Positions 1-64,000 of a stretch of DNA of 64,000 bases are shown in pieces; position 1 is the first letter of the stretch; each line of letters starts with the position of its first letter. The DNA comes from Erythrobacter litoralis (GTDB lineage: Bacteria; Pseudomonadota; Alphaproteobacteria; Sphingomonadales; Sphingomonadaceae), in assembly GCF_001719165.1 (NCBI RefSeq), contig NZ_CP017057.1, forward strand, positions 2,604,001 through 2,668,000. The letters are read 5' to 3'. The notes under the pieces are model-generated. The model worked only from the letters and a program-made list of their open reading frames with translations. It was not told the origin of the DNA and searched no databases. The translations under genes and the position numbers were made by a program.

Positions 1-2
1 GG

Positions 3-647
3 GAGGAACGTCTCGCCCCGCTGCTCGACGAGGTGCCCGCCGCCATGCCGTCGAGCGAGGTATGGCAGCGGATCGAGGCTCGGGTGACCGCTCTAAAGGC
101 CGTCAAGGCCGAGGCCGAGCTCGCGGGTGGCGGAGCTTCGGCGGCGAATGTCGTCGAATTGCAGGACCGCGTGCGCCGCTGGCAATGGACGGCCGGGCTG
201 ACCTCGCTCGCCGCGGCGGTTGCGCTCGCACTGCTCGTGTTCTCTCCCGATAATGCGCCCGCACCCGGCCCTGTTGCGCCAGAGCAAGCTCCCGCCCTTG
301 CCGAGGCCGATCCGTTGGTCGCGACCGTGCCGATCGGCGACACCGGCCTGCGGCTCGACGTGACCTACATCCCCGAAAGCGAGCGCATGGTCATCGCCGC
401 GATCGGACTTTCGGCCGACGGCGTGCATGACCACGAATTGTGGCTCGCCCCTCCGGACGGAGGCGACCTGCAATCTCTGGGCGTCGTGGCCCCGGGCGAG
501 ATCCGCAGCATGAAACTGCCTGAAACCATCGGTCGCAACCTCGCCGAAGGAGCGGGGCTGGTGCTCACCCGCGAACCGATCGGCGGCAAGCCCGAAGGCA
601 TGGACGCAGGACCTGTTGTCGCCCAGGGCTCCTTCACCGAAGTTTGA
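3..647 (+). CDS. Anti-sigma factor, RskA/anti-sigma-K C-terminal type (5' end outside window)
   Basis: The reading frame is open from the first bases (EERLAPLLDEVPAAM...), so the true start lies upstream and the GTG at 33 is internal. About 215 residues are visible. One membrane segment (ALALLVFSP region) separates a short cytoplasmic part from a periplasmic domain with features of RskA C-terminal domains: HELWLAP, GGDLQSLG, then LTREPIGGKPEG and GPVVAQGSF near the end. Family members hold an ECF sigma factor at the inner membrane until a signal arrives. The cognate sigma gene is expected just upstream, outside the window. The following fasciclin gene is a common neighbour of such pairs and may be a target; that link is inference. 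Confidence 0.8.
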   Translation, partial: EERLAPLLDEVPAAMPSSEVWQRIEARVTALKAVKAEAELAGGGASAANVVELQDRVRRWQWTAGLTSLAAAVALALLVFSPDNAPAPGPVAPEQAPALAEADPLVATVPIGDTGLRLDVTYIPESERMVIAAIGLSADGVHDHELWLAPPDGGDLQSLGVVAPGEIRSMKLPETIGRNLAEGAGLVLTREPIGGKPEGMDAGPVVAQGSFTEV

Positions 648-804
648 TCCGTTCCCGGCACGGCCGGGCGCGAATGAGACACACGGCATCGCGCAAATCC
701 CCGATTTTCCCGACGAATTCTCCGCTGGCCGCATCCGGTCCGCCCCCCGATGCGTAAATTCCGCGCAAGATCGGGAGGGCTTGCGCAAACAAGGAGAGTT
801 TCAC

Positions 805-1368
805 ATGCGCCATATCCCCAGCACGATCAAAGCCGCCGCTTTTGCGGCCGTCGCCTCGGCCACCGGCCTCGCCGCCGTGACTGCCGTCCCGGCCGCAGCC
901 GACCATCACATGGAAAAGGAAGCCGGCACGATCGTCGACATCGCCAAGAGCACCGGCATGCACGATACGCTAGTGCAGGCCGTAGTCGCCGCCGAGCTTG
1001 CCGAGACCCTATCCGGTCCCGGCCCGATCACCGTCTTCGCACCGGTGGACGATGCGTTTGCCGCGCTGCCGGACGGCACGGTCGAAACGCTGCTCAAGCC
1101 CGAAAACAAGGGTGCGCTGCAGGCAGTACTGACCTATCACGCGGTGGCGGGGAAAGTTACCAGCGCCGATCTCATGAACCTTATCCGCCAAAGCGGCGGC
1201 TCGGCCACGATCGAGACCGTCCAGGGCGGCACGCTCACCGCCATGCCGATGGGCGACAACATCGTCATCACCGACGCGCGCGGACGCCAGACCAAGGTCG
1301 TCAAGGCCAATGTCGAGGCCTCGAACGGCGTGGTCCATGTCACCGACGGCGTTTTCCTGCCCGGCTGA
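805..1368 (+). CDS. Secreted fasciclin (FAS1) domain protein
   Basis: Predicted 187-residue exported protein. The start at 805 is preferred over upstream in-frame codons because an AAGGAG ribosome site lies about 8 bases before it and a signal peptide follows directly, with likely cleavage after PAAA (about residue 32). The remainder is one FAS1 domain: GTIVDIAKS, then PGPITVFAPVDDAFAALP, LTYHAVAGKV and the closing VEASNGVVHVTDGVFLP. Bacterial FAS1 proteins are periplasmic or surface-associated and often linked to adhesion or stress. It follows an anti-sigma gene and is followed by an intrinsic terminator at 1433-1475. Confidence 0.9.
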   Translation: MRHIPSTIKAAAFAAVASATGLAAVTAVPAAADHHMEKEAGTIVDIAKSTGMHDTLVQAVVAAELAETLSGPGPITVFAPVDDAFAALPDGTVETLLKPENKGALQAVLTYHAVAGKVTSADLMNLIRQSGGSATIETVQGGTLTAMPMGDNIVITDARGRQTKVVKANVEASNGVVHVTDGVFLPG

Positions 1369-1432
1369 TCGACCGACCCGAAAGGCTTGCGTCGCCTCAC
1401 CCTTACCTCCCACCCGGGGCGACGCGGACCGC

Positions 1433-1475
1433 GCCCCGTCCGGCTTTTCCTCCAGGCCGGGCGGGGCCTTTTCGT
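1433..1475 (+). terminator. Intrinsic terminator after the fasciclin gene
   Basis: A GC-rich inverted repeat (arms 1433-1444 and 1456-1467, one G-T pair, 11-base loop) is followed by CTTTTCGTTT on the + strand. Position and orientation fit termination of the fasciclin transcript. Confidence 0.8.
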
Positions 1476-1634
1476 TTCGCAGCCGCGCCCGTGGCCGCAT
1501 CCGGAACCCCGAACCGCGCCGAGTGGTGGGAAGAGCGCGGCAGGGCGCCTAAGCAGGTCTGAACCCTTGCAGGGGCCCATGCATTGATAGGGAAAGGGTG
1601 GCGTTAGGCCGCCTGCCAACCCATACAAAGGACC

Positions 1635-1724
1635 ATTGCGATCTTGCTGCCCCTGACCGTCAAGACATTCTTCAACGCCGCGACCGTCGGCACAGTCTAC
1701 CTGATCGCCGACGCGGTCGTCTGA
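1635..1724 (+). CDS. Possible hydrophobic micropeptide between two terminators
   Basis: A short frame encoding about 27-30 residues (start TTG 1644 or ATT 1635, reading LLPLTVKTFFNAATVG then VYLIADAVV) follows an AAAGGA at 1627-1632. It lies in a stretch bounded by the terminator at 1433-1475 and a second + strand terminator at 1838-1878, so some + strand transcript probably begins in between. The peptide is hydrophobic and could be membrane-inserted. There is no recognised family and the start codon is not ATG, so this could equally be a non-coding RNA or chance. Confidence 0.2.
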   Translation: MAILLPLTVKTFFNAATVGTVYLIADAVV

Positions 1725-1837
1725 CGAACGGACAGGCGGCACGCCTCCACTGGTGAGCCGGAAAGCAGAAACGGAACGGACCAAAGGCGTCGTCCTGTTC
1801 CCCCCCCCTCCCCCCCCTGAGGGCGGCGCCGAATGCA

Positions 1838-1878
1838 GCCCCGTCCGGCCTGAACGGCCCGGGCGGGGTTGTTTTTTT
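1838..1878 (+). terminator. Intrinsic terminator, + strand
   Basis: A strong GC hairpin (arms 1838-1850 and 1856-1868, 5-base loop) is followed by TTG and seven T on the + strand. It is convergent with the racemase operon ending at 1899, but the T-tract side shows that it terminates + strand transcription, implying a short + transcript upstream for which no clear gene exists. Confidence 0.75.
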
Positions 1879-1898
1879 GCGTCGTCTTTGTGCTGTAG

Positions 1899-2588
1899 TC
1901 AGCCTAGGGCCCTGCGTGCCGCGGCTTCGGCGTGCAGCGCGGCGGTGTCGAACAAAGGGCGCGCGCTGTCTGCGGGGCCGATCAGCAGCGCGATTTCGGT
2001 GCAGCCGAGCACCACGCCCTCGGCCCCGCGTGAGGCGAGCCGTTCGATCGCCGCGCGATAGGCTGCGCGCGAGCTTTCGAGGAAAAGCCCTGCCACCAGT
2101 TCCTCGTAGATGACGCGGTGGATTTCGGCGCGATCCTCGGCCTCTGGCACAATGATCGTAAGCCCCGCAGCTTCGAGCCGCTCGCGATAGAACGCCTGCT
2201 CCATCGTGAAGGCGGTGCCGATTAGCGCGATCCGGTCGCACCCTGCCGCGCGGATCGCTTCGGCCGTTGGGTCGCAGATATGCAGCAGGTCGAGCCGCGT
2301 CGCCGCCTCGATCCGATCGGCAAGCTTGTGCATGGTGTTGGTGGCAAGGATGAGGAAATCGGCCCCTGCCGCTTCGAGCCGGCGTGCGCTTGCGGCCAAC
2401 ATCTCACCGAGTGCGTCCCAGTCACCTGGCCTCTGCAGCGGTTCCACCTCGCCGAAATCCATGCTCTCCATGACGATGCGCGCCGAATGGGGTGAGCCGA
2501 GGCGGTCGCGGACGGCGCGGTTGATGAGAGCATAATATTGCGCGGAGCTTTCCCAGCTCATCCCGCCGATCATGCCGATGGTGCGCAT
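1899..2588 (-). CDS. Aspartate/glutamate racemase family protein (YgeA-like)
   Basis: 229 residues, normal for cofactor-independent amino-acid racemases. N-terminal GMIGGMSWESS and FGEVEP are family hallmarks. The two catalytic positions are Thr83 (ATNTMHK) and Cys196 (GCTEI); a Thr/Cys pair instead of the usual Cys/Cys is known in E. coli YgeA and its relatives. Predicted cytosolic enzyme interconverting L- and D-amino acids of the Asp/Glu type; the exact substrate cannot be read from sequence. It is the last gene of a probable clpX - membrane protein - racemase transcription unit, 10 bases after its upstream neighbour. Confidence 0.88.
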   Translation of the reverse strand: MRTIGMIGGMSWESSAQYYALINRAVRDRLGSPHSARIVMESMDFGEVEPLQRPGDWDALGEMLAASARRLEAAGADFLILATNTMHKLADRIEAATRLDLLHICDPTAEAIRAAGCDRIALIGTAFTMEQAFYRERLEAAGLTIIVPEAEDRAEIHRVIYEELVAGLFLESSRAAYRAAIERLASRGAEGVVLGCTEIALLIGPADSARPLFDTAALHAEAAARRALG

Positions 2589-2598
2589 CAGGCGGCGG

Positions 2599-2943
2599 TC
2601 AGCGCAGCGAGCGATCCCAGCGCCGGGTAAGCCGCAGCGCGAAAATCTCGCTTATGAACATGGCGATCCCGGTTCCGACGACGACGATGGTGGGTTCTCC
2701 GCTCGCTGCCTCGCCCTCGACAAGGAGGGCGATGGCGATGGCAGCACCGGCGATGAACATCAACAACATCGGTGGGAGGAACAGCGCGAGCGGGCGCGGG
2801 TCGAGCCGGACGGGGCGTCCCGTCAGGCTGAACAGGCCGGGAAGGCGGTCGTGGTGGCGGGACTCGCGATCAGCGGCGAGCGCCACGCCCCAGCTTGCCA
2901 AAGAGAACGGCGCCGCCGTGGCAATCGGCAGCCCCGCCTCCAT
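2599..2943 (-). CDS. Small hypothetical membrane protein
   Basis: 114 residues with two hydrophobic segments, LALFLPPMLLMFIAGAAIA (about 53-72) and IVVVGTGIAMFISEIFAL (about 86-103), and a basic C-terminus. The LPGLFSLTGRPV stretch before the first segment loosely recalls DUF1648/SdpI-like proteins, but the match is too weak to name. The start codon lies one base after the clpX stop, so translation is probably coupled to clpX. Function unknown. Confidence 0.6.
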   Translation of the reverse strand: MEAGLPIATAAPFSLASWGVALAADRESRHHDRLPGLFSLTGRPVRLDPRPLALFLPPMLLMFIAGAAIAIALLVEGEAASGEPTIVVVGTGIAMFISEIFALRLTRRWDRSLR

Positions 2944-2944
2944 C

Positions 2945-4207
<1,263 letters not shown>

Positions 4208-4469
4208 TCCTGTCGTCCTGGGCGCCGCACGCGAAAGCGGTTCTTTGCGTGAGGATTCGCCGAGTGTATCTGTCCGCGCGCATGAATCAACACATGCGGC
4301 GATGATTTTGCATCCACACAGGTGGAGTTAATCCGCACGGAGCCGCACCAATGGCATGGCGTCCGCCTGTGCGTGCCAGGGCGGAACGCGTCTCCGCCCT
4401 TTCGTTCATGTCCCCGCCCTGCGGCGCCTGTCGTCGCGCCGCGACGCGGAGTGAGGGAGCGACTCCGGC

Positions 4470-5174
4470 TTATTCCGGAGCGCCGCCCGAGCCTTCCGCG
4501 TCGCCCTCTTCCTCGGATTCGGGGCGGGTTTCGAAGACCTTGTCTACAATCCCGAACTTCTGCGCTTCCTCGGCTTCGAGGAAAGTGTCGCGATCCATCG
4601 CCCTCTCGATCTCGTCGAGGCTCTGCCCCGTATACTTGACATAGAGGTCGTTCATCCGCGCCTTGATGCGCAATATCTCGCGCGCCTGAATCTCGATGTC
4701 GGAGGCCATGCCGCGCGCGCCCCCCGACGGCTGGTGGACCATGATCCGCGCATTGGGAAGCGCGATCCGCATGCCCGGTTCGCCCGCCGCCAGCAGGAAA
4801 CTGCCCATCGAGGCGGCCTGACCCATGCACACGGTCGAGACCCGCGGCTTGATGTACTGCATTGTGTCGTGGATCGCCATGCCGGCCGTCACCACCCCGC
4901 CGGGCGAGTTGATGTACATGCTGATCGGCTTCGAGGGGTTCTCGCTTTCGAGGAACAGCAGCTGGGCGGTGATGAGCGAGGCCATCCCGTCTTCCACCTG
5001 ACCGGTAACGAAGACGATTCGCTCGCGCAGCAGGCGCGAGAAGATGTCGAAGCTGCGTTCGCCCCGGCTGGTCTGCTCCACCACGACGGGCACGAGCGCA
5101 CCGGTCAGCGGATCGCGCGTGAATTGGCCCTGAGTGCCGAAGGTTTCGCCCTTGTCGCCGAGCAGATCGATCAT
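4470..5174 (-). CDS. clpP: ATP-dependent Clp protease proteolytic subunit ClpP
   Basis: 234 residues. The serine-protease triad is complete: Ser122 in GQAASMGS, His147 in MVHQPSGG and Asp196 in MDRDTF, offset by 25 from E. coli numbering because of a longer N-terminus. The C-terminal tail is acidic (about the last 20 residues, rich in E/G). ClpP forms a 14-subunit chamber that degrades substrates delivered by ClpX, encoded downstream. A 260-base spacer separates the two genes. tig is the next gene upstream on the same strand but is split off by a convergent amidase gene. Confidence 0.97.
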
Positions 5175-5318
5175 CGTCGTGAAGTCCTTCCCTTTGTTCC
5201 GGCCTCGCTATGTCGGAGTGTGGGGGGCAATTTCAAGGGGTTTGACCACGCGCCCTTCCGAAACTTCGTGTCCGAAATGGTCTTGCCCGCACACGCGATC
5301 CGGGCAATCCATGGATCC

Positions 5319-6830
5319 ATGCGCTCCAGGACCCTGTTTTCGCTCGCCGCGCTCTGCGCTTTTGCCGTCGCTCCGATGTCTTTGGCCCAGCGCGGCCCCA
5401 CCCCCGATTTCGACGCGCTCGGCGATATCGGCGCGCGTGTGGAGCGGATCAGGCAGTATGATGACGGCCCCGAAGGCATCAATGCGGTAATCGCCTATTC
5501 GCACACGGCCGGATTCAAGGCGCGCGATCAGGTCGGGGTCGGCCTCCTGAAAGGCCGCAGTGTCCTGGTGAAGGACAATATCGAGACCGAGGAATGGCCG
5601 ACCACCGCCGGCAGCCTCGCGCTGGCGGAGAATTTCACTCGCCGCGATGCGCCGCTGATCGCAAACCTGCGCCGCAATGGCGGTGTCGTGCTGGGCAAGA
5701 CCAACCTGTCCGAATGGGCGAACATCCGCTCGGATTTCTCGACCAGCGGGTGGAGCGCGGTGGGCGGGCTCACCCGCAATCCTCACGCCATCGACCGTAA
5801 CGCCTGCGGCTCGTCCTCGGGTAGCGGCGCGGCGGTGGCGGCGGGCATGGCCTGGGGCGCAATCGGGACCGAAACCAATGGCTCGATCACCTGCCCGGCC
5901 AGCGTCAACGGCATTGTCGGCTTCAAGCCGAGCGTCGGCCTCGTCAGCCGAACCCATGTTGTGCCGATCTCCTCGACGCAGGACACGGCCGGGCCGATGA
6001 CGCGCACCGTCCACGACGCAGCGCTGCTGCTTTCGGCCATTGCGGGCGAGGACCCGGCCGATCCGGTGACTTTGGATGCGGTGCGAACCTACGATTACAC
6101 CGATGGTCTTATCGACCATTCGCTGGAAAGCGTGCGGATCGGAGTGATGCGGCAGCAACTCGGCAGCCGCGCCGATGTACGCGAGGTGTTCGAGCGTGCG
6201 CTTGCCGACATGGAAGCGGCGGGCGCAGTGCTGGTCGATATCGAATTCGAACCCGACCCGCAGATGTATCGCGACAGCTTCACCGTGCTGAAATTCGAAC
6301 TGCGCGAGGAGATGAGCCGCTATCTCGCCTCGATCCCGCAATTCGAAAGCGGACGGACGCCCCGCAGTCTTGCCGATCTGATCGCCTTCAACAGGTCCAA
6401 TGCCGGGAGCGAAATGCGCTGGTTCGGGCAGGACATCTTCCTCGAAGCCGAAGCGACCACCGATCGCGAAGCCTATGAGAAAGCGCGCGCGAATGCCCTT
6501 CGGATCGCCGGGCCGGAAACGCTCGACAAGCTCTTGGCGGAGCATGATGTGGCGGTACTCATCGCCCCCACGCGCGGTCCGGCCTGGACGAGCGACCTCG
6601 TCAACGGCGATAATTTCGGCGGCTCGATCGGTTTCGGCAGCCCGGCGGCGATCGCGGGCTATCCGCATCTCACCGTGCCGATGGGGGCGGTAGAACGGCT
6701 CCCGGTCGGGATCAGCTTCATCGGGCCGAAATGGGCCGATCACGAGGTTCTCAAAACGGGCGCCGCATATGAAAGAGCGCGGACAGCAGTGCTGCCCGCG
6801 CCCTCATTCAAACGCTGGTCGGCCGACTAA
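5319..6830 (+). CDS. Secreted amidase (amidase signature family)
   Basis: 503 residues from the chosen ATG, which is followed by a clear signal peptide ending SLAQ (about residue 24); longer in-frame starts run back into the antisense of clpP. The amidase signature Ser-cisSer-Lys triad is present: Lys85 in VLVKDN, the GSSSGSG loop about 164-170 and Ser189 in ETNGSI. Family members hydrolyse C-N amide bonds of varied substrates; export suggests a periplasmic substrate, and the target is unknown. The gene lies on the opposite strand between tig and clpP, which are usually adjacent. Confidence 0.88.
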   Translation: MRSRTLFSLAALCAFAVAPMSLAQRGPTPDFDALGDIGARVERIRQYDDGPEGINAVIAYSHTAGFKARDQVGVGLLKGRSVLVKDNIETEEWPTTAGSLALAENFTRRDAPLIANLRRNGGVVLGKTNLSEWANIRSDFSTSGWSAVGGLTRNPHAIDRNACGSSSGSGAAVAAGMAWGAIGTETNGSITCPASVNGIVGFKPSVGLVSRTHVVPISSTQDTAGPMTRTVHDAALLLSAIAGEDPADPVTLDAVRTYDYTDGLIDHSLESVRIGVMRQQLGSRADVREVFERALADMEAAGAVLVDIEFEPDPQMYRDSFTVLKFELREEMSRYLASIPQFESGRTPRSLADLIAFNRSNAGSEMRWFGQDIFLEAEATTDREAYEKARANALRIAGPETLDKLLAEHDVAVLIAPTRGPAWTSDLVNGDNFGGSIGFGSPAAIAGYPHLTVPMGAVERLPVGISFIGPKWADHEVLKTGAAYERARTAVLPAPSFKRWSAD

Positions 6831-6843
6831 CCGGCCGCCAAGG

Positions 6844-8463
6844 TCAGTCCTTCGAAGCGGTCTTCTTAGCCGGAGCCTTCTTGGCCGCCGGCTTCTTGGC
6901 GGCGGCGGCCTTCTTGGGCGCTGCCTTCTTGGCGGCAGGCTTTTCGCCCTCGCCCTCGGCTTCAGCTTTCTTGGCGGGGGCCTTCTTGGCGGGAGTCTTC
7001 TTGGCCGCAGGCTTCTTTTCCTCGCCCGCGTCGGCTGCCTTCTTCGTCGCCGCAGCCTTCTTGGGAGCCGCCTTCTTCGCCGGAGCCTTCTTCTTCGGCT
7101 CGGCCTTGGCCTTTTCCTTTTCCGCCTCGACGTCCTCATCCGCCTCGATGGCGGCCTGCAGTTCGTCCTGTGTGACTTCGCGCTCGGTCACTTCGGCCTT
7201 GTCGAACAGGAAGTCGACGACCTTGTCCTCATAAAGCGGCGCGCGCAGCTGGGCAGCGGCCATCGGCTCCTGCTGGATGTACTGGACGAAGCGCTCGCGG
7301 TCCTCCTCACGATACTGCGAGGCGGCCTGCTGGATCAGCATCGACATTTCCTGGCTGGTGATCTCGACACCATTCGCCTGGCCGATCTCGGACAGCAGCA
7401 GGCCGAGCCGCACGCGGCGTTCGGCGATCGCCTTGTAGTCGTCCTTCTCTTCCTCGATCTGCTTCAGAGCGGCCTCGGGATCGTCCTCCTTCGCCGCTTC
7501 CTGCTGGAGCTGGGCCCAAATCTGCTCGAACTCGGCTTCGACCATGCCCTGCGGCACGGGGAAATCGTGGCCCGCGGCAAGCTGGTCGAGCAGCGCACGC
7601 TTCATCTGGGTGCGGGTGAGCCCGGCGGTCTGCTGTTCGAGCTGGCCGCGCATCAGTTCCTTGAGCTTGTCCAAGCTGTCGAGACCCAGGTTCTTGGCGA
7701 AATCTTCGTCGACCTTGGTCTCGCTCTCGACCTTTACGGCCTTCACGGTGATGTCGAAGGTCACTTCCTTGCCGGCGAGATGCTCGGCCTGGTATTCCTC
7801 CGGGAAGGTAACGGTGATCGTCTTTTCCTGGCCCGTCTTCACGCCGACCAGCTGTTCCTCGAAACCGGGGATGAACGTGCCCGACCCGAGCACCAGAGGC
7901 GCATCCTCGGCAGCGCCGCCTTCAAAGGGTTCGCCATCCAGCTTGCCGACGAAATCGATCACGACCTGGTCGCCCTCGGCCGCCTTCTTCGTCTTGGCGG
8001 CGTCCTTGTAGCTCTTGTTCTGGCCAGCAATGCCCTCGATCGCTTCCATCACCTGTTCGTCCGTCACCGGCACGACCAGCTTTTCGAGCTTGAGCCCATC
8101 GGTCTTCGGCGGCTCGATCAAGGGCAGCACTTCGAGTTCGACCGTGACCTCGGCGTCCTTGCCCTCGTCATAATCCTCGCCGAGCGAGATGGCAGGCTGC
8201 ATCGCCGGGCGCAGTTCCTCCGAGCGGATCAGCTCGTCTACCGAATCGCGGATCGTGTCGTTGACGACCTGCGCGTGGAGCTGTTCGCCATGCATCTTCT
8301 TGACGAGATTGGCCGGGACCTTGCCCGGGCGAAAGCCGGGCATGCGCACCTGCGGCGCGATCTTCTTGATCTCGGCGTCGATCTTGGCCGCGATGTCGGC
8401 GGCGGGGATCGTGATCACATAGCCGCGCTTGAGGCCTTCATTGGTGGTCTGCTTGGTCTGCAT
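6844..8463 (-). CDS. tig: Trigger factor with a long Lys/Ala/Pro-rich C-terminal tail
   Basis: 539 residues from MQTKQTTNEG; a longer in-frame start runs towards the tRNA gene and is unlikely. The N-terminal ribosome-binding loop GFRPGKVP (43-50), a central FKBP-like PPIase domain (DQVVIDFVGKLDGEPFEGG ... GFEEQL) and the helical chaperone arms are normal. Residues about 448-539 add a repetitive AKK/PAK-rich, H1-histone-like tail roughly 90 residues long that E. coli Tig lacks. Trigger factor binds at the ribosome exit tunnel and assists folding of nascent chains. The tail should be disordered and strongly basic; what it binds is unknown. Confidence 0.95.
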   Translation of the reverse strand: MQTKQTTNEGLKRGYVITIPAADIAAKIDAEIKKIAPQVRMPGFRPGKVPANLVKKMHGEQLHAQVVNDTIRDSVDELIRSEELRPAMQPAISLGEDYDEGKDAEVTVELEVLPLIEPPKTDGLKLEKLVVPVTDEQVMEAIEGIAGQNKSYKDAAKTKKAAEGDQVVIDFVGKLDGEPFEGGAAEDAPLVLGSGTFIPGFEEQLVGVKTGQEKTITVTFPEEYQAEHLAGKEVTFDITVKAVKVESETKVDEDFAKNLGLDSLDKLKELMRGQLEQQTAGLTRTQMKRALLDQLAAGHDFPVPQGMVEAEFEQIWAQLQQEAAKEDDPEAALKQIEEEKDDYKAIAERRVRLGLLLSEIGQANGVEITSQEMSMLIQQAASQYREEDRERFVQYIQQEPMAAAQLRAPLYEDKVVDFLFDKAEVTEREVTQDELQAAIEADEDVEAEKEKAKAEPKKKAPAKKAAPKKAAATKKAADAGEEKKPAAKKTPAKKAPAKKAEAEGEGEKPAAKKAAPKKAAAAKKPAAKKAPAKKTASKD

Positions 8464-8521
8464 GGGGTCGGTATCGAAGCCTTCTAGAGCAAAACGTGAA
8501 TGCGGCGGGCGCGGGGCGAAC

Positions 8522-8606
8522 TGGTGCGGGCGAAGGGACTCGAACCCCCACATCTTGCGATACCAGGACCTAAACCTGGCGCGTCTACCAGTTCCGCCAC
8601 GCCCGC
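8522..8606 (-). tRNA. tRNA-Leu (anticodon UAG)
   Basis: An 85-base gene including the encoded CCA (8522-8524). Acceptor arms GCGGGCG/CGCCCGC pair perfectly. The anticodon stem CCAGG/CCTGG encloses TTTAGGT, giving UAG for CUA codons. A long variable arm and the GGTTCGAGTCC T-arm are present. It lies 58 bases upstream of tig on the same strand. Confidence 0.96.
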
Positions 8607-8870
8607 GAGCCTGAACGAAGCCGCGCGGGAAACCGTCCGGTCCCCCGCGCGTATCAGCGCGCCTCTATATCTTGCCGGTCGAAAGGGCAAGCTTTGAGGA
8701 TCCGAAGGGTCGGGGAGCTGCCGGACTGCATCGGGAAACCCCTCGGTAAAGACACGTTAGGATTATCCGGTTTTCCCTTTTGACCAAAATCCCGCTCTAA
8801 CGCCTGAGAGTTGCGCCGGTTATTGGACGGGTCCCGGTCTTCGCAGCCTCAAGCAAAGCAGGGGACACCG

Positions 8871-9097
8871 TTGAAACAGGAAGTGATCGACGCAATCGGG
8901 GAACTCTCCCCCACCGGTTCAGGCTTGTCGGAACGGATTGGCGCTGCCCGTCAGTGCATGGTGTGCAAGCTCGATGGCAATGACAGCCCCGGGGTTCGCA
9001 GTTCGACTTCAGCGACAGGTTCGCCGAATGCGGGGCCGGCAGCCCAGTCTATTCGGCGACGCTGGCCGACCATGTTTCCGACCAGGCTAAGGATTAG
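8871..9097 (+). pseudogene. Small gene broken by a frameshift (about 75 residues if restored)
   Basis: A TTG start with AGGGG ahead opens a frame reading KQEVIDAIGELSP ... CMVCKLDGNDSP; from about 8985-8995 the protein-like frame continues one register away (GSQFDFSDRFAECG ... LADHVSDQAKD) to a TAG at 9095-9097. The change of register falls in a CCCCGGGG run. Both halves have good codon bias, so this looks like one cysteine-containing small protein with a single-base change or a sequencing error. No family recognised. Confidence 0.4.
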
Positions 9098-9231
9098 GCC
9101 ATCCCGCTCGTGCCGCGCGCGGCATTGCGGCACGGGGTCGCCTGGTCTCGTCCGGTTTGCCGCGGATAGGGCGCCTCGCGTGGAACAATCGCCAGCGCGG
9201 CTCGCTTGATTTGGCAAAGGAGAATGCCGTC

Positions 9232-9477
9232 ATGGCCGATGAAAGCCGTCCCGATCCGAAGACCGCCCGCGACTATGACACGCCGAAGACGCCGGAGGGT
9301 ACGCCGCCCGTGATCCGCTCTGACGCCGATGCCAAGGAGCAGGAAAAAAGCAAGGGCACGGACGAGGAGGCGCGCGAGGAATTCGAGAAACGCCAGCGCA
9401 GGCGCGAGGACCAGGAAGGAGCGGGCGAGGAAGAACTCGATTCGATGCGCCCGGAAACCCTCTTCCCTCCCGATTGA
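9232..9477 (+). CDS. Small, highly charged hypothetical protein
   Basis: 81 residues, rich in Glu, Asp, Lys and Arg, with no hydrophobic segment and low complexity (DAKEQEKSKGTDEEAREEF). Probably disordered and cytosolic. The start is supported by an AAAGGAGA ribosome site. Upstream in-frame codons are poorly biased. Function unknown; similar short charged proteins are common in sphingomonads. Confidence 0.65.
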   Translation: MADESRPDPKTARDYDTPKTPEGTPPVIRSDADAKEQEKSKGTDEEAREEFEKRQRRREDQEGAGEEELDSMRPETLFPPD

Positions 9478-9531
9478 ACGCAGCATTGCATATTGTCAGC
9501 GCGCCCATGCGCGATTACGGGCGGCGCTGAC

Positions 9532-9843
9532 ATGACAGACGAAACCCCTCAACCCGCCGAAACCGCGCCCGGGCGCGACGTTCCGCCCGACCACCTCTCG
9601 GTCCATCCCAGCAGCCCGCACTTCAATGCCGAAGTGCTTCAGCGCGGCGTGGGCATCCGGTTCAAGGACCGCGTGCGCACCGACATCGAGGAATATTCGA
9701 TCTCCGAAGGCTGGGTCCGGGTGCAGGCGGGCAAGACGGTCGACCGCAAGGGCAATCCGCTCACGATCAAGCTCTCCGGCCCGGTCGAGGCATGGTTCGA
9801 GGATCTTGGCGAAGACCCGCCGGTTGCGAAGAAGGACGGCTGA
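9532..9843 (+). CDS. DUF3297 family protein
   Basis: 103 residues. After a proline-rich leader the conserved DUF3297 pattern runs from DHLSVHPSSPHFN through VLQRGVGIRFKDR and EEYSISEGWVRV to GNPLTIKLSGPVEAWF. The family is small, cytosolic and uncharacterised. It lies 59 bases upstream of der and may be co-transcribed with it. Confidence 0.85.
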   Translation: MTDETPQPAETAPGRDVPPDHLSVHPSSPHFNAEVLQRGVGIRFKDRVRTDIEEYSISEGWVRVQAGKTVDRKGNPLTIKLSGPVEAWFEDLGEDPPVAKKDG

Positions 9844-9902
9844 CCCCGCACACCGACGCACCTTGCCATTCCCGGGCCGAGCGGCCACTTGAGGCCGCAG
9901 CC

Positions 9903-11303
9903 ATGGAAAAGCCGGAAAAACCGCAAGTCATCATCATCGGCCGACCCAATGTCGGCAAGTCCACCCTGTTCAACCGGCTGGTGGGCAAAAGGCTCGCCCT
10001 TGTCGACGACCAGCCGGGGGTGACCCGAGACCGGCGCATGGGCGATGCCGAAATCGCGGGCCTGCGCTTCACCATCGTCGATACGGCCGGTTGGGAGGAC
10101 GAGGACGAACTCTCGCTGCCCGGGCGCATGCGCAAGCAGACCGAAGCGAGCCTCGAAGGCGCGGACGCGGCGCTGTTCGTGATCGACGCGCGCGCGGGCC
10201 TGACCCCGCTCGACACCGAGATCGCACGTTACCTGCGCGAACACGACGTGCCGATCGTCCTCGTCGCCAACAAGGCCGAAGGCGCCGCCGGAGAGGCGGG
10301 TGCGCTTGAATCCTATTCGCTGGGCCTTGGCGAACCGGTCGCCCTGTCGGCCGAACACGGAGAGGGGATCGCGGACCTGTTCGGCGGGCTGTGGCCGATA
10401 ATCGGCGCCAAGGCCGAGGCGGCGGACGAACCCCAGGAGCTTGAGGAAGACTACGAGGAGGCCCCGCTCGGCCCACTCAAGCTCGCTATCGTCGGACGGC
10501 CCAACGCCGGCAAATCGACTCTCATAAACCGCCTGCTGGGCGAGGACCGCCTGCTGACCGGGCCCGAAGCCGGGATCACGCGCGATTCGATCGCGATCGA
10601 CTGGGGCTGGACCGATCCGAAGACGGGCGACGTCCGGCAGGTCCGGCTGATCGACACGGCCGGGATGCGCAAGAAACGCAACGTCACCGAGAAGCTGGAA
10701 AAGCTCTCGGTCGCGGATGCCCGCCGCGCGGTCGATTTCGCCGAAGTCGTGATCCTCCTGCTCGACGCGACGCAGGGCCTCGAACATCAGGACCTCAAGA
10801 TCGCCTCCGCCGTGCTAGAGGAAGGCCGCGCGCTGATGGTCGCGATCAACAAGTGGGACGTGGCCGAGGATGCCAGTCATCTGTTCAACGGCGTGCGCCA
10901 TGCGCTCGACGATGGCCTTGCGCAGGTGCGCGGCCTGCCGCTACTCGCGGTCAGTGCGAAGACCGGCAAGGGGCTAGACGCCATGATCGGGGCGGCATTC
11001 GATCTACGCGACAGCTGGTCCAAGCGCGTGCCGACCGCGGCATTGAATCGTTGGTTCGACGATGCGCTCTCAGCCAATCCTCCGCCAGCGCCCGGCGGCA
11101 AGCGGATCAAGCTGCGCTATATCACGCAGGCCGGAACGCGCCCGCCGCGCTTCGTCGTGTTCGGCACGCGGCTTGATGCCCTGCCCAAGAGCTACGAGCG
11201 GTATCTAGTCAATTCGATCCGCGACAATCTGGGTTTCGAAGCGGTTCCGGTGCGGGTGAACCTGCGCAGTCCGAAAAATCCATACGGCGGGAAGGACCGG
11301 TGA
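9903..11303 (+). CDS. der: Ribosome biogenesis GTPase Der (EngA)
   Basis: 466 residues. Two tandem GTPase domains, each with a P-loop (GRPNVGKST at 13-21 and GRPNAGKST near 198), DTAG switch II motifs (VDTAGW and IDTAGMRKK) and N-K-x-D-type specificity motifs (VANKAEG, AINKWD), followed by the KH-like C-terminal domain (KLRYITQAGTRPPRFVVF). Der acts in 50S subunit maturation and is normally essential. The start at 9903 directly precedes the first domain; an in-frame extension back into the DUF3297 gene is unlikely. Its stop overlaps the next gene. Confidence 0.97.
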   Translation: MEKPEKPQVIIIGRPNVGKSTLFNRLVGKRLALVDDQPGVTRDRRMGDAEIAGLRFTIVDTAGWEDEDELSLPGRMRKQTEASLEGADAALFVIDARAGLTPLDTEIARYLREHDVPIVLVANKAEGAAGEAGALESYSLGLGEPVALSAEHGEGIADLFGGLWPIIGAKAEAADEPQELEEDYEEAPLGPLKLAIVGRPNAGKSTLINRLLGEDRLLTGPEAGITRDSIAIDWGWTDPKTGDVRQVRLIDTAGMRKKRNVTEKLEKLSVADARRAVDFAEVVILLLDATQGLEHQDLKIASAVLEEGRALMVAINKWDVAEDASHLFNGVRHALDDGLAQVRGLPLLAVSAKTGKGLDAMIGAAFDLRDSWSKRVPTAALNRWFDDALSANPPPAPGGKRIKLRYITQAGTRPPRFVVFGTRLDALPKSYERYLVNSIRDNLGFEAVPVRVNLRSPKNPYGGKDR

Positions 11304-11779
11304 GCACGTTCGACCTTCTCGCAGCCGCCCAGCCCTTCGCCTTCGACCTTCTCGAGCGCACTGCCTCGACCCCGCGTGTGCAGGCAGTGGTGCAGCAGAG
11401 CCTAGCCCCGGCTTTCCTGCTCGGCGCGATCGGGGCGATCATGAATGTCATCATGACCCGGATGATTTGGATCGCGGGAAGGATCGAGCGGCTCGAGGAG
11501 AGCGACGCCGAAGCGCGTTCCGAGCGCGCCGTGCGCGAACTTGCCTGGCTCGGCCGGCGAAGGCGCGCGGCGCAGCGGGCGATTAGCTTCGCGACGGCGG
11601 CGGCGGTCAATATCAGCCTCGTGATCGGCCTCGTGTTCGTCTCGGCCTATATCACCGCTCAGATCGGCAGCCTGATCGCGTTCCTGTGGGTGCTGACCAT
11701 GCTGCTGCTGGTGACCGGCCTCGCCCATTTTCTCCACGAAACCCGCCTCGCGGCGCGCGGATACGGCAAGGCCGAGTGA
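11300..11779 (+). CDS. DUF2721 membrane protein
   Basis: 159 residues with three hydrophobic segments: one near 41-58 (AFLLGAIGAIMNVIMTRM) and two after a basic, charged stretch (ISFATAAAVNISLVIGLVF and IAFLWVLTMLLLVTGLAHF). This arrangement fits DUF2721 inner-membrane proteins of unknown function. The GTG start overlaps the der stop by four bases and its stop overlaps the next start, so three genes form a tightly coupled unit. Confidence 0.8.
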   Translation: MSTFDLLAAAQPFAFDLLERTASTPRVQAVVQQSLAPAFLLGAIGAIMNVIMTRMIWIAGRIERLEESDAEARSERAVRELAWLGRRRRAAQRAISFATAAAVNISLVIGLVFVSAYITAQIGSLIAFLWVLTMLLLVTGLAHFLHETRLAARGYGKAE

Positions 11780-12591
11780 ACGCGTTCATCCCATCGCTGG
11801 CCGTTGTCTTGGCGGTCCTGATGCCCGCCGGGTTACCCCTGGCCGCGAGCGTGGCAGCGCAGGAGCCTGCCGCGCCCGAAACCGCGAGCCCGTTCGGGAG
11901 CGACCCAACCCCCGACCAGGTGATCCAGTTCTTCACCCTCTTCAGCGCCGATGAGGGAATCGCGGCTGCGCTCGAACCGCTCGTCAAGGAGATCATGCAG
12001 CCGGGCGAGATGGAGGAAGGCTGGGAGGACGCCGGCATCGACATCCTCGCCGATCTGGCCGCAATGGAGGGGGGTCCCGGTGCCTTCCTTCTGCGCGATA
12101 CCGATACCGAGGTGCTGAGCGCGGTCGACCTGTTCGCGCGCAGCCGGCCCGACCTTGCGCGCTTCGAAAGCTACGCGCTTCGTCCCGAACCGGTCGGCCT
12201 CGTCGAGGAACGCGTCTTTCTCGGCGCGGCCCCCGGTATCTGGCTGGAAACCGCCCATCAGCGCGAACGCCGAGGCAATGCGCTCTGCTATTCAGGCTAT
12301 ATCGGGGTGACGCTGCACAGCGATCGCCCGGTCGCTTCATGGAGGGAACAGACCGCCATCGAGATTGCGACCTACTTCGCGCTTATCGACCAGCTGGCGA
12401 GAGAGGAGGCCTGCAACGTCTACAAAAAGCGGGACGATGGCACCTATATCACCCGCACCTATCGGCCGGACGGGACGCGGCTCGCTCTGCTCGACGCGGA
12501 GACAACGCCGCTCGTGCCAATGCCCGCGAGCGAGATCGATGCCTTCCTGAGCGAAACGCCCGGAGGCTTGGTCGTCCCGACCGGGCAATAG
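11776..12591 (+). CDS. Exported hypothetical protein
   Basis: 271 residues starting at a GTG that overlaps the DUF2721 stop. The N-terminus is a signal peptide (FIPSLAVVLAVLMPAG ... AASVAAQ). The mature part has two Cys (CYSGYIG and EACNVYKK), suggesting one disulfide in the periplasm. I do not recognise the fold; the protein is acidic with mixed helix/strand character. Operon position after der and DUF2721 is the only context. Confidence 0.6.
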   Translation: MNAFIPSLAVVLAVLMPAGLPLAASVAAQEPAAPETASPFGSDPTPDQVIQFFTLFSADEGIAAALEPLVKEIMQPGEMEEGWEDAGIDILADLAAMEGGPGAFLLRDTDTEVLSAVDLFARSRPDLARFESYALRPEPVGLVEERVFLGAAPGIWLETAHQRERRGNALCYSGYIGVTLHSDRPVASWREQTAIEIATYFALIDQLAREEACNVYKKRDDGTYITRTYRPDGTRLALLDAETTPLVPMPASEIDAFLSETPGGLVVPTGQ

Positions 12592-12660
12592 GCCGATGCG
12601 AACGCGAGACGGGCGGAGCATCGCTGCCCCGCCCGCCGGTTTCGCATCAGGGCATGCAGG

Positions 12661-13125
12661 TCACATCTTCATCTTGAGCTCGCGCAGCATGTAGGTGCCC
12701 TGGATCTCGCGGATCTCGTTATAGAGCTCGCGCACCGTCTCCTGCGAGGCGTCCATGTTCGCCTTGCCCCACGCCTCCATGAATTCCATGTAGCGCTCCT
12801 TGTTCGGGGTCAGCGCCTCGTCATTGGCGAAGCGGATGGTGAGCACCAGGTTGAACTCGCCTTCGCCGTAGGGCACGCCATAGATGCCGTAGCCCTTGAT
12901 ATAGCCCATCTCCTTCTGGACCTCGTTGGCCTTGACCCAGGTTTGCTTGAGCCCCTCGAGATAGGTGTCGAGCTGGCCTTCCTCGACCTTGACCAGGGTC
13001 ATTTCGATCACTTCCTCGGACGGCTCGTAGTCCTCCCAGAGCTGCAATTGCGCCGCGGCCGGGGCGGCGGCGGCGAAACTTGCGGCGGCAAGTCCGGCGG
13101 CAATCATGGTGCTAAGCTTGTTCAT
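12661..13125 (-). CDS. Exported hypothetical protein
   Basis: 154 residues from MNKLSTMIA, which follows a GGAG and begins a standard signal peptide ending APAAAQ. The mature protein reads VIEMTLVKVEEGQLDTYLEGL ... KEMGYIKGYGIYGV, a pattern reminiscent of small dimeric alpha/beta-barrel (NIPSNAP/ABM-like) proteins, but this is only a resemblance. Monocistronic, convergent with the upstream + strand operon. Confidence 0.6.
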   Translation of the reverse strand: MNKLSTMIAAGLAAASFAAAAPAAAQLQLWEDYEPSEEVIEMTLVKVEEGQLDTYLEGLKQTWVKANEVQKEMGYIKGYGIYGVPYGEGEFNLVLTIRFANDEALTPNKERYMEFMEAWGKANMDASQETVRELYNEIREIQGTYMLRELKMKM

Positions 13126-13305
13126 GTGCATCTCCATCGTTCGGTCCTCGGCCGGGCGCGGCATGCGCACGGCCTTTCGGGCGACCCGAGCAATGGAAGC
13201 AGAAGATCTGTCGGATAGGCGCGACCCCAGTCAAAGTCTCCACGCGCCTTTTGCTCCCGACCGAATGCCTGCCCGCTTCGCGCGGGCGTGTCAATTGCAG
13301 GCGCG

Positions 13306-13340
13306 AAAAGGCCCGCTGCCGGAGGGCGGCGCGGGCCTTT
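13306..13340 (-). terminator. Intrinsic terminator of bacterioferritin gene
   Basis: A strong hairpin with outer arms AAAGGCCCGC/GCGGGCCTTT and an inner GC stem, 34 bases past the bfr stop, with a TTTT run on the - strand side. Confidence 0.8.
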
Positions 13341-13373
13341 GCAGGGTGGCGCCAAACGCCCGGGCTTAGCCGA

Positions 13374-13874
13374 CTACTTGCCCGCGCCGGTTTCGCCCTC
13401 GCCTGCGGGGACGCTCTGCAGCTGGCAGTAATTTTCGAGCCCCATGCGCTCGATCATGTCGAACTGAGTTTCGAGGAAATCGACATGCTCTTCCTCGTTG
13501 GCGAGAATGTCCTCGAAGATCTGGCCCGAGGTGAAGTCCTTGACCTCCTGGCAATAGGCCGCCGCTTCACGCAGGAGCGGGATTGCCTCGTGTTCCAGCG
13601 CGAGATCGGCCTTGAGGATCTCCTCGACCGTCTCACCGACCTTAAGCTTGTGAATCGCCTGGAAGTTGGGGAGCGCGTTGAGGAACAGGATGCGCTCTGC
13701 CAGCCGATCGGCGTGCTGCATTTCCTCGATCGATTCGTGGCGCTCGTAATCGGCAAGCTTGGTCAGGCCCCAATCGGCCAGGACGCGGTAATGCAGCCAG
13801 TACTGGTTGATGGCGGTGAGTTCATTGGTGAGCGCCTTGTTCAGGAACTCCACGACTTTCGGATCGCCCTTCAT
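13374..13874 (-). CDS. bfr: Bacterioferritin
   Basis: 166 residues from MKGDPKVVEF, chosen because an AAAGGGG site lies about 10 bases upstream and it matches the family N-terminus. Ferroxidase ligands Glu18, Glu51 and His54 and the haem-ligand Met52 (ESIEEMQHADR) are present, as is the later DEE/H equivalent NEEEHVDFLE. Twenty-four subunits form an iron-storage shell with inter-subunit haem. The tail after residue 155 is slightly extended with Gly/Ala. The bfd-like ferredoxin gene that helps release iron lies just upstream on the same strand. Confidence 0.96.
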   Translation of the reverse strand: MKGDPKVVEFLNKALTNELTAINQYWLHYRVLADWGLTKLADYERHESIEEMQHADRLAERILFLNALPNFQAIHKLKVGETVEEILKADLALEHEAIPLLREAAAYCQEVKDFTSGQIFEDILANEEEHVDFLETQFDMIERMGLENYCQLQSVPAGEGETGAGK

Positions 13875-14034
13875 GGCGCTCATTCCCCTTTGCATGCGCC
13901 GAGCGAGATGCACGGCCCCTGTTCATGTCGCGATGCAATATGGGGCGGAAAACGGGGGTTTACAAGCCGCCCACGTCAGATTTTCCGTTGCAAATCAGGG
14001 TTTTGCAAGCCACTCGCAATAGCGGCGCGCCTGT

Positions 14035-14226
14035 TCAGATTGCGACTTTCTCGCAAGCCGAAAGCGCGCGTTCCTGCTCGATGATTTTCCCAGCTTCGCC
14101 AAGGCACTGGCCGCAATTGGGACGCTTGCCAAGCGCCGCATAAGTGGCCTCGGCATCGCCCGCACAGCCCAGCGCGGCGCGGCGCAGGTCGTCTTCGCGG
14201 ATCGCGTTGCAGATGCAGATATACAT
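14035..14226 (-). CDS. Bacterioferritin-associated ferredoxin-like [2Fe-2S] protein
   Basis: 63 residues. The start ATG gives MYICICNAI, the typical Bfd opening. Four cysteines at 4, 6, 38 and 41 (CIC ... NCGQC) match the [2Fe-2S] ligands of BFD-like domains. Bfd reduces bacterioferritin to mobilise stored iron, consistent with bfr next door. A Fur-like palindrome lies 40 bases upstream (14267-14284), so expression is expected when iron is scarce. Confidence 0.9.
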   Translation of the reverse strand: MYICICNAIREDDLRRAALGCAGDAEATYAALGKRPNCGQCLGEAGKIIEQERALSACEKVAI

Positions 14227-14266
14227 GCGAAGAATCTCTCCTGCGAGTCGTTTGCAGAACCAAGAT

Positions 14267-14284
14267 ATGAGACCCATTCTCAAT
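14267..14284 (-). promoter_or_regulatory. Probable Fur box upstream of the bfd-like gene
   Basis: On the - strand the site reads ATTGAGAATGGGTCTCAT, with inverted arms TGAGA/TCTCA. It resembles Fur boxes and the sites near 59466 in this window, and it precedes an iron-release gene. Assignment is by resemblance only. Confidence 0.5.
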
Positions 14285-14298
14285 AGCAAGGAAAAACG

Positions 14299-15612
14299 TC
14301 ACCGCTTCAGCGCAAAAATTTGGCCATAGGTCAGGCAGCGCCAAAGCCATTCGAGCGGCCCGTAGCGAAAGCGCTCGAGCCAGGGCTTCGACCACAGCAG
14401 CATGAAGGCCCAGGTCAGCACGACGACGATGTAGAGCTGCGGCCGCGTCAGCTGTCCGAACAGCCCCAGCGCCCAGCCGTGAAACACGAACAGCATCAGG
14501 ATCGAGGTGCCGAGGTAATTGGTGAACGCCGCCCTCCCCGCCGCACGCACGCGCTCGGCCAGCGCGCCCGTCCAGCGCGGCGAATATTCGACCATCAGCG
14601 CGGCAAGACCGAGCACCATCATGAGCTTCGGCAGCGGGCTCCAGCCGACGAAAGCCGCAAGCGTCATGTAATAGGTGAAACCGCCTTCGCGCACGAACAA
14701 GGCGATGGCGAGATGCAGGGCGGCACCGAAGATCACGCCCGTCCAACCCCAGAACCGCATTCGCCGCGGATCGAACGCGCCCGAGAAGAATCCGAAGCGA
14801 TAAAGCGCCACGCCGATCAGCATCAGCGGGATCGTCTCCAGCGCGAACAATGTGAGATTGACGAGCGGGTCCATCCAGTGTTCGGCCGCGCGATAAGCGA
14901 CGAGCCCCGCATAATCGCCCTCCTGCTTGAGCCCCGTCACGATCGCATCGTCGGCGAGCACTTCGGCCTTGCCCTCCAAAAGCCCCGCGCGCACCTCGAC
15001 CAGATCGCCCTGTTCGCCCATCGGGGTGTCCGCCACGGCGTAGAGGAAGGTCATGTTGAGCGCGTAGAAAGCGGCCCCCAGGACGAAGCCGACCAGCCCG
15101 ACCCAAAGCTGGACCCTGGCGCTCCATCTGAGACAGGGCACGACGAGAAAGCCAAAGACGGCGTAATAGAACAGGATGTCTCCCGCCCAGATCAGGATGA
15201 AATGGACGAGGCCAAAGACCATCAGGACGAACAATCGCCACATCTGCCGCCAGCGCGTCCCGCCGCGTTCCCACACACGCTCCATGAAGAGATAGAGCCC
15301 AGCCCCGAAAAGCAGGGTGAACAGTCCGCGCATCTTGCCGTCGACGAGGACGAACTGCGCGATCCACATCCATTCGGAGGTCGCGCCGTGATCGGTCAGG
15401 AAGGCGGAGGGATACATGTAGGCGGCGAAGGGCTGGCCGAACGCGACGATATTGGCGGCGAGGATGCCCATGACCGCTATGCCGCGGATGAAATCGAGGC
15501 TATCGATGCGCTCGGATGCCGCGATCGGCGCGAGGCTCGTCTCACCGGCGGAAAAGCCCGCCGCATTCCCCGGTGTATCGGGCGTGGATCCCGTACCCGC
15601 AATGCTGCTCAC
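14299..15612 (-). CDS. DUF418 domain membrane protein
   Basis: About 437 residues from a GTG preceded by AGGGG (an in-frame ATG at 15663 would add 17 residues). Multi-pass inner-membrane protein: IDSLDFIRGIAVMGIL opens the first segment and about ten hydrophobic helices follow. The C-terminal region (TNYLGTSILMLFVFHG ... PLEWLWRCLTYGQ) is the DUF418 signature. Members resemble acyltransferase-like membrane proteins and are uncharacterised. It is upstream of bfd on the same strand but the Fur-like site between them suggests separate control. Confidence 0.85.
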   Translation of the reverse strand: MSSIAGTGSTPDTPGNAAGFSAGETSLAPIAASERIDSLDFIRGIAVMGILAANIVAFGQPFAAYMYPSAFLTDHGATSEWMWIAQFVLVDGKMRGLFTLLFGAGLYLFMERVWERGGTRWRQMWRLFVLMVFGLVHFILIWAGDILFYYAVFGFLVVPCLRWSARVQLWVGLVGFVLGAAFYALNMTFLYAVADTPMGEQGDLVEVRAGLLEGKAEVLADDAIVTGLKQEGDYAGLVAYRAAEHWMDPLVNLTLFALETIPLMLIGVALYRFGFFSGAFDPRRMRFWGWTGVIFGAALHLAIALFVREGGFTYYMTLAAFVGWSPLPKLMMVLGLAALMVEYSPRWTGALAERVRAAGRAAFTNYLGTSILMLFVFHGWALGLFGQLTRPQLYIVVVLTWAFMLLWSKPWLERFRYGPLEWLWRCLTYGQIFALKR

Positions 15613-15733
15613 AGACCGATCCCCCTCGCGCCGTTGTCGCCAAGGACGAGATATTAGCAGCAAGGGGGCTGAGGGGAAGCCTTACGTCGCGAAGCGACCA
15701 CTTCCGCATCGGCCACTGCTTGCGACGCTTGGT

Positions 15734-16813
15734 TCAGGAAGGCGGCGCGGCGACGATGCAGGCCTGACCTTCGCGCCTGAGCGCAAGGCACGCGGCCCGG
15801 GCATCGGAGCGGCTGCCGAAGCCGACCGCCTGCAGTTGCATTAGCCGACCCGCCGGGACGAGCGCCCGGTCCGTTCCCGCGAGGGCCGGATTGTCGGAGA
15901 TCTTCGACCATAGCCGTTCGGCATTGCCGTGCACGCCGAACGCGCCGAGCTGCACGCGCCATTCACCGCGCGGGTTGGCGGAAGCTGCCATCCGCTCGGG
16001 CAATTTCTCCGGCGGCGCGGCAACGCGCACAGCCGCCTGCTGCGCAGCTGGCGCGCGCTCGCTTGTCGCAATGGGCCGCATCGCATCGCCGGAAGCGGGC
16101 CCGAAGTCCGGCGAAGCGGAGGAAGGAGCAGGAAGGGCGGCAGAGCTCTGTGCCATCAGGACCGGCCGGGCGCCGGGATCGGTACCGCCAAGATCGGCAG
16201 CGGCCAGTTCGGCCGCGCGGCGGCGGATCGATTCCATCTCCAGCCTCCGGGCGAGCGCCTGTGCCTCCTGTCTCTGCATCTCGGGAACGTAGCGATCCAT
16301 CTGCGCCAGCGCTTCCGTCGCCTGCGGCAGGCCCTGCGAGCGGGCAAGCGTAAGCAGCGCATAGGCCCGCACCCAGTCCTTGTCCGCGTAGTCTGCGTTG
16401 AAATGGGCCAGCCCCAGCACATACTGGGCGCGCGGATCGCCGCGATCGGCAGCATTGCGGATCAGCGGCATCGCGTCTTCCTGCTCCCCCTGCTGGAACA
16501 GCAAAAGGCCGTAATTGTCGGCTGCCTTCACATGGCCCTGGCGCGCCGCCTCGGCATAGAGTTCGCGCGCCCGGGCGATGTCGGCTTCGACCCCTCGGCC
16601 GAGCCTGTAGGCCTGCGCGAGATTGAACAGCGCATCCGCATCGCCATTCGCGGCAGGCCCGCGCCATTCGGCGACGGCGCGGGCGTAATCGCCCGCGCTC
16701 CATGCATCAACGCCCTCCTTGACGCTGGCGAGCCCGGGCGCGGAGGCGAGCGCCATCGCAGCAGTGAGCACGGCGACGGGCGAACGGGCGAGCAGGCGTT
16801 TGTTCAGGTGCAT
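15734..16813 (-). CDS. Exported Sel1-repeat protein with C-terminal SPOR domain
   Basis: 359 residues from MHLNKRLLAR with a signal peptide ending APGLAS. Residues about 35-190 are helical TPR/Sel1-like repeats (DADALFNLAQAYRLGRGV, DPRAQYVLGLAHFNADY). A linker rich in Ala/Pro/Ser leads to a SPOR domain from about 285 (EWRVQLGAFG ... LMQLQAVGFGSRSDARAACLAL) with a Cys pair near the end. SPOR domains bind denuded septal peptidoglycan, so a periplasmic division-site location is likely. It is transcribed divergently from a ParA-like/RHH/SPOR operon. Confidence 0.85.
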   Translation of the reverse strand: MHLNKRLLARSPVAVLTAAMALASAPGLASVKEGVDAWSAGDYARAVAEWRGPAANGDADALFNLAQAYRLGRGVEADIARARELYAEAARQGHVKAADNYGLLLFQQGEQEDAMPLIRNAADRGDPRAQYVLGLAHFNADYADKDWVRAYALLTLARSQGLPQATEALAQMDRYVPEMQRQEAQALARRLEMESIRRRAAELAAADLGGTDPGARPVLMAQSSAALPAPSSASPDFGPASGDAMRPIATSERAPAAQQAAVRVAAPPEKLPERMAASANPRGEWRVQLGAFGVHGNAERLWSKISDNPALAGTDRALVPAGRLMQLQAVGFGSRSDARAACLALRREGQACIVAAPPS

Positions 16814-17158
16814 TTTCTGATCCTCGAACCTCTGACATTGCTCGGCAGATTGGGCCCGGGCGCATCCCGCCCTCGCCAAGGGGAGATTCGCGCGGTGCCG
16901 GGCGTACGTCCATCCGGAAAGGAACCATAGTGAACGAAGCGTTAGGAATTCGTTGCCACATCTCTTGTCACGAAGCGTTGCCAGCAATCTCCCCGATGCC
17001 GCGCGATGAACGGCTCGACGATCGGCAGATAATGCGCGGCGCCGCATCCTTCGGAAGACTGCTGCGTTAACCCAAAATTAGGGGTATCCTGCGAAGCCTC
17101 GTCTCATCCCGTCGCAGACAAGCGGCATCACACGGTTGAATCCAGGGGGACTGAGGCG
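16814..17158. other. Divergent intergenic region between SPOR and ParA genes
   Basis: 345 bases without a credible gene. It must carry promoters for both directions. A small imperfect palindrome (ACCCAAAATTAGGGGT, about 17072-17087) about 70 bases upstream of the ParA start could be an operator. The final 20 bases hold the AGGGGG ribosome site of the TTG-started ParA gene. Confidence 0.4.
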
Positions 17159-17878
17159 TTGCGTGTACTCGCTTTGGCATCGCAGAAAGGCGGATCGGGG
17201 AAAACCACCCTGTCCGGACACCTTGCCGTCCAGGCCCAGCGCGCAGGCGCCGGCCCGGTCGTATTGATCGACATCGACCCGCAGGGTTCGCTGGCCGATT
17301 GGTGGAACGAGCGCGAGGCTGAATATCCGGCCTTCGCCCAGACCACCGTCTCGCGCCTCGCGAACGATCTCGCGGTGCTTCGTCAACAGGGATTCAAGCT
17401 GGCCGTGATCGACACGCCGCCGGCAATCACCATGGCCATCCAGTCGGTCATCGGCGTAGCCGAGCTTATCGTGGTCCCGACCCGGCCGAGCCCGCACGAC
17501 CTGCGCGCCGTCGGCGCCACGGTCGATCTGTGCGAACGCGCGGGCAAGCCGCTGGTGTTCGTGGTCAACGCCGCCACTCCCAAGGCAAAGATCACCTCCG
17601 AGGCCGCCGTTGCGCTTTCGCAGCATGGAACGGTCGCGCCGATAACGCTCCACCATCGCACCGACTTTGCCGCCTCGATGATCGACGGCCGCACGGTGAT
17701 GGAAGTCGATCCCGAAAGCCGCAGTGCCGCCGAGATCACGGCGCTGTGGAAGTACATCAACGATCGGCTGGAAAAGAATTTCCGTCGTACCGTCTTCGCC
17801 GCCGCCCCGAACGGGCAGGTTCCGGCGAACGGAGTCCATCGCCCGGCCGGCGGTTTCGGCCGCCGGGTTGCGCAGTAA
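17159..17878 (+). CDS. ParA/MinD-superfamily ATPase
   Basis: 239 residues, TTG start after AGGGGG. The deviant Walker A motif KGGSGKTT (10-17) and DIDPQGSLADWW, followed by VIDTPPA, identify a ParA-type ATPase; Ser replaces the more common Val in KGGVGKTT. Such ATPases move along nucleoid or membrane surfaces to position DNA, proteins or machines. No ParB or parS is nearby. The next gene encodes an acidic protein with a ribbon-helix-helix domain, a plausible partner, and the third encodes a SPOR lipoprotein, which points to envelope or division-site positioning and not plasmid partition. Confidence 0.9.
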   Translation: MRVLALASQKGGSGKTTLSGHLAVQAQRAGAGPVVLIDIDPQGSLADWWNEREAEYPAFAQTTVSRLANDLAVLRQQGFKLAVIDTPPAITMAIQSVIGVAELIVVPTRPSPHDLRAVGATVDLCERAGKPLVFVVNAATPKAKITSEAAVALSQHGTVAPITLHHRTDFAASMIDGRTVMEVDPESRSAAEITALWKYINDRLEKNFRRTVFAAAPNGQVPANGVHRPAGGFGRRVAQ

Positions 17879-17894
17879 GGGACGGCAAGAGGCC

Positions 17895-18578
17895 ATGTCC
17901 GAAGCCGGTTTCGCCTCACTCGGTCCGACCCTGCTTGCGCGCAAGGGCGGAGCCAAGCCCGCCATGCGTCCGCAGCTGACTCCGCTCGCCCAGAGCCCGG
18001 AGGAAATGGCCGCGCTCGCCGACGAACAGCTCGAGGATCTCGGCTGGAACGACATGGGCGAGGATGCAGGCGGGGAATCGAGCGATCATTATGGCGGCGC
18101 GGACATCGTGCCGATCCTTCCCACTCTCTCGGATAGCCACGCGCAGGCGGACGAGAATCCGGTCGTCACCCGAAGCCCGGTCGTGCGGCGCCAGCAGAAG
18201 CAATTGCTTGACCGCGTGCTCGCCGATGCCGCGATGGACGGGTCCGATGGCGAACTGGGCGAGGAAGAGGAAGACCTTTCCGCGCGCTATTTCGAGGAAG
18301 CCGAAGACGCCGGGGACACCGAAGATGCCGGTGCCGAGGAGCAGGTCAGCGGCCCGCGGCAGCGCAGGAAGCTGCAAAAGGTCGCCGCTCGCGCGGCCGG
18401 CAAGCGCGCCGCATTCACGCTGCGCCTCGACACCGAACGCCACCTCAAGCTGCGCCTGGCCGCGACGATGCAGGGAGTGAGCGCGCAGGCACTCGTGACC
18501 GAGGCGCTCGATGCCATGCTCGCCGAATTCGAGGAACTGGACGCGCTCGCCGCTCGCATGCGGCGCGATCGAACCTGA
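17895..18578 (+). CDS. Acidic protein with C-terminal ribbon-helix-helix domain
   Basis: 227 residues, start 17 bases after the ParA-like stop. The first two-thirds are acidic and probably disordered (EEEEDLSARYFEEAEDAG). A basic patch near 160-175 (PRQRRKLQKVAARAAGKR) leads into a ribbon-helix-helix fold: strand AAFTLRLD, then helices RHLKLRLAATMQG and SAQALVTEALDAML. RHH proteins dimerise and bind DNA, and several act as ParA partners in place of ParB. Likely regulates or tethers the ATPase; it may also autorepress the operon. Both roles are inferred. Confidence 0.75.
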   Translation: MSEAGFASLGPTLLARKGGAKPAMRPQLTPLAQSPEEMAALADEQLEDLGWNDMGEDAGGESSDHYGGADIVPILPTLSDSHAQADENPVVTRSPVVRRQQKQLLDRVLADAAMDGSDGELGEEEEDLSARYFEEAEDAGDTEDAGAEEQVSGPRQRRKLQKVAARAAGKRAAFTLRLDTERHLKLRLAATMQGVSAQALVTEALDAMLAEFEELDALAARMRRDRT

Positions 18579-18634
18579 ACCGAACGAACGACCGAAAACG
18601 CGAACCGAATCACAGGACCTACAGGGGAAACATC

Positions 18635-20263
18635 ATGGATCGCACTGCCATCAACCGCACCAAAGGTCCGGGGATCGGACCCAAGCTCGGTCTTGTCGTC
18701 ACCACTGCGCTCGCCAGCGCGGCTCTGGCCGGTTGCACCTCGACCGGTGCGCCGCCCGCCGAGACCTCCTTCACCAAGGCGCAGAGCGCGCTTGCCAAGG
18801 GCGATTCGGTCAAGGCGATCTCCCATGCCGAGGCCGCCGTCCTCGCCGAGCCGCGCAATCCCGCCTTCCGGGCGATGCTGGGTGCGGCCTATCTCGAGAA
18901 CGGCCGGTTCGAAAGCGCCGCGACGAGCTTCGGCGACGCGCTCGCGCTCGGTCATGAAGACCCGCGCACTGTGCTGAGCTTCGCACTCGCCAGCATCGCG
19001 ACGGGCGATTCGAAGACGGCAGTCGCCACGCTGCGCGAATGGGAAAACGCCATTCCGGGCGACGATCTGGGCCTTGCCTATGCGCTCGCCGGACAGCCCG
19101 AGCGCGGCATCCACGTGCTCACCAATGCGGTGCGCGCCGGCCTTGCGACGCCCAAGGCGCGGCAGAACCTCGCCTACACCTATGCCCTGGCCGGCAACTG
19201 GCGTGCGGCGCGCGTCATGGCGGCAGAGGACGTGCCCGCCGACAAGCTCGATGCGCGCCTGTCCGAATGGGCCGCGAATTCGGCGCCCGAAGACTACCGC
19301 GCCCGTGTCGCCGGCCTTCTGCGCGTGACGCCCGTGGCCGATAGCGGCCTGCCCGCGATGCTCGCCCTTTCAAACTTCCCGAGCCAGGAACAGAGGGTAG
19401 CCGAGGCCGCCGCAACGATCCCGGCCCCGGAAAAGCTCGCCGAGGCGAGCGAGACGGAGAAGCTGGTCTTCGCCCGCACCGATGATGCCGGGGAAAAGGC
19501 CGCGAAGGCTGAAAAGGTCGCAAAGGTGGCGCAGGTTGAGCAGGTCAAGCCGGCCGAAAAGGTCGAAACGATCGACCCGACCCCGGTGCGCTTCGCAGCG
19601 GCCGAGCCGCGCAAGGCCGCCAAGCCCGAGGCGAAGCCGGCTGCCAAGCCCGCCCCGCGTGTTTCGGACACGGTTCCGGCTGCTGCGCTCGATACTGCGG
19701 CGATGGCCAAGACCTCAGCGAAGGACGAAGCCGAAGGCGCCAAGCCCGAAGCAAAGCCGGCTGCCAAGCCTGCGGCGCGCGTCGCCGCTGCGAGCGGTCC
19801 GCGTTTCGTCTCCAATCCCGTCGTGCAGACCGTTCCCGCCGCCAATCCGCAGGCGAAGCCCGCGGCGAAATCCGCCCCCACCCGCATCGCGGCAAGCGCT
19901 TCGCAGCGCCGCATGGCCGCGACCGAAGCGGCGAGCGAGCCCGCTTCGGCAAAACCGTCGGGCGCGGACACCCATCTCGTCCAGCTCGGCAGCTGGGACA
20001 GCCATGAACTTGCCAAGGATGGCTGGGAAAAGCTCAAGCGCAAGTTCCCGCAGCTCACGGACCACGACGTCGTCATCACCGAGGCCCTCGTGAACGGGAA
20101 AACCTATTTCCGCGTCGCTGCGGCTGGCTTCGGCCTGTCGGACGCGCGGAGCATGTGCCGCACGGTCAAGTCCGGCGGAAGAGGCTGCTTTGCCTATGCC
20201 AAGACCAACCCGCCTGCGGGCGCGGTCGATCGCGGCGTGCGGATCGCAGCGCGCACGAAGTAG
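18635..20263 (+). CDS. Lipoprotein with TPR repeats and C-terminal SPOR domain
   Basis: 542 residues. The signal sequence ends in lipobox LAGC (Cys about 33), so it should be lipid-anchored. TPR-like repeats span about 45-220 (KAQSALAKGDSVKAISHAEA, PRNPAFRAMLGAAYLENG). A long Lys/Ala/Pro-rich linker with repeated AKPEAKPAAKPA units spans roughly 285-445, long enough to cross the periplasm. The SPOR domain follows (HLVQLGSWDSHELAKDGW ... FRVAAAGFGLSDARSM) with two Cys. Third gene of the ParA-like operon, ended by a strong terminator. TadD-like TPR lipoproteins are related in layout, but no tad genes are present. Confidence 0.85.
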   Translation: MDRTAINRTKGPGIGPKLGLVVTTALASAALAGCTSTGAPPAETSFTKAQSALAKGDSVKAISHAEAAVLAEPRNPAFRAMLGAAYLENGRFESAATSFGDALALGHEDPRTVLSFALASIATGDSKTAVATLREWENAIPGDDLGLAYALAGQPERGIHVLTNAVRAGLATPKARQNLAYTYALAGNWRAARVMAAEDVPADKLDARLSEWAANSAPEDYRARVAGLLRVTPVADSGLPAMLALSNFPSQEQRVAEAAATIPAPEKLAEASETEKLVFARTDDAGEKAAKAEKVAKVAQVEQVKPAEKVETIDPTPVRFAAAEPRKAAKPEAKPAAKPAPRVSDTVPAAALDTAAMAKTSAKDEAEGAKPEAKPAAKPAARVAAASGPRFVSNPVVQTVPAANPQAKPAAKSAPTRIAASASQRRMAATEAASEPASAKPSGADTHLVQLGSWDSHELAKDGWEKLKRKFPQLTDHDVVITEALVNGKTYFRVAAAGFGLSDARSMCRTVKSGGRGCFAYAKTNPPAGAVDRGVRIAARTK

Positions 20264-20288
20264 GCGCGCTTCACAATTCAGCGAGCCT

Positions 20289-20322
20289 GCCCCCGGAGCA
20301 CAACGCTCCGGGGGCATTTTTT
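20289..20322 (+). terminator. Intrinsic terminator of ParA-like/RHH/SPOR operon
   Basis: A perfect 11-bp stem (20289-20299 with 20305-20315, 5-base loop) is followed by A and six T on the + strand. It abuts the stop of the convergent pyrC-like gene. Confidence 0.92.
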
Positions 20323-21565
20323 ACTGGGTGTCGCCGCCCACGCGCACACCGCCCTTCAGCAGCATCCTCACCCGGCCCTCGGCGCCCTGGCGGTCGAAAG
20401 GCGTATTGTCTGCGGTCGCCTCCATCCTGCGCCGGTCGATGACCCAGGGCGCATCGGGATCGACAAGCGCGATGTCAGCCTCCAGACTCGGCTCGAGCCT
20501 ACCCGCAGGTACGCCCAGCAGGCGCGCCGGATTGGCCGCGAGCAGCTCGAAAGCGCGGGCGGTGTCGATCACGCCGTCGCGCACGAGATTGAGCGTCATG
20601 GCGAGCAGCGTTTCCGCCCCCGCCATGCCCGGCGCCGCATCGGCGAAAGGCAGGCGCTTGTCCTCCGGCCCGCACGGATCGTGGCTGCTGGTGATGACAT
20701 CGACAACGCCCTCGCCGATAGCAACGCGCGCGGCTTGGCGATCGGCTTCGCTGCGCAGGGGAGGCGAAAGGCGGGTGAAAGTGCGGAAATCGGCGGTGGC
20801 GAGGTCGGAAAGCATGAAATGCGCCGGGCTGATCCCGCAGGTCACGGCAACACCGCGCCGCTTCGCTTCACGCACGAGGTCAAGGCCGCGCGCGGTCGTC
20901 ACCTGCCTGACATGGAGCCGCGCCCCGGCCATTTCGGCGAGCGCAACGTCGCGTGCGATGGCGAGCGCCTCTGCCTCGGCGAGCGCGGCGGGCAGGCCGA
21001 GCCGGGTCGCTATCTCGCCCGCGGTCGCGGCGGCTTCGCCTGCAAGGCCTGCATCCTCGGCATGGCTCACCACGACGAGGTCGAGCATCGCGGCATATTG
21101 CAGCAGCCGTAGCATGACGCCGCTGTCGCCGATCCAGCGCCTCCCGGTCGCGACGCCGCGCGCGCCGGCTTCCTTCATCAACGCGATCTCGGCCAGTTCG
21201 CGCCCCTCCAGCGAGCGCGTCGCTGCGGCGAGCGGGTGAACCCACAGGTCGGGCTTGCCGCTCTTGGCGATGTGGCCGACCCGGCTCGGGTAATCGAGCG
21301 GCGGCGACTGGTCGGGCATCAAAGCGGCCCTTGTGATGCCGCCGAAATGGAATGCCGGCTTGTCGACCGCGAACACGCCGAAATCGACCAGGCCCGGCAC
21401 GACGAGGCGTCCGCGCGCCTCGATGATCTCATCGCCCTCCTTCGCTCTCACCTCGGGACCGAGCGCCTCGATCAGCCCGTCGACTAGCCGCAGCGAGCCC
21501 TCGGCAACGCCCTCCGGCGTGACCATCCTGCCGCCGATGATCGTGATGGGCCGCACCTGCTTCAT
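20321..21565 (-). CDS. Dihydroorotase-like protein lacking zinc ligands (PyrC'-type)
   Basis: 414 residues, ATG overlapping the pyrB stop (ATGA). The amidohydrolase fold is recognisable (VVPGLVD at 55-61; later [25 protein letters not shown]). The active-site HxH that should follow PGLVD is replaced by FGVFAVDKP, and the usual catalytic Asp region reads [11 protein letters not shown]. It therefore resembles the inactive PyrC' subunits that scaffold aspartate transcarbamoylase in, for example, Pseudomonas. Likely role: structural partner of PyrB in pyrimidine synthesis, with a true dihydroorotase elsewhere in the genome. Confidence 0.85.
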
Positions 21566-22599
21566 TCGGTCGCATCCCATCCATCGACCTCGCGCGCCGT
21601 CCGGGTCAGGATGTCGAGGCACGCCATGCGGACCGCAACGCCCATTTCGACCTGCCGGGTTATCAGCGAGCGGCCCACAAGGTCGGCGACCTCGCTGTCG
21701 ATCTCAACCCCGCGGTTCATCGGACCCGGATGCATTACCAGCAGGTCCGGGGAGGCGCGCTCAAGCCGCCGCGCGGTGAGCCCGTAGAGATGGCGATATT
21801 CCCGCGCCGAGGGGATGAACTGCCCGGCCATCCGCTCCGACTGGAGGCGCAGCATCATGACCACGTCGCTCCCCTCGATCGCGGCGTCGAAATCGTGGAA
21901 GCGCTCCGCCCCCATCGCCTCGATCCCCGCGGGCATCAGCGAGGGCGGCGCGCACAGGCGCACGGTGGCCCCCAGCGCCTGCAGGCACAGCAGCGAAGAG
22001 CGCGCGACGCGGCTGTGGAGGATGTCGCCGCAGATCGTGATCGTGCGCCCGGTGAAGTCCTCCCCGGCCTCGCCGCGCTCGGCCAGCGCATAGCGCAGTG
22101 CGAGCGCATCGAGCAGGGCCTGCGTGGGGTGTTCATGGCTGCCGTCGCCCGCATTCAGGACCGGGCAATCGACCTTGTCCGCGATCAGCTGAGTCGCCCC
22201 CGATGACCCATGCCGGATCACGATCGCGTCTGCGCGCATCGCGTTGAGCGTGATCGCGGTGTCGATCAGCGTCTCGCCCTTCTTCAGGCTCGAGGTCGAG
22301 GCCTGCATGTTGACGACGTCCGCACCCAGCCGCTTGCCCGCGATCTCGAATGACAAAAGCGTGCGGGTCGAATTCTCGAAGAAGGCGTTAATGATGGTGA
22401 GCCCTGACAGCAGATCGACGTGCTTCGAACGCTGACGGTTCAGTTCGACCCACTGTTCGGCCTGATCGAGCACGTAGAGAATCTCGTGCCGCTCAAGCTG
22501 GCCGATGCCGTTGAGGTCCCGGTGCGGAAACGCCGCCCGCCCCGCCGGAAAGCGGCCCCGCGACGGCGGTTGCTGCGGTGAAGACGGCGACGTGGTCAT
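21562..22599 (-). CDS. pyrB: Aspartate carbamoyltransferase catalytic subunit
   Basis: 345 residues from MTTSPSS; the family body begins near residue 25. Carbamoyl-phosphate motif STRTLLSFE, the lid segment [18 protein letters not shown] and HPGPMNRG are all conserved. The enzyme joins carbamoyl phosphate and aspartate in pyrimidine synthesis. The downstream gene, overlapping by four bases, encodes a degenerate dihydroorotase that probably forms a complex with it. An upstream in-frame ATG at 22662 exists but adds unconserved residues. Confidence 0.96.
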
Positions 22600-22791
22600 C
22601 AAGGCAACGCCTTTAGTCGAGCGCCATGCGCCGCTCAACCCATTCGCCTCGCGCTTTCTCATGGAAAGAGGCGCATCGGCGCACTACCTCCCGGTAAAGC
22701 ATCATCCGAAGGAACCGGCCCGTCCCGTCCCTCCGCCTACGGCAGGGACCATACGCGCCGACAAGAAAGCTGACGCAGCAAAGGGCCGCAT

Positions 22792-24690
22792 ATGAGTTTC
22801 GTGGGCAAGATCTGGAAGGTCCTGGTCGGGATCAAAGACGGGCTCGTGCTCGTCTTCATGCTGCTCTTCTTCGTCGCCCTGTTCGGCATTCTTTCCGCAA
22901 GCCCGAATCCCGGGCAGGTGCGTGAAGGCGCGCTCTATATCGATCTTGCCGGCTTCGTGGTCGAGGAACGCTCGCCGACCGATCCCTTCACCGCGATCCT
23001 TACCGGCGAGGCACCGGTGCGGGAATTCCAGGCCCGCGACCTGGTGCGCGCGCTCGATGCGGCGGCAGGCGATGACCGGGTCAAGGCGGTCGTGTTCGAC
23101 CTCACCATGTTCGCCGGCGGCGGGCAGGTCCACCTGCAGGAAATCGGCGAGGCTATCGAGCGGGTGAAGAAGGCGGACAAGCCGGTTCTCACCTATGCGC
23201 TTGCCTATGGCGACGATCACCTCCACCTCGCCTCGCATGCGAGCGAAATCTGGGTCGACCCGATGGGCGGCGCGCTCGTTAGCGGACCGGGCGGATCCAA
23301 CCTGTATTACGCCGACCTGCTCGACCGGCTGAGCATCAATGCGCGGATCTACCGCGTCGGCGAGTTCAAGTCGGCGGTCGAGCCCTATGAACGCAATTCG
23401 ATGTCAGCCGAGGCGCGCGAAAATCTCGAGGCGCTTTACGGCGCGCTGTGGGAGGAGTGGCAGGCCAATGTGAAGACGGCACGGCCAGCCGCCCAGATCG
23501 ACCGCGTGACAAGCGATCCGGTCGGCTGGATCGAGGCATCGGCCGGCGATCTGGCCGACGCCGCGCTCGATGCGAAGCTGGTCGACCGGCTCGGAAGCCG
23601 CGCCGAATTCGGCGAGCGCGTGGCCGAAATCGCGGGCGCGGATCGCTGGAACAAGCGGCCCGGCGCCTTCGCCAAGAGCGATTACGCGCCCTATCTCGCC
23701 GACATCGCGCCCGACCAGCCGGGCAAGGCAATCGGCGTCGTGACGGTCGCGGGCAATATCGTCGATGGCGATGCGGGGCCGGGCACGGCGGGCGGCACGC
23801 GCATCGCCGGCCTGCTCGACGACGCGCTTGACGATGATCTTGCCGGCCTCGTCGTCCGGGTGAATTCGCCGGGTGGCTCGGCCCTCGCCTCCGACCGGAT
23901 CCGCTCGGCGGTCCAGCGATACCGCGACAAGGGGGTGCCGGTGGCGGTCTCTTTCGGCAATATCGCCGCGAGCGGCGGCTATTGGGTCGCGACCGCCGGC
24001 GACAGGATCTTCGCCCAGCCCGAGACGATCACCGGCTCGATCGGGGTGTTCGCGGTGCTGCCCACTTTCGAACAGGCGGCAAAGCGGATCGGGGTCACTG
24101 CCGACGGTTTTCGCACCACGCCGCTTTCCGGCCAGCCCGATGTCATCGCCGGACTGACGCCCGAGGTCGACACTATCCTGCAGGCCACGGTCGGTGACAG
24201 CTACCGTGACTTCATCGCGCTCGTATCGAGATCGCGGGGTCTTTCGGTCGAAAGGGTCGATGCCATCGCGCAGGGCCGCGTCTGGGACGGCGGCACGGCG
24301 CGCCAGATCGGGCTCGTCGATCAATTCGGCGGGCTTGACGACGCGCTCGCATGGGTCGCCGCGCAGGCCGAGCTCGAGGAAGGCGACTGGCACCCGCGGT
24401 TTCTCGGCGAGACCGCGCCGCGCTATGATTCGCTCATCCGCCAGATCGTGACCGGTGCCTCAGCGCCCGCGGCGAACGCCGGCCGAGGCGCAGGCGGAGG
24501 CGATCTCTTCGCGCAGGCGGCCCGCCAGCGCGAAAGCCTGATTACCCGTATCGCCGCCGATGCGGAACGCCTGTCAGGTACACGCGGCGTGCAGGCCTAT
24601 TGCCTCGCCTGCCCGGGCGACACGCCAGGCGCAGCTTCGCGCACGGCAAAGGGCTGGGTCGAGGTCCTCATGCTGCTTTTCGCAAAGTAG
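22792..24690 (+). CDS. sppA: Signal peptide peptidase SppA, 67K type
   Basis: 632 residues, the long two-domain form. An N-terminal membrane anchor (LVFMLLFFVALFGIL, about 20-35) is followed by tandem Clp-like domains. The catalytic Lys193 (GEFKSAVEPY) lies in the first and Ser394 (AASGGYWVA) in the second, as in E. coli SppA. It degrades cleaved signal peptides in the inner membrane/periplasm. It is divergent from pyrB and lies directly upstream of the tRNA-Val gene into which the island is inserted. Confidence 0.95.
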   Translation: MSFVGKIWKVLVGIKDGLVLVFMLLFFVALFGILSASPNPGQVREGALYIDLAGFVVEERSPTDPFTAILTGEAPVREFQARDLVRALDAAAGDDRVKAVVFDLTMFAGGGQVHLQEIGEAIERVKKADKPVLTYALAYGDDHLHLASHASEIWVDPMGGALVSGPGGSNLYYADLLDRLSINARIYRVGEFKSAVEPYERNSMSAEARENLEALYGALWEEWQANVKTARPAAQIDRVTSDPVGWIEASAGDLADAALDAKLVDRLGSRAEFGERVAEIAGADRWNKRPGAFAKSDYAPYLADIAPDQPGKAIGVVTVAGNIVDGDAGPGTAGGTRIAGLLDDALDDDLAGLVVRVNSPGGSALASDRIRSAVQRYRDKGVPVAVSFGNIAASGGYWVATAGDRIFAQPETITGSIGVFAVLPTFEQAAKRIGVTADGFRTTPLSGQPDVIAGLTPEVDTILQATVGDSYRDFIALVSRSRGLSVERVDAIAQGRVWDGGTARQIGLVDQFGGLDDALAWVAAQAELEEGDWHPRFLGETAPRYDSLIRQIVTGASAPAANAGRGAGGGDLFAQAARQRESLITRIAADAERLSGTRGVQAYCLACPGDTPGAASRTAKGWVEVLMLLFAK

Positions 24691-24765
24691 CCGCGCAGCC
24701 AAAGGGGGTGCTTGCCAAGCGGGCGAGCACAAAGTAAACGCGCGCCCCTGTCCGACGCACCGGAC

Positions 24766-24840
24766 GGGCGCGTAGCTCAGTGGTAGAGCACACCCTTCAC
24801 ACGGGTGGGGTCGCAAGTTCAATCCTTGCCGCGCCCACCA
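24766..24840 (+). tRNA. tRNA-Val (anticodon CAC), island attachment site
   Basis: 75 bases including encoded CCA. Acceptor stem GGGCGCG/CGCGCCC, D-arm AGCTCAGTGGTAGAGC, anticodon stem CACCC/GGGTG around TTCACAC giving CAC for GUG codons, and T-arm CAAGTTCAATCCTTG. Its 3' portion (from 24791) is duplicated at 40953, so the integrated element restores a complete tRNA at its left end. Confidence 0.96.
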
Positions 24841-24841
24841 T
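24791..24841 (+). repeat. Left attachment-site repeat (attL), 51 bp
   Basis: Perfect 51-base copy of 40953-41003, covering the anticodon arm to the 3' end of tRNA-Val plus one flanking T. Sequences diverge immediately on both sides. Confidence 0.95.
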
Positions 24842-25037
24842 CTTTTCAATGACTTAGAAGAGATGGTCCGCATTTTTATGAAAAAATTATGGAAAAGACG
24901 CTGTAGAGTGCGCCTTGCTCCATAAGAGTGCCGGCTGCGTTCTGGCGCCATCTGCGGACTGGCGGTGTAGGCTTTGCCCGCCAATCATGCAGCGCCCGTT
25001 TCCGTTGTGAACCTTCAATCGAGCTGCCGCGTGCGCC

Positions 25038-26222
25038 TCAGTCGATGATCCGCTCCAAGCGCCCATCGCTAGGCGAGTATCGATACGATATGATCGATCG
25101 ATCTCGAATACGGTCGACAGCTTCATTGATGACCTGCAGCGGAATAGCGAACCATTCGCGCGGCTTCACCATGTGGCCGAACCGATCGGGTATCGAAAGA
25201 TCAAGCTGAGCCTCGGCGAACACCTTGTGCAGAAGGCTTTCAAGCTTCTGGCAGTTCACGCCATAAACCTTGTATGTCGCGACCACCTCGACACCAGCCA
25301 AGAGATAGGTCGAGCTTTTTTCGGCTCCGGATATTCTTGCATCGACCGAGCCGCTAGTCACTCCGATCTTGTGAACGACGTCGCGGTGCTCCGCTACGAA
25401 AGGGTGGTCGGACTTGCTTCTAAGCACATAGATCGTGCCCGCTTCCGCTTCGCCGTCTTCCGGCGTGTCCGCAAACAGAGGCCCTGGTGCCGGATCGGTA
25501 ATCCTGCGCCCTGCATCGTCGTCATGAAGCTGGCGCTGGAGCGACCGCATCAGCATCCCGCTTTCGGTGCCGTTGTCAAAGATCACGCGCAGCCGAGCAT
25601 CAGTGCGCCCTTGGGCGTTGGTGAAAATGTCTTCCATCTCGGCGACGTAAGTGATGAGCCCGCCGACGATGAAGAAAGCGCCCGGCCGAATTTCGGCTTT
25701 CAACTCGAAGGGCCGCGTCACCCGCGCGCCCGAAGCCAGCTCTTGCTTTACCTGCTCAAACAGTGGCTTGAACTTCTCGAAGTCGTGACACTTATCCCGG
25801 CGCGCTATCTCCTCGGCGGCTCGCTTTTCTTCGGCGGAGCGAACGTGGCGAAGCTGCGTAATGTCCTCTTCGCTTTCAACTGCGGACAGCTCGGAAGCCA
25901 GCGCGTCGACATCGAACTCGGCCTTCCCCTCAGTTCCGATGGAAGGCTGCTCAAGTAAACCGTGTTCATCAAGCTCCGCCAGCAACGCACGGCAGTCCTC
26001 CTGTGCGCGCAGGCGGTCGAGACGGACAGCGTAAAGCCGCTCGAATATGTCCCGGTCCTTGCCATGCTGAGGGGTGCGGCTCTGTTCTTCGAAAAAGCGG
26101 ACGATGTCCTCAAACCCCGCGATGATCCGCTCTTCGCGAGCCGTGTAAGCGGCTTGCTTCTTCTTTGCCGGAGCGAAATCGGCCAGTTCGCCGGCAAGGC
26201 CTTCTAGGTCTAGCTCACTCAT
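25038..26222 (-). CDS. GIY-YIG nuclease family protein (T5orf172/MUG113-type)
   Basis: 394 residues from MSELDLEGL. The N-terminal two-thirds is mostly helical and charged and is not recognised. The C-terminal domain (about 262-360) has a GIY-YIG pattern of the T5orf172 kind: TIYVLRSKS, HKIGVTSG with Arg296, Glu328 in KLESLLHKVF, and a terminal REWF. The fold cleaves DNA in homing and restriction enzymes. Its start overlaps the helicase stop by 8 bases, so the two are translated together and probably act together; this gene is the likely nuclease of the cassette. Confidence 0.8.
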   Translation of the reverse strand: MSELDLEGLAGELADFAPAKKKQAAYTAREERIIAGFEDIVRFFEEQSRTPQHGKDRDIFERLYAVRLDRLRAQEDCRALLAELDEHGLLEQPSIGTEGKAEFDVDALASELSAVESEEDITQLRHVRSAEEKRAAEEIARRDKCHDFEKFKPLFEQVKQELASGARVTRPFELKAEIRPGAFFIVGGLITYVAEMEDIFTNAQGRTDARLRVIFDNGTESGMLMRSLQRQLHDDDAGRRITDPAPGPLFADTPEDGEAEAGTIYVLRSKSDHPFVAEHRDVVHKIGVTSGSVDARISGAEKSSTYLLAGVEVVATYKVYGVNCQKLESLLHKVFAEAQLDLSIPDRFGHMVKPREWFAIPLQVINEAVDRIRDRSIISYRYSPSDGRLERIID

Positions 26223-28284
26223 AGCGCCCCTCTTCGCGGAAGCGCATAAAGGCTGCAGCACCTTCCGCAAGGCGCTGCTCCCATGCATCGGGCGAAGTGA
26301 CCGCAGGCAGGCGCCCGCGCTCCTTCTTGAACTTCACCGCCGCAGCGGCGAGGTCCTTCGCCTCCTCGGGGCTGATCTTCGTGCGCTTCGCAGCGATCGC
26401 AGCCTGCACCTGCTTGAGCGTGCTTTCGCTCATCGACTTTGCGAGGACGGCGTAGGCGGCCTGCCACGGGTTGATGCTGTCGATGAGGTCAACGTCGAGT
26501 TCCCGGACGTCCATCGCGTATTGCCGCACGCCCTCGAGCAACGCGGTGTTTGCCCGCTGCTCGCCATCAGCGGGATCGACGGCGTCCATCGCCAACGATT
26601 TCGCCTTCTGGGTCAGGTTGAGCGCAGCTATCGCGTGCTGGCGCACGGCTTCTTGATCCTCGGCGCTCAGGTCCGGGTAACGATCGCGAACGATAGCGCT
26701 CATCGCGACCTGGGTTAGTTCTTGCGGCGGGGTCTCTTCATCGAACATCCCGCGCTCGGCCACGGACTTCTTTTGCACAAAGGCCGCGATGACCTCGTTC
26801 AGGTCCTCATCGCAGATACGCGCGGCTTCAGGCGATTTGGGCGTGACGAGTCCGGCGATCTCGAAGTGATACTGTCCACGTTCCTCGTTAACGCCGACGT
26901 TCGCCTTGCCCTCCTGGTAGCCCTCAGGCCCGTAATCGAAATCAGGCAGTGGTCCGGCGTTCTTAGGGCTGAAGGTGAACCGCGGGGCAAGCACCTGCTC
27001 CATCAAAAGGCTGGCCGCGATAGCTTTAAGGGTGTCGTTGATCGCATCGGCCACGGCCGCTTCGGACGCATCGGGTTCGGCGATGAGGTTCGTGAAGGTC
27101 GCCGTCGCCTTGCCTGGTGCATCGCGAGTCGCGCGGCCGATGATCTGGATGATCTCGGTGAGGCTTGAGCGGTAGCCCACCGTCAGCGCGTGTTCGCACC
27201 AGATCCAGTCGAAGCCTTCCTTTGCCATCCCCAACGCGATGATGATGTCGACGTGGCCACGATCGTTCTTGTGTGCCGGGTCCTTCAGCGCCGCCAGCAC
27301 CTTCGCGCGTCGAGCCGGATCGCTGTCATCCACCAGATCGGCGATCCTCAGCACGCGGCCATCCGGCATGGCGACGAGCTCGAAGCCGGTCACGGGGTCT
27401 GCGCCCGTCCACTTGCCGAGGTAGTGGAGGATCTCGTTGACCTCGCTCACCTTGTCCTTCGTGCTCTCCCTCGCATTGACCGAAGGGATGTGCACGATCG
27501 TCTTCAGCGCCGGGTCAAGGCAATGCTCGATCGCCTCCAGATACCGGCCCGTGTAGAAGAAATAGCCGATATTGAGCGCCTTGAGGTGCTGATAACCGTT
27601 GAGCTGCTCGTAATAGGTATAGGTGACCGGCTCGAACTTCGCCTCGTCCTCCGGGGTCAGCACCGGCACGGCATCGCCGCGGAAATAGCTGCCGGTCATC
27701 GCCACGATATGCACCTTGTCGCGGGCGATGAACTCCGTGAGCTGATTGCCGAGCCGGTTGTCCTCGCCAGCAGAGACGTGGTGGAACTCGTCCACGGCGA
27801 TCAGGCGATCGTCGAACGCCTCTACGCCGAACCTCTCGACTGCGAAGCGGAAGGTGGCGTGGGTGCAGACCAGCACCCGGCCCTCACTTTCGAGGAACTG
27901 GCCGAGCGCCTTGATCTTGGACGGATCGGCCTTCTCGTCATCCGCGCCCAGCGTGTTGCACAGGTTCCACTTCGGCTTCACCGCCCAGTCCGCCCAGAAG
28001 CCGTATCGCGACAGCGGCTCGTCCCCGAAGCTGCCGCCGATCGACTTCTCGGGCACCACGATGATCACCTGGCGCAGCCCCTGATTGTGCAGCTTGTCGA
28101 GCGCGATGAACATCAGCGCGCGGCTCTTTCCCGAGGCCGGCGGCGACTTGATCAGCAGGTATTGCTCGCCGCGCTTGTTGTAGGCGCGCTCCTGCATCGG
28201 GCGCATACCCATCTCGTTCGACTTGGTCGAGGCACCGTTACGTGCGGTCTGGAACGATACGGCGGGGATGGGCTTGGTGGTCAT
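26215..28284 (-). CDS. DEAD/DEAH-box superfamily 2 helicase
   Basis: 689 residues. Helicase motifs in order: Walker A PPASGKS (48-54), motif II DEFH (165-168), motif III MTGSYF (196-201), motif V IIALGMAKEGFDW (about 348-360) and motif VI QIIGRATRD (380-388). The layout is that of restriction-type ATP-dependent translocases; the C-terminal 300 residues are helical and unassigned. No nuclease motif is visible in it. ATGA overlaps join it to the membrane-anchored gene upstream, and it overlaps the GIY-YIG gene downstream. Probable DNA translocase of a methylation-linked defence cassette. Confidence 0.85.
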   Translation of the reverse strand: MTTKPIPAVSFQTARNGASTKSNEMGMRPMQERAYNKRGEQYLLIKSPPASGKSRALMFIALDKLHNQGLRQVIIVVPEKSIGGSFGDEPLSRYGFWADWAVKPKWNLCNTLGADDEKADPSKIKALGQFLESEGRVLVCTHATFRFAVERFGVEAFDDRLIAVDEFHHVSAGEDNRLGNQLTEFIARDKVHIVAMTGSYFRGDAVPVLTPEDEAKFEPVTYTYYEQLNGYQHLKALNIGYFFYTGRYLEAIEHCLDPALKTIVHIPSVNARESTKDKVSEVNEILHYLGKWTGADPVTGFELVAMPDGRVLRIADLVDDSDPARRAKVLAALKDPAHKNDRGHVDIIIALGMAKEGFDWIWCEHALTVGYRSSLTEIIQIIGRATRDAPGKATATFTNLIAEPDASEAAVADAINDTLKAIAASLLMEQVLAPRFTFSPKNAGPLPDFDYGPEGYQEGKANVGVNEERGQYHFEIAGLVTPKSPEAARICDEDLNEVIAAFVQKKSVAERGMFDEETPPQELTQVAMSAIVRDRYPDLSAEDQEAVRQHAIAALNLTQKAKSLAMDAVDPADGEQRANTALLEGVRQYAMDVRELDVDLIDSINPWQAAYAVLAKSMSESTLKQVQAAIAAKRTKISPEEAKDLAAAAVKFKKERGRLPAVTSPDAWEQRLAEGAAAFMRFREEGRYE

Positions 28285-28991
28285 TTGGATGCCTCGCTCG
28301 CGTTCTCCTCTGGCGCATCCACCTTCTGGAACTGACGAACTTCATCTTTCATGGAGGTTGTATCGACGAAAGACACAAACTTTTTTGACGCTTTAGCCAA
28401 GACCTCAAAACGGCGATCCATTTTCTTCAAGGTATCCTCGATAGACCGAAGCGGAGGCTTTGCCATGAAGCCCGAGAGTCCGGCGAACTGCATGACATCG
28501 ATATTTGAAATCGTGTTGCGCTGACGACCGTTCACGTCTTTGCATGTTATCTTCACGCTGAAAGGCTTTAACGGGCCAATTGGCTTCTCGCCGCGGCTGC
28601 CAAAAAGATCGACGCCCAACCCAAATAGAGCAACGATTTTTTCGCCTGACGGAATAACATTGATGGGCGCGTGCGCTTTAACCGTTTTCATCAGCACACG
28701 GTGCGCCTTGAAATCAGCATCATTACAATCAATGCTGAACACCACATCTTTGGCTAGGCCAAGTCCAACATTGGCGAAAACGATGTTGATTGCGCCATTC
28801 CCGTCCGGATGCGGCAACAAATAGGCGACGACCTGTGGTTCTTGTCCAGACTGGCGAAGCCTGCGATTTTCGCGAGCCAGCTGAAATGTCAGCCAAGCGA
28901 TCGCAACGGTTGCCAGTGCCGATACGAGCGATGCGTTACCGTTCAACCAATCGAAGGTGACCATTAATTGCCCGCCAGTCGCCTCGATCAT
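28281..28991 (-). CDS. Hypothetical protein with N-terminal membrane anchor
   Basis: 236 residues from MIEATGGQL. This start is chosen because it lies one base after the stop of a tiny coupled frame; an in-frame ATG at 29039 is an alternative. One hydrophobic segment near residues 18-36 (SLVSALATVAIAWLTFQLA) is followed by a soluble domain with strands (QVVAYLLPHPDGNGAINIVFA) and a helical C-terminus. That shape, with a single anchor then a beta-rich domain, occurs in many defence-island proteins of unknown function. It sits between the methyltransferase and the helicase and shares an ATGA overlap with the helicase. Confidence 0.65.
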   Translation of the reverse strand: MIEATGGQLMVTFDWLNGNASLVSALATVAIAWLTFQLARENRRLRQSGQEPQVVAYLLPHPDGNGAINIVFANVGLGLAKDVVFSIDCNDADFKAHRVLMKTVKAHAPINVIPSGEKIVALFGLGVDLFGSRGEKPIGPLKPFSVKITCKDVNGRQRNTISNIDVMQFAGLSGFMAKPPLRSIEDTLKKMDRRFEVLAKASKKFVSFVDTTSMKDEVRQFQKVDAPEENASEASK

Positions 28992-28992
28992 C

Positions 28993-29052
28993 TCATTCAC
29001 TGGCGTTCTCCATGTTGGCCCTCCAATTTGGGGCTTCATAGCGTTTCGTCAT
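28993..29052 (-). CDS. Possible 19-residue coupled peptide
   Basis: An ATG overlapping the methyltransferase stop (ATGA) opens a 19-codon frame (MTKRYEAPNWRANMENASE) whose stop is one base from the next gene's ATG. An internal ATG at 29013 has a strong GGAGGG site. It may be a real micropeptide or just a ribosome relay that couples methyltransferase and downstream translation. Confidence 0.35.
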   Translation of the reverse strand: MTKRYEAPNWRANMENASE

Positions 29053-31805
29053 GCGGCTTTCCCCTTCCCCGTCATCTTGGTGTAAAGCTCGAACAGCTTT
29101 TCCAGCCGTTCGGTGTCGTTCTTGAAGCGGCGGCCGATGTAGATGCGTTCGAGGGTTTCGTCGTTTTCCTCGTGGGCGCGGCGGAGGTTTTCGGGCATGG
29201 CTTCGGGATTGTAGAGATCGGCGATGGTGGCGGGGAAGTGCGCCTCGCGCGCGAGCAGGATGTTCTCGGCGCAACGCGTTAGGTCAGCCTTGTTCTGCTC
29301 GGTCAGCTTGGGGAGCGGGTAGGTGTTCCAGCCCATTGTGTTGGAGTATCGGAAGTCAGTCTTCATCTTACCGCAAACTGTGGCGATCCAGACGAGGTGC
29401 AGGCGGGAGCATAGGACTCCTAGGTTCCAAAGGGGAGCGTCATACAAGCCGAACGCCAGATCCGTGAGGATGGAACCGGGAGGCAATAAGCCGGCAGGAA
29501 GATAGTCCCTATTCTCCGATGAAACCTTCGGCGCAATGGTGACGACCTCACGGCCAGTCTGCTTTACCTCCTCGAAACGGTGGGGCCATGCAGCAGCGGA
29601 CCTAGTTGGCAGCTTGGGACTTTTGCTGCGCGCTAAACGCACCGCTTCAAGTCGTTCCGAAAGTTGGTCGCGAGGGTCAAGACCGACCACGTCCTCATCG
29701 GATAGCCAGAAACAGTGACGGACATCGCCCCGAATATACTCGCTCGCTCCAAAGGCTCGTAGAACGACCTTCGTTCGTTGGGTCCATTCTCGAAGGTATG
29801 CTCGCCTTTGATCTGGAGTGAGGAACAGATGCCCCCCATCAACTGGCTTGCCCCCTGCATCCATTTGGGCACGGTCATCAGCGGGCGCCGACCTCTTGTT
29901 TACGGTGACGTCAGGTGCTGGGACCAAGTAGGCGTTGATGTGCTCAACCTCTTTGAGGATCGATCCATCGTTTGGGCCCGGGGAGTATAGCTTCTTCAGA
30001 GAAGAGGTCGGACGCGCGATGCCAATGATGGCGACCGTCACACCCGCCTTCTTAGCAGCCAGATTCGCCCATTTGAAGCTAGTGTGCGCGAACACGATCT
30101 CGTGTCCCGTAGCGAACATCAGCGGCCAGAGGATGGGAACCTGTTGCCCCTGGCAAATAGAATTGGTGGACACGAACGCTGAGACGGTGGGGGTATGCAG
30201 CCCGTAATCCGCCGCCTTGATGAACCAGCCAGCGACGTAATCGAGGGATTTCCAGCTCTTCGTCCGGTGGCCGAATAGCCGCTGTAAGTCGGCCTTCTGC
30301 TCGGCATCTTGCCAAGTGCTGCCGAGATAGGGCGGGTTCCCGCAAATGTAGGTTTCGCCACCCGCGTTCTCGAAGTCAATTTCCGACTGATCAAGCGGCG
30401 TCTGGAACAGGTCGTCCCCGCGCACCTTCACCCCCGTGCCGGTCGGTGGGCAGATACTCAGCCAATTAAGCCGCAGGGCGTTGCCGCAGGTGATCCAGTT
30501 CTGGCTATCGAGCGGCAGGAACTCGGCCAGCGCCTCCTTTTGCCCGCGATAGAGCACGTCGCATTGGTATTCGGCGATGATCAACGCCAGTCGCGCGATC
30601 TCGGCCGGGAAGTCGCGCAACTCGATGCCGCGGAAATTGGTAAGCGGGATGTCCGATCGGCGTTCGGGCTCGCCGCGCCGCTTGTTGATCTCGGCCTCGA
30701 TCGCCCGCATCTGCTTGTAGGCGATCACGAGGAAGTTGCCGCTGCCGCAGGCCGGATCGAACACGCGGATCTTGGCCATACGATTGCGTAGGTTGAGCAG
30801 CTTGCGCGCGTTCTCGCCCGCCTCATCCAGACGGCCACGCAGATCGTCGAGGAACAGCGGGTTCAGCACTTTCAGGATGTTCGGCACGCTGGTGTAATGC
30901 ATGCCGAGCGCGCCGCGCTCCTCGTCATCAGCGACCGCCTGGATCATCGAGCCGAAAATGTCGGGGTTGATCTTAGTCCAGTCGAGGTTGCCGATGTGGA
31001 TGAGGTAGGAGCGGGCGATCTTGCTGAAGCGCGGCACGTCGATGCTGCCGCTGAAGAGCTGGCCGTTGACGTAGGGAAAACCGTTCGCCCAGGTCTTGGT
31101 GCCCGCTGCCTCGCGATCTTTCAGCGGGGTGTTCATCGCGCGAAAGAGTTCGGCGATGACCTCGTGCGTGTTGTCCGCCCCGCCGCCGCTCATCCATTCG
31201 ACCGTCTCGGTGAACTTATAGCCGGCGTGGAAGATGTCGGTGTCCTCGGCGAAGAAGCAGAAGATCAGCCGGGCCATGAAGTGGTTCATGTCGGCGCGGC
31301 GATCGGCCGAGGCCCATTCGGGATTGTCCTGGAGGAGGGTGACGTAGAGCTTGTTGAGGCGCCCGGTGGCGCGGATGTCGAAGCTGCTCTCCCGGATCTG
31401 TGCGACGGTGGTGATGCCGGCGAGGGGCAGGAGGAAGCCGAAGTGGTTGGCGAAATCGGCGTATTGACAGACGACCGTCTCGCCTGTCGTAAGATCCTCG
31501 GCCTGAAGCTCATTACCGTCGGTGGCGAGGATGAAGCGTGCCTTCTGACTGGAGGTCTTGGGGCTGTTGCGGAGTTTCGTCAGCATATCGGCCACCGCGC
31601 CGGGTGCCGCCGTGGCGATGTGGATATTGCTGCGCTGGAGCACGCCGCCGGCGATGTCGGACTGATTGGTGTTGCCGGCCCGCAGACGATCGATGGTGGT
31701 TTTCTTGTTGCCAAACGCGGTGAGGAACTGGAACGGGAACTCGGCACCGTCGAATGGCAGCTGGGCGAGTTCGGTTACGGCGTCGGCGATCTCAACGGGG
31801 TTCAT
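29049..31805 (-). CDS. MmeI-like N6-adenine DNA methyltransferase without visible nuclease motif
   Basis: 918 residues, the size of type IIG MmeI-like enzymes. SAM-binding motif I is DPACGSGNF (350-358) and catalytic motif IV is NPPY (490-493), indicating N6-adenine methylation. A helical spacer precedes the methyltransferase core, and the last 350 residues should hold the target-recognition domain. MmeI relatives carry an N-terminal PD-ExK nuclease; here the first 150 residues show no D...ExK pattern (the closest segment reads LATDGNELQAEDL). It therefore looks like a stand-alone modification and specificity subunit. First gene of the cassette, divergent from the island core. Confidence 0.85.
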   Translation of the reverse strand: MNPVEIADAVTELAQLPFDGAEFPFQFLTAFGNKKTTIDRLRAGNTNQSDIAGGVLQRSNIHIATAAPGAVADMLTKLRNSPKTSSQKARFILATDGNELQAEDLTTGETVVCQYADFANHFGFLLPLAGITTVAQIRESSFDIRATGRLNKLYVTLLQDNPEWASADRRADMNHFMARLIFCFFAEDTDIFHAGYKFTETVEWMSGGGADNTHEVIAELFRAMNTPLKDREAAGTKTWANGFPYVNGQLFSGSIDVPRFSKIARSYLIHIGNLDWTKINPDIFGSMIQAVADDEERGALGMHYTSVPNILKVLNPLFLDDLRGRLDEAGENARKLLNLRNRMAKIRVFDPACGSGNFLVIAYKQMRAIEAEINKRRGEPERRSDIPLTNFRGIELRDFPAEIARLALIIAEYQCDVLYRGQKEALAEFLPLDSQNWITCGNALRLNWLSICPPTGTGVKVRGDDLFQTPLDQSEIDFENAGGETYICGNPPYLGSTWQDAEQKADLQRLFGHRTKSWKSLDYVAGWFIKAADYGLHTPTVSAFVSTNSICQGQQVPILWPLMFATGHEIVFAHTSFKWANLAAKKAGVTVAIIGIARPTSSLKKLYSPGPNDGSILKEVEHINAYLVPAPDVTVNKRSAPADDRAQMDAGGKPVDGGHLFLTPDQRRAYLREWTQRTKVVLRAFGASEYIRGDVRHCFWLSDEDVVGLDPRDQLSERLEAVRLARSKSPKLPTRSAAAWPHRFEEVKQTGREVVTIAPKVSSENRDYLPAGLLPPGSILTDLAFGLYDAPLWNLGVLCSRLHLVWIATVCGKMKTDFRYSNTMGWNTYPLPKLTEQNKADLTRCAENILLAREAHFPATIADLYNPEAMPENLRRAHEENDETLERIYIGRRFKNDTERLEKLFELYTKMTGKGKAA

Positions 31806-31970
31806 GGCATCTGATTACGTCGAGGCGATTGAAGCAACAACCTTTTCTAGGTGGAGGAGCCAGCCGGCCGAAGTGATTGATCAAGGCTCCCTTCGTGCCC
31901 TCCAAAGCATACGATGCCGTTCGACATGGTTCGACTGAAAGCTTGAATTGAGATATTCGTCTTCCTCGTG

Positions 31971-32510
31971 ATGAACGAACCTCAGAACGAAGAGCCCACA
32001 CGCCTGGAGGGCGATGCCAACTCCGTTGACACGAGCGCTTACCACGCCGCTGTCGAGCTCCATCATGGCCGAATTGAGTGGTTAGCGGAGCACATAAAAC
32101 GTTCGGATTTCCATATCGACCCGCTGGTCGCGCGCAAGATCCTTGCTCTGATCGAGCGGACCGAACCGAACCTCTTTTTTGAGCTTCGTCTCGTCCGCCG
32201 TCCCGATGTTCATTCAGCACAAAAAGACCCGCACTTAGTCGAACATCGAAACCTCGATATGGCCGTCCAAGTTGCGAGGGGTGGCGGTTTCAAGAGAGGT
32301 TTCAGGATGAAGGTTTGCCATAAGGTCGGCGAACCGAGGGGTCTGGAGGGCACCTACGTCTATCGATGCGTTAAGCCCTATCGCGATATTGCGCTCGAGA
32401 TCGTGGAGGCCGAGCAGATGCAAGCCGCCTACGAACGCGGCGAAATTGATTTTTTAGGCCGCCCAATTTCGTCACATTCAGGCTTTGCCGAAGATCCGAA
32501 CTCTCCTTAG
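31971..32510 (+). CDS. Hypothetical protein
   Basis: 179 residues from the ATG at 31971; a GTG one codon earlier is possible. Soluble, charged, no membrane segment. Notable stretches are HAAVELHHGRIEWLAEHI, PLVARKILALIERTEPN and a basic GGGFKRGFRMKV. No family recognised. It is divergent from the methyltransferase operon across a 165-base promoter region and 36 bases upstream of the AlpA-like gene, so it probably belongs to the element's core unit. Confidence 0.55.
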   Translation: MNEPQNEEPTRLEGDANSVDTSAYHAAVELHHGRIEWLAEHIKRSDFHIDPLVARKILALIERTEPNLFFELRLVRRPDVHSAQKDPHLVEHRNLDMAVQVARGGGFKRGFRMKVCHKVGEPRGLEGTYVYRCVKPYRDIALEIVEAEQMQAAYERGEIDFLGRPISSHSGFAEDPNSP

Positions 32511-32546
32511 TTGGTGTGCCCGTTCGATCATGAACGGAGACATATC

Positions 32547-32732
32547 ATGCAACACGATGTTCCCAAGCCGAAGCTGGCATACAGCATTCGGGAGGCGTGC
32601 GAGGCTACCAGCCTGAGTCGCACGACCGTCTACGCCCACATCTCCAGCGGCCGCATTAAGGCCATCCGGGTGGGTGGGCGAACCCTCATCCCCTCGGAAA
32701 GCCTCATCAAGCTCATCAACGAGGAGGGCTGA
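32547..32732 (+). CDS. AlpA/excisionase-family helix-turn-helix regulator
   Basis: 61 residues forming one MerR-like winged helix: AYSIREACEATSLSRTTVYAHI, then SGRIKAIRVGGRTLIP and SLIKLI. This matches DNA-binding proteins of the AlpA/excisionase type that switch integrases and element genes on. GGAG lies before the ATG. In gram-negative phage satellites an AlpA regulator is characteristic; here it precedes two small core genes. Confidence 0.85.
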   Translation: MQHDVPKPKLAYSIREACEATSLSRTTVYAHISSGRIKAIRVGGRTLIPSESLIKLINEEG

Positions 32733-32735
32733 GAC

Positions 32736-32954
32736 ATGGCGCTCAAGGGGCAAACCCAGCCGCCCTTCAACAACCCGCGAGAAGCGGCGCTTGCGCTCCT
32801 CATCGGCTCTGATCGGTGGTCACGCAAGGCTGCCGGTTTTCTCGGCCATATGGCTGTGATTAAGCGTCAGCTGACTGCCCGCGAAAAGGCGTGGCTGGAG
32901 GATATGCTGCTGAAGGCTGGCTACTCTGCGCTTTCCGAAGTCGAGGATCGGTGA
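32736..32954 (+). CDS. Small hypothetical protein of the island core
   Basis: 72 residues, start 3 bases after the AlpA-like stop with an AGGAGGG site. Predicted helical (REAALALLIGSDRWSRKAAGFLG, ARE then KAWLEDMLLKAGY). No family recognised. The tight spacing indicates co-expression with the AlpA-like regulator. Confidence 0.6.
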   Translation: MALKGQTQPPFNNPREAALALLIGSDRWSRKAAGFLGHMAVIKRQLTAREKAWLEDMLLKAGYSALSEVEDR

Positions 32955-33006
32955 GCGGTTGGGAATGCCCTGGGTCGATCCAATCATCGAATCCGATTGA
33001 GATGCG

Positions 33007-33870
33007 ATGGGACGCACGGCCCGGGGCATTCCACAGTCAGCCTTCATGTCTGTCGCGCCAGCAGTGACCAAACCAAAAGATCAGCATGCTTCTTTGAAAC
33101 TTCACCGCGACTCAGGATCCGGTGAAGTTTCAATTGGTGAGGCTACAGCGAGCATCGTGGAAAATCTGCGAATTGCCGAGGCTGGCACGAAAGCTGCAGT
33201 AGATACTATTACCTTAGGTGTTGCAGCCAATTCTGTCCCATGCTCAGGTCGAGGAGGCGCCCGCAATCGCTCGAACCGCGAAAGCCATGCGCTCAAGCGC
33301 TCTCAGGTCGAGAACCTACTCGCCGCGACACGCTTTGCATATGAGATTGGACTGCCCTTCAACCGGATGATCACCGTGCATTGGGAGGCAGCCGGCCTCC
33401 CCTTGTCCGACATGCCTCGTGCCACCGGACACTTCATCGACCTTCTGTCGAAAAACATGCTGCGCCGCGGGGCACAGATCGCATGGATATTTGTCCATGA
33501 AGGCGGGGAGGGCAAGGGAGGTCATGCCCACATTATCGTCCACATTGCGGATGACTTGATCGACGTGGTGACGAAGGCACAGAAGCGCTGGCTGAGAGCG
33601 ATTACAGGGATTCCCTATCGGCGGGGGGTGATCTGCACAAGGCCGATCGGTCCACGCCGAGGCGTAGAGGTGGCCAATCCTCCCCTTCATCGAGAAAACC
33701 TGGAGACGACTGTTCTCTACATTCTGAAGGGTGTCACGCCTGAGCTCGCAGGAGAGCTAGGCGTTACAAAGCTCGAGCCTGGAGGTAAGGTGATCGGCAA
33801 GCGGTGTGGCACCTCCCAGAACATCGGCCCGAAAGCGCGTGCCAAGGCTCGACGCGCTCCAGCTGCCTGA
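33007..33870 (+). CDS. Putative HUH-type replication/mobilisation endonuclease
   Basis: 287 residues; the start could also be the ATG at 33046. Three spaced motifs resemble rolling-circle Rep proteins: motif I FNRMITVHW (118-126), a His-x-His motif GGHAHIIVHI (172-180, His173 and His175) and a possible catalytic Tyr238 in LYILKG. The last 30 residues are basic. HUH enzymes nick single strands to start replication or transfer. If correct, the element can replicate or be mobilised after excision. Family assignment is by motif pattern only, and no nick site was identified. Confidence 0.5.
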   Translation: MGRTARGIPQSAFMSVAPAVTKPKDQHASLKLHRDSGSGEVSIGEATASIVENLRIAEAGTKAAVDTITLGVAANSVPCSGRGGARNRSNRESHALKRSQVENLLAATRFAYEIGLPFNRMITVHWEAAGLPLSDMPRATGHFIDLLSKNMLRRGAQIAWIFVHEGGEGKGGHAHIIVHIADDLIDVVTKAQKRWLRAITGIPYRRGVICTRPIGPRRGVEVANPPLHRENLETTVLYILKGVTPELAGELGVTKLEPGGKVIGKRCGTSQNIGPKARAKARRAPAA

Positions 33871-33873
33871 TCA

Positions 33874-34158
33874 TCAGGGCTGGACAGAGTGGACTTCCGC
33901 CGATGAGATCATGATAGCCAGAAAGACTATCAAGACCCACGCCCAACGACTGATTCTCGTTGCGCGGAAACTGCCTGATCTGGCCAGAATGATCGTGTTG
34001 CTTACGCTAATCGCCACGAGCAGCCCGATAAGAACCCCAGCGCCTGCCATCCATCCGTAGAGGGTTCCCGCCCACACCGCAGCTGCGATAACCGCGAACC
34101 AGTGCAGGTAGTGATCGGCGCGCACCCGGTTTGCATAGGCTTCGAAGTTGTCATCCAT
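33874..34158 (-). CDS. Small two-helix membrane protein
   Basis: 94 residues from MDDNFEAYAN, chosen because AAGGG lies 6 bases before it; longer frames upstream run through the operator region. Two or three hydrophobic segments (FAVIAAAVWAGTLYGWM, GAGVLIGLLVAISVSNTII, WAWVLIVFLAIMI). Function unknown. Divergent from the XRE regulator, with palindromes in between, so probably controlled by it. Confidence 0.55.
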   Translation of the reverse strand: MDDNFEAYANRVRADHYLHWFAVIAAAVWAGTLYGWMAGAGVLIGLLVAISVSNTIILARSGSFRATRISRWAWVLIVFLAIMISSAEVHSVQP

Positions 34159-34208
34159 GAGCAACCCTTGATTTGCAGCATCGACCATGATGCCGGATCG
34201 AGAGTGTA

Positions 34209-34235
34209 GAGTATACTCCGTTGTGAAATACACAA
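34209..34235. promoter_or_regulatory. Operator region between XRE gene and membrane protein
   Basis: Two palindromes lie side by side: GAGTATACTC (34209-34218, perfect) and TTGTGAAATACACAA (34221-34235, 5-bp arms). They are 20-50 bases from both divergent starts. Controller and phage-type XRE proteins bind such sites; binding here is inferred. Confidence 0.5.
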
Positions 34236-34256
34236 CATCTGGCAGCCATCTTGGCG

Positions 34257-34496
34257 ATGGCGCTGCGTCAGATCTTCGCCGAGAATCTGCGCCGCGCTCG
34301 GCTCGCGGCTGGAATGTCGCAGGAAGAGCTGGCCGACGTTGCCGGGATTGACCGGACATACGTCAGCGCTCTGGAACGGTGCCGGTATGCTGCCTCAATA
34401 GACGTCATAGAACGGCTTGCGACAGCTTTGCAGGTCACCGCTGCATCATTGCTAGAGGACACCGAGCACGTGCCGCCACGTAAGGACGATACGTAG
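34257..34496 (+). CDS. XRE-family helix-turn-helix regulator
   Basis: 79 residues. A standard Cro/C1-type HTH: NLRRARLAAGMSQEELADVAG, IDRTYVSALERCRY, SIDVIERLATALQV. Very similar in shape to controller proteins of restriction systems and to prophage repressors. ATG chosen; a TTG two codons earlier is possible. Divergent from a small membrane protein with palindromic operators between. Confidence 0.9.
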   Translation: MALRQIFAENLRRARLAAGMSQEELADVAGIDRTYVSALERCRYAASIDVIERLATALQVTAASLLEDTEHVPPRKDDT

Positions 34497-34563
34497 GAAC
34501 GTGGGCTAGACGTTCAGATGCAACGGGCAGCTACAAGCGACCATGAGCGCCAGTGCAGTCTGT

Positions 34564-34588
34564 ATATGTGTTATGATCGGCCACATAT
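34564..34588. promoter_or_regulatory. Inverted repeat upstream of DUF2280 gene
   Basis: ATATGTG and CACATAT arms (7 bp, perfect) separated by 11 bases, 34 bases before the DUF2280 start and close to a TATGAT promoter-like box. A candidate binding site for an element regulator. Confidence 0.35.
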
Positions 34589-34621
34589 TCACCACGTAGC
34601 AGCTTACCCTGGACTTACCTC

Positions 34622-35032
34622 ATGAAACGGCTTCCAGAGGCAATCAAGAGACGGATCGTCGAGCATCTGGCGTGCTTCCAGAGGCCGGCCGACGTGGTGG
34701 ACCTCATCGCCGAAGAGTTCGACGTTACTCTCACGCCTAGACACGTTCGCGCTTACGACCCGGCCTCTTTGCAGTTCGCCGGATCATGCCGCTGGCTCGA
34801 ATACCATGCTGCCGTTCGTGAGCGCTATCGCGAAGAGATCGGGAAGGTCGCGATCGCGCACCGGACCTATCGGCTGGGTAAACTGCAGCAAAGCATCGAC
34901 GCTGCCCTAAGGTTATTGGACAAGGATGACGCCACTGCGCTCGAAGCCGCTGAGCAAATCCGCAAGGCGGTCGAGACCGCTGCCAAAGAGGTAGGCAACG
35001 TCCACGTGAAATATCCCGATAGGAAATACTGA
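34622..35032 (+). CDS. DUF2280 protein (phage terminase small-subunit-like)
   Basis: 136 residues. The N-terminal half has an HTH-like arrangement (IKRRIVEHLACFQRPADVVDLIAEEFDV, then LTPRHVRAYDP) and the rest is a helical coil, as in DUF2280 proteins often found next to phage terminases. Here no large terminase subunit follows. Isolated small terminase subunits in satellites can redirect a helper phage's packaging; for this gene that is a hypothesis. Confidence 0.65.
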   Translation: MKRLPEAIKRRIVEHLACFQRPADVVDLIAEEFDVTLTPRHVRAYDPASLQFAGSCRWLEYHAAVRERYREEIGKVAIAHRTYRLGKLQQSIDAALRLLDKDDATALEAAEQIRKAVETAAKEVGNVHVKYPDRKY

Positions 35033-35071
35033 CCGAGCGCTCACATCGTGGATTTCCAGCGATATTTGACG

Positions 35072-35115
35072 TCTCGAGAAAATGTGATAGCTTCACATTT
35101 GTCGAGAGATTTTTC
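35072..35115 (+). terminator. Hairpin with T-run after DUF2280 gene
   Basis: A perfect AAATGTGA/TCACATTT stem (35080-35087 and 35093-35100) is extended outward by TCTCGA/TCGAGA with a small bulge, then GATTTTTCC. Fits an intrinsic terminator for the DUF2280 gene; the inner palindrome could alternatively be an operator for the next gene. Confidence 0.6.
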
Positions 35116-35220
35116 CTCGATGTTCCCAAACAACGGAACCGCAACCGTGAACCCGAGCCTTGAGCTCTGCTGGGTTCACAACCTGCGGCGCGAAGGCTCG
35201 GCGTCTGATGGAGACTGCCG

Positions 35221-35778
35221 ATGCACCCTGATGCGTCTAGCCAATTCTCGCTTTGGCAAGCACCCTCTGATGCGCCATCCCTCGGCGGCCAGCGCCACGT
35301 GTCGGACGACACGATGAGCGAGGCGGACATGGCCTTTCATCAGAAGCGCGGCGCCGAAGCCGACCTCCGCGAACTGATCTGGCAGTGCCGTGATCGCTAT
35401 TGCTTCGCGCACGAGCTGCTCAAACCCCACGCCGCGCTGCCCGATCGCCTGTTTGACCGTGACATGCTCGACCTTGGCCTGTTCTACTTGCCCTGGTCAG
35501 AGCTCTGCTCGGCCTGGCGCAGGACGTTCTTCGACCCGCAGATGTGCCTACTCGAAGACCAGCGAACCCGCGAGCTCCGGCGTTGGCGGACCTTCGTGGA
35601 GGACGAGGTCTTCGTACGCTTCCTCAAGCATCCCGACTGGATCCGCTGCGTGCTCGAAACCGCGAACCTCGTCCCCTTGCGCAGACCCGACTTCGAGCTC
35701 TTCGTCGGCGATCTGTTCGACGACATCATTCAGGACGTTCAAGAAAGGAACGAATATGACCACGACGACCATGACTGA
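35221..35778 (+). CDS. Hypothetical protein overlapping an alarmone hydrolase gene
   Basis: 185 residues, GGAG 10 bases before the ATG. Acidic and rich in Trp, Arg and Leu: LREL then WQCRDRYCFAHELL, LDLGLFYLPWSELCSAWRR, PDWIRCVLETANLVPLRRP. The C-terminus is a DHDDHD run encoded where it overlaps the next gene by 23 bases. No family recognised. The overlap means coupled translation with the hydrolase, as in many toxin-antitoxin or effector-regulator pairs; there is no direct evidence of toxicity. Confidence 0.55.
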   Translation: MHPDASSQFSLWQAPSDAPSLGGQRHVSDDTMSEADMAFHQKRGAEADLRELIWQCRDRYCFAHELLKPHAALPDRLFDRDMLDLGLFYLPWSELCSAWRRTFFDPQMCLLEDQRTRELRRWRTFVEDEVFVRFLKHPDWIRCVLETANLVPLRRPDFELFVGDLFDDIIQDVQERNEYDHDDHD

Positions 35779-36292
35779 CGCTGCTCGGCTGCTCGATGCT
35801 GCCAGCTTTGCTGCCGGCAGACATCGCGACCAGCGTCGCAAGGATGCGGGCGCGACACCCTACATCAACCACCCGCTCGACGTGGCGCGCATCCTCGCCG
35901 AGGCCGGCGTGGCCGACATCGAGGTGCTGATGGCGGCGATCCTGCACGATACGATCGAGGACACCGACACCACGGCCGACGAACTGGCCGAGCGCTTCGG
36001 TGAGCGAGTCTGCGGCCTCGTGCTCGAGGTGACGGACGACAAGAGTCTGCCCAAGCTTGAGCGCAAAAGGCTTCAGGTCGCGAAAGCGGAGAGCAAGTCG
36101 GACGACGCCAAGATGATCAAGCTGGCCGACAAAACTGGGAACCTGCGCGATCTGAAGTCGTCGCCTCCTGCCTGGAGCGAGGCGCGGATCGGCGCCTATG
36201 TCCAGTTTGCCGAACTGGTCGCCAGAGGATGCGCGGGAATCAGTGCGTCGCTAGACGAGCGCTTTAGGCAGGAAAGGCTGCGCTTCGACTGA
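35756..36292 (+). CDS. Small alarmone hydrolase (MESH1-like HD domain)
   Basis: 178 residues from MTTTTMTD with AAGGA upstream. It aligns closely with MESH1/RelA-SpoT hydrolase domains: metal ligands His23 (HRDQRRKD), His64-Asp65 (LHDTIEDTDTT) and Asp125 (KLADKTGNLRD) are all present, plus YINHPLDVARIL and EVTDDKSLPKLERKRLQ. No synthetase domain. Expected activity is Mn-dependent removal of pyrophosphate from (p)ppGpp-type or NADPH substrates. Presence on a mobile element, overlapping an unknown gene, suggests a role as antitoxin or in alarmone control during infection; this is inferred. Confidence 0.9.
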   Translation: MTTTTMTDAARLLDAASFAAGRHRDQRRKDAGATPYINHPLDVARILAEAGVADIEVLMAAILHDTIEDTDTTADELAERFGERVCGLVLEVTDDKSLPKLERKRLQVAKAESKSDDAKMIKLADKTGNLRDLKSSPPAWSEARIGAYVQFAELVARGCAGISASLDERFRQERLRFD

Positions 36293-36401
36293 AAGGCGCC
36301 AGTCCACTTGTGACCCAATCCAGACACAACCGCTGCCGTCTGCCTTGCGCCCTAATCTCCGACGCTGGCCGCCAACTTTTTAACTCCTGAAAGCAGACAA
36401 T

Positions 36402-37652
36402 CTAAACGCGACGTATTTCGATCGCTGTCTCGCAAAGGGAAATGCCCGACGCATGTGCGACAATACTGCAACGTCCTTCATTCTCGAAGTAGGCACCGAT
36501 CGGAACGGAGAAGCTGGTAGACAAAAGACCATCTTCGCGCACGGCCGCACCTACTGCCCTCCGCGCTTTCTCTTCTCCATTAAAGAACAAGCTAACAAAA
36601 TAGCCCATCCGCTCTTCAGGTTGCTTCGTGACGGCGGTGAGTACATTGAAAACGATCTCCGCAGGAAACTCATGCACATCCCATGCGCCGAGGGCAAACC
36701 GCCCGATGGCATGAGCGCCATCCTTGATGGTTGCGTCTCCAACGACCGCAAGGCAGCAAACCCGCACACCCGTTTGTATCGCGGAGGCATCAATCTCGGG
36801 TGTGCCGTCTGCCAAGTAGCTGTCGCCTGACAGCGCTCCGCCGACTTTTGGCCCGATGGGCTCGGTGCTACCGTCAGCGGCGACTCTCGCTAAGTAGCTC
36901 GCGCCGCCAATCTCCCCGGGCAGGCGTGCGCGTCGGCCGACAATCGCGCGATAGGTGCCTTCCTCAAGATCAACTTTACCAACAAGGATTTCGCCTCCGT
37001 CGCCACCTCTGCCACCGACGGCGTCATCCCCTATGGCAGGGGCTCCGCCCCCTCCGGAGCCTGGGGGACGGTTGTCCGGGGAGTTGCGCAACACATTGGT
37101 CCATGGAACGAGTGCCGAAGCGTCCGCCAGTCTACCGTCTTTATGGACGCGACCTCCATCTCCACCTCTTCCACCTTGGGCATTGGGCCCGATCGCGGCG
37201 CCACCGCCGCCGCCAGCACCAAGAGCTGCGCCTCCTTCGCCGCCCAGGGTTACTGTTTCGGCCGTAATGAGCACGTTTGTCTGTGCAATAGCCTCCAAAT
37301 CGTCCGAAGCGAGTGGATTGCCGTTTTCGCTCTCCTGCGTGGCCTTCCACTCTTTCAGCAAGCCGGCTGTATAGTAATTCTCGTTCCGGCGATCATCCAC
37401 GACGGCGTGATGTTTGCGACAAAGAAGCAGGAGGTTCATTTCGCTTTTGTTATCTTCGGAGCTTTGAGATTCATTCCACCTCGGGCCGTTCTCCCGCCGA
37501 GCGTGAATGTGGCAAATTTCGGTGTTGCAGACCTTGGTGCCCGTATTCTGATCGACCTCGATGTGAGGTTCCCTACAATCGGGGAATGCGCAATACAGAC
37601 TACTGCCGTACAGCTGTTTTGCCGTTGCTTCCGTCGGTCTAGGATGCTCCAT
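36402..37652 (-). CDS. HNH endonuclease with glycine-rich linker and unknown C-terminal domain
   Basis: 416 residues. The N-terminal 90 residues form a zinc-binding HNH nuclease: Cys21/Cys26, then ICHIHARRENGPRW (47-60), NLLLLCRKHH (73-82) and VVDD. This CHI-AR-GPR variant is common among defence-associated effectors. Residues about 130-230 are strongly Gly-rich (GAGGGGGAAIG, GGRGGDGG repeats). The C-terminal domain (about 235-416) is beta-rich and unrecognised; it could sense or bind the trigger. Convergent with the alarmone hydrolase gene. Isolated, so probably a single-gene system if defensive. Confidence 0.8.
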   Translation of the reverse strand: MEHPRPTEATAKQLYGSSLYCAFPDCREPHIEVDQNTGTKVCNTEICHIHARRENGPRWNESQSSEDNKSEMNLLLLCRKHHAVVDDRRNENYYTAGLLKEWKATQESENGNPLASDDLEAIAQTNVLITAETVTLGGEGGAALGAGGGGGAAIGPNAQGGRGGDGGRVHKDGRLADASALVPWTNVLRNSPDNRPPGSGGGGAPAIGDDAVGGRGGDGGEILVGKVDLEEGTYRAIVGRRARLPGEIGGASYLARVAADGSTEPIGPKVGGALSGDSYLADGTPEIDASAIQTGVRVCCLAVVGDATIKDGAHAIGRFALGAWDVHEFPAEIVFNVLTAVTKQPEERMGYFVSLFFNGEEKARRAVGAAVREDGLLSTSFSVPIGAYFENEGRCSIVAHASGISLCETAIEIRRV

Positions 37653-38237
37653 TTACGTCCTCACGTTACTCCATTCTGGGACTGAGATGGTACTACTCTT
37701 CCTCCAAGCAAATAAGAACGCTGTTCACGGGACGCACTACCGCACGTGGCCGGGCTGGCACCCATACCTCCCTAATCTTGTCCCATGGGGCCCGTAGTGC
37801 CGTCTACATACTGTTTGGCTCATTGAGTGAGTGTTTCTTACGATTGGTCGAAGAGAGAGCTGCTCTCGACCACACTGAATGCGGACTGTCCGGAATCGGC
37901 CCAGACGGGGTCTTTCGGGGACGAATTTTGAATGTCCGCTCCCCACCCAGGAGTGGCCATAGAGCGGCCCTTCCTGCTCTTCCGGCTCTTCTAAGGGCCG
38001 ACTGTCGGCTTTGACAGGCTACGGCCCGAAAGCGGCTGGTCAGCTACCGACCCCATTTAAGCCGCGAATTATTATCCGCGTTTGGGTCTGGAAGCCAATT
38101 TTGCTTTCCTGCAAGTTGCTCGCTTACTGCCTGATCAAACGTGAGGTTTGCATTTTCGAAAGCCAGTTGCGAAACATGCCAAATAATTTGGAAGACGTGC
38201 CAATTTAAGGCCCCGGCCCCCGGGGAGGAGAAAAGTA
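37653..38237. other. Long non-coding stretch in the island
   Basis: 585 bases with no supportable gene. It holds the start-side region of the HNH gene and, at the right end, the GGAGGAG ribosome site of the next gene. Part (37929-38035) shares words with 39535-39610 (CTCCCCACCCA, CCCGAAAGCGG), suggesting decayed copies of an intergenic repeat. GC falls towards the right. Confidence 0.5.
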
Positions 38238-38897
38238 ATGAAATTCCACGAAAAGGAAGTCATAGAAGTAATACGGTCGGATGATCCTGGCGCACAACCC
38301 ATCCTGATCAAGGCAAAAAACCTCGGTAAACCTAAATTCGAAGGTCAGTTTGATTTCCTGTTCGAAGACCGAGAAGATACACAACGATTAACCCGTAACG
38401 ATGTTCAGCTGGAGATGGCAAAGAATACCCGAAAAGGTGTTCTTAAGGCCTTCGCTTGGGGCTTTCCTGAAGGCGGCAGAGGGAATTTGGGTGTGAACGT
38501 GTTGGGAAACCTTGCTGGCCTTTCTGATTGTCTAGACGAAATGAAAGAAACGGGTCTCTCCGAAAGGAGTTGGGAGGCAATCAATGGCTTCCATGGCATA
38601 AAATTCGCGACAACTACGAAATTTCTCCACTTTGCTAAGATTACCTCAGCCTCTGGACCGTGTCAGATATTCGACGAAAGAGTCTGGAATTTCTTGGAAA
38701 AAGTCCAACCGGATGAGTTTTCGGCCACCCTTGAGAAACTTTCTCGCAAGCGTAGCTATGGTATAAGATACGCGACATATCTGACGTATCTCAATGATTT
38801 AAACGCGCTTGCGGACAAGCTGAGAGTTTCTGGAGCTGCGGTCGAAATGTATATGTTTAAAAACTCCCCTGACAAGCGCGCGGCACGTCATCAATGA
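38238..38897 (+). CDS. Possible HhH-GPD/OGG-fold DNA glycosylase-like protein
   Basis: 219 residues with a strong AGGAG site. AT-rich relative to neighbours. The segment INGFHGIKFATTTKFLHF followed by GPCQIFDERVWNFL recalls the helix-hairpin-helix and following region of OGG-fold glycosylases, in which a Lys and an Asp near these positions act. The rest is not recognised. It would excise or recognise modified bases; in a defence context base-excising glycosylases can act on modified phage DNA. Assignment is tentative. Confidence 0.4.
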   Translation: MKFHEKEVIEVIRSDDPGAQPILIKAKNLGKPKFEGQFDFLFEDREDTQRLTRNDVQLEMAKNTRKGVLKAFAWGFPEGGRGNLGVNVLGNLAGLSDCLDEMKETGLSERSWEAINGFHGIKFATTTKFLHFAKITSASGPCQIFDERVWNFLEKVQPDEFSATLEKLSRKRSYGIRYATYLTYLNDLNALADKLRVSGAAVEMYMFKNSPDKRAARHQ

Positions 38898-38974
38898 ATT
38901 TTTGATTGTTGAGAAATACGAAATGCGCCTTTGCCCTGACTTAAAATTCATCAACGGTGAAACGATTTTTGCGT

Positions 38975-39388
38975 ATGAATAATCATAAAGAAAGCTTGCT
39001 AACTTGGTCGATAAGGGCAGCAAAATTTCATTTTGATAGCGCTGAGGATTATCAAGATTGGAAGCGGGATAAGAGAGTATTTTTTCTCTTCAGACCGTCA
39101 CAGTCCGATGACCGAGGTGAGACTGTTTTTGCTGACCCAGAAAACTCGTTCGATGATTTCGAGATCTCGGCAGGGGATGGTGATCTTCTAATTTATCTTG
39201 AAGATTCCGGCCCGGTCATCACTGCCCGAGTCACCATCAAGGTGGCTCTGAGGCCGGGCGTCGATGACGAGGCCATCGCCTCGTGGGCATTGGAAAAGGG
39301 CGGATGGTTCGGCTCGACCATAAGTCTCGGCCTTTACGATGTTTCGTTAACGGAAGATCAAGGAGGGGATTGGGAGCTGATCGGGTAA
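38975..39388 (+). CDS. Hypothetical protein, AT-rich
   Basis: 137 residues from MNNHKESLLT; a GTG 18 bases earlier is in frame. Acidic, soluble, beta-rich by appearance (RVFFLFRPSQ, LLIYLEDSGPVITARVTI). No family recognised. Its low GC and codon use match the preceding glycosylase-like gene, so the two probably arrived together. Confidence 0.5.
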   Translation: MNNHKESLLTWSIRAAKFHFDSAEDYQDWKRDKRVFFLFRPSQSDDRGETVFADPENSFDDFEISAGDGDLLIYLEDSGPVITARVTIKVALRPGVDDEAIASWALEKGGWFGSTISLGLYDVSLTEDQGGDWELIG

Positions 39389-39658
39389 AGGCGTCCCCTT
39401 CGTTCCGGTGCTTAGCTTATTGAAGTAGCCTTGCCATCCGGGTCCCGCCAATTCGGATTAAGGCGTCTTTGCCAAGCTCGCCAGCATTGGTCGAACGGTT
39501 TGGCGATTCTTCGGGACAAATTAAGGTTATCCGATGGCGTCTGCTCCCCACCCACCCCCGGACATTTCGGCCGCGCCGTGACGGACCCGAAAGCGGACCA
39601 AAAGCGACCCTTGCTGGAGCACCGGCCAGAGACCCAGCCAGCTGCCAAAGCGCCGCGC

Positions 39659-40831
39659 TTAGATCGCAATGCTCGCCAGCGCCTCTTCGGCATCATCTCG
39701 CACAAGGTGCCCGTAGTGCTTTTCGATCATGGCAACGCTTGTTCCCGACAGCTGCGCCACAGTGAGGATCGGCAGGCGCTCACGGATCAAGTCGGTGATC
39801 ACACTATGGCGCAGAGTGTAGGCCGATGCGGCACGGGGCAGATCAGCCGCTTTGACCGCATCCTTGATCGGATGCTTCCAAGCGTCCTTGTTCCACGCCT
39901 CGCCGCTAGCGCGGGCGAAGATCGATGCGGCTGGCAGTTTGTTCTTCACCTGCACTTCAAAGAAGTCGGCAATCACCTGCGGCATGGTAAGCTGACGCGG
40001 GTTGCCGTTTTTGTCCTTGCCAACGGTGAGCGCCCGGGTGCGCTTGTCGAAGTCGCGCACCGTCAGGCCTGCCAGCGCACCGGGGCGCAGCGGCAAGAGG
40101 CACAACGCCTTCACGAAGGGCTTTGCCTCACCGCAGGTGGCATCGATCATCCGCTTGCGCTCATCGCGGTCGAGATACAGTTCGCGGCGCTTATCGGCCC
40201 CCTTGAACGGGCGCAGCGCCTCTTGCCATGCCGCGTCAGTGTTAGGGGCACCGGGCTTCAGCACCATGCCCAGCGCGGCGCGCAGCGGCACCATGTCGCG
40301 GTTGACGGTCGACTTGGAGCGTACTTTCGTCTGCTTCTTTTTGGCTTCCTTTGTCCGCGTAAGTAGCGCCGGGGAGTGCTCCAGCCGCTCGCGCCATGCC
40401 TTGAGGTGGTGCCGCCGGAGCTTGTCGAGCTTCACCTTGGCGATGGGATCGGAATAGACGTGCCGCCGGAAAACCCCTTCGGTGATCGATCCGGGCTTTT
40501 CCTTCAGATAGGCCTCGCAGGCATCCTTGACCGTTTCCATGTCGCGGGCGCGCTCGCCGCCGGTTTCGACCGTTTCCGCCCATGCCTCGGCGTCCGCCTT
40601 GGCCTGCTTGAAGACGTCATGCCCGGACAGGGTGCCATAGTCGCCCAGCCGCTTGCGGGCGTTGCGATTGGCCTCAGCGTCATAGAAGCGGGCAAACCAA
40701 ATGCCGCCCGCCTTCTTACGAGATGGGCGGTATCCGAGATAGACCCCTTGGCGCAGACGGTGCCAGTGCGGCTCATTGCCGTTCCGCGGCTTCAGCTTTT
40801 CGCGCTCCCCGATGCGGCTGAGATCGGCCAT
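39659..40831 (-). CDS. Tyrosine-type site-specific integrase
   Basis: 390 residues from MADLSRIGER, preceded by GGAGGG. The N-terminal part holds the arm-binding and SAM-like core-binding domains; the catalytic domain has Arg in LLPLRPGALAGL, YTLRHSVITDL (box II with Tyr instead of the usual first His), and the nucleophile Tyr in IEKHYGHL. It lies just inside the right 51-bp repeat and should integrate the element into tRNA-Val. A short AT-rich stretch between the gene and attR may hold arm sites. Confidence 0.93.
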   Translation of the reverse strand: MADLSRIGEREKLKPRNGNEPHWHRLRQGVYLGYRPSRKKAGGIWFARFYDAEANRNARKRLGDYGTLSGHDVFKQAKADAEAWAETVETGGERARDMETVKDACEAYLKEKPGSITEGVFRRHVYSDPIAKVKLDKLRRHHLKAWRERLEHSPALLTRTKEAKKKQTKVRSKSTVNRDMVPLRAALGMVLKPGAPNTDAAWQEALRPFKGADKRRELYLDRDERKRMIDATCGEAKPFVKALCLLPLRPGALAGLTVRDFDKRTRALTVGKDKNGNPRQLTMPQVIADFFEVQVKNKLPAASIFARASGEAWNKDAWKHPIKDAVKAADLPRAASAYTLRHSVITDLIRERLPILTVAQLSGTSVAMIEKHYGHLVRDDAEEALASIAI

Positions 40832-40952
40832 TTCCGCCACCCTCCAAAACTTATGAAAAAAGTATGAAAAACATGGGCGAACAACGTCGAACGCCATAGA
40901 TTGTTTTTACATGCTTTTCTTGTACGAGGAAAGCCGAATCTGTCCACTTTCC

Positions 40953-41003
40953 CACCCTTCACACGGGTGGGGTCGCAAGTTCAATCCTTGCCGCGCCCAC
41001 CAT
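40953..41003 (+). repeat. Right attachment-site repeat (attR), 51 bp
   Basis: Perfect copy of 24791-24841, the 3' part of tRNA-Val (anticodon arm to CCA plus T). No upstream tRNA half is present here, so it is a target-site remnant and not a functional tRNA. Confidence 0.95.
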
Positions 41004-41021
41004 TTCCCGGACCCGAACGCC

Positions 41022-44000
41022 TCAGGATTCTGCGCCCGCGGTATCGGCGTGGACCACTTCGACATCCTCGCGGCGTTTGCCCTTGAGGCGGCTCTTGATC
41101 GCAACCAACGCATCGGAATGGGCCTTCGCCAGCGCGGTAACGACGAGCATCTGGACGAAGGTCGCAAACAGCACGCCAAAGGCAACGCTTGCCGCCAGCG
41201 GCACGAGAAACCGCGCCTGCACGCTCTGCGCAGCGATGAGGGGCAGGATGCCGAAAAAGGTCGTCATCGAGGTCAGCAGGATCGGGCGCCATCGGCTTTT
41301 CGCCGCCTCGACGATCGCGCTCGCCATCTCCTCGCCTGCGATCCGCCGCTCGTTCATGAAATCGACCAGCAGCAGCGCGTCGTTGATGACGACGCCCGCG
41401 AGCCCGACGATCCCGAACAGGCTCAGTATCGTGAGATCGAGCCCGAGCAGCAGGTGGCCGAGCACCGCGCCAACCAGCCCGAGCGGCACGGCGGAAAGGA
41501 TCACGAGAGGCTGGGTATATGAGCGCAGCGGCACTGCGAGCAGGGCGTAGATCGCGAACAGCGCGAGGACGAGATTTCGCAGCAGGGCCGGGACGACTTC
41601 GCCCTGTTCGCGCTGCTCTCCGCCGAAATTCCAGTCGAGGCTGGGTATCTCCTGCCGCAGTTCGGGCAGCACTTCGCGCTGGAGGGTCGCCGTCACCTCG
41701 GAACCGGTCGTCACGCCCGGCAGCACGTCGGCAGTGACGGTGATGATCCGCCTCCCGTCACGCCGGTCGATGGTCGAGGGTGCGGAGCCGTAGTTGATCC
41801 GCGCCACCTCGCCGAAGGGGATGCTTGCCGGGCTTCCGGGCGGGCGGATGCGGTAATCCGCAAGGTCCTCGAGCGAATCGCGTTCATCCTGCGGCAGGCG
41901 GACATAGACCCGCACTTCCTCGCGCCCGCGCTGGATGCGTACGGCCTCGGTCCCGAAAGTCGCCGCGCGCGCCTGCTGCGCGAGGTCCTGCCGGGCGAGG
42001 CCGAAATTGCGCGCCTGCGGAAGCAGTTCCAGTTCGAGCTCGCGCTGACCGCGGGTGAGATCGTCGCGGATCTCGACGACACCCGCCTCGCTTGAAAGCG
42101 CCGCGCGCACCCGCTCCACCGCGCGCTGCAATTCGGCCTCGGTATCGGCGGACAGTTCGGCGACGACAGGAGCGCCGACAGAGACGAGGCTGGCCGAATA
42201 GGACAGGCTGCGTGCGCCTGCGACCTCGCCCACTTCCTCGCGCAGCCGTTCCTGGAACTGGCGCGATGTGATCTCGCGCATGTCGGGGTCGGACAACTTG
42301 AATCGGATCGTCGCGAGGCTCGGCTGGATGAAGGGGGTCGAGGCATTGCCCGGCCCCTGGCCGGCCTGCGGCGCGCGCCCGATCGTCGTATAGGTGCCTT
42401 CGAGCACGGGCGGCGGGGCCTCGCCGTCCTTGCTTTCGCGCTCCTGCTCGATTCCCACCGCCACGCGCGTTCCGGCTTCGCGGACGTAATCGGCCACCGC
42501 CAGCGTAACCGGCGCGGGCGTACCCTGCGGCATTTCCAGCTCGGCGGTGACGAACTGACCCTCGATCTGGGGGAAGAAGATGAACTTGATGTATCCCGCC
42601 GAAAAGAGGACCGCGACGACCGCAAACAGGCCGACGACCCCTGCCATTACGACCATGTAATGCGCGACGGCGAAACGCACCGCCCGATCGAGCGGGCCTT
42701 CGCGAAAGCGCGCCAACCGCTCGTCGAACCACGCCCTGAGCTTGCCATGGGCGCGCAGGATGCGACCCTTTTCCTCACCGTCCTTCATGCCCGACAGGTG
42801 GTGCGGCAGGATGAAGAGCGATTCGACCAGCGACAGGCCCAGCGCGATGATGACGATGACGGGGATGGCGTAGAGGAACTTGCCCGTCGTGCCGGGAAGG
42901 AAGACGAGCAGCGAGAACGCCGTCATCGTCGTCAGGATCGCGAACACGACCGGGCGAACCACCCGCTGCGCGCCCGACACGGCAGCCTCGATTCCGCTCT
43001 TGCCCTTCTCGCGTTCGGCATAGATGTTCTCGCCCACCACGACCGCGTCATCGACCAATATGCCGAGCGCAAGGATGAAGCCGAACAGCGAGAGCTGGTT
43101 GATCGAGAGGTCCGCAAGCCCCATCACCGCGAAGGTCCCGACAAACGACACGACGATCCCGAACGAGACCCAGAACGCGACGCGCAGGTCAAGGAACAGC
43201 GCAAGCGTGACGATGACGAGAATCGCGCCGAGGATCGCACTTTCGACCAGCAGGGACAGACGGCTGCGCAGCTCGTTCGCCTCGTTCTGCCAGATCGCTA
43301 CGGAGACGCCGGGGGGCAGGTTCGCCTCCTGATCGGCGATGTAGCTTTCGACCTCCGCCGCGATGTCGAGCGCCTGTTCATCGCCCACGCGGAACACCTG
43401 CACCGCAGCGGCGGGCTGGCCGGCGAACTGCGTGACGAGGCCGCTGTCCCGAAACCCGTCGGTGACGGTCGCGATGTCGCCGAGCCTGACCTGTGCGCCT
43501 GCGCCGTTCGCGAGCAGAACGATGTCCTCGAACTCGCTGCGGGAATAGTTCTGCTCCTCGACCCGCAGGAGGATGTCTTCGCCCCCGGTCTCGACATCGC
43601 CCGCGGGCAGGTCGACGCTGTTCCGGCCGATCCGCTCCGCGATCTCGGGGAGGGAGAGGTCGTAGGCCCGAAGCGCATCCTTCGAGATTTCGATCGCGAT
43701 CTCATCGTCGCGCACGCCGGAAACCTCGACCAGCGAGATCGCCTCGCGCGCGGCGAGCTCGTCCTCGAAGCGATAGGCAATCTCCTTGAGGCTGGCGGGC
43801 GGCACGTCGCCATAGATTACCAGTTCCACCACCCTCTGGCGATTGGTGAGTTCGCTGACCTGCGGGCGTTCGGAACGATCGGGCAGGCTGGTGATGCGGT
43901 TCACTTCGGCCTGGATCTCGTCGACCTTCTGCGAGGCGGAGACGCCCTGCTTGAGCTGTGCGGTGACGATACCGAGCCCCTCGGCGGCGGTAGCGGTGAT

Positions 44001-44240
44001 CTCGTCGACCCCTTCGACCGCCTTGATCTTCTCCTCGATCGGCTGGATCACCGAATCCTCGATCTCCTCGGGCGAGGCACCGCGATATTCGACCTGGACC
44101 TGCACAGCGCCGAGCGCGAATTCGGGAAAGACCTTGGTCGGAACCTGCTGGATGCTGATCGCGCCCGCGACCAGCAGAAGCAGCATGAGGAGGTTCGCCG
44201 CGACGCCATTCTTCGCCATCCATGCGATCGGACCGCTCAT
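41022..44240 (-). CDS. RND efflux transporter, inner-membrane pump
   Basis: 1072 residues, AcrB/MexF-like size, with 12 membrane segments in two halves. The first helix follows MAKNGVAANLLMLLLL; the proton-relay Asp-Asp lies in LALGILVDDAVVVGEN, and the second half has GLAGVVINDALLLVDF. Large porter loops contain the drug-binding and docking domains. It works with the adaptor and outer-membrane factor encoded upstream in the same operon (4-base overlap with the adaptor) to export toxic compounds. Substrates cannot be read from the sequence. Confidence 0.95.
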   Translation of the reverse strand: MSGPIAWMAKNGVAANLLMLLLLVAGAISIQQVPTKVFPEFALGAVQVQVEYRGASPEEIEDSVIQPIEEKIKAVEGVDEITATAAEGLGIVTAQLKQGVSASQKVDEIQAEVNRITSLPDRSERPQVSELTNRQRVVELVIYGDVPPASLKEIAYRFEDELAAREAISLVEVSGVRDDEIAIEISKDALRAYDLSLPEIAERIGRNSVDLPAGDVETGGEDILLRVEEQNYSRSEFEDIVLLANGAGAQVRLGDIATVTDGFRDSGLVTQFAGQPAAAVQVFRVGDEQALDIAAEVESYIADQEANLPPGVSVAIWQNEANELRSRLSLLVESAILGAILVIVTLALFLDLRVAFWVSFGIVVSFVGTFAVMGLADLSINQLSLFGFILALGILVDDAVVVGENIYAEREKGKSGIEAAVSGAQRVVRPVVFAILTTMTAFSLLVFLPGTTGKFLYAIPVIVIIALGLSLVESLFILPHHLSGMKDGEEKGRILRAHGKLRAWFDERLARFREGPLDRAVRFAVAHYMVVMAGVVGLFAVVAVLFSAGYIKFIFFPQIEGQFVTAELEMPQGTPAPVTLAVADYVREAGTRVAVGIEQERESKDGEAPPPVLEGTYTTIGRAPQAGQGPGNASTPFIQPSLATIRFKLSDPDMREITSRQFQERLREEVGEVAGARSLSYSASLVSVGAPVVAELSADTEAELQRAVERVRAALSSEAGVVEIRDDLTRGQRELELELLPQARNFGLARQDLAQQARAATFGTEAVRIQRGREEVRVYVRLPQDERDSLEDLADYRIRPPGSPASIPFGEVARINYGSAPSTIDRRDGRRIITVTADVLPGVTTGSEVTATLQREVLPELRQEIPSLDWNFGGEQREQGEVVPALLRNLVLALFAIYALLAVPLRSYTQPLVILSAVPLGLVGAVLGHLLLGLDLTILSLFGIVGLAGVVINDALLLVDFMNERRIAGEEMASAIVEAAKSRWRPILLTSMTTFFGILPLIAAQSVQARFLVPLAASVAFGVLFATFVQMLVVTALAKAHSDALVAIKSRLKGKRREDVEVVHADTAGAES

Positions 44241-45616
44241 GCGCCGCCACCGATGGCCGGTTCCTTACCCCCACTTTCCCGCGCATCGATTGCAGGCGTG
44301 GTGCGACCTTCACCGGTGCGCACTTCCATGCCTTCGGTCACGCTCGGAAGGTCACCGGTGACGATCCGTTCCCCGTCGCGAAGCTTCGGCCCTGTCACGT
44401 AAAGATTCGGTCCCTCGCGCGCCACGACCGTGACGGGAACAAAGGCGATCCGCCCTTCGCGCACCGCCCAGACGCGGTTTTCAGCGCGCAGCGCGTCGCG
44501 TGGGATCGTGAAATAGGCAGGCGGTGTGCGGGCCAGAAATTCGACATCGGCGAAAAAGCCGGGGAGAAGCGGAGGCGCCTCGCCTGCGGCTTCGGCGCCC
44601 GAAACGGGGCGCCCGCCACGCAGGGGGCTGGCAACGCGCACGACCACGTCAAGCGTCCGGGTATTGGGATCGATCGCGCCCTCGGCCCCTTCCACGATCG
44701 CATCCCACGCCCAGGTCGCGCCGCCGAAATCGACCCTCACTTCGGCTGGCACGCCGGAGGCCGCGCCGCTCGTCACCGGCGCGAAGACCCGCGGGATCAA
44801 CGCGGCCTTGCGCTGGGTGAGAGGCACAGCGACTTCGAGCGTGCCCGCATCGTAAAGCTGACCGAGCACTTCACCGGGCTGGACGAACTGCCCGCGCTCG
44901 ACCGATTTCGATCGCACCACCGCGTCGAAAGGCGCCGCAATCCGCGTGCGGGCGACATTGCGGCGGGCGCTTTCGAACCGCGCGCGAGCGCCCGCGAGCG
45001 CCGCCTCGGCCGCATCGACCTGCGGTTGTCCGAGCGCGAGCGCGGAAGGATTCTCGGCAAGACCTGTCGTCTCCTCCTGACCCGCTTCACCGGGACGCAC
45101 GAAATCGCCCTCGATGGGATCGGGCGTGAGCGATCCGTCGCTTGCCAACCGCTCTTGAAGGCGCTCGAATTCCTCCTGCCGGGTCGCGCGCGCTTCCTTC
45201 GCCTGGGCAAGTTCGACCCGCGCCTGTTCGACCTCGGCGCGGGCCTGCTCGGCGCGCGAAGCGTAATCGGCGCTTTCGATCCGCACGAGCGTTTCGCCCC
45301 CGCGCACCCGCTCGCCTTCGCGGAAGGAGGGGTTCACCCAGGCGACCCGCCCGCCCACTTCCAGCGCCAGCCCGACCTGGCTCGCGGGGCGGACCGTGCC
45401 CTGCCCGGTCAGGCGAATCGGCTCGCTGCGCTGTTCGACGGCCGTGACGCTGACAAGCGGCGGACGATCGGGCGGCTGCTCGCCCTGCTGCTGCGGACGC
45501 AGCAACCAGAGCGCGGCAGCGATCGCGACCCCTGCAAGCAGCACACCGAGTGCGATTAGGCGCCACTTGCGCTTGTCGGGAGCATCGTCCTGTGCGTCGG
45601 TCTCATCCTCAGCCAT
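44237..45616 (-). CDS. RND efflux periplasmic adaptor subunit
   Basis: 459 residues from the second ATG, which is 8 bases after GGAG (an ATG two codons earlier is possible). One membrane anchor (LIALGVLLAGVAIAAALWLL), a lipoyl/barrel-sandwich region (GGRVAWVNPSF ... RIAAPFDAVVRS), a long helical hairpin rich in Ala/Glu (about 110-215) and a beta-barrel, as in HlyD/AcrA adaptors. Overlaps both neighbours, so the three-gene efflux operon is tightly coupled. Confidence 0.93.
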   Translation of the reverse strand: MAEDETDAQDDAPDKRKWRLIALGVLLAGVAIAAALWLLRPQQQGEQPPDRPPLVSVTAVEQRSEPIRLTGQGTVRPASQVGLALEVGGRVAWVNPSFREGERVRGGETLVRIESADYASRAEQARAEVEQARVELAQAKEARATRQEEFERLQERLASDGSLTPDPIEGDFVRPGEAGQEETTGLAENPSALALGQPQVDAAEAALAGARARFESARRNVARTRIAAPFDAVVRSKSVERGQFVQPGEVLGQLYDAGTLEVAVPLTQRKAALIPRVFAPVTSGAASGVPAEVRVDFGGATWAWDAIVEGAEGAIDPNTRTLDVVVRVASPLRGGRPVSGAEAAGEAPPLLPGFFADVEFLARTPPAYFTIPRDALRAENRVWAVREGRIAFVPVTVVAREGPNLYVTGPKLRDGERIVTGDLPSVTEGMEVRTGEGRTTPAIDARESGGKEPAIGGGA

Positions 45617-47123
45617 CGGCATCGCTCCGGGCCAGCCATTCGCGCTTCCAGGCTCCGCCCAATGCGCGGTGCACGCCGAGCCGTGCCTCGGCGACCGCGC
45701 GTTCGGCCTCGACCATCAGCCGGCGCGAATTCAGAACGTTGAGGCGCGCATCGAGCCAGTCCGAATACCCGCCGGTCCCGCGCTCGAATCGGCGCAGCTG
45801 GAGATCGGCGGCTTCGCGCGCGCTGGCGAGATCGGCTTCGATCAGGCGCACCCGGTCCGCTGCCGCGGAATGGCGGGCGAGCGCGCTCTCGACCTCGGCG
45901 AAAGCATCGAGCACGGTCCGCCCGTAGGCCACAGCGCGCTGGCGCATCTGCGCCTCGCTGATGTCGATCTGCGCCCCGATCCGCCCTGCATCGAAAATCG
46001 GCGCGGTAAGCGCGCCCAGCAGGTTCACGAACCAGTTCTGCGGGTCGAATGCGCCCGCCGGATCGTTCCCTTCAAGGCCGCCGCTTGCATTGAGGGTGAG
46101 CTGCGGAAGCCGTGCCGCCCGTGCGGCCGCGACGCCGAAGCGCGCCGCATCGAGCCGCGCACGCGCCGCGACGATATCGGGCCGACGTTCGAGCAGGCGC
46201 GCAGGCAGGCCCGCCGGGACAGCCTCCATCGGCACGGTCACCTCGAGCAGGCCCGCTTCGGCGAGAGCATCCCCGATCTCGCCGGGATAGGTACCGAGCA
46301 GCACGCCGAGCCGCGCCTTCGAACGCGTCAGGCTCGCCTCGAGAAGTGGCACACCCGCTTCCGCCTCGCGGCGGCTTTCGCGCAGGGAAATGAGTTCGAA
46401 CGAGGAGCCTATCCCGCGCAGGAACGAGCGTTCGGCAAGGGTCACGCGTTCGCCCAGGATGTCGGCCCTGAGTTCGCCGAGATCCCGCAATTGCTCGGTT
46501 TCGACAAGGTCGAAATAATTGCGCATCACCTCGCTCGCGATGCGGATGCGCACCGCCTGCAATTCGGCAAGGCTGGCATTGAGATTGGCATCGGCGGCGC
46601 GGGCGCGATTGCTGATGCGCCCCCATAGATCGACTTCCCACGAGGCCTGAAGCTGCGAGGTATAGGTGGAAAAGGAAAAGCGCCGGGGACCGGTACCGGG
46701 TGGGGGAACTTCACCGCCGGCGCCGGACCCATCGGTTTGCCCTCCCTGCGCCGCTTCGCCCAGGGCCGCGCCGAGCCCGGTCGCGGGCTGGTTCGCGTAA
46801 TTCGCCTCGGCACCGGCATTGACCTGGGGGAACAGCCCGGCGCGTTCGCGTTCGTATCGCGCCTCTACCTCCTCGATCCGCGCGACTGCCTCCCTTATGT
46901 CGAGATTGGCCGCCAGCGCGCGTTCGACCAGCCCATCGAGTATCGGGTCCTCATAGCTCTGCCACCATTGCACCGGCTCGTAGCGACGCGCACCCTCGCC
47001 GGCTCCGGCATAGCTGTCGGGCAGCGCCGACGGCGCGGCGGGGATCGAGGGTTCGGGTGGGTCGATGGCGCAACCGGCAAGCATCGTCGCTGCCGCGCCC
47101 ACTGCAAGGGTGCCTCGCATCAT
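45609..47123 (-). CDS. Efflux outer-membrane lipoprotein, NodT/TolC family
   Basis: 504 residues. Signal sequence with lipobox LAGC (Cys about 18). Two tandem OEP repeats with long alpha-helices ([35 protein letters not shown]) form the tunnel; [20 protein letters not shown] is the usual N-terminal opening. Connects the RND pump to the outside. The start ATG overlaps the stop of a small upstream frame. Confidence 0.93.
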
Positions 47124-47323
47124 GCGGCCTGCGCGGGCTCAAGCCCAATATGGGCGCTGCGTCGAAGCGCGACCTGCGAGGGGATCACGCCGAAGACAGG
47201 CTTTGACGCAAGGGCGAAACGGGCAAGCCAGGCGAGAAATCTGATGGTCGAGAAGTCCGACAGATGGCCAATCGTGCCATATTGCCAGAAGGCATATGTC
47301 AGAAAATTCTCGATCGAGGGCAA
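47120..47323 (-). CDS. Possible short leader frame coupled to efflux operon
   Basis: 67 residues ([15 protein letters not shown] ... [16 protein letters not shown]), stop overlapping the ATG of the outer-membrane factor. Codon bias is moderate. No family is recognised and no strong ribosome site is seen. It could be a genuine small gene, a translation-coupling leader, or the end of a degraded regulator. Confidence 0.3.
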
Positions 47324-47476
47324 GGACGCTCTCCGGCTGTTGGCGCTGGATCAAAGTGAACCCTGAAACCCAACGTTACCGGAGATTTGACAGTTCCGAG
47401 ATTTTTCCTTCAGTTGCGCACAATTGCATATACTTCATCTTGCCTTGCATTTTGCAAAATCAAAATATAACATGGA
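47324..47476. other. AT-rich promoter region of the efflux operon
   Basis: About 150 bases, far less GC-rich than the flanks (for example TTTTGCAAAATCAAAATATA), between the tam-linked lipoprotein gene and the efflux operon. It probably holds the efflux promoter (- strand) and regulator sites. With the small frame above, it accounts for the 350-base gap. Confidence 0.5.
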
Positions 47477-47671
47477 TCAATCTTTGTCGCTGCCCTTCGG
47501 GTCTGAACCGTCACCGCTTTCCCGGTCAGCTGGCGCCGCAAGCTCGGCATCGATCGCCTCCGCCTTCTCGGCTATGGCCGCTTCAGCCTCTTCATAGCGG
47601 GTGTCGAAATCCGGTTCCTCGGCGCAGGCCGCGACAAGGATGAACGAGCTCAACAAACCGGCGCGAAGCAT
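47477..47671 (-). CDS. Small lipoprotein
   Basis: 64 residues; signal with lipobox VAAC (Cys about 16), then an acidic helical stretch (DTRYEEAEAAIAEKAEAIDAEL) and a polar tail. The ATG overlaps the tamB stop, so it is translated with tamB. It could be an accessory part of the TAM complex; unproven. Confidence 0.7.
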   Translation of the reverse strand: MLRAGLLSSFILVAACAEEPDFDTRYEEAEAAIAEKAEAIDAELAAPADRESGDGSDPKGSDKD

Positions 47672-50600
47672 CAGTAATCCTTGCTGTACTGGATGTTGAC
47701 ATTGGTCGCCCCCGAACCGCCCGCCTGGCTCAGGACCGATAGCGTCCGGGTGAGACTGATCTCGATCTGGGTGGCGGTGAAGCCGCGCGCGTCGGTGATG
47801 AATTCGACATAGATGTCATCAGTCAGATACTGCCCCGCCGCGATCGCGGTGCCGCGCCCCAACGCCTCGTCCGAACCGAGCACGCGCAGCCGGTCGATGC
47901 CAGTTGCCGAACGCAGCTCGCCCAGCGGGTTGAACCCGCCGCCAGTCGACCGGAGCGAATTGAGCGAGGCGGCAAGCTGCACCGCCTGGATCGCCGAAAG
48001 GTTCGCGATGGAGGACCCGAACAGGATCCGCGAAAGCACCTCGTCCTGCGGCAGCGACGGGGTGCTGCCGAACGCGATCTGCGGCTCGAAGGCGCGGCCC
48101 GTGACGTTCACGCTGACGCTGATGTCGTCGATCGTCTCGCTAGCGGAGAGGTTGACCGTGGGATTGATCTCGCGCCCGCCGACGAAGCCGAGCCGACCCT
48201 CGGTCAGGTCGAACGAACGTCCCGCGAAACCGAGCGTCCCGCGGATGAGATTGATCGTGCCGGACAGGCGCGGATCGGCGCTGGTCCCGGCAAGCCTGAG
48301 GTCGGCGCTCCATTCGCTTTCGAGGCCCATGCCCGAGACGTAAAGCTCGTCGGGTGCCCGCAACGCGACGTCTAGCCGCACCTTGCCGAACACGCCCTGC
48401 CCGGTCGTGGCTGCCTCGTTTCCGGTGATCCGCCTCGGTCCCGCCTCCTCCTTGAAGCGGACGCCTTCGAGCTCGGGCACTTCGGCGGCGCCCTGTCGCA
48501 CGATCCTGTAGCGGGTTTCGGGAAGCCGGATCTCGCCTGCGAGAAGCGCGGTCTCGCCCGCCTGCTTGGTCAGCCGCAATTCCCCCGTGGCACGCGCCGA
48601 TACGGAATTGCTGCGCGCGAGCTGCGCATTGTCGAGCCGCGCGGTAAGATCCATCGGATAGCCGCTTTCGGCCGCAAGGCTGATGAAACCGCTCGCCGAG
48701 ATACGCCCGCTTCCCGCATCGGCGGTGAGCCGCTCGATCTCGAGCCGCGACCCGTCGAAGCGGGCATTGAGCGCCATGTCGGAAAGCTGCGTGCCGTAGA
48801 GTTGGTTGCGATATTGAAGCGATTTCGCGCGAACGAGTCCCGCCAGTTGCGGCTGGTCGACCTGTCCGCCGAAATCGGCCGCGATCCCGATCGTACCCTC
48901 GAGAGTTTGATTGGGCTGGCCAGCGAAGGAGAACAGCGTGGCTGCCGGGCCGTTATAGCGCAGCCCTCCGCTCAGAGGCGCTTCGAGGAGGCGCTCGGTC
49001 CACGGTCCCGCTCCCGGCCCCAATGGCCGCAGCGAGGCGATCATCCGTCCGATCACTGCGCCCCGGCGCCGCGCAACGGCGCGCGCCTCGCCTCCGTCGG
49101 CAAGCAGTTTTCCGACGAAATTGATGTCGATCGGCTCGCTCACCGCGGCGGCGGTCGAACGGCTGAAATCGTCGATCGCGAGCCGCGCATCGGCACGGGG
49201 AAAGGCATCGGCGGAGCTTTGCGCGAAATCGAGACTGCCGCTCGCCGAGCCGGAAAGGCCGAGACCGGGGACGAAGGCATTGACGAGAGCGACATCGAGC
49301 TCGTCGAGCCGGCTCTGTATGCGCAGCCCCTCGTCATAGCGCCCGGCGAGGCGCAGGCTGCCCGAGCCCACGTCGATCCGGGTCGGGAGCAATTCGTAGC
49401 CTTCCTCGCCAGGCACGATCCGCGCCGGGCTGGCGGTGCGGAAACGGATGCCGCGCACCCGTCCACTGATCGCGGCGCGCCACAGGTCGGGCTTGAGTTC
49501 GGCATTGGCGGCAATGCGGAAGGGCGCGCCGCTCGTCCCCTCGGCAAGAACGCGCGCGCTCCCCGTGCCTTGTCGATAATCGATCACCGCCTTCGCCGCA
49601 TTGATGTTGACCGCGCCGACATTCGCGCGCGCAACGTCGGCTTCGGCGATCACGCGCGGGCTGTCATAAAGGACGATCTGCGCATCGAGGGTCGCCGCAC
49701 CGATAGATATGTCGAGCGGCCCGCCGAGATTGCTGTCCCTCGCACGCAGGTTGACGAGTGCCTCCTGATATTCGCCTTCGGCGCCGAGCCGAACGATACC
49801 GGTGAGCCCGCGCCCATCCGCATCGAGCCGCCCGACGAAAGGCCCCGCCGCGCTCTGTTCGAGTGCGCCCGAGAGCTGGATCCCGGCGAAATCAGCGCGC
49901 GCTATGTCAAGGGTCAGCGTCTCGCCCGTGCCGAGCACGAAATCCCCCTCCACGGGCCCGTAATCGGTCTCTCCCGTCGCGACGAGGCGATAGCCGCCCG
50001 GCGCGCCCTCGATCTCGGCGCGCAGGTTCGCAAGGCCGACGCCAAGCCCGGGCCGCTCGGCGGTGAGCACCGCGTCCGGATCGGCGATCGTCCCGTCGAC
50101 CGCAAGAGCGAAAGGACCATAGGCCTCGCTCGTCCCGGCCGCATCGAGCGCGATCCGGCCATCGAGCGCGTAGAAGCCGCTGCCCCCCGACACCTCGATC
50201 GCGGGCGCACGAACCTGAAGATTTGAGAGCCTCAGCTGCCCGCTCGAATCGTAGACGATGTCGCTTGCCGCGACCGCCTGACCGCCGAGGAAATCGCGCA
50301 CGCCTTCATTCAGGATGCGCTGCGATCTGGTGCGGACCCGGCCGCGGACCGCGTAATCGCCCTCGCCCGTCGCCTCGAGTTCGAGATCGGTATCGATATC
50401 GAAGATGCCGACGCTCTCGATCCGGTAATCGTCGAGACGTCCGTCGACCGAGCCCGAATAGCGCCCTTCGGCAAGGTTAGCGAGCACCGTCCCGCGGGCA
50501 TCGATCCGGCGCGAGGTGAGCCGCAAATTGTCGGCGAGGAGTCTGTCGCCCTCGAGCGAGAAGGAACCGGTGAGACGCAGATTGGTGAGCGGCCCGCCGG

Positions 50601-51912
50601 CCGCCGTATCGATCCCGGTGACGCGCGCGGCTTTGGCATCGACGGGGATGGTCAGCAGCCCGTTCTCGCGCCGCGAAACGCCCGCCGAGACAAGATCGAC
50701 GAAGGTGACGCCGGCAATGCTCAGCCGCTCGGCGGTCACGCGATAATCGATCGCCGGGGTCGCGAAGGCGCCGTCGAGGACGAGGTCCGCCGCGATCCCG
50801 CGCCCTGCAAAGGCATCGGTCAGCGCCGATGGCTGCAGGAGCCTGAAATCGACCGCCAATCGTTCGAACGTGCTCGCGCCGATATCGACACCGCCTTCGG
50901 CCTCGAGCCGGAACGCATCGCTGGAGAGCGTCCCCGCGATGTCCGCCGCCGAGCCGTCGAGCTCGGCAGTGAGATCGATAGCGAGCGCAGGGGAGAGGAG
51001 GCTCGACGCGCTCCCCTCGAACAGCAGCGCGGCGCGCGCCGTGCCTTCGATCCCGAAGGTGCCGTCGCGCGCTGTCAGGCCAAGCCGGGCAAGCTCCTCG
51101 CCCGCGAGGTCAGCGACCAGCCGCCCGTCCCATTTCGACCAGTCGCCCTCGCCCGTCAGCTGCGCCTCGAGCGGCTGCGAGAGCCCGGCGAGCGCGGCGA
51201 TAACCCCGTCCTCCGGCGCGGACAGGTCGAGATCAATGTCGAGCCGGTTGTCCTCGGGCACGGCATCGAGCAGCAGTGCGAGCCGGTCGCCCGACTGCGC
51301 GGACCCGGGGGTATCCTCGACCGGAAGCGTCGCGAGATCGGCGGAAACCTGCGCGCGTCCTTGCTCGACATGCGCCTCTCCTTTCAGCGTCAGAACCCGG
51401 CGCGTGCCCGTGACCGCTTCGCCGACGATGATCCGCTCGATCACCAATCGCCCGATATCGATGTCGAAGGAGGGAAGGAGGGGCGCATCATCGGGCGGGG
51501 TCTCGGCGAATTCGGGTAGCCGTTCGAGACGCACTTGCGGACTGGAAAGCGAACGGATGTCGAGCCGGTTGCCGATGAACGCGAAGGGGCGCCAGTCGAG
51601 CGTGACCCGCTCCGCGCTTGCGAAGACGCCCTGCGGGTCGCTCAATTCGAGATCGCGGATCACGAGATTGCCGTAGAGCGAGCCTTCCAATCTCCCGATG
51701 CCGATTTCGAGACCGTTTTCGAATTCGAGCGCCTCGACCTGGCGTTTCACGAAATCCTTGCCCGGCGGCGTGTTGATCCCGATCAGGGCAAGCGCGACGA
51801 GGGTTCCCAGCACCGCCAGCACGATGGCGAGCCAGCGCAGCAGGCGTTTTGGCCAGCTACGGCGCTCTTCCACGCCGCCGGTTTCCTCGGGAATGTCCGT
51901 CTCGCCCGCCAT
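47671..51912 (-). CDS. tamB: Translocation and assembly module protein TamB
   Basis: 1413 residues. An N-terminal anchor (LLRWLAIVLAVLGTLVALALIG) is followed by a very long beta-taco repeat and the conserved DUF490 C-terminal domain (GTLGFAGRSFDLTEGRLGFVG ... VLSRILFGSSIANLSAIQAV ... SLTRTLSVLSQ). TamB spans the periplasm and works with TamA in outer-membrane protein assembly or phospholipid transport. tamA lies directly upstream with a 1-base overlap. Confidence 0.95.
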   Translation of the reverse strand: MAGETDIPEETGGVEERRSWPKRLLRWLAIVLAVLGTLVALALIGINTPPGKDFVKRQVEALEFENGLEIGIGRLEGSLYGNLVIRDLELSDPQGVFASAERVTLDWRPFAFIGNRLDIRSLSSPQVRLERLPEFAETPPDDAPLLPSFDIDIGRLVIERIIVGEAVTGTRRVLTLKGEAHVEQGRAQVSADLATLPVEDTPGSAQSGDRLALLLDAVPEDNRLDIDLDLSAPEDGVIAALAGLSQPLEAQLTGEGDWSKWDGRLVADLAGEELARLGLTARDGTFGIEGTARAALLFEGSASSLLSPALAIDLTAELDGSAADIAGTLSSDAFRLEAEGGVDIGASTFERLAVDFRLLQPSALTDAFAGRGIAADLVLDGAFATPAIDYRVTAERLSIAGVTFVDLVSAGVSRRENGLLTIPVDAKAARVTGIDTAAGGPLTNLRLTGSFSLEGDRLLADNLRLTSRRIDARGTVLANLAEGRYSGSVDGRLDDYRIESVGIFDIDTDLELEATGEGDYAVRGRVRTRSQRILNEGVRDFLGGQAVAASDIVYDSSGQLRLSNLQVRAPAIEVSGGSGFYALDGRIALDAAGTSEAYGPFALAVDGTIADPDAVLTAERPGLGVGLANLRAEIEGAPGGYRLVATGETDYGPVEGDFVLGTGETLTLDIARADFAGIQLSGALEQSAAGPFVGRLDADGRGLTGIVRLGAEGEYQEALVNLRARDSNLGGPLDISIGAATLDAQIVLYDSPRVIAEADVARANVGAVNINAAKAVIDYRQGTGSARVLAEGTSGAPFRIAANAELKPDLWRAAISGRVRGIRFRTASPARIVPGEEGYELLPTRIDVGSGSLRLAGRYDEGLRIQSRLDELDVALVNAFVPGLGLSGSASGSLDFAQSSADAFPRADARLAIDDFSRSTAAAVSEPIDINFVGKLLADGGEARAVARRRGAVIGRMIASLRPLGPGAGPWTERLLEAPLSGGLRYNGPAATLFSFAGQPNQTLEGTIGIAADFGGQVDQPQLAGLVRAKSLQYRNQLYGTQLSDMALNARFDGSRLEIERLTADAGSGRISASGFISLAAESGYPMDLTARLDNAQLARSNSVSARATGELRLTKQAGETALLAGEIRLPETRYRIVRQGAAEVPELEGVRFKEEAGPRRITGNEAATTGQGVFGKVRLDVALRAPDELYVSGMGLESEWSADLRLAGTSADPRLSGTINLIRGTLGFAGRSFDLTEGRLGFVGGREINPTVNLSASETIDDISVSVNVTGRAFEPQIAFGSTPSLPQDEVLSRILFGSSIANLSAIQAVQLAASLNSLRSTGGGFNPLGELRSATGIDRLRVLGSDEALGRGTAIAAGQYLTDDIYVEFITDARGFTATQIEISLTRTLSVLSQAGGSGATNVNIQYSKDY

Positions 51913-54272
51913 CAGAAGGCCTGCCCGATCGAGACATAGACCGCAAACGAGCTTTCGCCGCGGCGTCGGTCGATCGGCATTGCGATGTCGACCCGAACCG
52001 GACCGAAATTGGTATAATATCGACCGCCGATGCCCACTCCGAAGCGGATGTCGTCGAACTGGGGCATCGACTGGGTATAGACCTGGCCGGCATCGACGAA
52101 GGCGGCGACACCGTAATCGCCGAAGCGATAGCGCACTTCCGCCGCCGCTTCGACGAGGCTGCGTCCGCCGATCGGCCGTGAGCGGAAGGGGTCGGGCAGA
52201 TCCTCGGGATCGGTGCCGGGCTCGATGTCCTCGGGATCGGGAAAATTCGGATTGGGTTCGAGCACACGCGGTCCGAGCTCCTGGAAACCAAAGCCGCGCA
52301 CCGAGCCGCCACCGCCGGCATAGAAACGCCGCGAGGGGGCAAGATCGAAGCGGTCGATGCCCTGGATCGTGCCAACCCGCACCCGGCCTGCGAGCACGAT
52401 CGATTCCGATGCCGGGAAATAGGCCGATCCGTCGATTTGCGCCCGGACATAGGGCTCGAACCCGTTGTTGAGCGAAGCCTCCGGCTCGACCAGGGCGGTA
52501 AGGCGGAAACCCTCCGTGGGATTGAGCAGGCTGTCACTTGTATCGAAACCGACCTCGCCCTTGAGCCCGGCGACCATGAAGGTGCGCCGGTCGCGCTCGT
52601 TGCGGACGAGGTCGAAATCCTGTTCGTTCGAAACGAAGAACTGCACGCCGTACCCATAGGTCAGCCGTTTCTGCCAGATCGGGGTCGAGATGTAGCGCAC
52701 CATCGCCGCGACGCGCCCGGTGAATGCCTCGAACGCCTCGAAATCGGATCGCAGCGCGTCGGCGCTCAGTTCGAAGGAACGGTCGCGCCGTCCGGCATTG
52801 GACCGGCGGAAAGTGACGCCCAATGCCTGTTCCTGCGTCCCCGCCAGCGCTCTTGCCGAAAGCGCGCCTTCGGGCGGAAAGAGATTGCGGTGGGTCCAGC
52901 TGCCTTCGACGCTGAAGCCGCGGCCGGTGCCGAACCCGGCATTGCCGGCGATGGTGCGCGGTGGCCCCGCATCCTGTTCGACGACGACACGGGCATATTC
53001 GCGGCCCTCGCCAGCCCCCTCGCCGGTCGGCTGCGGATAGACCGCGACCGTATCGAACAGCCCGGTCGCCACCAGCGCCTGCCGCAGGTCGTTCAGCATC
53101 CGGCTGTCATAGGGCTCGCCGCGCTCGAACCGGGCGATCTCGGCGACGTGTTCCTCGCTGAAGGCAAGGTCGCCGCTGGTGGTGATGGCGCCGAAGACCG
53201 AAAGCGGCCCGGGATCGACCGGCAAGGTGTAGACCCCGCCCCCCGTCGCGCGGTCGAGCAGGATGTCACGCTCGCCTATCTCGACGAAGGGATAGCCCTC
53301 CTGCGGCAGCTTCACCGCGACCCGCGCCTCGGCTCCCTGCACGCGGCTCGCGACGATCGGCTCGCCCGGCTCGAGGTCCAGCGTGTCGCGGATGAGATTG
53401 GGCGGGTCGACCGGCGGGGCATCGACGATGATTTCCTCGAAGACATAGCGCTGGCCCGGCTCGACCTCGATCCGCGCGACGAGCGGCCCCGTATCGTCAT
53501 CGCGGTCGAGCCGCGGCCGCACGCTCGCCCCGAACCACCCCTGCGCCGCGAGCAGGCGTTGCGCGAGTTCGGCATCCTCGGTCAGGCGCGCATTGAGCTG
53601 TGCGATATTGGCGGCATCGCCGTCGCCTGCTTCGAGCGCGGAGAGTTCGAAGAAGCGATCGCGCAGATCCGCTGCGGTTTCGGCGTCGGCCTGCTCCAGC
53701 CCGGCAAGCTCGATCCGGTAGGAAATCTCGATCAGCTCCGGCGCGGGCTCATCGTCATCTTCGAAAGTGACGGCTTCGAGTTCGAAACTCTCGATCGGGC
53801 TGAGCGGATCGGTCAGGGCCGTATCCTCGATCGGAGCATCGCCGATAGCCTCGATCGGGTCGCCATCGGCGAGGTCCTCCTCGCCGAGCGGCGCGGGCTC
53901 GCTCGTCCCGCGCGGCGGATCTTCATCGGCCCCGTCCATGCGGCGCTCGAATTCCCCGATCGTCTCCAGAGGTTCATCGAGCGCGGGATCGTCCTCGGGC
54001 GAGAGGTCGGGCATCTCGCGCTCGAACTCCTCCTGCGAGATCACGGGTTCGGGCTGAGGCAGGTCGGCGCCGTCAGGTGGCTCGGGAGGCCCCGGCATTT
54101 CCTCGTCGGATGGCGGAGGCCGCGTCGCGGCGCCGGCCACCTGCGCAGCGGAGGGAATCGAATGGGCGGCAAGGGCGAACCCCAGCGCCAGGCCAAGAGC
54201 GCGCCCGCAAACCCTCCCGGCCCAGCGGGAGCGAGCGAATGGCTTGGTAACTAGCGACCCTGTCGGGTTCAT
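51912..54272 (-). CDS. tamA: TamA-like BamA-family outer-membrane protein with acidic extension
   Basis: 786 residues, against 577 in E. coli TamA. A signal peptide (LGLALGFALAAHSIPSAAQ) is followed by an acidic, Pro-rich extension to about residue 160 (EEMPGPPEPPDGADLPQPEP, EFEREMPDLSPEDD), then POTRA domains (ARVEVEPG-type strands) and the 16-strand barrel with GGGGSVRGFGFQELGPR, the conserved surface-antigen loop motif. The last strand ends YVSIGQAF. It inserts or transports outer-membrane components with TamB. The acidic extension is unusual and of unknown purpose. Confidence 0.9.
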   Translation of the reverse strand: MNPTGSLVTKPFARSRWAGRVCGRALGLALGFALAAHSIPSAAQVAGAATRPPPSDEEMPGPPEPPDGADLPQPEPVISQEEFEREMPDLSPEDDPALDEPLETIGEFERRMDGADEDPPRGTSEPAPLGEEDLADGDPIEAIGDAPIEDTALTDPLSPIESFELEAVTFEDDDEPAPELIEISYRIELAGLEQADAETAADLRDRFFELSALEAGDGDAANIAQLNARLTEDAELAQRLLAAQGWFGASVRPRLDRDDDTGPLVARIEVEPGQRYVFEEIIVDAPPVDPPNLIRDTLDLEPGEPIVASRVQGAEARVAVKLPQEGYPFVEIGERDILLDRATGGGVYTLPVDPGPLSVFGAITTSGDLAFSEEHVAEIARFERGEPYDSRMLNDLRQALVATGLFDTVAVYPQPTGEGAGEGREYARVVVEQDAGPPRTIAGNAGFGTGRGFSVEGSWTHRNLFPPEGALSARALAGTQEQALGVTFRRSNAGRRDRSFELSADALRSDFEAFEAFTGRVAAMVRYISTPIWQKRLTYGYGVQFFVSNEQDFDLVRNERDRRTFMVAGLKGEVGFDTSDSLLNPTEGFRLTALVEPEASLNNGFEPYVRAQIDGSAYFPASESIVLAGRVRVGTIQGIDRFDLAPSRRFYAGGGGSVRGFGFQELGPRVLEPNPNFPDPEDIEPGTDPEDLPDPFRSRPIGGRSLVEAAAEVRYRFGDYGVAAFVDAGQVYTQSMPQFDDIRFGVGIGGRYYTNFGPVRVDIAMPIDRRRGESSFAVYVSIGQAF

Positions 54273-54429
54273 GTCCGGAACGTTCCCCTCGGCTTTCGCC
54301 GTTTCCCGATTCGCTTCTTGTCCGACGGAAATCCCGCGGCAAGCTAATTAAGCTACCGGGGATGCCGCGAGGTCCCGCAATGCTCCCAAAGCACGACGGG
54401 GCGTGGCTGACATGCGTTGCAAACCGTGG

Positions 54430-55107
54430 TCAGCGCCGCCCCCACATGCGCATGAGATTGGCGATCGTCTTGTCGAGCGTGAGCAATTCGGCCGATTGGC
54501 GAGACATTTGGGTGCGCAGAGACACGCGCAGGTTCTCAAGGTCGAACAGCATTTCGCGCTGGCCCTGATCGGCGATCCAGCTCTCGATCCAGCCGACACA
54601 GGCGATCCGGCAGCCGCTGGTCACGGGCCGCACCTCGTGAATGCTGGAGGATGGATAGAGCACGATCTCGCCCGCCTGCGGTTTGACCCATTGCGTCATC
54701 CCGGCAGCATGGATCACAAGTTCGCCGCCTTCGTATTCGGCGGGCGGCGTAAGGAAAAGCGTGAAGGAGATGTCGGTCCGCATCCGGTCTTCGCCCTTGC
54801 CCATCAGCGCATTGTCGACATGTGCGCCGTAATGGCCCTCGCCTTCGGTCCGGCTGACCAGCAGCCGGGAGAAGCGGTGCGGCTGCGCGGCAGCTTTCAC
54901 CACCGCATTGTCGGCGACGATCCGCATGAGGTCGCCATGCAACGCCTCTCCCTCCCGGCCCGACAGCACCGCCTGCAGGTTGCGCTTTACCGCCTTCGCC
55001 GTCGCCCCGGCGGTTGCCCCTCCATCGCGCCATTCGAGCCGATCGATACGCGTGGCAAGGGCATCGAGGGCGGCGGTGTCTTCGATGGCACGGACAGTGA
55101 GGATCAT
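54430..55107 (-). CDS. Fe(II)/2-oxoglutarate dioxygenase, PKHD-type hydroxylase (PiuC-like)
   Basis: 225 residues from MILTVRAIED; longer frames run into the divergent gene's promoter. The iron-binding triad is seen: His and Asp in HVDNALM and the distal His in SSIHEV, with GCRIACVGWIESWI and Arg for 2-oxoglutarate. Members of the PKHD/PiuC family are iron-regulated and sit near siderophore or haem receptors. A Fur-like site (55136-55150) lies 29 bases upstream. Confidence 0.9.
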   Translation of the reverse strand: MILTVRAIEDTAALDALATRIDRLEWRDGGATAGATAKAVKRNLQAVLSGREGEALHGDLMRIVADNAVVKAAAQPHRFSRLLVSRTEGEGHYGAHVDNALMGKGEDRMRTDISFTLFLTPPAEYEGGELVIHAAGMTQWVKPQAGEIVLYPSSSIHEVRPVTSGCRIACVGWIESWIADQGQREMLFDLENLRVSLRTQMSRQSAELLTLDKTIANLMRMWGRR

Positions 55108-55135
55108 GGGCGCGCACCCTGTTGCTGGGTTGATC

Positions 55136-55150
55136 TGATAATGATTTGCA
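55136..55150. promoter_or_regulatory. Fur-like box between oxygenase and lipoprotein genes
   Basis: TGATAATGATTTGCA lies between the divergent starts at 55107 and 55205. It resembles Fur boxes (GATAATGAT core) and can control both genes. Confidence 0.6.
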
Positions 55151-55204
55151 AAAGCCGCCCTTCGCGATAGAGCGCAGCAAGCAATTATAGACTGGAGAGA
55201 CATT

Positions 55205-56008
55205 ATGAAAGTCGAGCTGAAGACATGGGCCGGCCTCGGCCTTGCCACGGCGCTTGCGGGGGCAGGCCTTGCCGGTTGCGCCGGCGAAGGTGGCGGCGAA
55301 GGTGGTGAAGGCGGCGAAGCTGCACAGACCGCCCCTGCCGGTGAAGCTGGCGAAGGCGAAGGCGGCGAGGGCGAAGGCGGCGAGGGCGGCGAAGGCGAAG
55401 GCGGCGAATCCGGCTCGGATATCGGCGCGCTCCCGCTACCGCAGCGCCTTGCGTTCATGTCGGGGCATGTCGCAGCCGGGCTGGCTCTATACCGGGCGGG
55501 CGAGGCGGAGGCGGCCGCGCCGCACCTGATGCATCCGATTTCCGAAGGTTACGAGGCCGAGCGCGCGGGGCTCGACCGGCTGGGCTTCGAGCCCGATACA
55601 TTCCGCAGCGTCTCGAACGCCCTTGAACAGGGCAAGCCCGCTAGCGAGATTGAGCGCCAACTCGAGGCGGCCGAGGCGAACCTTTCCGCGATGCGTGAGG
55701 AAGCGGGCGGCGATCCGGCGGCGTTGATCCGCTTCCTGATGGACACGGCGGTCGAGGAATATTCGGCGGCGCTGACGGACGGCAAAGTGACCGATGCGGC
55801 GGAGTACCAGGACGCCTGGGGTTTCGTGACCGTCGCGCGCGAGCTTTCGAGCGAACTTGAGGGTTCTTCGTCGCAGAAGGTCGCCGCGGCTGTAGACGAG
55901 ATGCTGGGGTTGTGGCCGAAGGATGCGCCGCTTTCGCCCGCCGATCCTGCACCGGCCGGCCAGGTCTCTGCGCTGGCGTCGCGCGTGCTGCTCGCCCTGC
56001 CGCAGTAA
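55205..56008 (+). CDS. Lipoprotein with Gly/Glu-rich low-complexity segment
   Basis: 267 residues, GGAGAG before the ATG. Lipobox LAGC (Cys about 25) then a GGEGEGGE repeat tract to about residue 73, then a helical domain with conserved-looking His (SGHVAAGLALYRAG, PHLMHPISEGYEAE). The domain is not recognised; its position and the shared Fur-like site suggest a role in iron or metal handling. A strong bidirectional terminator follows. Confidence 0.7.
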   Translation: MKVELKTWAGLGLATALAGAGLAGCAGEGGGEGGEGGEAAQTAPAGEAGEGEGGEGEGGEGGEGEGGESGSDIGALPLPQRLAFMSGHVAAGLALYRAGEAEAAAPHLMHPISEGYEAERAGLDRLGFEPDTFRSVSNALEQGKPASEIERQLEAAEANLSAMREEAGGDPAALIRFLMDTAVEEYSAALTDGKVTDAAEYQDAWGFVTVARELSSELEGSSSQKVAAAVDEMLGLWPKDAPLSPADPAPAGQVSALASRVLLALPQ

Positions 56009-56037
56009 AGCGGGGCAGCAATCGCGCCGTCGATGCG

Positions 56038-56078
56038 AAAAGGGCGGGATGCGGTTCGATCCGCATCCCGCCCTTTTT
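56038..56078. terminator. Bidirectional intrinsic terminator
   Basis: A perfect 17-bp stem, AAAAGGGCGGGATGCGG, with its complement around a 6-base loop. It has A-run and T-run on opposite sides, between convergent genes ending at 56008 and 56103. Confidence 0.95.
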
Positions 56079-56102
56079 CATGCAGCAGATGCCCTTCGCG
56101 GG

Positions 56103-57110
56103 TCAGCCGCCGCTGCGCGCAGTGCCCTGTTCGATCAACGCGACCGCCTTGGCACTGGCTTCCTCCGAAGCCATTTCACCCTTCTTGATCGCGTCCGCCA
56201 TCTTGAGCAGATCGCCCGCGATGGTCGTGCCGACATCGGGATTCTGCGGGATGCGGATCCCGCCATTCTCCAGCGCCACGCGATCCCACGCGTCGCGGAT
56301 GGCCTCCCAGTAATCCTTGGTCTTCGACCAGTATTCCTCGGCCGCCGAGACCGCGTAGCCATCGTAGCGCTCATAGGTGTTGAGCACGTATTCCTGCACG
56401 ACCGGGACCAGTTCGCCGCTGCCGTCCTCGGCGGGCATCATCTTCGTGTTGTCCTGCCAGTGGATCCAGCCGTCCGGCGTGATCTGGTGGCGGTTGATGC
56501 CGACGTAGCGGTCGTAGATCGGCCCGCGCACTGCGTCGCGGCGGGCAAGCGGACGGGCGGTCCAGTTCGAACGCCAGCGCTTCACGCCGTGGGTTTCCTC
56601 CCACTGACCCCAGCCGGCATAGCGCGGGCTGTCGTCGACCTGGTAGACGGTCTGCGACCACCGACCATTGCGCATGGCCTCGGGCACTTCTTTCATTTCC
56701 CAGGTGTCGCCGCCCTTGAACACGAGGATCGCCTCGGGCTCGTATTCCCAGTCCTGCCGCCAGTGCTTGACGACATAGGGGCCTTCCTTGGTGTCGACGA
56801 CGAGGAGGTGCTGGAGAACGATCTTTTCGCCCGTGTCCTCGATCACGCGGACCGATTCATAGCCGCTGGAGACCTTGCGATCGATCGGTTCATAGCCTTC
56901 CATCCAGGGAGTCGATTCCTGCATGTCGAAGACGACGGCATAGTCGCCCGCCATCGACAGGATTGTCTCGCGATCCGCCTCGAAAGCGGCCGTATCGGCG
57001 GCTTCGCTGCGCACGATAGGATCGTCGGCAAGCGCGGGAGCAGCGGGCATGGCGGCAAGCGCGATGGCGGCGAAGCCACTGGCGAGCATGGTCTTGGTCA
57101 GTCTGTGCAT
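56103..57110 (-). CDS. DUF6607-like exported protein
   Basis: 335 residues from MHRLTKTMLA with GGAG 7 bases upstream. Signal peptide ending PALA. Many Trp/Tyr residues in motifs (KHWRQDWEYEPEAIL, RWSQTVYQVDDSPRYAGW, INRHQITPDGWIHWQDNTKM). This matches the DUF6607 pattern seen next to TonB-dependent haem receptors; periplasmic function is unknown. A Fur-like box precedes it, and the receptor gene lies immediately upstream on the same strand. Confidence 0.75.
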   Translation of the reverse strand: MHRLTKTMLASGFAAIALAAMPAAPALADDPIVRSEAADTAAFEADRETILSMAGDYAVVFDMQESTPWMEGYEPIDRKVSSGYESVRVIEDTGEKIVLQHLLVVDTKEGPYVVKHWRQDWEYEPEAILVFKGGDTWEMKEVPEAMRNGRWSQTVYQVDDSPRYAGWGQWEETHGVKRWRSNWTARPLARRDAVRGPIYDRYVGINRHQITPDGWIHWQDNTKMMPAEDGSGELVPVVQEYVLNTYERYDGYAVSAAEEYWSKTKDYWEAIRDAWDRVALENGGIRIPQNPDVGTTIAGDLLKMADAIKKGEMASEEASAKAVALIEQGTARSGG

Positions 57111-57143
57111 CGAAGATCTCCGATTCATGAGATGGTGTTATAT

Positions 57144-57160
57144 CGCAAATGATAATCAGA
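57144..57160 (-). promoter_or_regulatory. Fur-like box upstream of DUF6607 gene
   Basis: CGCAAATGATAATCAGA resembles Fur boxes and overlaps the last codon of the receptor gene, so the DUF6607 gene probably has its own iron-controlled promoter. Confidence 0.55.
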
Positions 57161-59426
57161 ATTGGAAGCTTGCCGAAAGGCTGAAATTGCGGCCCGGCCG
57201 GGTGAAGGCACCGGCAATGCCTGAATCCGCCACCGAAAGGCCGCGCACGTCGGACCAGTAGATGTACCGCTCGTCGGTGAGGTTGAAGATCCCGCCGCGC
57301 AGCTTGATCTCGTCGGTGACGGCAACGAAGGCGGTGAGATCGACGATGGTGAAGGATTCCGGCCGGAACAATTCGCCTCCACCCGGTGCAGGCGGGGTCT
57401 CGTCCGCGTCCTTGCGCGCATTGTGGGTGACGATCAGTTCGCCCCCGAAACGCCCGGCGGGATCGCGATATCCGAGCCCGGCGACGAGATTGTAGGGATC
57501 GATCGTATCGAGAGGCGTGCGCGTGCCGTCCGGCTCGATGACGTCGCCATTGGCATAGGCCATCGCGAAACGCCCCGTGATCCCGTTGTCCAGTTTGAGA
57601 TCGGCGCGCGCCTCGATCCCCTCGATCTCGACCGCGTTGAAATTGACGAACTGAAACACCGCCGGATCCTGAGGGGTGAATGAACCGCTGATGACCTGCT
57701 GGCTGATGAAATTGTCGTAATCGCCCTTGAAGCCGACCACCTGCACCGAGAACACATCACCCGTATAGCGCGCACCTGCCTCGAAACTCTCGCTCGTTTC
57801 GGGGCGCAGGTCGGGATTGGGCGCGGAGATGTAGCCGCCTGCGGGGAACTGGAAGAAATTGTTCACCTGGCTCGGCGTGGGCGCGAGGAAGCCTTGCGCA
57901 TAATTGCCGAAAAGCAGGAACTCGTCGGTCAGGTTGACGGTCGCTCCCAGCTTTGGCGAGAGGCGGCTGTCGCTCTGGCCTTCAGGAACGAAGCCCACCA
58001 GCAGGGGGTCGTCGGTCGGTTCGAGATCGTAGAAATCGAAGCGCAGCGCCGGAAACAGGGTCACCGCCCCATCGGCGAACGTGATCTCGTCCGAGATGAA
58101 AAGCCCGCCCAGCGTGAAATCGGTCACCGGGAAGGCGCGTGTCGGGAAGGTCTCGCTGCGGCCCGGGAAGGTGCCATCGCGCAATCCCTCCTGCCGGGTG
58201 AAGCTGACATCGCCGCCAAAGGCGATCTGATGCCGCATTCCGCCCATGCCGAAGGAGCTGCGCGCCTCACCGACCGCGCCATAGACCCGGTTCTCGAAAG
58301 TGTTCAGTCGCTCGCGGTCGGGCGCCGGAATGAACCCGAGCGGCGTGCGTTCCTCGAAAGCGAACTGGCGGTCCTCAGCATCCTGCCAATAGGCCGAGAG
58401 GAAGGCGTATTCGATCACGTCATCCGCTTCGCCGTCAAAGGTCCAGTCGAGTGAAGCGCGCACGCGTTCGTTGGTGTCGCGCGCATTCAGCGCATCGACG
58501 TTCCAGACCGGCGCGGGGCCGAACAGGAAAGCCGGGCCGAGCGCGGTGAGCACTTCGGTTTCGACCGCGCTGTCAAGATATTCGCCGGCCAGGCGGATGC
58601 GATGCGCGCCGCTGTTCCAGACGAGCTTGGCGAGGACCGCGTCGCTCCGACCGATCTGCGGGTTGGGCGCCGTGCGGGTTTCGCCGATGCCGTCGTTCTC
58701 GCCCTGGTTCTCAAGCTCCTCGAAATCACGGCTTGTGTAAGCGATCATTGCCGAAATGTCGCCGAGCTCGCCCGCCATCGTGGCGGTCAGGGCGAATTCA
58801 TCGTCCTCGCTCGAATATTGCGAAGAAACGAAGCCGCCGAAATCATCCTCGCCGATCAGGTCGACCGGATCCGACGTCGTGAAGCTGACCGCACCTGCAA
58901 GACCGTCGCTGCCATAGAGCGCAGAGGCCGGACCGCGCAGGATCTCGACCGACTTGACGAGGCTGACATCGGTGAAACCGCCGCGTCCGGCATCCTGCGC
59001 GCCAAAGGCGAAACCCTGGGGCGAACGGATGCCGTCGACCTGGATGAGGACGCGATTGCCGCCGATCCCGCGAATGACGAAATCCTCGTTTCGCGCACGG
59101 CCCGTGGAACCGAAGGCGGCGCCGAAGCGCGCGGGCGCGCGCCGCACGGTGACGCCAGGCTCGTAGCGGACGAGGTCCTTGATGTCGGTCGCGAGCTGAT
59201 CGGCGATTTCCTCGTCGGTAAGCACGGTGACGGTGGCGGGCACGTCCTGGATCCTGACCGGGGTCCGCGTGGCGGTAACGACGATCGTGGGGTCGTCCTT
59301 TACCTGCGGCGCGGCTTCGGCCTCGATGGATTTGGTCTCGGCGGACGCGGGCATTGCGGTCAGGAGAGCAGCGGCAAGCGCGGCGAGCGAAGTCGTTGCG
59401 TGTGGAGCTTTCACGTTCGATCCCAT
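57156..59426 (-). CDS. TonB-dependent haem/haemoglobin-type receptor
   Basis: 756 residues. Signal peptide ending MPASA; TonB box-like TIVVTATRTP; a plug domain (DIKDLVRYEPGVTVRR ... RGIGGNRVLIQVDGIR ... LRGPASALYGSDGLAG) followed by a 22-strand barrel ending FSLSASFQF. The FAFGAQDAGRGG loop and plug resemble the haemoglobin/transferrin receptor subfamily (TIGR01785/01786 style). Two Fur-like boxes lie upstream; DUF6607 follows. Likely imports haem under iron limitation. Confidence 0.88.
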   Translation of the reverse strand: MGSNVKAPHATTSLAALAAALLTAMPASAETKSIEAEAAPQVKDDPTIVVTATRTPVRIQDVPATVTVLTDEEIADQLATDIKDLVRYEPGVTVRRAPARFGAAFGSTGRARNEDFVIRGIGGNRVLIQVDGIRSPQGFAFGAQDAGRGGFTDVSLVKSVEILRGPASALYGSDGLAGAVSFTTSDPVDLIGEDDFGGFVSSQYSSEDDEFALTATMAGELGDISAMIAYTSRDFEELENQGENDGIGETRTAPNPQIGRSDAVLAKLVWNSGAHRIRLAGEYLDSAVETEVLTALGPAFLFGPAPVWNVDALNARDTNERVRASLDWTFDGEADDVIEYAFLSAYWQDAEDRQFAFEERTPLGFIPAPDRERLNTFENRVYGAVGEARSSFGMGGMRHQIAFGGDVSFTRQEGLRDGTFPGRSETFPTRAFPVTDFTLGGLFISDEITFADGAVTLFPALRFDFYDLEPTDDPLLVGFVPEGQSDSRLSPKLGATVNLTDEFLLFGNYAQGFLAPTPSQVNNFFQFPAGGYISAPNPDLRPETSESFEAGARYTGDVFSVQVVGFKGDYDNFISQQVISGSFTPQDPAVFQFVNFNAVEIEGIEARADLKLDNGITGRFAMAYANGDVIEPDGTRTPLDTIDPYNLVAGLGYRDPAGRFGGELIVTHNARKDADETPPAPGGGELFRPESFTIVDLTAFVAVTDEIKLRGGIFNLTDERYIYWSDVRGLSVADSGIAGAFTRPGRNFSLSASFQF

Positions 59427-59465
59427 GTGACAGTGTTACAAACTCGGTCGGAGGCACTGCCGTTG

Positions 59466-59516
59466 TTGCGAATGAGAGTCAATATATTTGCGAATGCGAC
59501 TGCGAATTATTCTCAT
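59466..59516 (-). promoter_or_regulatory. Paired Fur-like boxes upstream of haem-type receptor
   Basis: Two sites: TTGCGAATGAGAGTCAAT (59466-59483) and TGCGAATTATTCTCAT (59501-59516), separated by 17 bases and 40-90 bases before the receptor start. Both resemble the site before the bfd-like gene. Confidence 0.6.
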
Positions 59517-59673
59517 AAGAGGGTCCAAGCCGTCATCGGCTTGCCCTCATCGCATGGACGACAAAGCTCTTGGGATCTCGTCATGAGGATTATGGAATGG
59601 GGCCTGCCCCATCAGGGGCAGCAAAGCCGGGCGATCGCAGGCCCGGGCCGGCAGTCCAGGCCCAGCGATTGCG

Positions 59674-60339
59674 TCAGCGGCGCTCGATCCCCTCGGCAAG
59701 CAGGCGGTTGACCGCAGCGGCGATCTCCTCCGGATCGCCCGGCGACGCGTCCTCGCTGCCCCATACCGCGTAGCGCAGGCCGACGAAGACGTTCATCCCC
59801 ATGATCGCCCAGGCCTCGATCTCGCCTAGGCCCGTGCGCAGTTCACCGGCGGCGGCCCCCGCCTCGATCCGCGCCCGGATGCGCCCTGCGATCGTTTCAT
59901 AATGGTTCCGATAGCTTTCCGGGTCGACGAATTCGGCTTCGTCGATGATGCGGTAGATTTCCTTGTGCTCGCGCGCGAAGGCGAGGAAGGCCGCGAGCGC
60001 CGCACGCTCGATCTCCATCGCGCCCATGCCTTCCTTCAGCGCCGAACGCGCTGAAGTCCGGACATTCTCGCTCATGTCCTGAACCAACGCCCGGAACAGC
60101 GCATCCTTGCTGTCGAAATAGGTGTAGAAGCTGCCCAGCGCGACGCCCGCACGCCTCGTGATCGAGCTCACGGAGGCTTCGTGGAAGCCTTTTTCGCCGA
60201 ATTCCACAGCCGATGCATCAAGCAGCTTGCGCAGCGTCCTGCGCCCGCGCTCGGTTCGCGGCGCCTTGCCCTCGGCGGCGGCACTATCGACCTGCGCGCG
60301 CGATTTCTCGCCCTGATCGGAGCGGTTCGAGTTCGCCAT
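59674..60339 (-). CDS. TetR-family transcriptional regulator
   Basis: 221 residues with GGAGG before the ATG. The N-terminal HTH is typical (RRTLRKLLDASAVEFGEKGFHEASVSSI, RRAGVALGSFYTYFDSKDALF). The C-terminal ligand domain is helical. Divergent from a TonB-dependent receptor with a perfect inverted repeat between them, so it probably represses that receptor and itself. Confidence 0.92.
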   Translation of the reverse strand: MANSNRSDQGEKSRAQVDSAAAEGKAPRTERGRRTLRKLLDASAVEFGEKGFHEASVSSITRRAGVALGSFYTYFDSKDALFRALVQDMSENVRTSARSALKEGMGAMEIERAALAAFLAFAREHKEIYRIIDEAEFVDPESYRNHYETIAGRIRARIEAGAAAGELRTGLGEIEAWAIMGMNVFVGLRYAVWGSEDASPGDPEEIAAAVNRLLAEGIERR

Positions 60340-60396
60340 GACTGCCTCCCGTCAACGCATGGGTAGGCAAGCCGGTGGATCGAAACAAGGAAAAAC

Positions 60397-60419
60397 TTGA
60401 AAGTTGGTTCATCTTTCAA
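60397..60419. promoter_or_regulatory. Inverted-repeat operator between tetR and receptor
   Basis: TTGAAAG and CTTTCAA arms are perfectly complementary with a 9-base spacer, about 36 bases before the receptor ATG at 60455 and 58 bases from the TetR start. A suitable site for the TetR regulator. Confidence 0.6.
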
Positions 60420-60454
60420 TATCGAGCCGAAAACGACAAGACCGGAGAGGGAAA

Positions 60455-62806
60455 ATGATGAAGAACGTGATCGCACGCCGCACGCTGCTGCTGGCGGGTT
60501 GTGCCGGGCTGGGGGCGATCGCCGCGCCCGCCGCCGCGCAGGACAGTGACATCGACACCGCTGCCGAAGAGGCGGAAACGCTCGACGCCGGGAACACCAT
60601 CGTCGTCACCGCCCGCCGCCGCGAGGAACGCCTCATCGACGTGCCGATCTCGGTCACCGCGCTGACCGGCGAGACGCTGCAGCAGCAGGGCATCCTCGAA
60701 CTCACCCAGATCGGCCAGCAGGTTCCCAACATCACGCTCGAAGTGAGCCGCGGCACCAACACCACCCTTACCGCCTTCATCCGCGGCGTCGGCCAGCAGG
60801 ATCCTGTTGCCGGCTTCGAGGCGGGCGTCGGGCTCTATATCGACGATGTCTATCTCAATCGCCCGCAGGCCGCAGTGCTCGACATCTACAATGTCGAGCG
60901 GATCGAGGTGCTGCGCGGGCCGCAGGGCACGCTTTACGGACGCAACACGATCGGCGGCGCGATCAAGTATGTCACCGCCGAACTGCCCGATGATCCGAGC
61001 CTGCAGATCCGCGGAGCCTACGGCAATTACGACCAGGCCGACCTGATCGTGACCGCATCGACCCCGATCACCGACAATCTCAAGATCGGCGCGAGCGGCG
61101 CGCGCCTGTCGCGCGGCGGATTCGGCGAGAACCTGACGCTCGGTACGGAGAACTACAACAAGGACGTGTGGGCCGCACGCGGCACGATCGAATTCGACAG
61201 CGGCCCCGTCTTCGTGCGCCTGTCGGGCGACTATGTGAAGGACAACAGCGAAGCCCGCCAGGGCCACCGCCTGATCCCCGGCCTGCTTAGCGGAGCGCCG
61301 GTGCTCGACGACGTGTTCGACACGCGAGCGGGGCTCAATGTGGTCGACCAGGAGGTCGAGGCCTATGGCGGCGCGCTCAACATCGCGATCGAGGTCTCGG
61401 ACACGATCACACTCAAATCGATCACCGGCTACCGCGAGGACCGGTCGACCACCCCGATCGATTTCGACAGCCTTCCCGCCGCCGACCTAGACGTGCCTGC
61501 GATCTACGAGAACGACCAGTTCAGCCAGGAACTGCAGCTGCTTTACGAAGGCGATCGGCTGTCGGGCGTGGTCGGCTTCTACTACCTCAACGCGAATGCC
61601 TTCACCGCGTTCGACGTCGCGCTGTTCAACACCGGAGCCGCGATCGGCCTTCCCGGCCTCAACGCGCAGACGCTGGGCGATGTCGATACCGAAACCTGGT
61701 CGGTCTTCGCCGATTTCACCTATGACCTGACCGACACGATCAGCGTCTCGCTGGGCGGGCGCTACACCAATGACAAGCGCACCAGCCGGGTGCTGCGCAC
61801 GACCTTCATCGGCGGGTTCTCGGACCTGTTCGACGGGACAGGTGTGCCGATAGCGGTGACCAGCGATTTCGAGGGCAGCGAGACCTTCGAGGACTTCAAT
61901 CCGCGCGCCTCGATCAGCTGGCAGCCCAACCGCGATCACAACGTCTATTTCACCTATTCGCAAGGCTTCAAGGGCGGCGGCTTCGACCCGCGGGGCCAGA
62001 CGACGGCGGCGCCCGATCTCGACGGGGACGGCGATATCGATTTCGACGATCAGTTCGAATTCCTCCGCTTCGCGCCGGAGACGGTCGACAGTTTCGAATT
62101 GGGCTGGAAGGCCTCGCTGCTCGACAACCGCCTCAACATCTCGCTCGCGGGCTTCCTCAGCCAGTACAACGATGTCCAGATCCCCGGCTCGGTCGGGCTC
62201 GACACCAATGGCGACGGGGTGAACGACAGCTTCATCGGCATCACGTCGAACGCGGCGAGCGCCGACGTCAACGGTATCGAGTTCGAAGGCAACGCGCTGG
62301 TAGGCAAGGATTTTGCCGGCAATGGCAGCCGCTTCTCGGTCAACTGGTCGCTGGGCGTGCTCGATGCGCAGTTCAACACCTTCATCGACGCCTTCGGCAA
62401 CGATGTCGCCGATCAGCGGGTGTTCCAGAACACACCCGACATCACCGGCCACATGGGCTTCAATCTCGGCATCCCGGCAGGGGACGGCATTTTCGACCTC
62501 ATTGGCCTTGCCTCGCTGCGTTCGGATGCGAGCCAGTTCGAGGTGCCCAATCCCTTCCTCGACCAGGATGGCTTCGTCCTGGTCGATGCGAGCGTGGTCT
62601 ACACCTCCGAGGACGGGTTCTATTCGATCGGCCTTCACGGCAAGAACCTGTTCGACAAGGAATATATCGTGGCGGGCTACAACTTCGTCAGCGGCGGCAC
62701 GCCCCCGGGCACGCCCTTTACGCCGACCCTGGGGCTTGAAGGGACGCTGACCGGGTTCTACGGAGACCCACGCCGGGTATTCGTCACCGCGCAGGTCAAT
62801 TTCTGA
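60455..62806 (+). CDS. TonB-dependent receptor
   Basis: 783 residues from the first of two ATGs, GGAGAGG ahead. Signal peptide ending PAAAQ. Plug domain: NTIVVTARRREERLIDVPISV (the TonB-box region of sphingomonad receptors), FIRGVGQQDPVAGFEAGVGLYIDDVY and LRGPQGTLYGRNTIGGAI. The barrel ends RRVFVTAQVNF. The plug type is that used for complex organic ligands, not only siderophores, and the control is TetR-like with no Fur box seen here. Substrate unknown. Strong terminator follows. Confidence 0.92.
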   Translation: MMKNVIARRTLLLAGCAGLGAIAAPAAAQDSDIDTAAEEAETLDAGNTIVVTARRREERLIDVPISVTALTGETLQQQGILELTQIGQQVPNITLEVSRGTNTTLTAFIRGVGQQDPVAGFEAGVGLYIDDVYLNRPQAAVLDIYNVERIEVLRGPQGTLYGRNTIGGAIKYVTAELPDDPSLQIRGAYGNYDQADLIVTASTPITDNLKIGASGARLSRGGFGENLTLGTENYNKDVWAARGTIEFDSGPVFVRLSGDYVKDNSEARQGHRLIPGLLSGAPVLDDVFDTRAGLNVVDQEVEAYGGALNIAIEVSDTITLKSITGYREDRSTTPIDFDSLPAADLDVPAIYENDQFSQELQLLYEGDRLSGVVGFYYLNANAFTAFDVALFNTGAAIGLPGLNAQTLGDVDTETWSVFADFTYDLTDTISVSLGGRYTNDKRTSRVLRTTFIGGFSDLFDGTGVPIAVTSDFEGSETFEDFNPRASISWQPNRDHNVYFTYSQGFKGGGFDPRGQTTAAPDLDGDGDIDFDDQFEFLRFAPETVDSFELGWKASLLDNRLNISLAGFLSQYNDVQIPGSVGLDTNGDGVNDSFIGITSNAASADVNGIEFEGNALVGKDFAGNGSRFSVNWSLGVLDAQFNTFIDAFGNDVADQRVFQNTPDITGHMGFNLGIPAGDGIFDLIGLASLRSDASQFEVPNPFLDQDGFVLVDASVVYTSEDGFYSIGLHGKNLFDKEYIVAGYNFVSGGTPPGTPFTPTLGLEGTLTGFYGDPRRVFVTAQVNF

Positions 62807-62835
62807 TCGGCCCCTTGGACGGGAGCTGAAACGGG

Positions 62836-62872
62836 AAAGCCCGGAAGGCAAGCGTGGCCTTCCGGGCTTTTC
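62836..62872. terminator. Intrinsic terminator after receptor gene
   Basis: A perfect 14-bp stem (62836-62849 with 62857-62870, 7-base loop) ends in TTTTCTT. The A/T ends make it usable from both sides, between convergent genes. Confidence 0.93.
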
Positions 62873-62891
62873 TTGTTCGCGTCGCTTGCGA

Positions 62892-63200
62892 TCAGCTGAC
62901 CGTCGGGGGCGACCCGTTGGTCTTGGCGAGCGCTCCGCCGGGCGGGTTGTCGATTACCGTGCCGGTATCGCTGTTCGGCCCGTCGGTCGGCTTCGCCTTG
63001 GTCCCTTCGGCTTCCTTCCCGTCGAAATAGCGCTTCGCCAGGTATCCGCCCGCTCCCATGGCGAGCATCGCGGGAAAGCTGATGCGCTTGAGGATGAAAG
63101 GCGCGGCGCGCGCGACGATGACCCCGGTGGTCCCGCCGAGCACGGGATAGCGCTTTGCCATTTTCGAGCCGACTGCGGCCCCGATGAGTGATCTGAGCAT
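62892..63200 (-). CDS. Small hypothetical protein
   Basis: 102 residues with GAAGGAGA ahead of ATG. The first half is Ala/Gly/Arg-rich with moderately hydrophobic helices (GAAVGSKMAKRYPVLGG, ISFPAMLAMGAGGYLAKRYF), possibly membrane-associated; the C-terminal third is polar and Pro/Asp-rich. No family recognised. It is convergent with the receptor gene across the terminator. Confidence 0.6.
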   Translation of the reverse strand: MLRSLIGAAVGSKMAKRYPVLGGTTGVIVARAAPFILKRISFPAMLAMGAGGYLAKRYFDGKEAEGTKAKPTDGPNSDTGTVIDNPPGGALAKTNGSPPTVS

Positions 63201-63345
63201 TGTTGTTCTCCTTCACCTGATCAATCGGTTCGGGGGGCAGGCGGTTCCGTAGGATGGTCGCGCAGGCGCAACGCATGGCCGCCAGGCAGGCCCGCGGCAA
63301 GAAACGGGTTTTCTTGGGGGCCGCGAGCAGGCATAGGCGCAGCCC

Positions 63346-64000
63346 ATGCACGATATCCGCCTGATCAGGGACGATCCCGAAGGCTTCGATGTTGGCCTCG
63401 CCCGGCGCGGCGCTGAGCCGCAAGCGAAGGCGCTGCTCGCGCTCGACGAGGAACGCCGCGCGCTCACGACGAAATTGCAGGAAGCCCAGAGCCGCCGCAA
63501 CGAGGCCTCCAAGGCCATCGGCAAGGCGATGGGCCAGGGCAATGCAGACGAAGCCGAGAAGCTCAAGGCCGAGGTCGCCGAGCTGAAGCAGGCCATGCCC
63601 GAGCTTGAAAAGCGGCTGGAGAAGGTCTCGGACGAGCTCGACCACGCGCTCGCGGTGATCCCGAACATCCCCGCCGCCGACGTGCCCGAGGGCGAGGACG
63701 AGGACGCCAATGTCGAGGTCGCTCGCTGGGGGACGCCGCGCGGGTTCGACTTCGAACCGAAAGAACACGCCGATATAGCGCCTGCGCTCGGCATGGAATT
63801 CGAGACCGGGGCGAAGCTGTCGGGCGCGCGCTTCACCTTCCTGCGTGGGCCCATGGCGCGCCTGCACCGCGCACTGGGCCAGTTCATGCTCGACCGGCAG
63901 GTGGGCGAGAACGGCTATACCGAGTGCAACCCGCCGGTGCTGGTCCGCGACGAGGCGATGTACGGGACCGACAAGCTGCCCAAGTTCGCCGAGGACAGTT
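63346..64000 (+). CDS. serS: Seryl-tRNA synthetase (3' end outside window)
   Basis: 218 codons are visible from MHDIRLIRDD, the usual SerRS opening. The N-terminal tRNA-binding coiled coil (about 30-100; LTTKLQEAQSRRNEASKAIG ... ELEKRLEKV) is followed by NIPAADVPEGEDEDANV, WGTPRGFDFEPKEH and the beginning of the class II core (GARFTFLRGPMARLHRAL, GYTECNPPVLV). It charges tRNA-Ser with serine. Truncated by the window edge. Confidence 0.97.
   Translation, partial: MHDIRLIRDDPEGFDVGLARRGAEPQAKALLALDEERRALTTKLQEAQSRRNEASKAIGKAMGQGNADEAEKLKAEVAELKQAMPELEKRLEKVSDELDHALAVIPNIPAADVPEGEDEDANVEVARWGTPRGFDFEPKEHADIAPALGMEFETGAKLSGARFTFLRGPMARLHRALGQFMLDRQVGENGYTECNPPVLVRDEAMYGTDKLPKFAEDS

Follow-up and report, generated by a model that had tools for sequence, protein, structure and literature searches.

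The closest described relative of the operon studied here is the DnmA-YeeB-YeeC cluster, in which a methyltransferase (MTase), a helicase and a T5orf172 protein are encoded in this published order (PMC7261158, PMC9973331). DnmA of B. subtilis targets GACGAG. As far as these two papers describe it, the B. subtilis cluster did not restrict transformation, single deletions left the susceptibility to three phages unchanged, and the authors termed the cluster a relic (PMC7261158, PMC9973331). It is also told in PMC9973331 that the V. crassostreae homologues are protective, with deletions raising the sensitivity to some phages, and that in some bacteria uncharacterised neighbours may form part of the DnmA-YeeB-YeeC locus. 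Two further precedents, in the parts of the reports considered, concern membrane anchoring and embedded genes. SNIPE indicates that a membrane-anchored GIY-YIG nuclease can act in defence, with anchor and nuclease in one protein (PMC13190303), and embedded defence genes are exemplified by TgvAB, located within a Type I R-M operon, and by the Hma-embedded candidates (PMC11411939). In this study, we analysed a stretch of 64,000 nucleotides from Erythrobacter litoralis, called the window below.

A DnmA-YeeB-YeeC-type operon in a tRNA-Val element

Four coupled minus-strand genes at 25038-31805 encode an MmeI-like MTase, a single-helix protein, an SF2 helicase and a GIY-YIG (T5orf172) nuclease. The features are as follows.

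29049..31805, minus strand: predicted MmeI/DnmA-like adenine MTase, 918 aa (from the ORF, Pfam domains and motif conservation)
28993..29052, minus strand: relay frame of 19 codons, from the MTase stop to the anchored gene
28281..28991, minus strand: cargo-slot gene for the anchored protein, 236 aa, no named family
26215..28284, minus strand: SF2 helicase, YeeB-like, 689 aa (SGKS 51-54, DEFH 165-168, QIIGRATR 380-387)
25038..26222, minus strand: GIY-YIG (T5orf172/MUG113) nuclease, YeeC-like, about 394 aa from the likely start
24766..24840, plus strand: tRNA-Val (CAC), apparent integration site
24791..24841, plus strand: left 51-bp direct repeat (attachment site)
40953..41003, plus strand: right 51-bp direct repeat (attachment site), identical to the left
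39659..40897, minus strand: tyrosine integrase of the element (PF00589)

The joining of the four genes by overlaps or 1-base gaps, described in an earlier note made from the letters of this DNA, was confirmed by the ORF coordinates and by reading the sequence. At 29051-29049, the stop of the MTase shares bases with the initiating ATG of the 19-codon frame (29052-28993), one base lies between the stop of this frame and the ATG at 28991, and the stop of the anchored gene overlaps the helicase ATG (28284). In the initial ORF list, the anchored protein ran from 28281 to 29039 (252 aa) and the nuclease from 25038 to 26288 (416 aa), both on the minus strand. The start of the anchored protein is probably better placed at 28991 (236 aa), because an identical 236-aa database protein and the relatives start about there, and that of the nuclease is probably better placed at 26222, because one relative starts at residue 23 of the nuclease ORF. 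The 19-codon frame was rejected as a conserved peptide, since it had no convincing counterpart across 120 related loci (best E 1.3). The operon is carried by a 16.2-kb integrative element with 51-bp perfect repeats at tRNA-Val and a tyrosine integrase.

The gene neighbourhood was then compared across 100 related loci, which were the best 80 of 506 found plus 20 from same-family genomes. In this draw, the MTase was upstream of the helicase in 97/100 loci and the nuclease downstream of it in 98/100. In a phylum-wide draw, the helicase was present in 24 of 398 genomes. Four of the 24 were left out (the window's own, one that was L039, and two with fragments), and the 20 loci from this draw had the nuclease in 20/20 and an adjacent MTase in 18/20; in L176 and L177 the MTase was a short distant match only and was scored unclear. 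The core order was identical in the 3/3 annotated plasmid loci examined. In one plasmid locus, the helicase, annotated YeeB, was 67% identical to that of the window, the MTase 59% and the nuclease 57%. The helicase matched 264 plasmid records, 154 of them across >80% of its length, and its matches in phages were three, weak or partial.

Like the published cluster, the window has an MTase without an endonuclease motif, followed downstream by an SF2 helicase and then T5orf172. For B. subtilis, a Pfam control shows no more than the presence of an MmeI_Mtase. Judged by its domains, its order and the one annotated YeeB relative (67%), the window operon is of the DnmA-YeeB-YeeC type. The earlier note had taken the cassette as possibly undescribed; this did not hold, as the core gene set and order have been published, to the extent that the two papers cover them. 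The core thus being published, what the window contributes is mainly an alphaproteobacterial example that is well preserved and has its motifs intact.

Modification and putative cleavage in separate proteins

All five Pfam domains of MmeI were found in the MTase: MmeI_N, MmeI_hel, MmeI_Mtase, MmeI_TRD and MmeI_C. By residue, MmeI_N covers 1-159, the MTase domain 326-607, the recognition domain 630-834 and the C-terminal domain 837-912. The N-P-P residues were kept in 90, 90 and 89 of the 90 covering rows, which include a few duplicate loci. No D-x(6-20)-[DE]-x-K pattern was present within the first 87 residues. This loose PD-ExK pattern appeared in 5/87 aligned MTase N-termini at scattered positions. 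The solved MmeI structure, which covers the MTase, recognition and C-terminal parts of the window protein, aligned from residue 87 onward only, even by profile. As MmeI_N matched the N-terminus at 109.6 bits, what the protein lacks is the catalytic motif and not the domain.

PADLOC calls this protein a Type IIG restriction enzyme-methyltransferase (PDLC03598, 914 bits). This label and the MmeI_N match would fit a Type IIL/IIG restriction enzyme that acts alone next to an unrelated helicase and nuclease. However, the N-terminus has no D..ExK, whereas a distant MmeI-like MTase at locus L140 has D-x9-E-x-K, and the linkage to helicase and nuclease is near-constant among the best 80 of 506 and the 20 same-family loci. 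We regard this reading as very improbable. Type IIL membership was rejected because the PD-ExK nuclease was not found in the chain of the window MTase. In model searches with the four proteins, DISARM class 1 was rejected (best DrmMI 77 bits versus 914 for PDLC03598, both for the MTase), and models for the Drm helicase, DrmB and DrmC were not among the matches. BREX was also rejected, as PglX models matched partially at 24 bits versus a cut-off of 400-900, and PglZ and BrxL did not match.

The helicase had Pfam matches to DEAD and ResIII, with Helicase_C under its cut-off. Its Walker-A Lys was kept in 99/99 and DE in 98/98 of the rows covering the column, and the nuclease, which matched T5orf172 and MUG113, kept Arg318 in 92/93 and Glu350 in 93/93 covering rows (numbering of the 416-aa ORF); a few duplicate loci were included in both counts. 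A nuclease alignment of 26 rows was also made, with nine rows and L113 left out on account of two translations with stop codons. PDB sequence searches with the helicase profile and with the nuclease profile gave zero matches, and the nuclease structure model had no match to PDB folds at 0.001. These results agree with what the earlier note had read from the letters: an MTase with NPPY that lacks PD-ExK, complete helicase motifs, a GIY-YIG protein with conserved Arg and Glu, modification and putative cleavage in separate proteins, and no match to DISARM or BREX.

The recognition domain showed a median identity of 41.5% to the window, versus 65-84% for the other four MTase parts (86 rows). In the nearest relative, L047, the helicase was 93% identical and the recognition domain 43%. 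This divergence suggests ongoing selection on specificity. The B. subtilis results, as reported in PMC7261158 and PMC9973331, would be consistent with a relic, as proposed for that species, in which the MTase works as an orphan next to an inert helicase and an inert nuclease. However, all three core genes of the window have intact frames and conserved catalytic motifs, the recognition domain appears to be under selection, plasmid carriage is broad, and the V. crassostreae deletions told of in PMC9973331 raise the sensitivity to some phages. We consider a relic unlikely here. The window case is one in which a family termed relic in B. subtilis could be assayed for activity.

The anchored protein and the variable slot

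The second protein, noted earlier as carrying a single membrane anchor, was indeed predicted to have a single hydrophobic N-terminal helix, with positive charges after it. Its model consists of this helix, an Ig-like beta-sandwich and a C-terminal helix. The charges place the sandwich probably in the cytoplasm. A Pfam scan found no domain. A PDB fold search with the model gave 1285 matches to E 10 (best 1.0e-3, none counted at <=0.001), and among the matches listed were Ig-like sandwiches and archaeal pilins with query TM-scores <=0.28. The protein was absent from all 120 related loci (the 100 loci, including the best 80 of 506, and the 20 of the phylum sample). It was not found in plasmids, and none was confirmed in viral contigs. 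Neither helicase nor nuclease was present in the loci of its eight relatives. The relatives found so far sit away from DnmA-YeeB-YeeC-type loci.

Of the proposed co-occurrence of four families, the MTase, helicase and nuclease stood and the anchored protein did not; at its position, other loci have other genes or nothing, which excluded it as a conserved fourth component. In a true four-part system, the Ig-like protein would act as an inner-membrane tether for the helicase-GIY-YIG nuclease, giving a SNIPE-like entry block made of separate chains. The coupling of reading frames on both flanks of the gene, the probably cytoplasmic sandwich, the SNIPE precedent as given in PMC13190303 and the recurrence of another N-terminal-helix family in slots (below) are in line with this. 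The 0/120 count, the eight relatives' loci and the many empty slots beside an intact core argue against it, and we hold it to be quite improbable.

Junction lengths were counted in 93 distinct loci of the same draw (best 80 of 506 plus 20 same-family), after dropping duplicates (L048, L053, L090, L115) and loci with no MTase match (L042, L056, L082). The MTase-helicase junction exceeded 250 bp in 59/93 loci and the helicase-nuclease junction in 0/91. The junction between MTase and helicase is a slot for cargo genes. Its contents, annotated through 30 scanned representatives, include RhuM, YhcG, GmrSD-like, Schlafen-AlbA, Fic and toxin-antitoxin genes and several unnamed families. As 13/30 representatives were without a Pfam hit at E 0.01 and a further one fell below its cut-off, 'defence cargo' is true of part of the slot proteins. 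An N-terminal-helix family other than that of the window recurred in L044, L051, L101 and L107, and in L174 of the second sample; it is the PADLOC defence candidate PDC-S67. Sister pairs had the same slot content in 3/24 cases, all three empty. On the helicase tree of 93 rows (92 relatives and the window, one locus with a helicase row <600 aa being dropped), slot occupancy changed 26 times versus 27.4 expected with shuffled labels. In the window locus, as in a restriction operon with an accessory gene, a dispensable, varying gene accompanies a constant core.

We found no earlier account of the slot in the literature searched, and Payne 2024 may cover it. Because the slot has a fixed place in a common operon, candidate defence genes can be picked out simply by where they lie. 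It is also conceivable, though we doubt it, that the slot is a dedicated, fast-exchanged effector slot wired to the host system, the Ig-like protein of the window representing a novel class of effector or docking protein by which cleavage by the helicase-GIY-YIG pair is directed to the membrane. For example, slot genes could be released or triggered once an invader blocks restriction.

Proposed working and comparison with known systems

The window most likely holds a DnmA-YeeB-YeeC-type restriction-modification system in a 16.2-kb tRNA-Val element, and the MTase-helicase slot would be occupied by an accessory gene unrelated to the system. The following working, in which we infer catalysis, complex formation, the methylation site, defence activity and any role of the anchored protein, would resemble the Type I division of labour. 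The variable recognition domain would direct the MmeI-like enzyme to an asymmetric site, where the enzyme would methylate adenine. On foreign DNA that lacks the methylation, the complex would engage the ATP-driven YeeB-like translocase, which would deliver the YeeC-like GIY-YIG nuclease for cutting. The anchored Ig-like gene would be an accessory insertion into the MTase-helicase junction that left the translational coupling to the helicase in place, and its product would most likely be an independent or back-up defence component and not part of the cutting machine.

Compared with MmeI (Type IIL), the window MTase has the same five Pfam domains, but its N-terminus has no nuclease motif and cleavage apparently comes from separate genes. 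SNIPE likewise involves a GIY-YIG nuclease and a membrane helix, but as described in PMC13190303 it is a single chain with DUF4041 and without MTase or helicase, whereas anchor and nuclease are separate genes in the window; SNIPE membership was rejected, as the nuclease Pfam scan had no DUF4041. The DnmA-YeeB-YeeC cluster, in its published description, shares with the window an MmeI-like MTase without endonuclease motif, an SF2 helicase and a T5orf172/GIY-YIG protein in equal order and direction. Unlike that cluster, the window operon includes a gene for an anchored protein, placed after the MTase and before the helicase, and lies in a tRNA-Val integrative element. The embedded defence genes reported in PMC11411939 (TgvAB, Hma) are likewise accessory genes within a multi-gene restriction operon, GmrSD-like genes included. 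The window differs from those cases in that its slot gene falls into none of the named defence families, its host operon is of the DnmA-YeeB-YeeC type, and one fixed junction takes many alternative contents.

Four-gene operon and its core

On the minus strand we examined four ORFs, which the earlier note had read as a possible undescribed defence cassette.

29049-31805, minus strand, MmeI-like methyltransferase (MTase)
28281-29039, minus strand, anchored protein (start probably at 28991)
26215-28284, minus strand, SF2 helicase
25038-26288, minus strand, GIY-YIG nuclease (start probably at 26222)

ORF calls, the sequence and a domain scan bore out the ORFs, their order, couplings and domains; the reported motifs were intact in the window and conserved among relatives covering those columns. 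PD-ExK was indeed absent from the MTase N-terminus, where the D..ExK motif was missing although MmeI_N matched. The solved MmeI structure could be aligned from residue 87 onward only. That the MTase is a self-sufficient Type IIL enzyme is very improbable. D-x9-E-x-K was seen in a distant MmeI-like MTase (28% identical) at L140:3463-6995, a locus from another genome that is one of the eight with an anchored-protein relative; here that relative is broken and follows directly.

The related loci numbered 100 (80 named loci, the best 80 of 506 confirmed, and 20 from same-family genomes). The MTase lay upstream of the helicase in 97, at up to 7 kb, and the nuclease downstream in 98. The copy in L042 is broken, and L056 and L082 start close to the end of a contig. 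In L043 the helicase is represented by its first part alone, and L055 stops inside the helicase. A phylum-wide draw found the helicase in 24/398 genomes; in 20 further loci fetched after it (the phylum sample), the nuclease was always present, and in 18 of them the MTase stood adjacent or across an insert no longer than 1.3 kb, the other two being unclear. Among plasmids, 264 of 72,556 records carried the helicase, one annotated YeeB. On Nitrobacter hamburgensis plasmid 2 (L189), the record annotation places a CBASS-type operon and an McrBC-like pair around the three core genes.

The MTase recognition domain was a median 41.5% identical to that of the window over 86 rows, which still include four duplicate loci, vs 65, 77, 72 and 84% for the other four parts. 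The pattern agrees with a specificity that is exchanged or diverges fast while the core stays steadier; working restriction would lead one to expect this, although the pattern does not prove it. That the operon, with its intact motifs, is a relic appears unlikely.

Anchored protein and the slot it occupies

The MTase-helicase junction, the slot, was at most 250 bp in 34 of 93 distinct loci and longer in 59; the helicase-nuclease junction exceeded 250 bp in 0/91. With a minimum length of 60 aa, 102 ORFs lay in the slots (16 multi-member families, 24 singletons); of the 93 that reached 100 aa, 87 ran in operon direction. Since a minus-strand ORF alone was visible in the filled slot of L123, a few "filled" slots may be gene-free.

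Pfam was run on 30 slot representatives, two from the phylum sample: 16 matched at the curated cut-off, one below it and 13 not at all. The 16 included RhuM (11 members in its family), YhcG/DUF1016 (5), GmrSD_N (4), Schlafen AlbA_2 (4), Fic, PDDEXK_4 (2 scanned), YobI ATPase, Zeta toxin, HEPN, BrnT, RelB and YafQ, PIN, and DUF3800. With PADLOC, 8 of 19 slot proteins matched at 0.001, the Schlafen-like one weakly. A protein of ~205-237 aa with a hydrophobic N-terminus recurred (L044:8358-8993, L051:8357-8998, L101:798-1511, L107:6459-7103 and the L174 slot); the single one scanned matched PDC-S67 in PADLOC, and this recurrent protein showed no sequence kinship with the window's anchored protein.

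Slot content was nearly independent of the helicase tree. Only 3/24 sister pairs had common content, all three empty, and occupancy changed 26 times vs 27.4 for shuffled labels (336/1000 shuffles gave 26 or fewer). Phylum-sample slots were empty in 12/20, filled in 6/20 and unclear in 2/20. The slots of L178-L185, eight loci with helicase identity of ~43-50%, were all empty; slots that are often filled may therefore be particular to the nearer clade.

The anchored protein matched no Pfam or PADLOC family, and NCBIfam models below cut-off only. We found 49 relatives; it was rare in genomes (6/397 of the family and 4/385 of the class, the window's own in both counts), and all 8 other loci carrying relatives had neither helicase nor nuclease. 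Its model (mean pLDDT 78, pTM 0.58) shows a helix at the N-terminus (19-47), strands within 53-163 and another helix at the C-terminus; the closest PDB matches were weak and generic Ig-like, and no candidate catalytic residues were evident. A membrane tether has a precedent in SNIPE, and we consider this role improbable here.

Integrative element

24791-24841 and 40953-41003, perfect 51-bp direct repeat
24766-24840, tRNA-Val, holding the left repeat
39659-40897, tyrosine integrase
36402-37652, minus strand, 416-aa protein
38238-38897, plus strand, OGG-like DNA glycosylase family protein (PF21790, 56.8 bits)
35726-36292, plus strand, HD_4 domain protein

Because of the repeats, the integrase and a generally lower internal G+C, we assign 24791-41003 to an integrative element of 16.2 kb, apparently complete and located at tRNA-Val. 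It also encodes an excisionase-like HTH. In PADLOC, the first ~110 residues of the 416-aa protein resemble the HNH nuclease portions of CBASS/SAVED effectors and also PDC-M68A, the two best matches scoring 69-74 bits; a glycine-rich stretch follows, and Pfam HNH_2 matched below cut-off only. By these similarities it is a possible second defence gene. HD_4 domains are of a kind found in small alarmone hydrolases.

Proposed mechanism and known systems

We favour, with good though incomplete confidence, Type I-like restriction by the core. The MTase would recognize and mark DNA, the helicase would provide ATP-driven movement and the GIY-YIG nuclease would make the cut; the anchored protein would ride along as an accessory and might serve as a back-up defence. 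Follow-up interest lies in the slot, and in whether the genes it holds are functionally tied to the operon around them. Defence genes embedded in other operons are already known, as PMC11411939 describes for TgvAB in a Type I operon and GmrSD-like genes in Hma.

According to PMC7261158 and PMC9973331, DnmA of B. subtilis is an MmeI-like MTase that lacks an endonuclease motif and makes m6A in GACGAG; downstream of it come YeeB (SF2 helicase) and then YeeC (T5orf172). PMC7261158 finds transformation in B. subtilis unaffected and relates an earlier suggestion of a Type I-like scheme; PMC9973331 found B. subtilis unprotected against three phages, relates that V. crassostreae homologues are protective, and places the helicase and T5orf172 families typically first and second downstream in 368 neighbourhoods. 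The observation of the earlier note is confirmed and its interpretation partly supported; the window system is a further case of an already known kind, not a new system.
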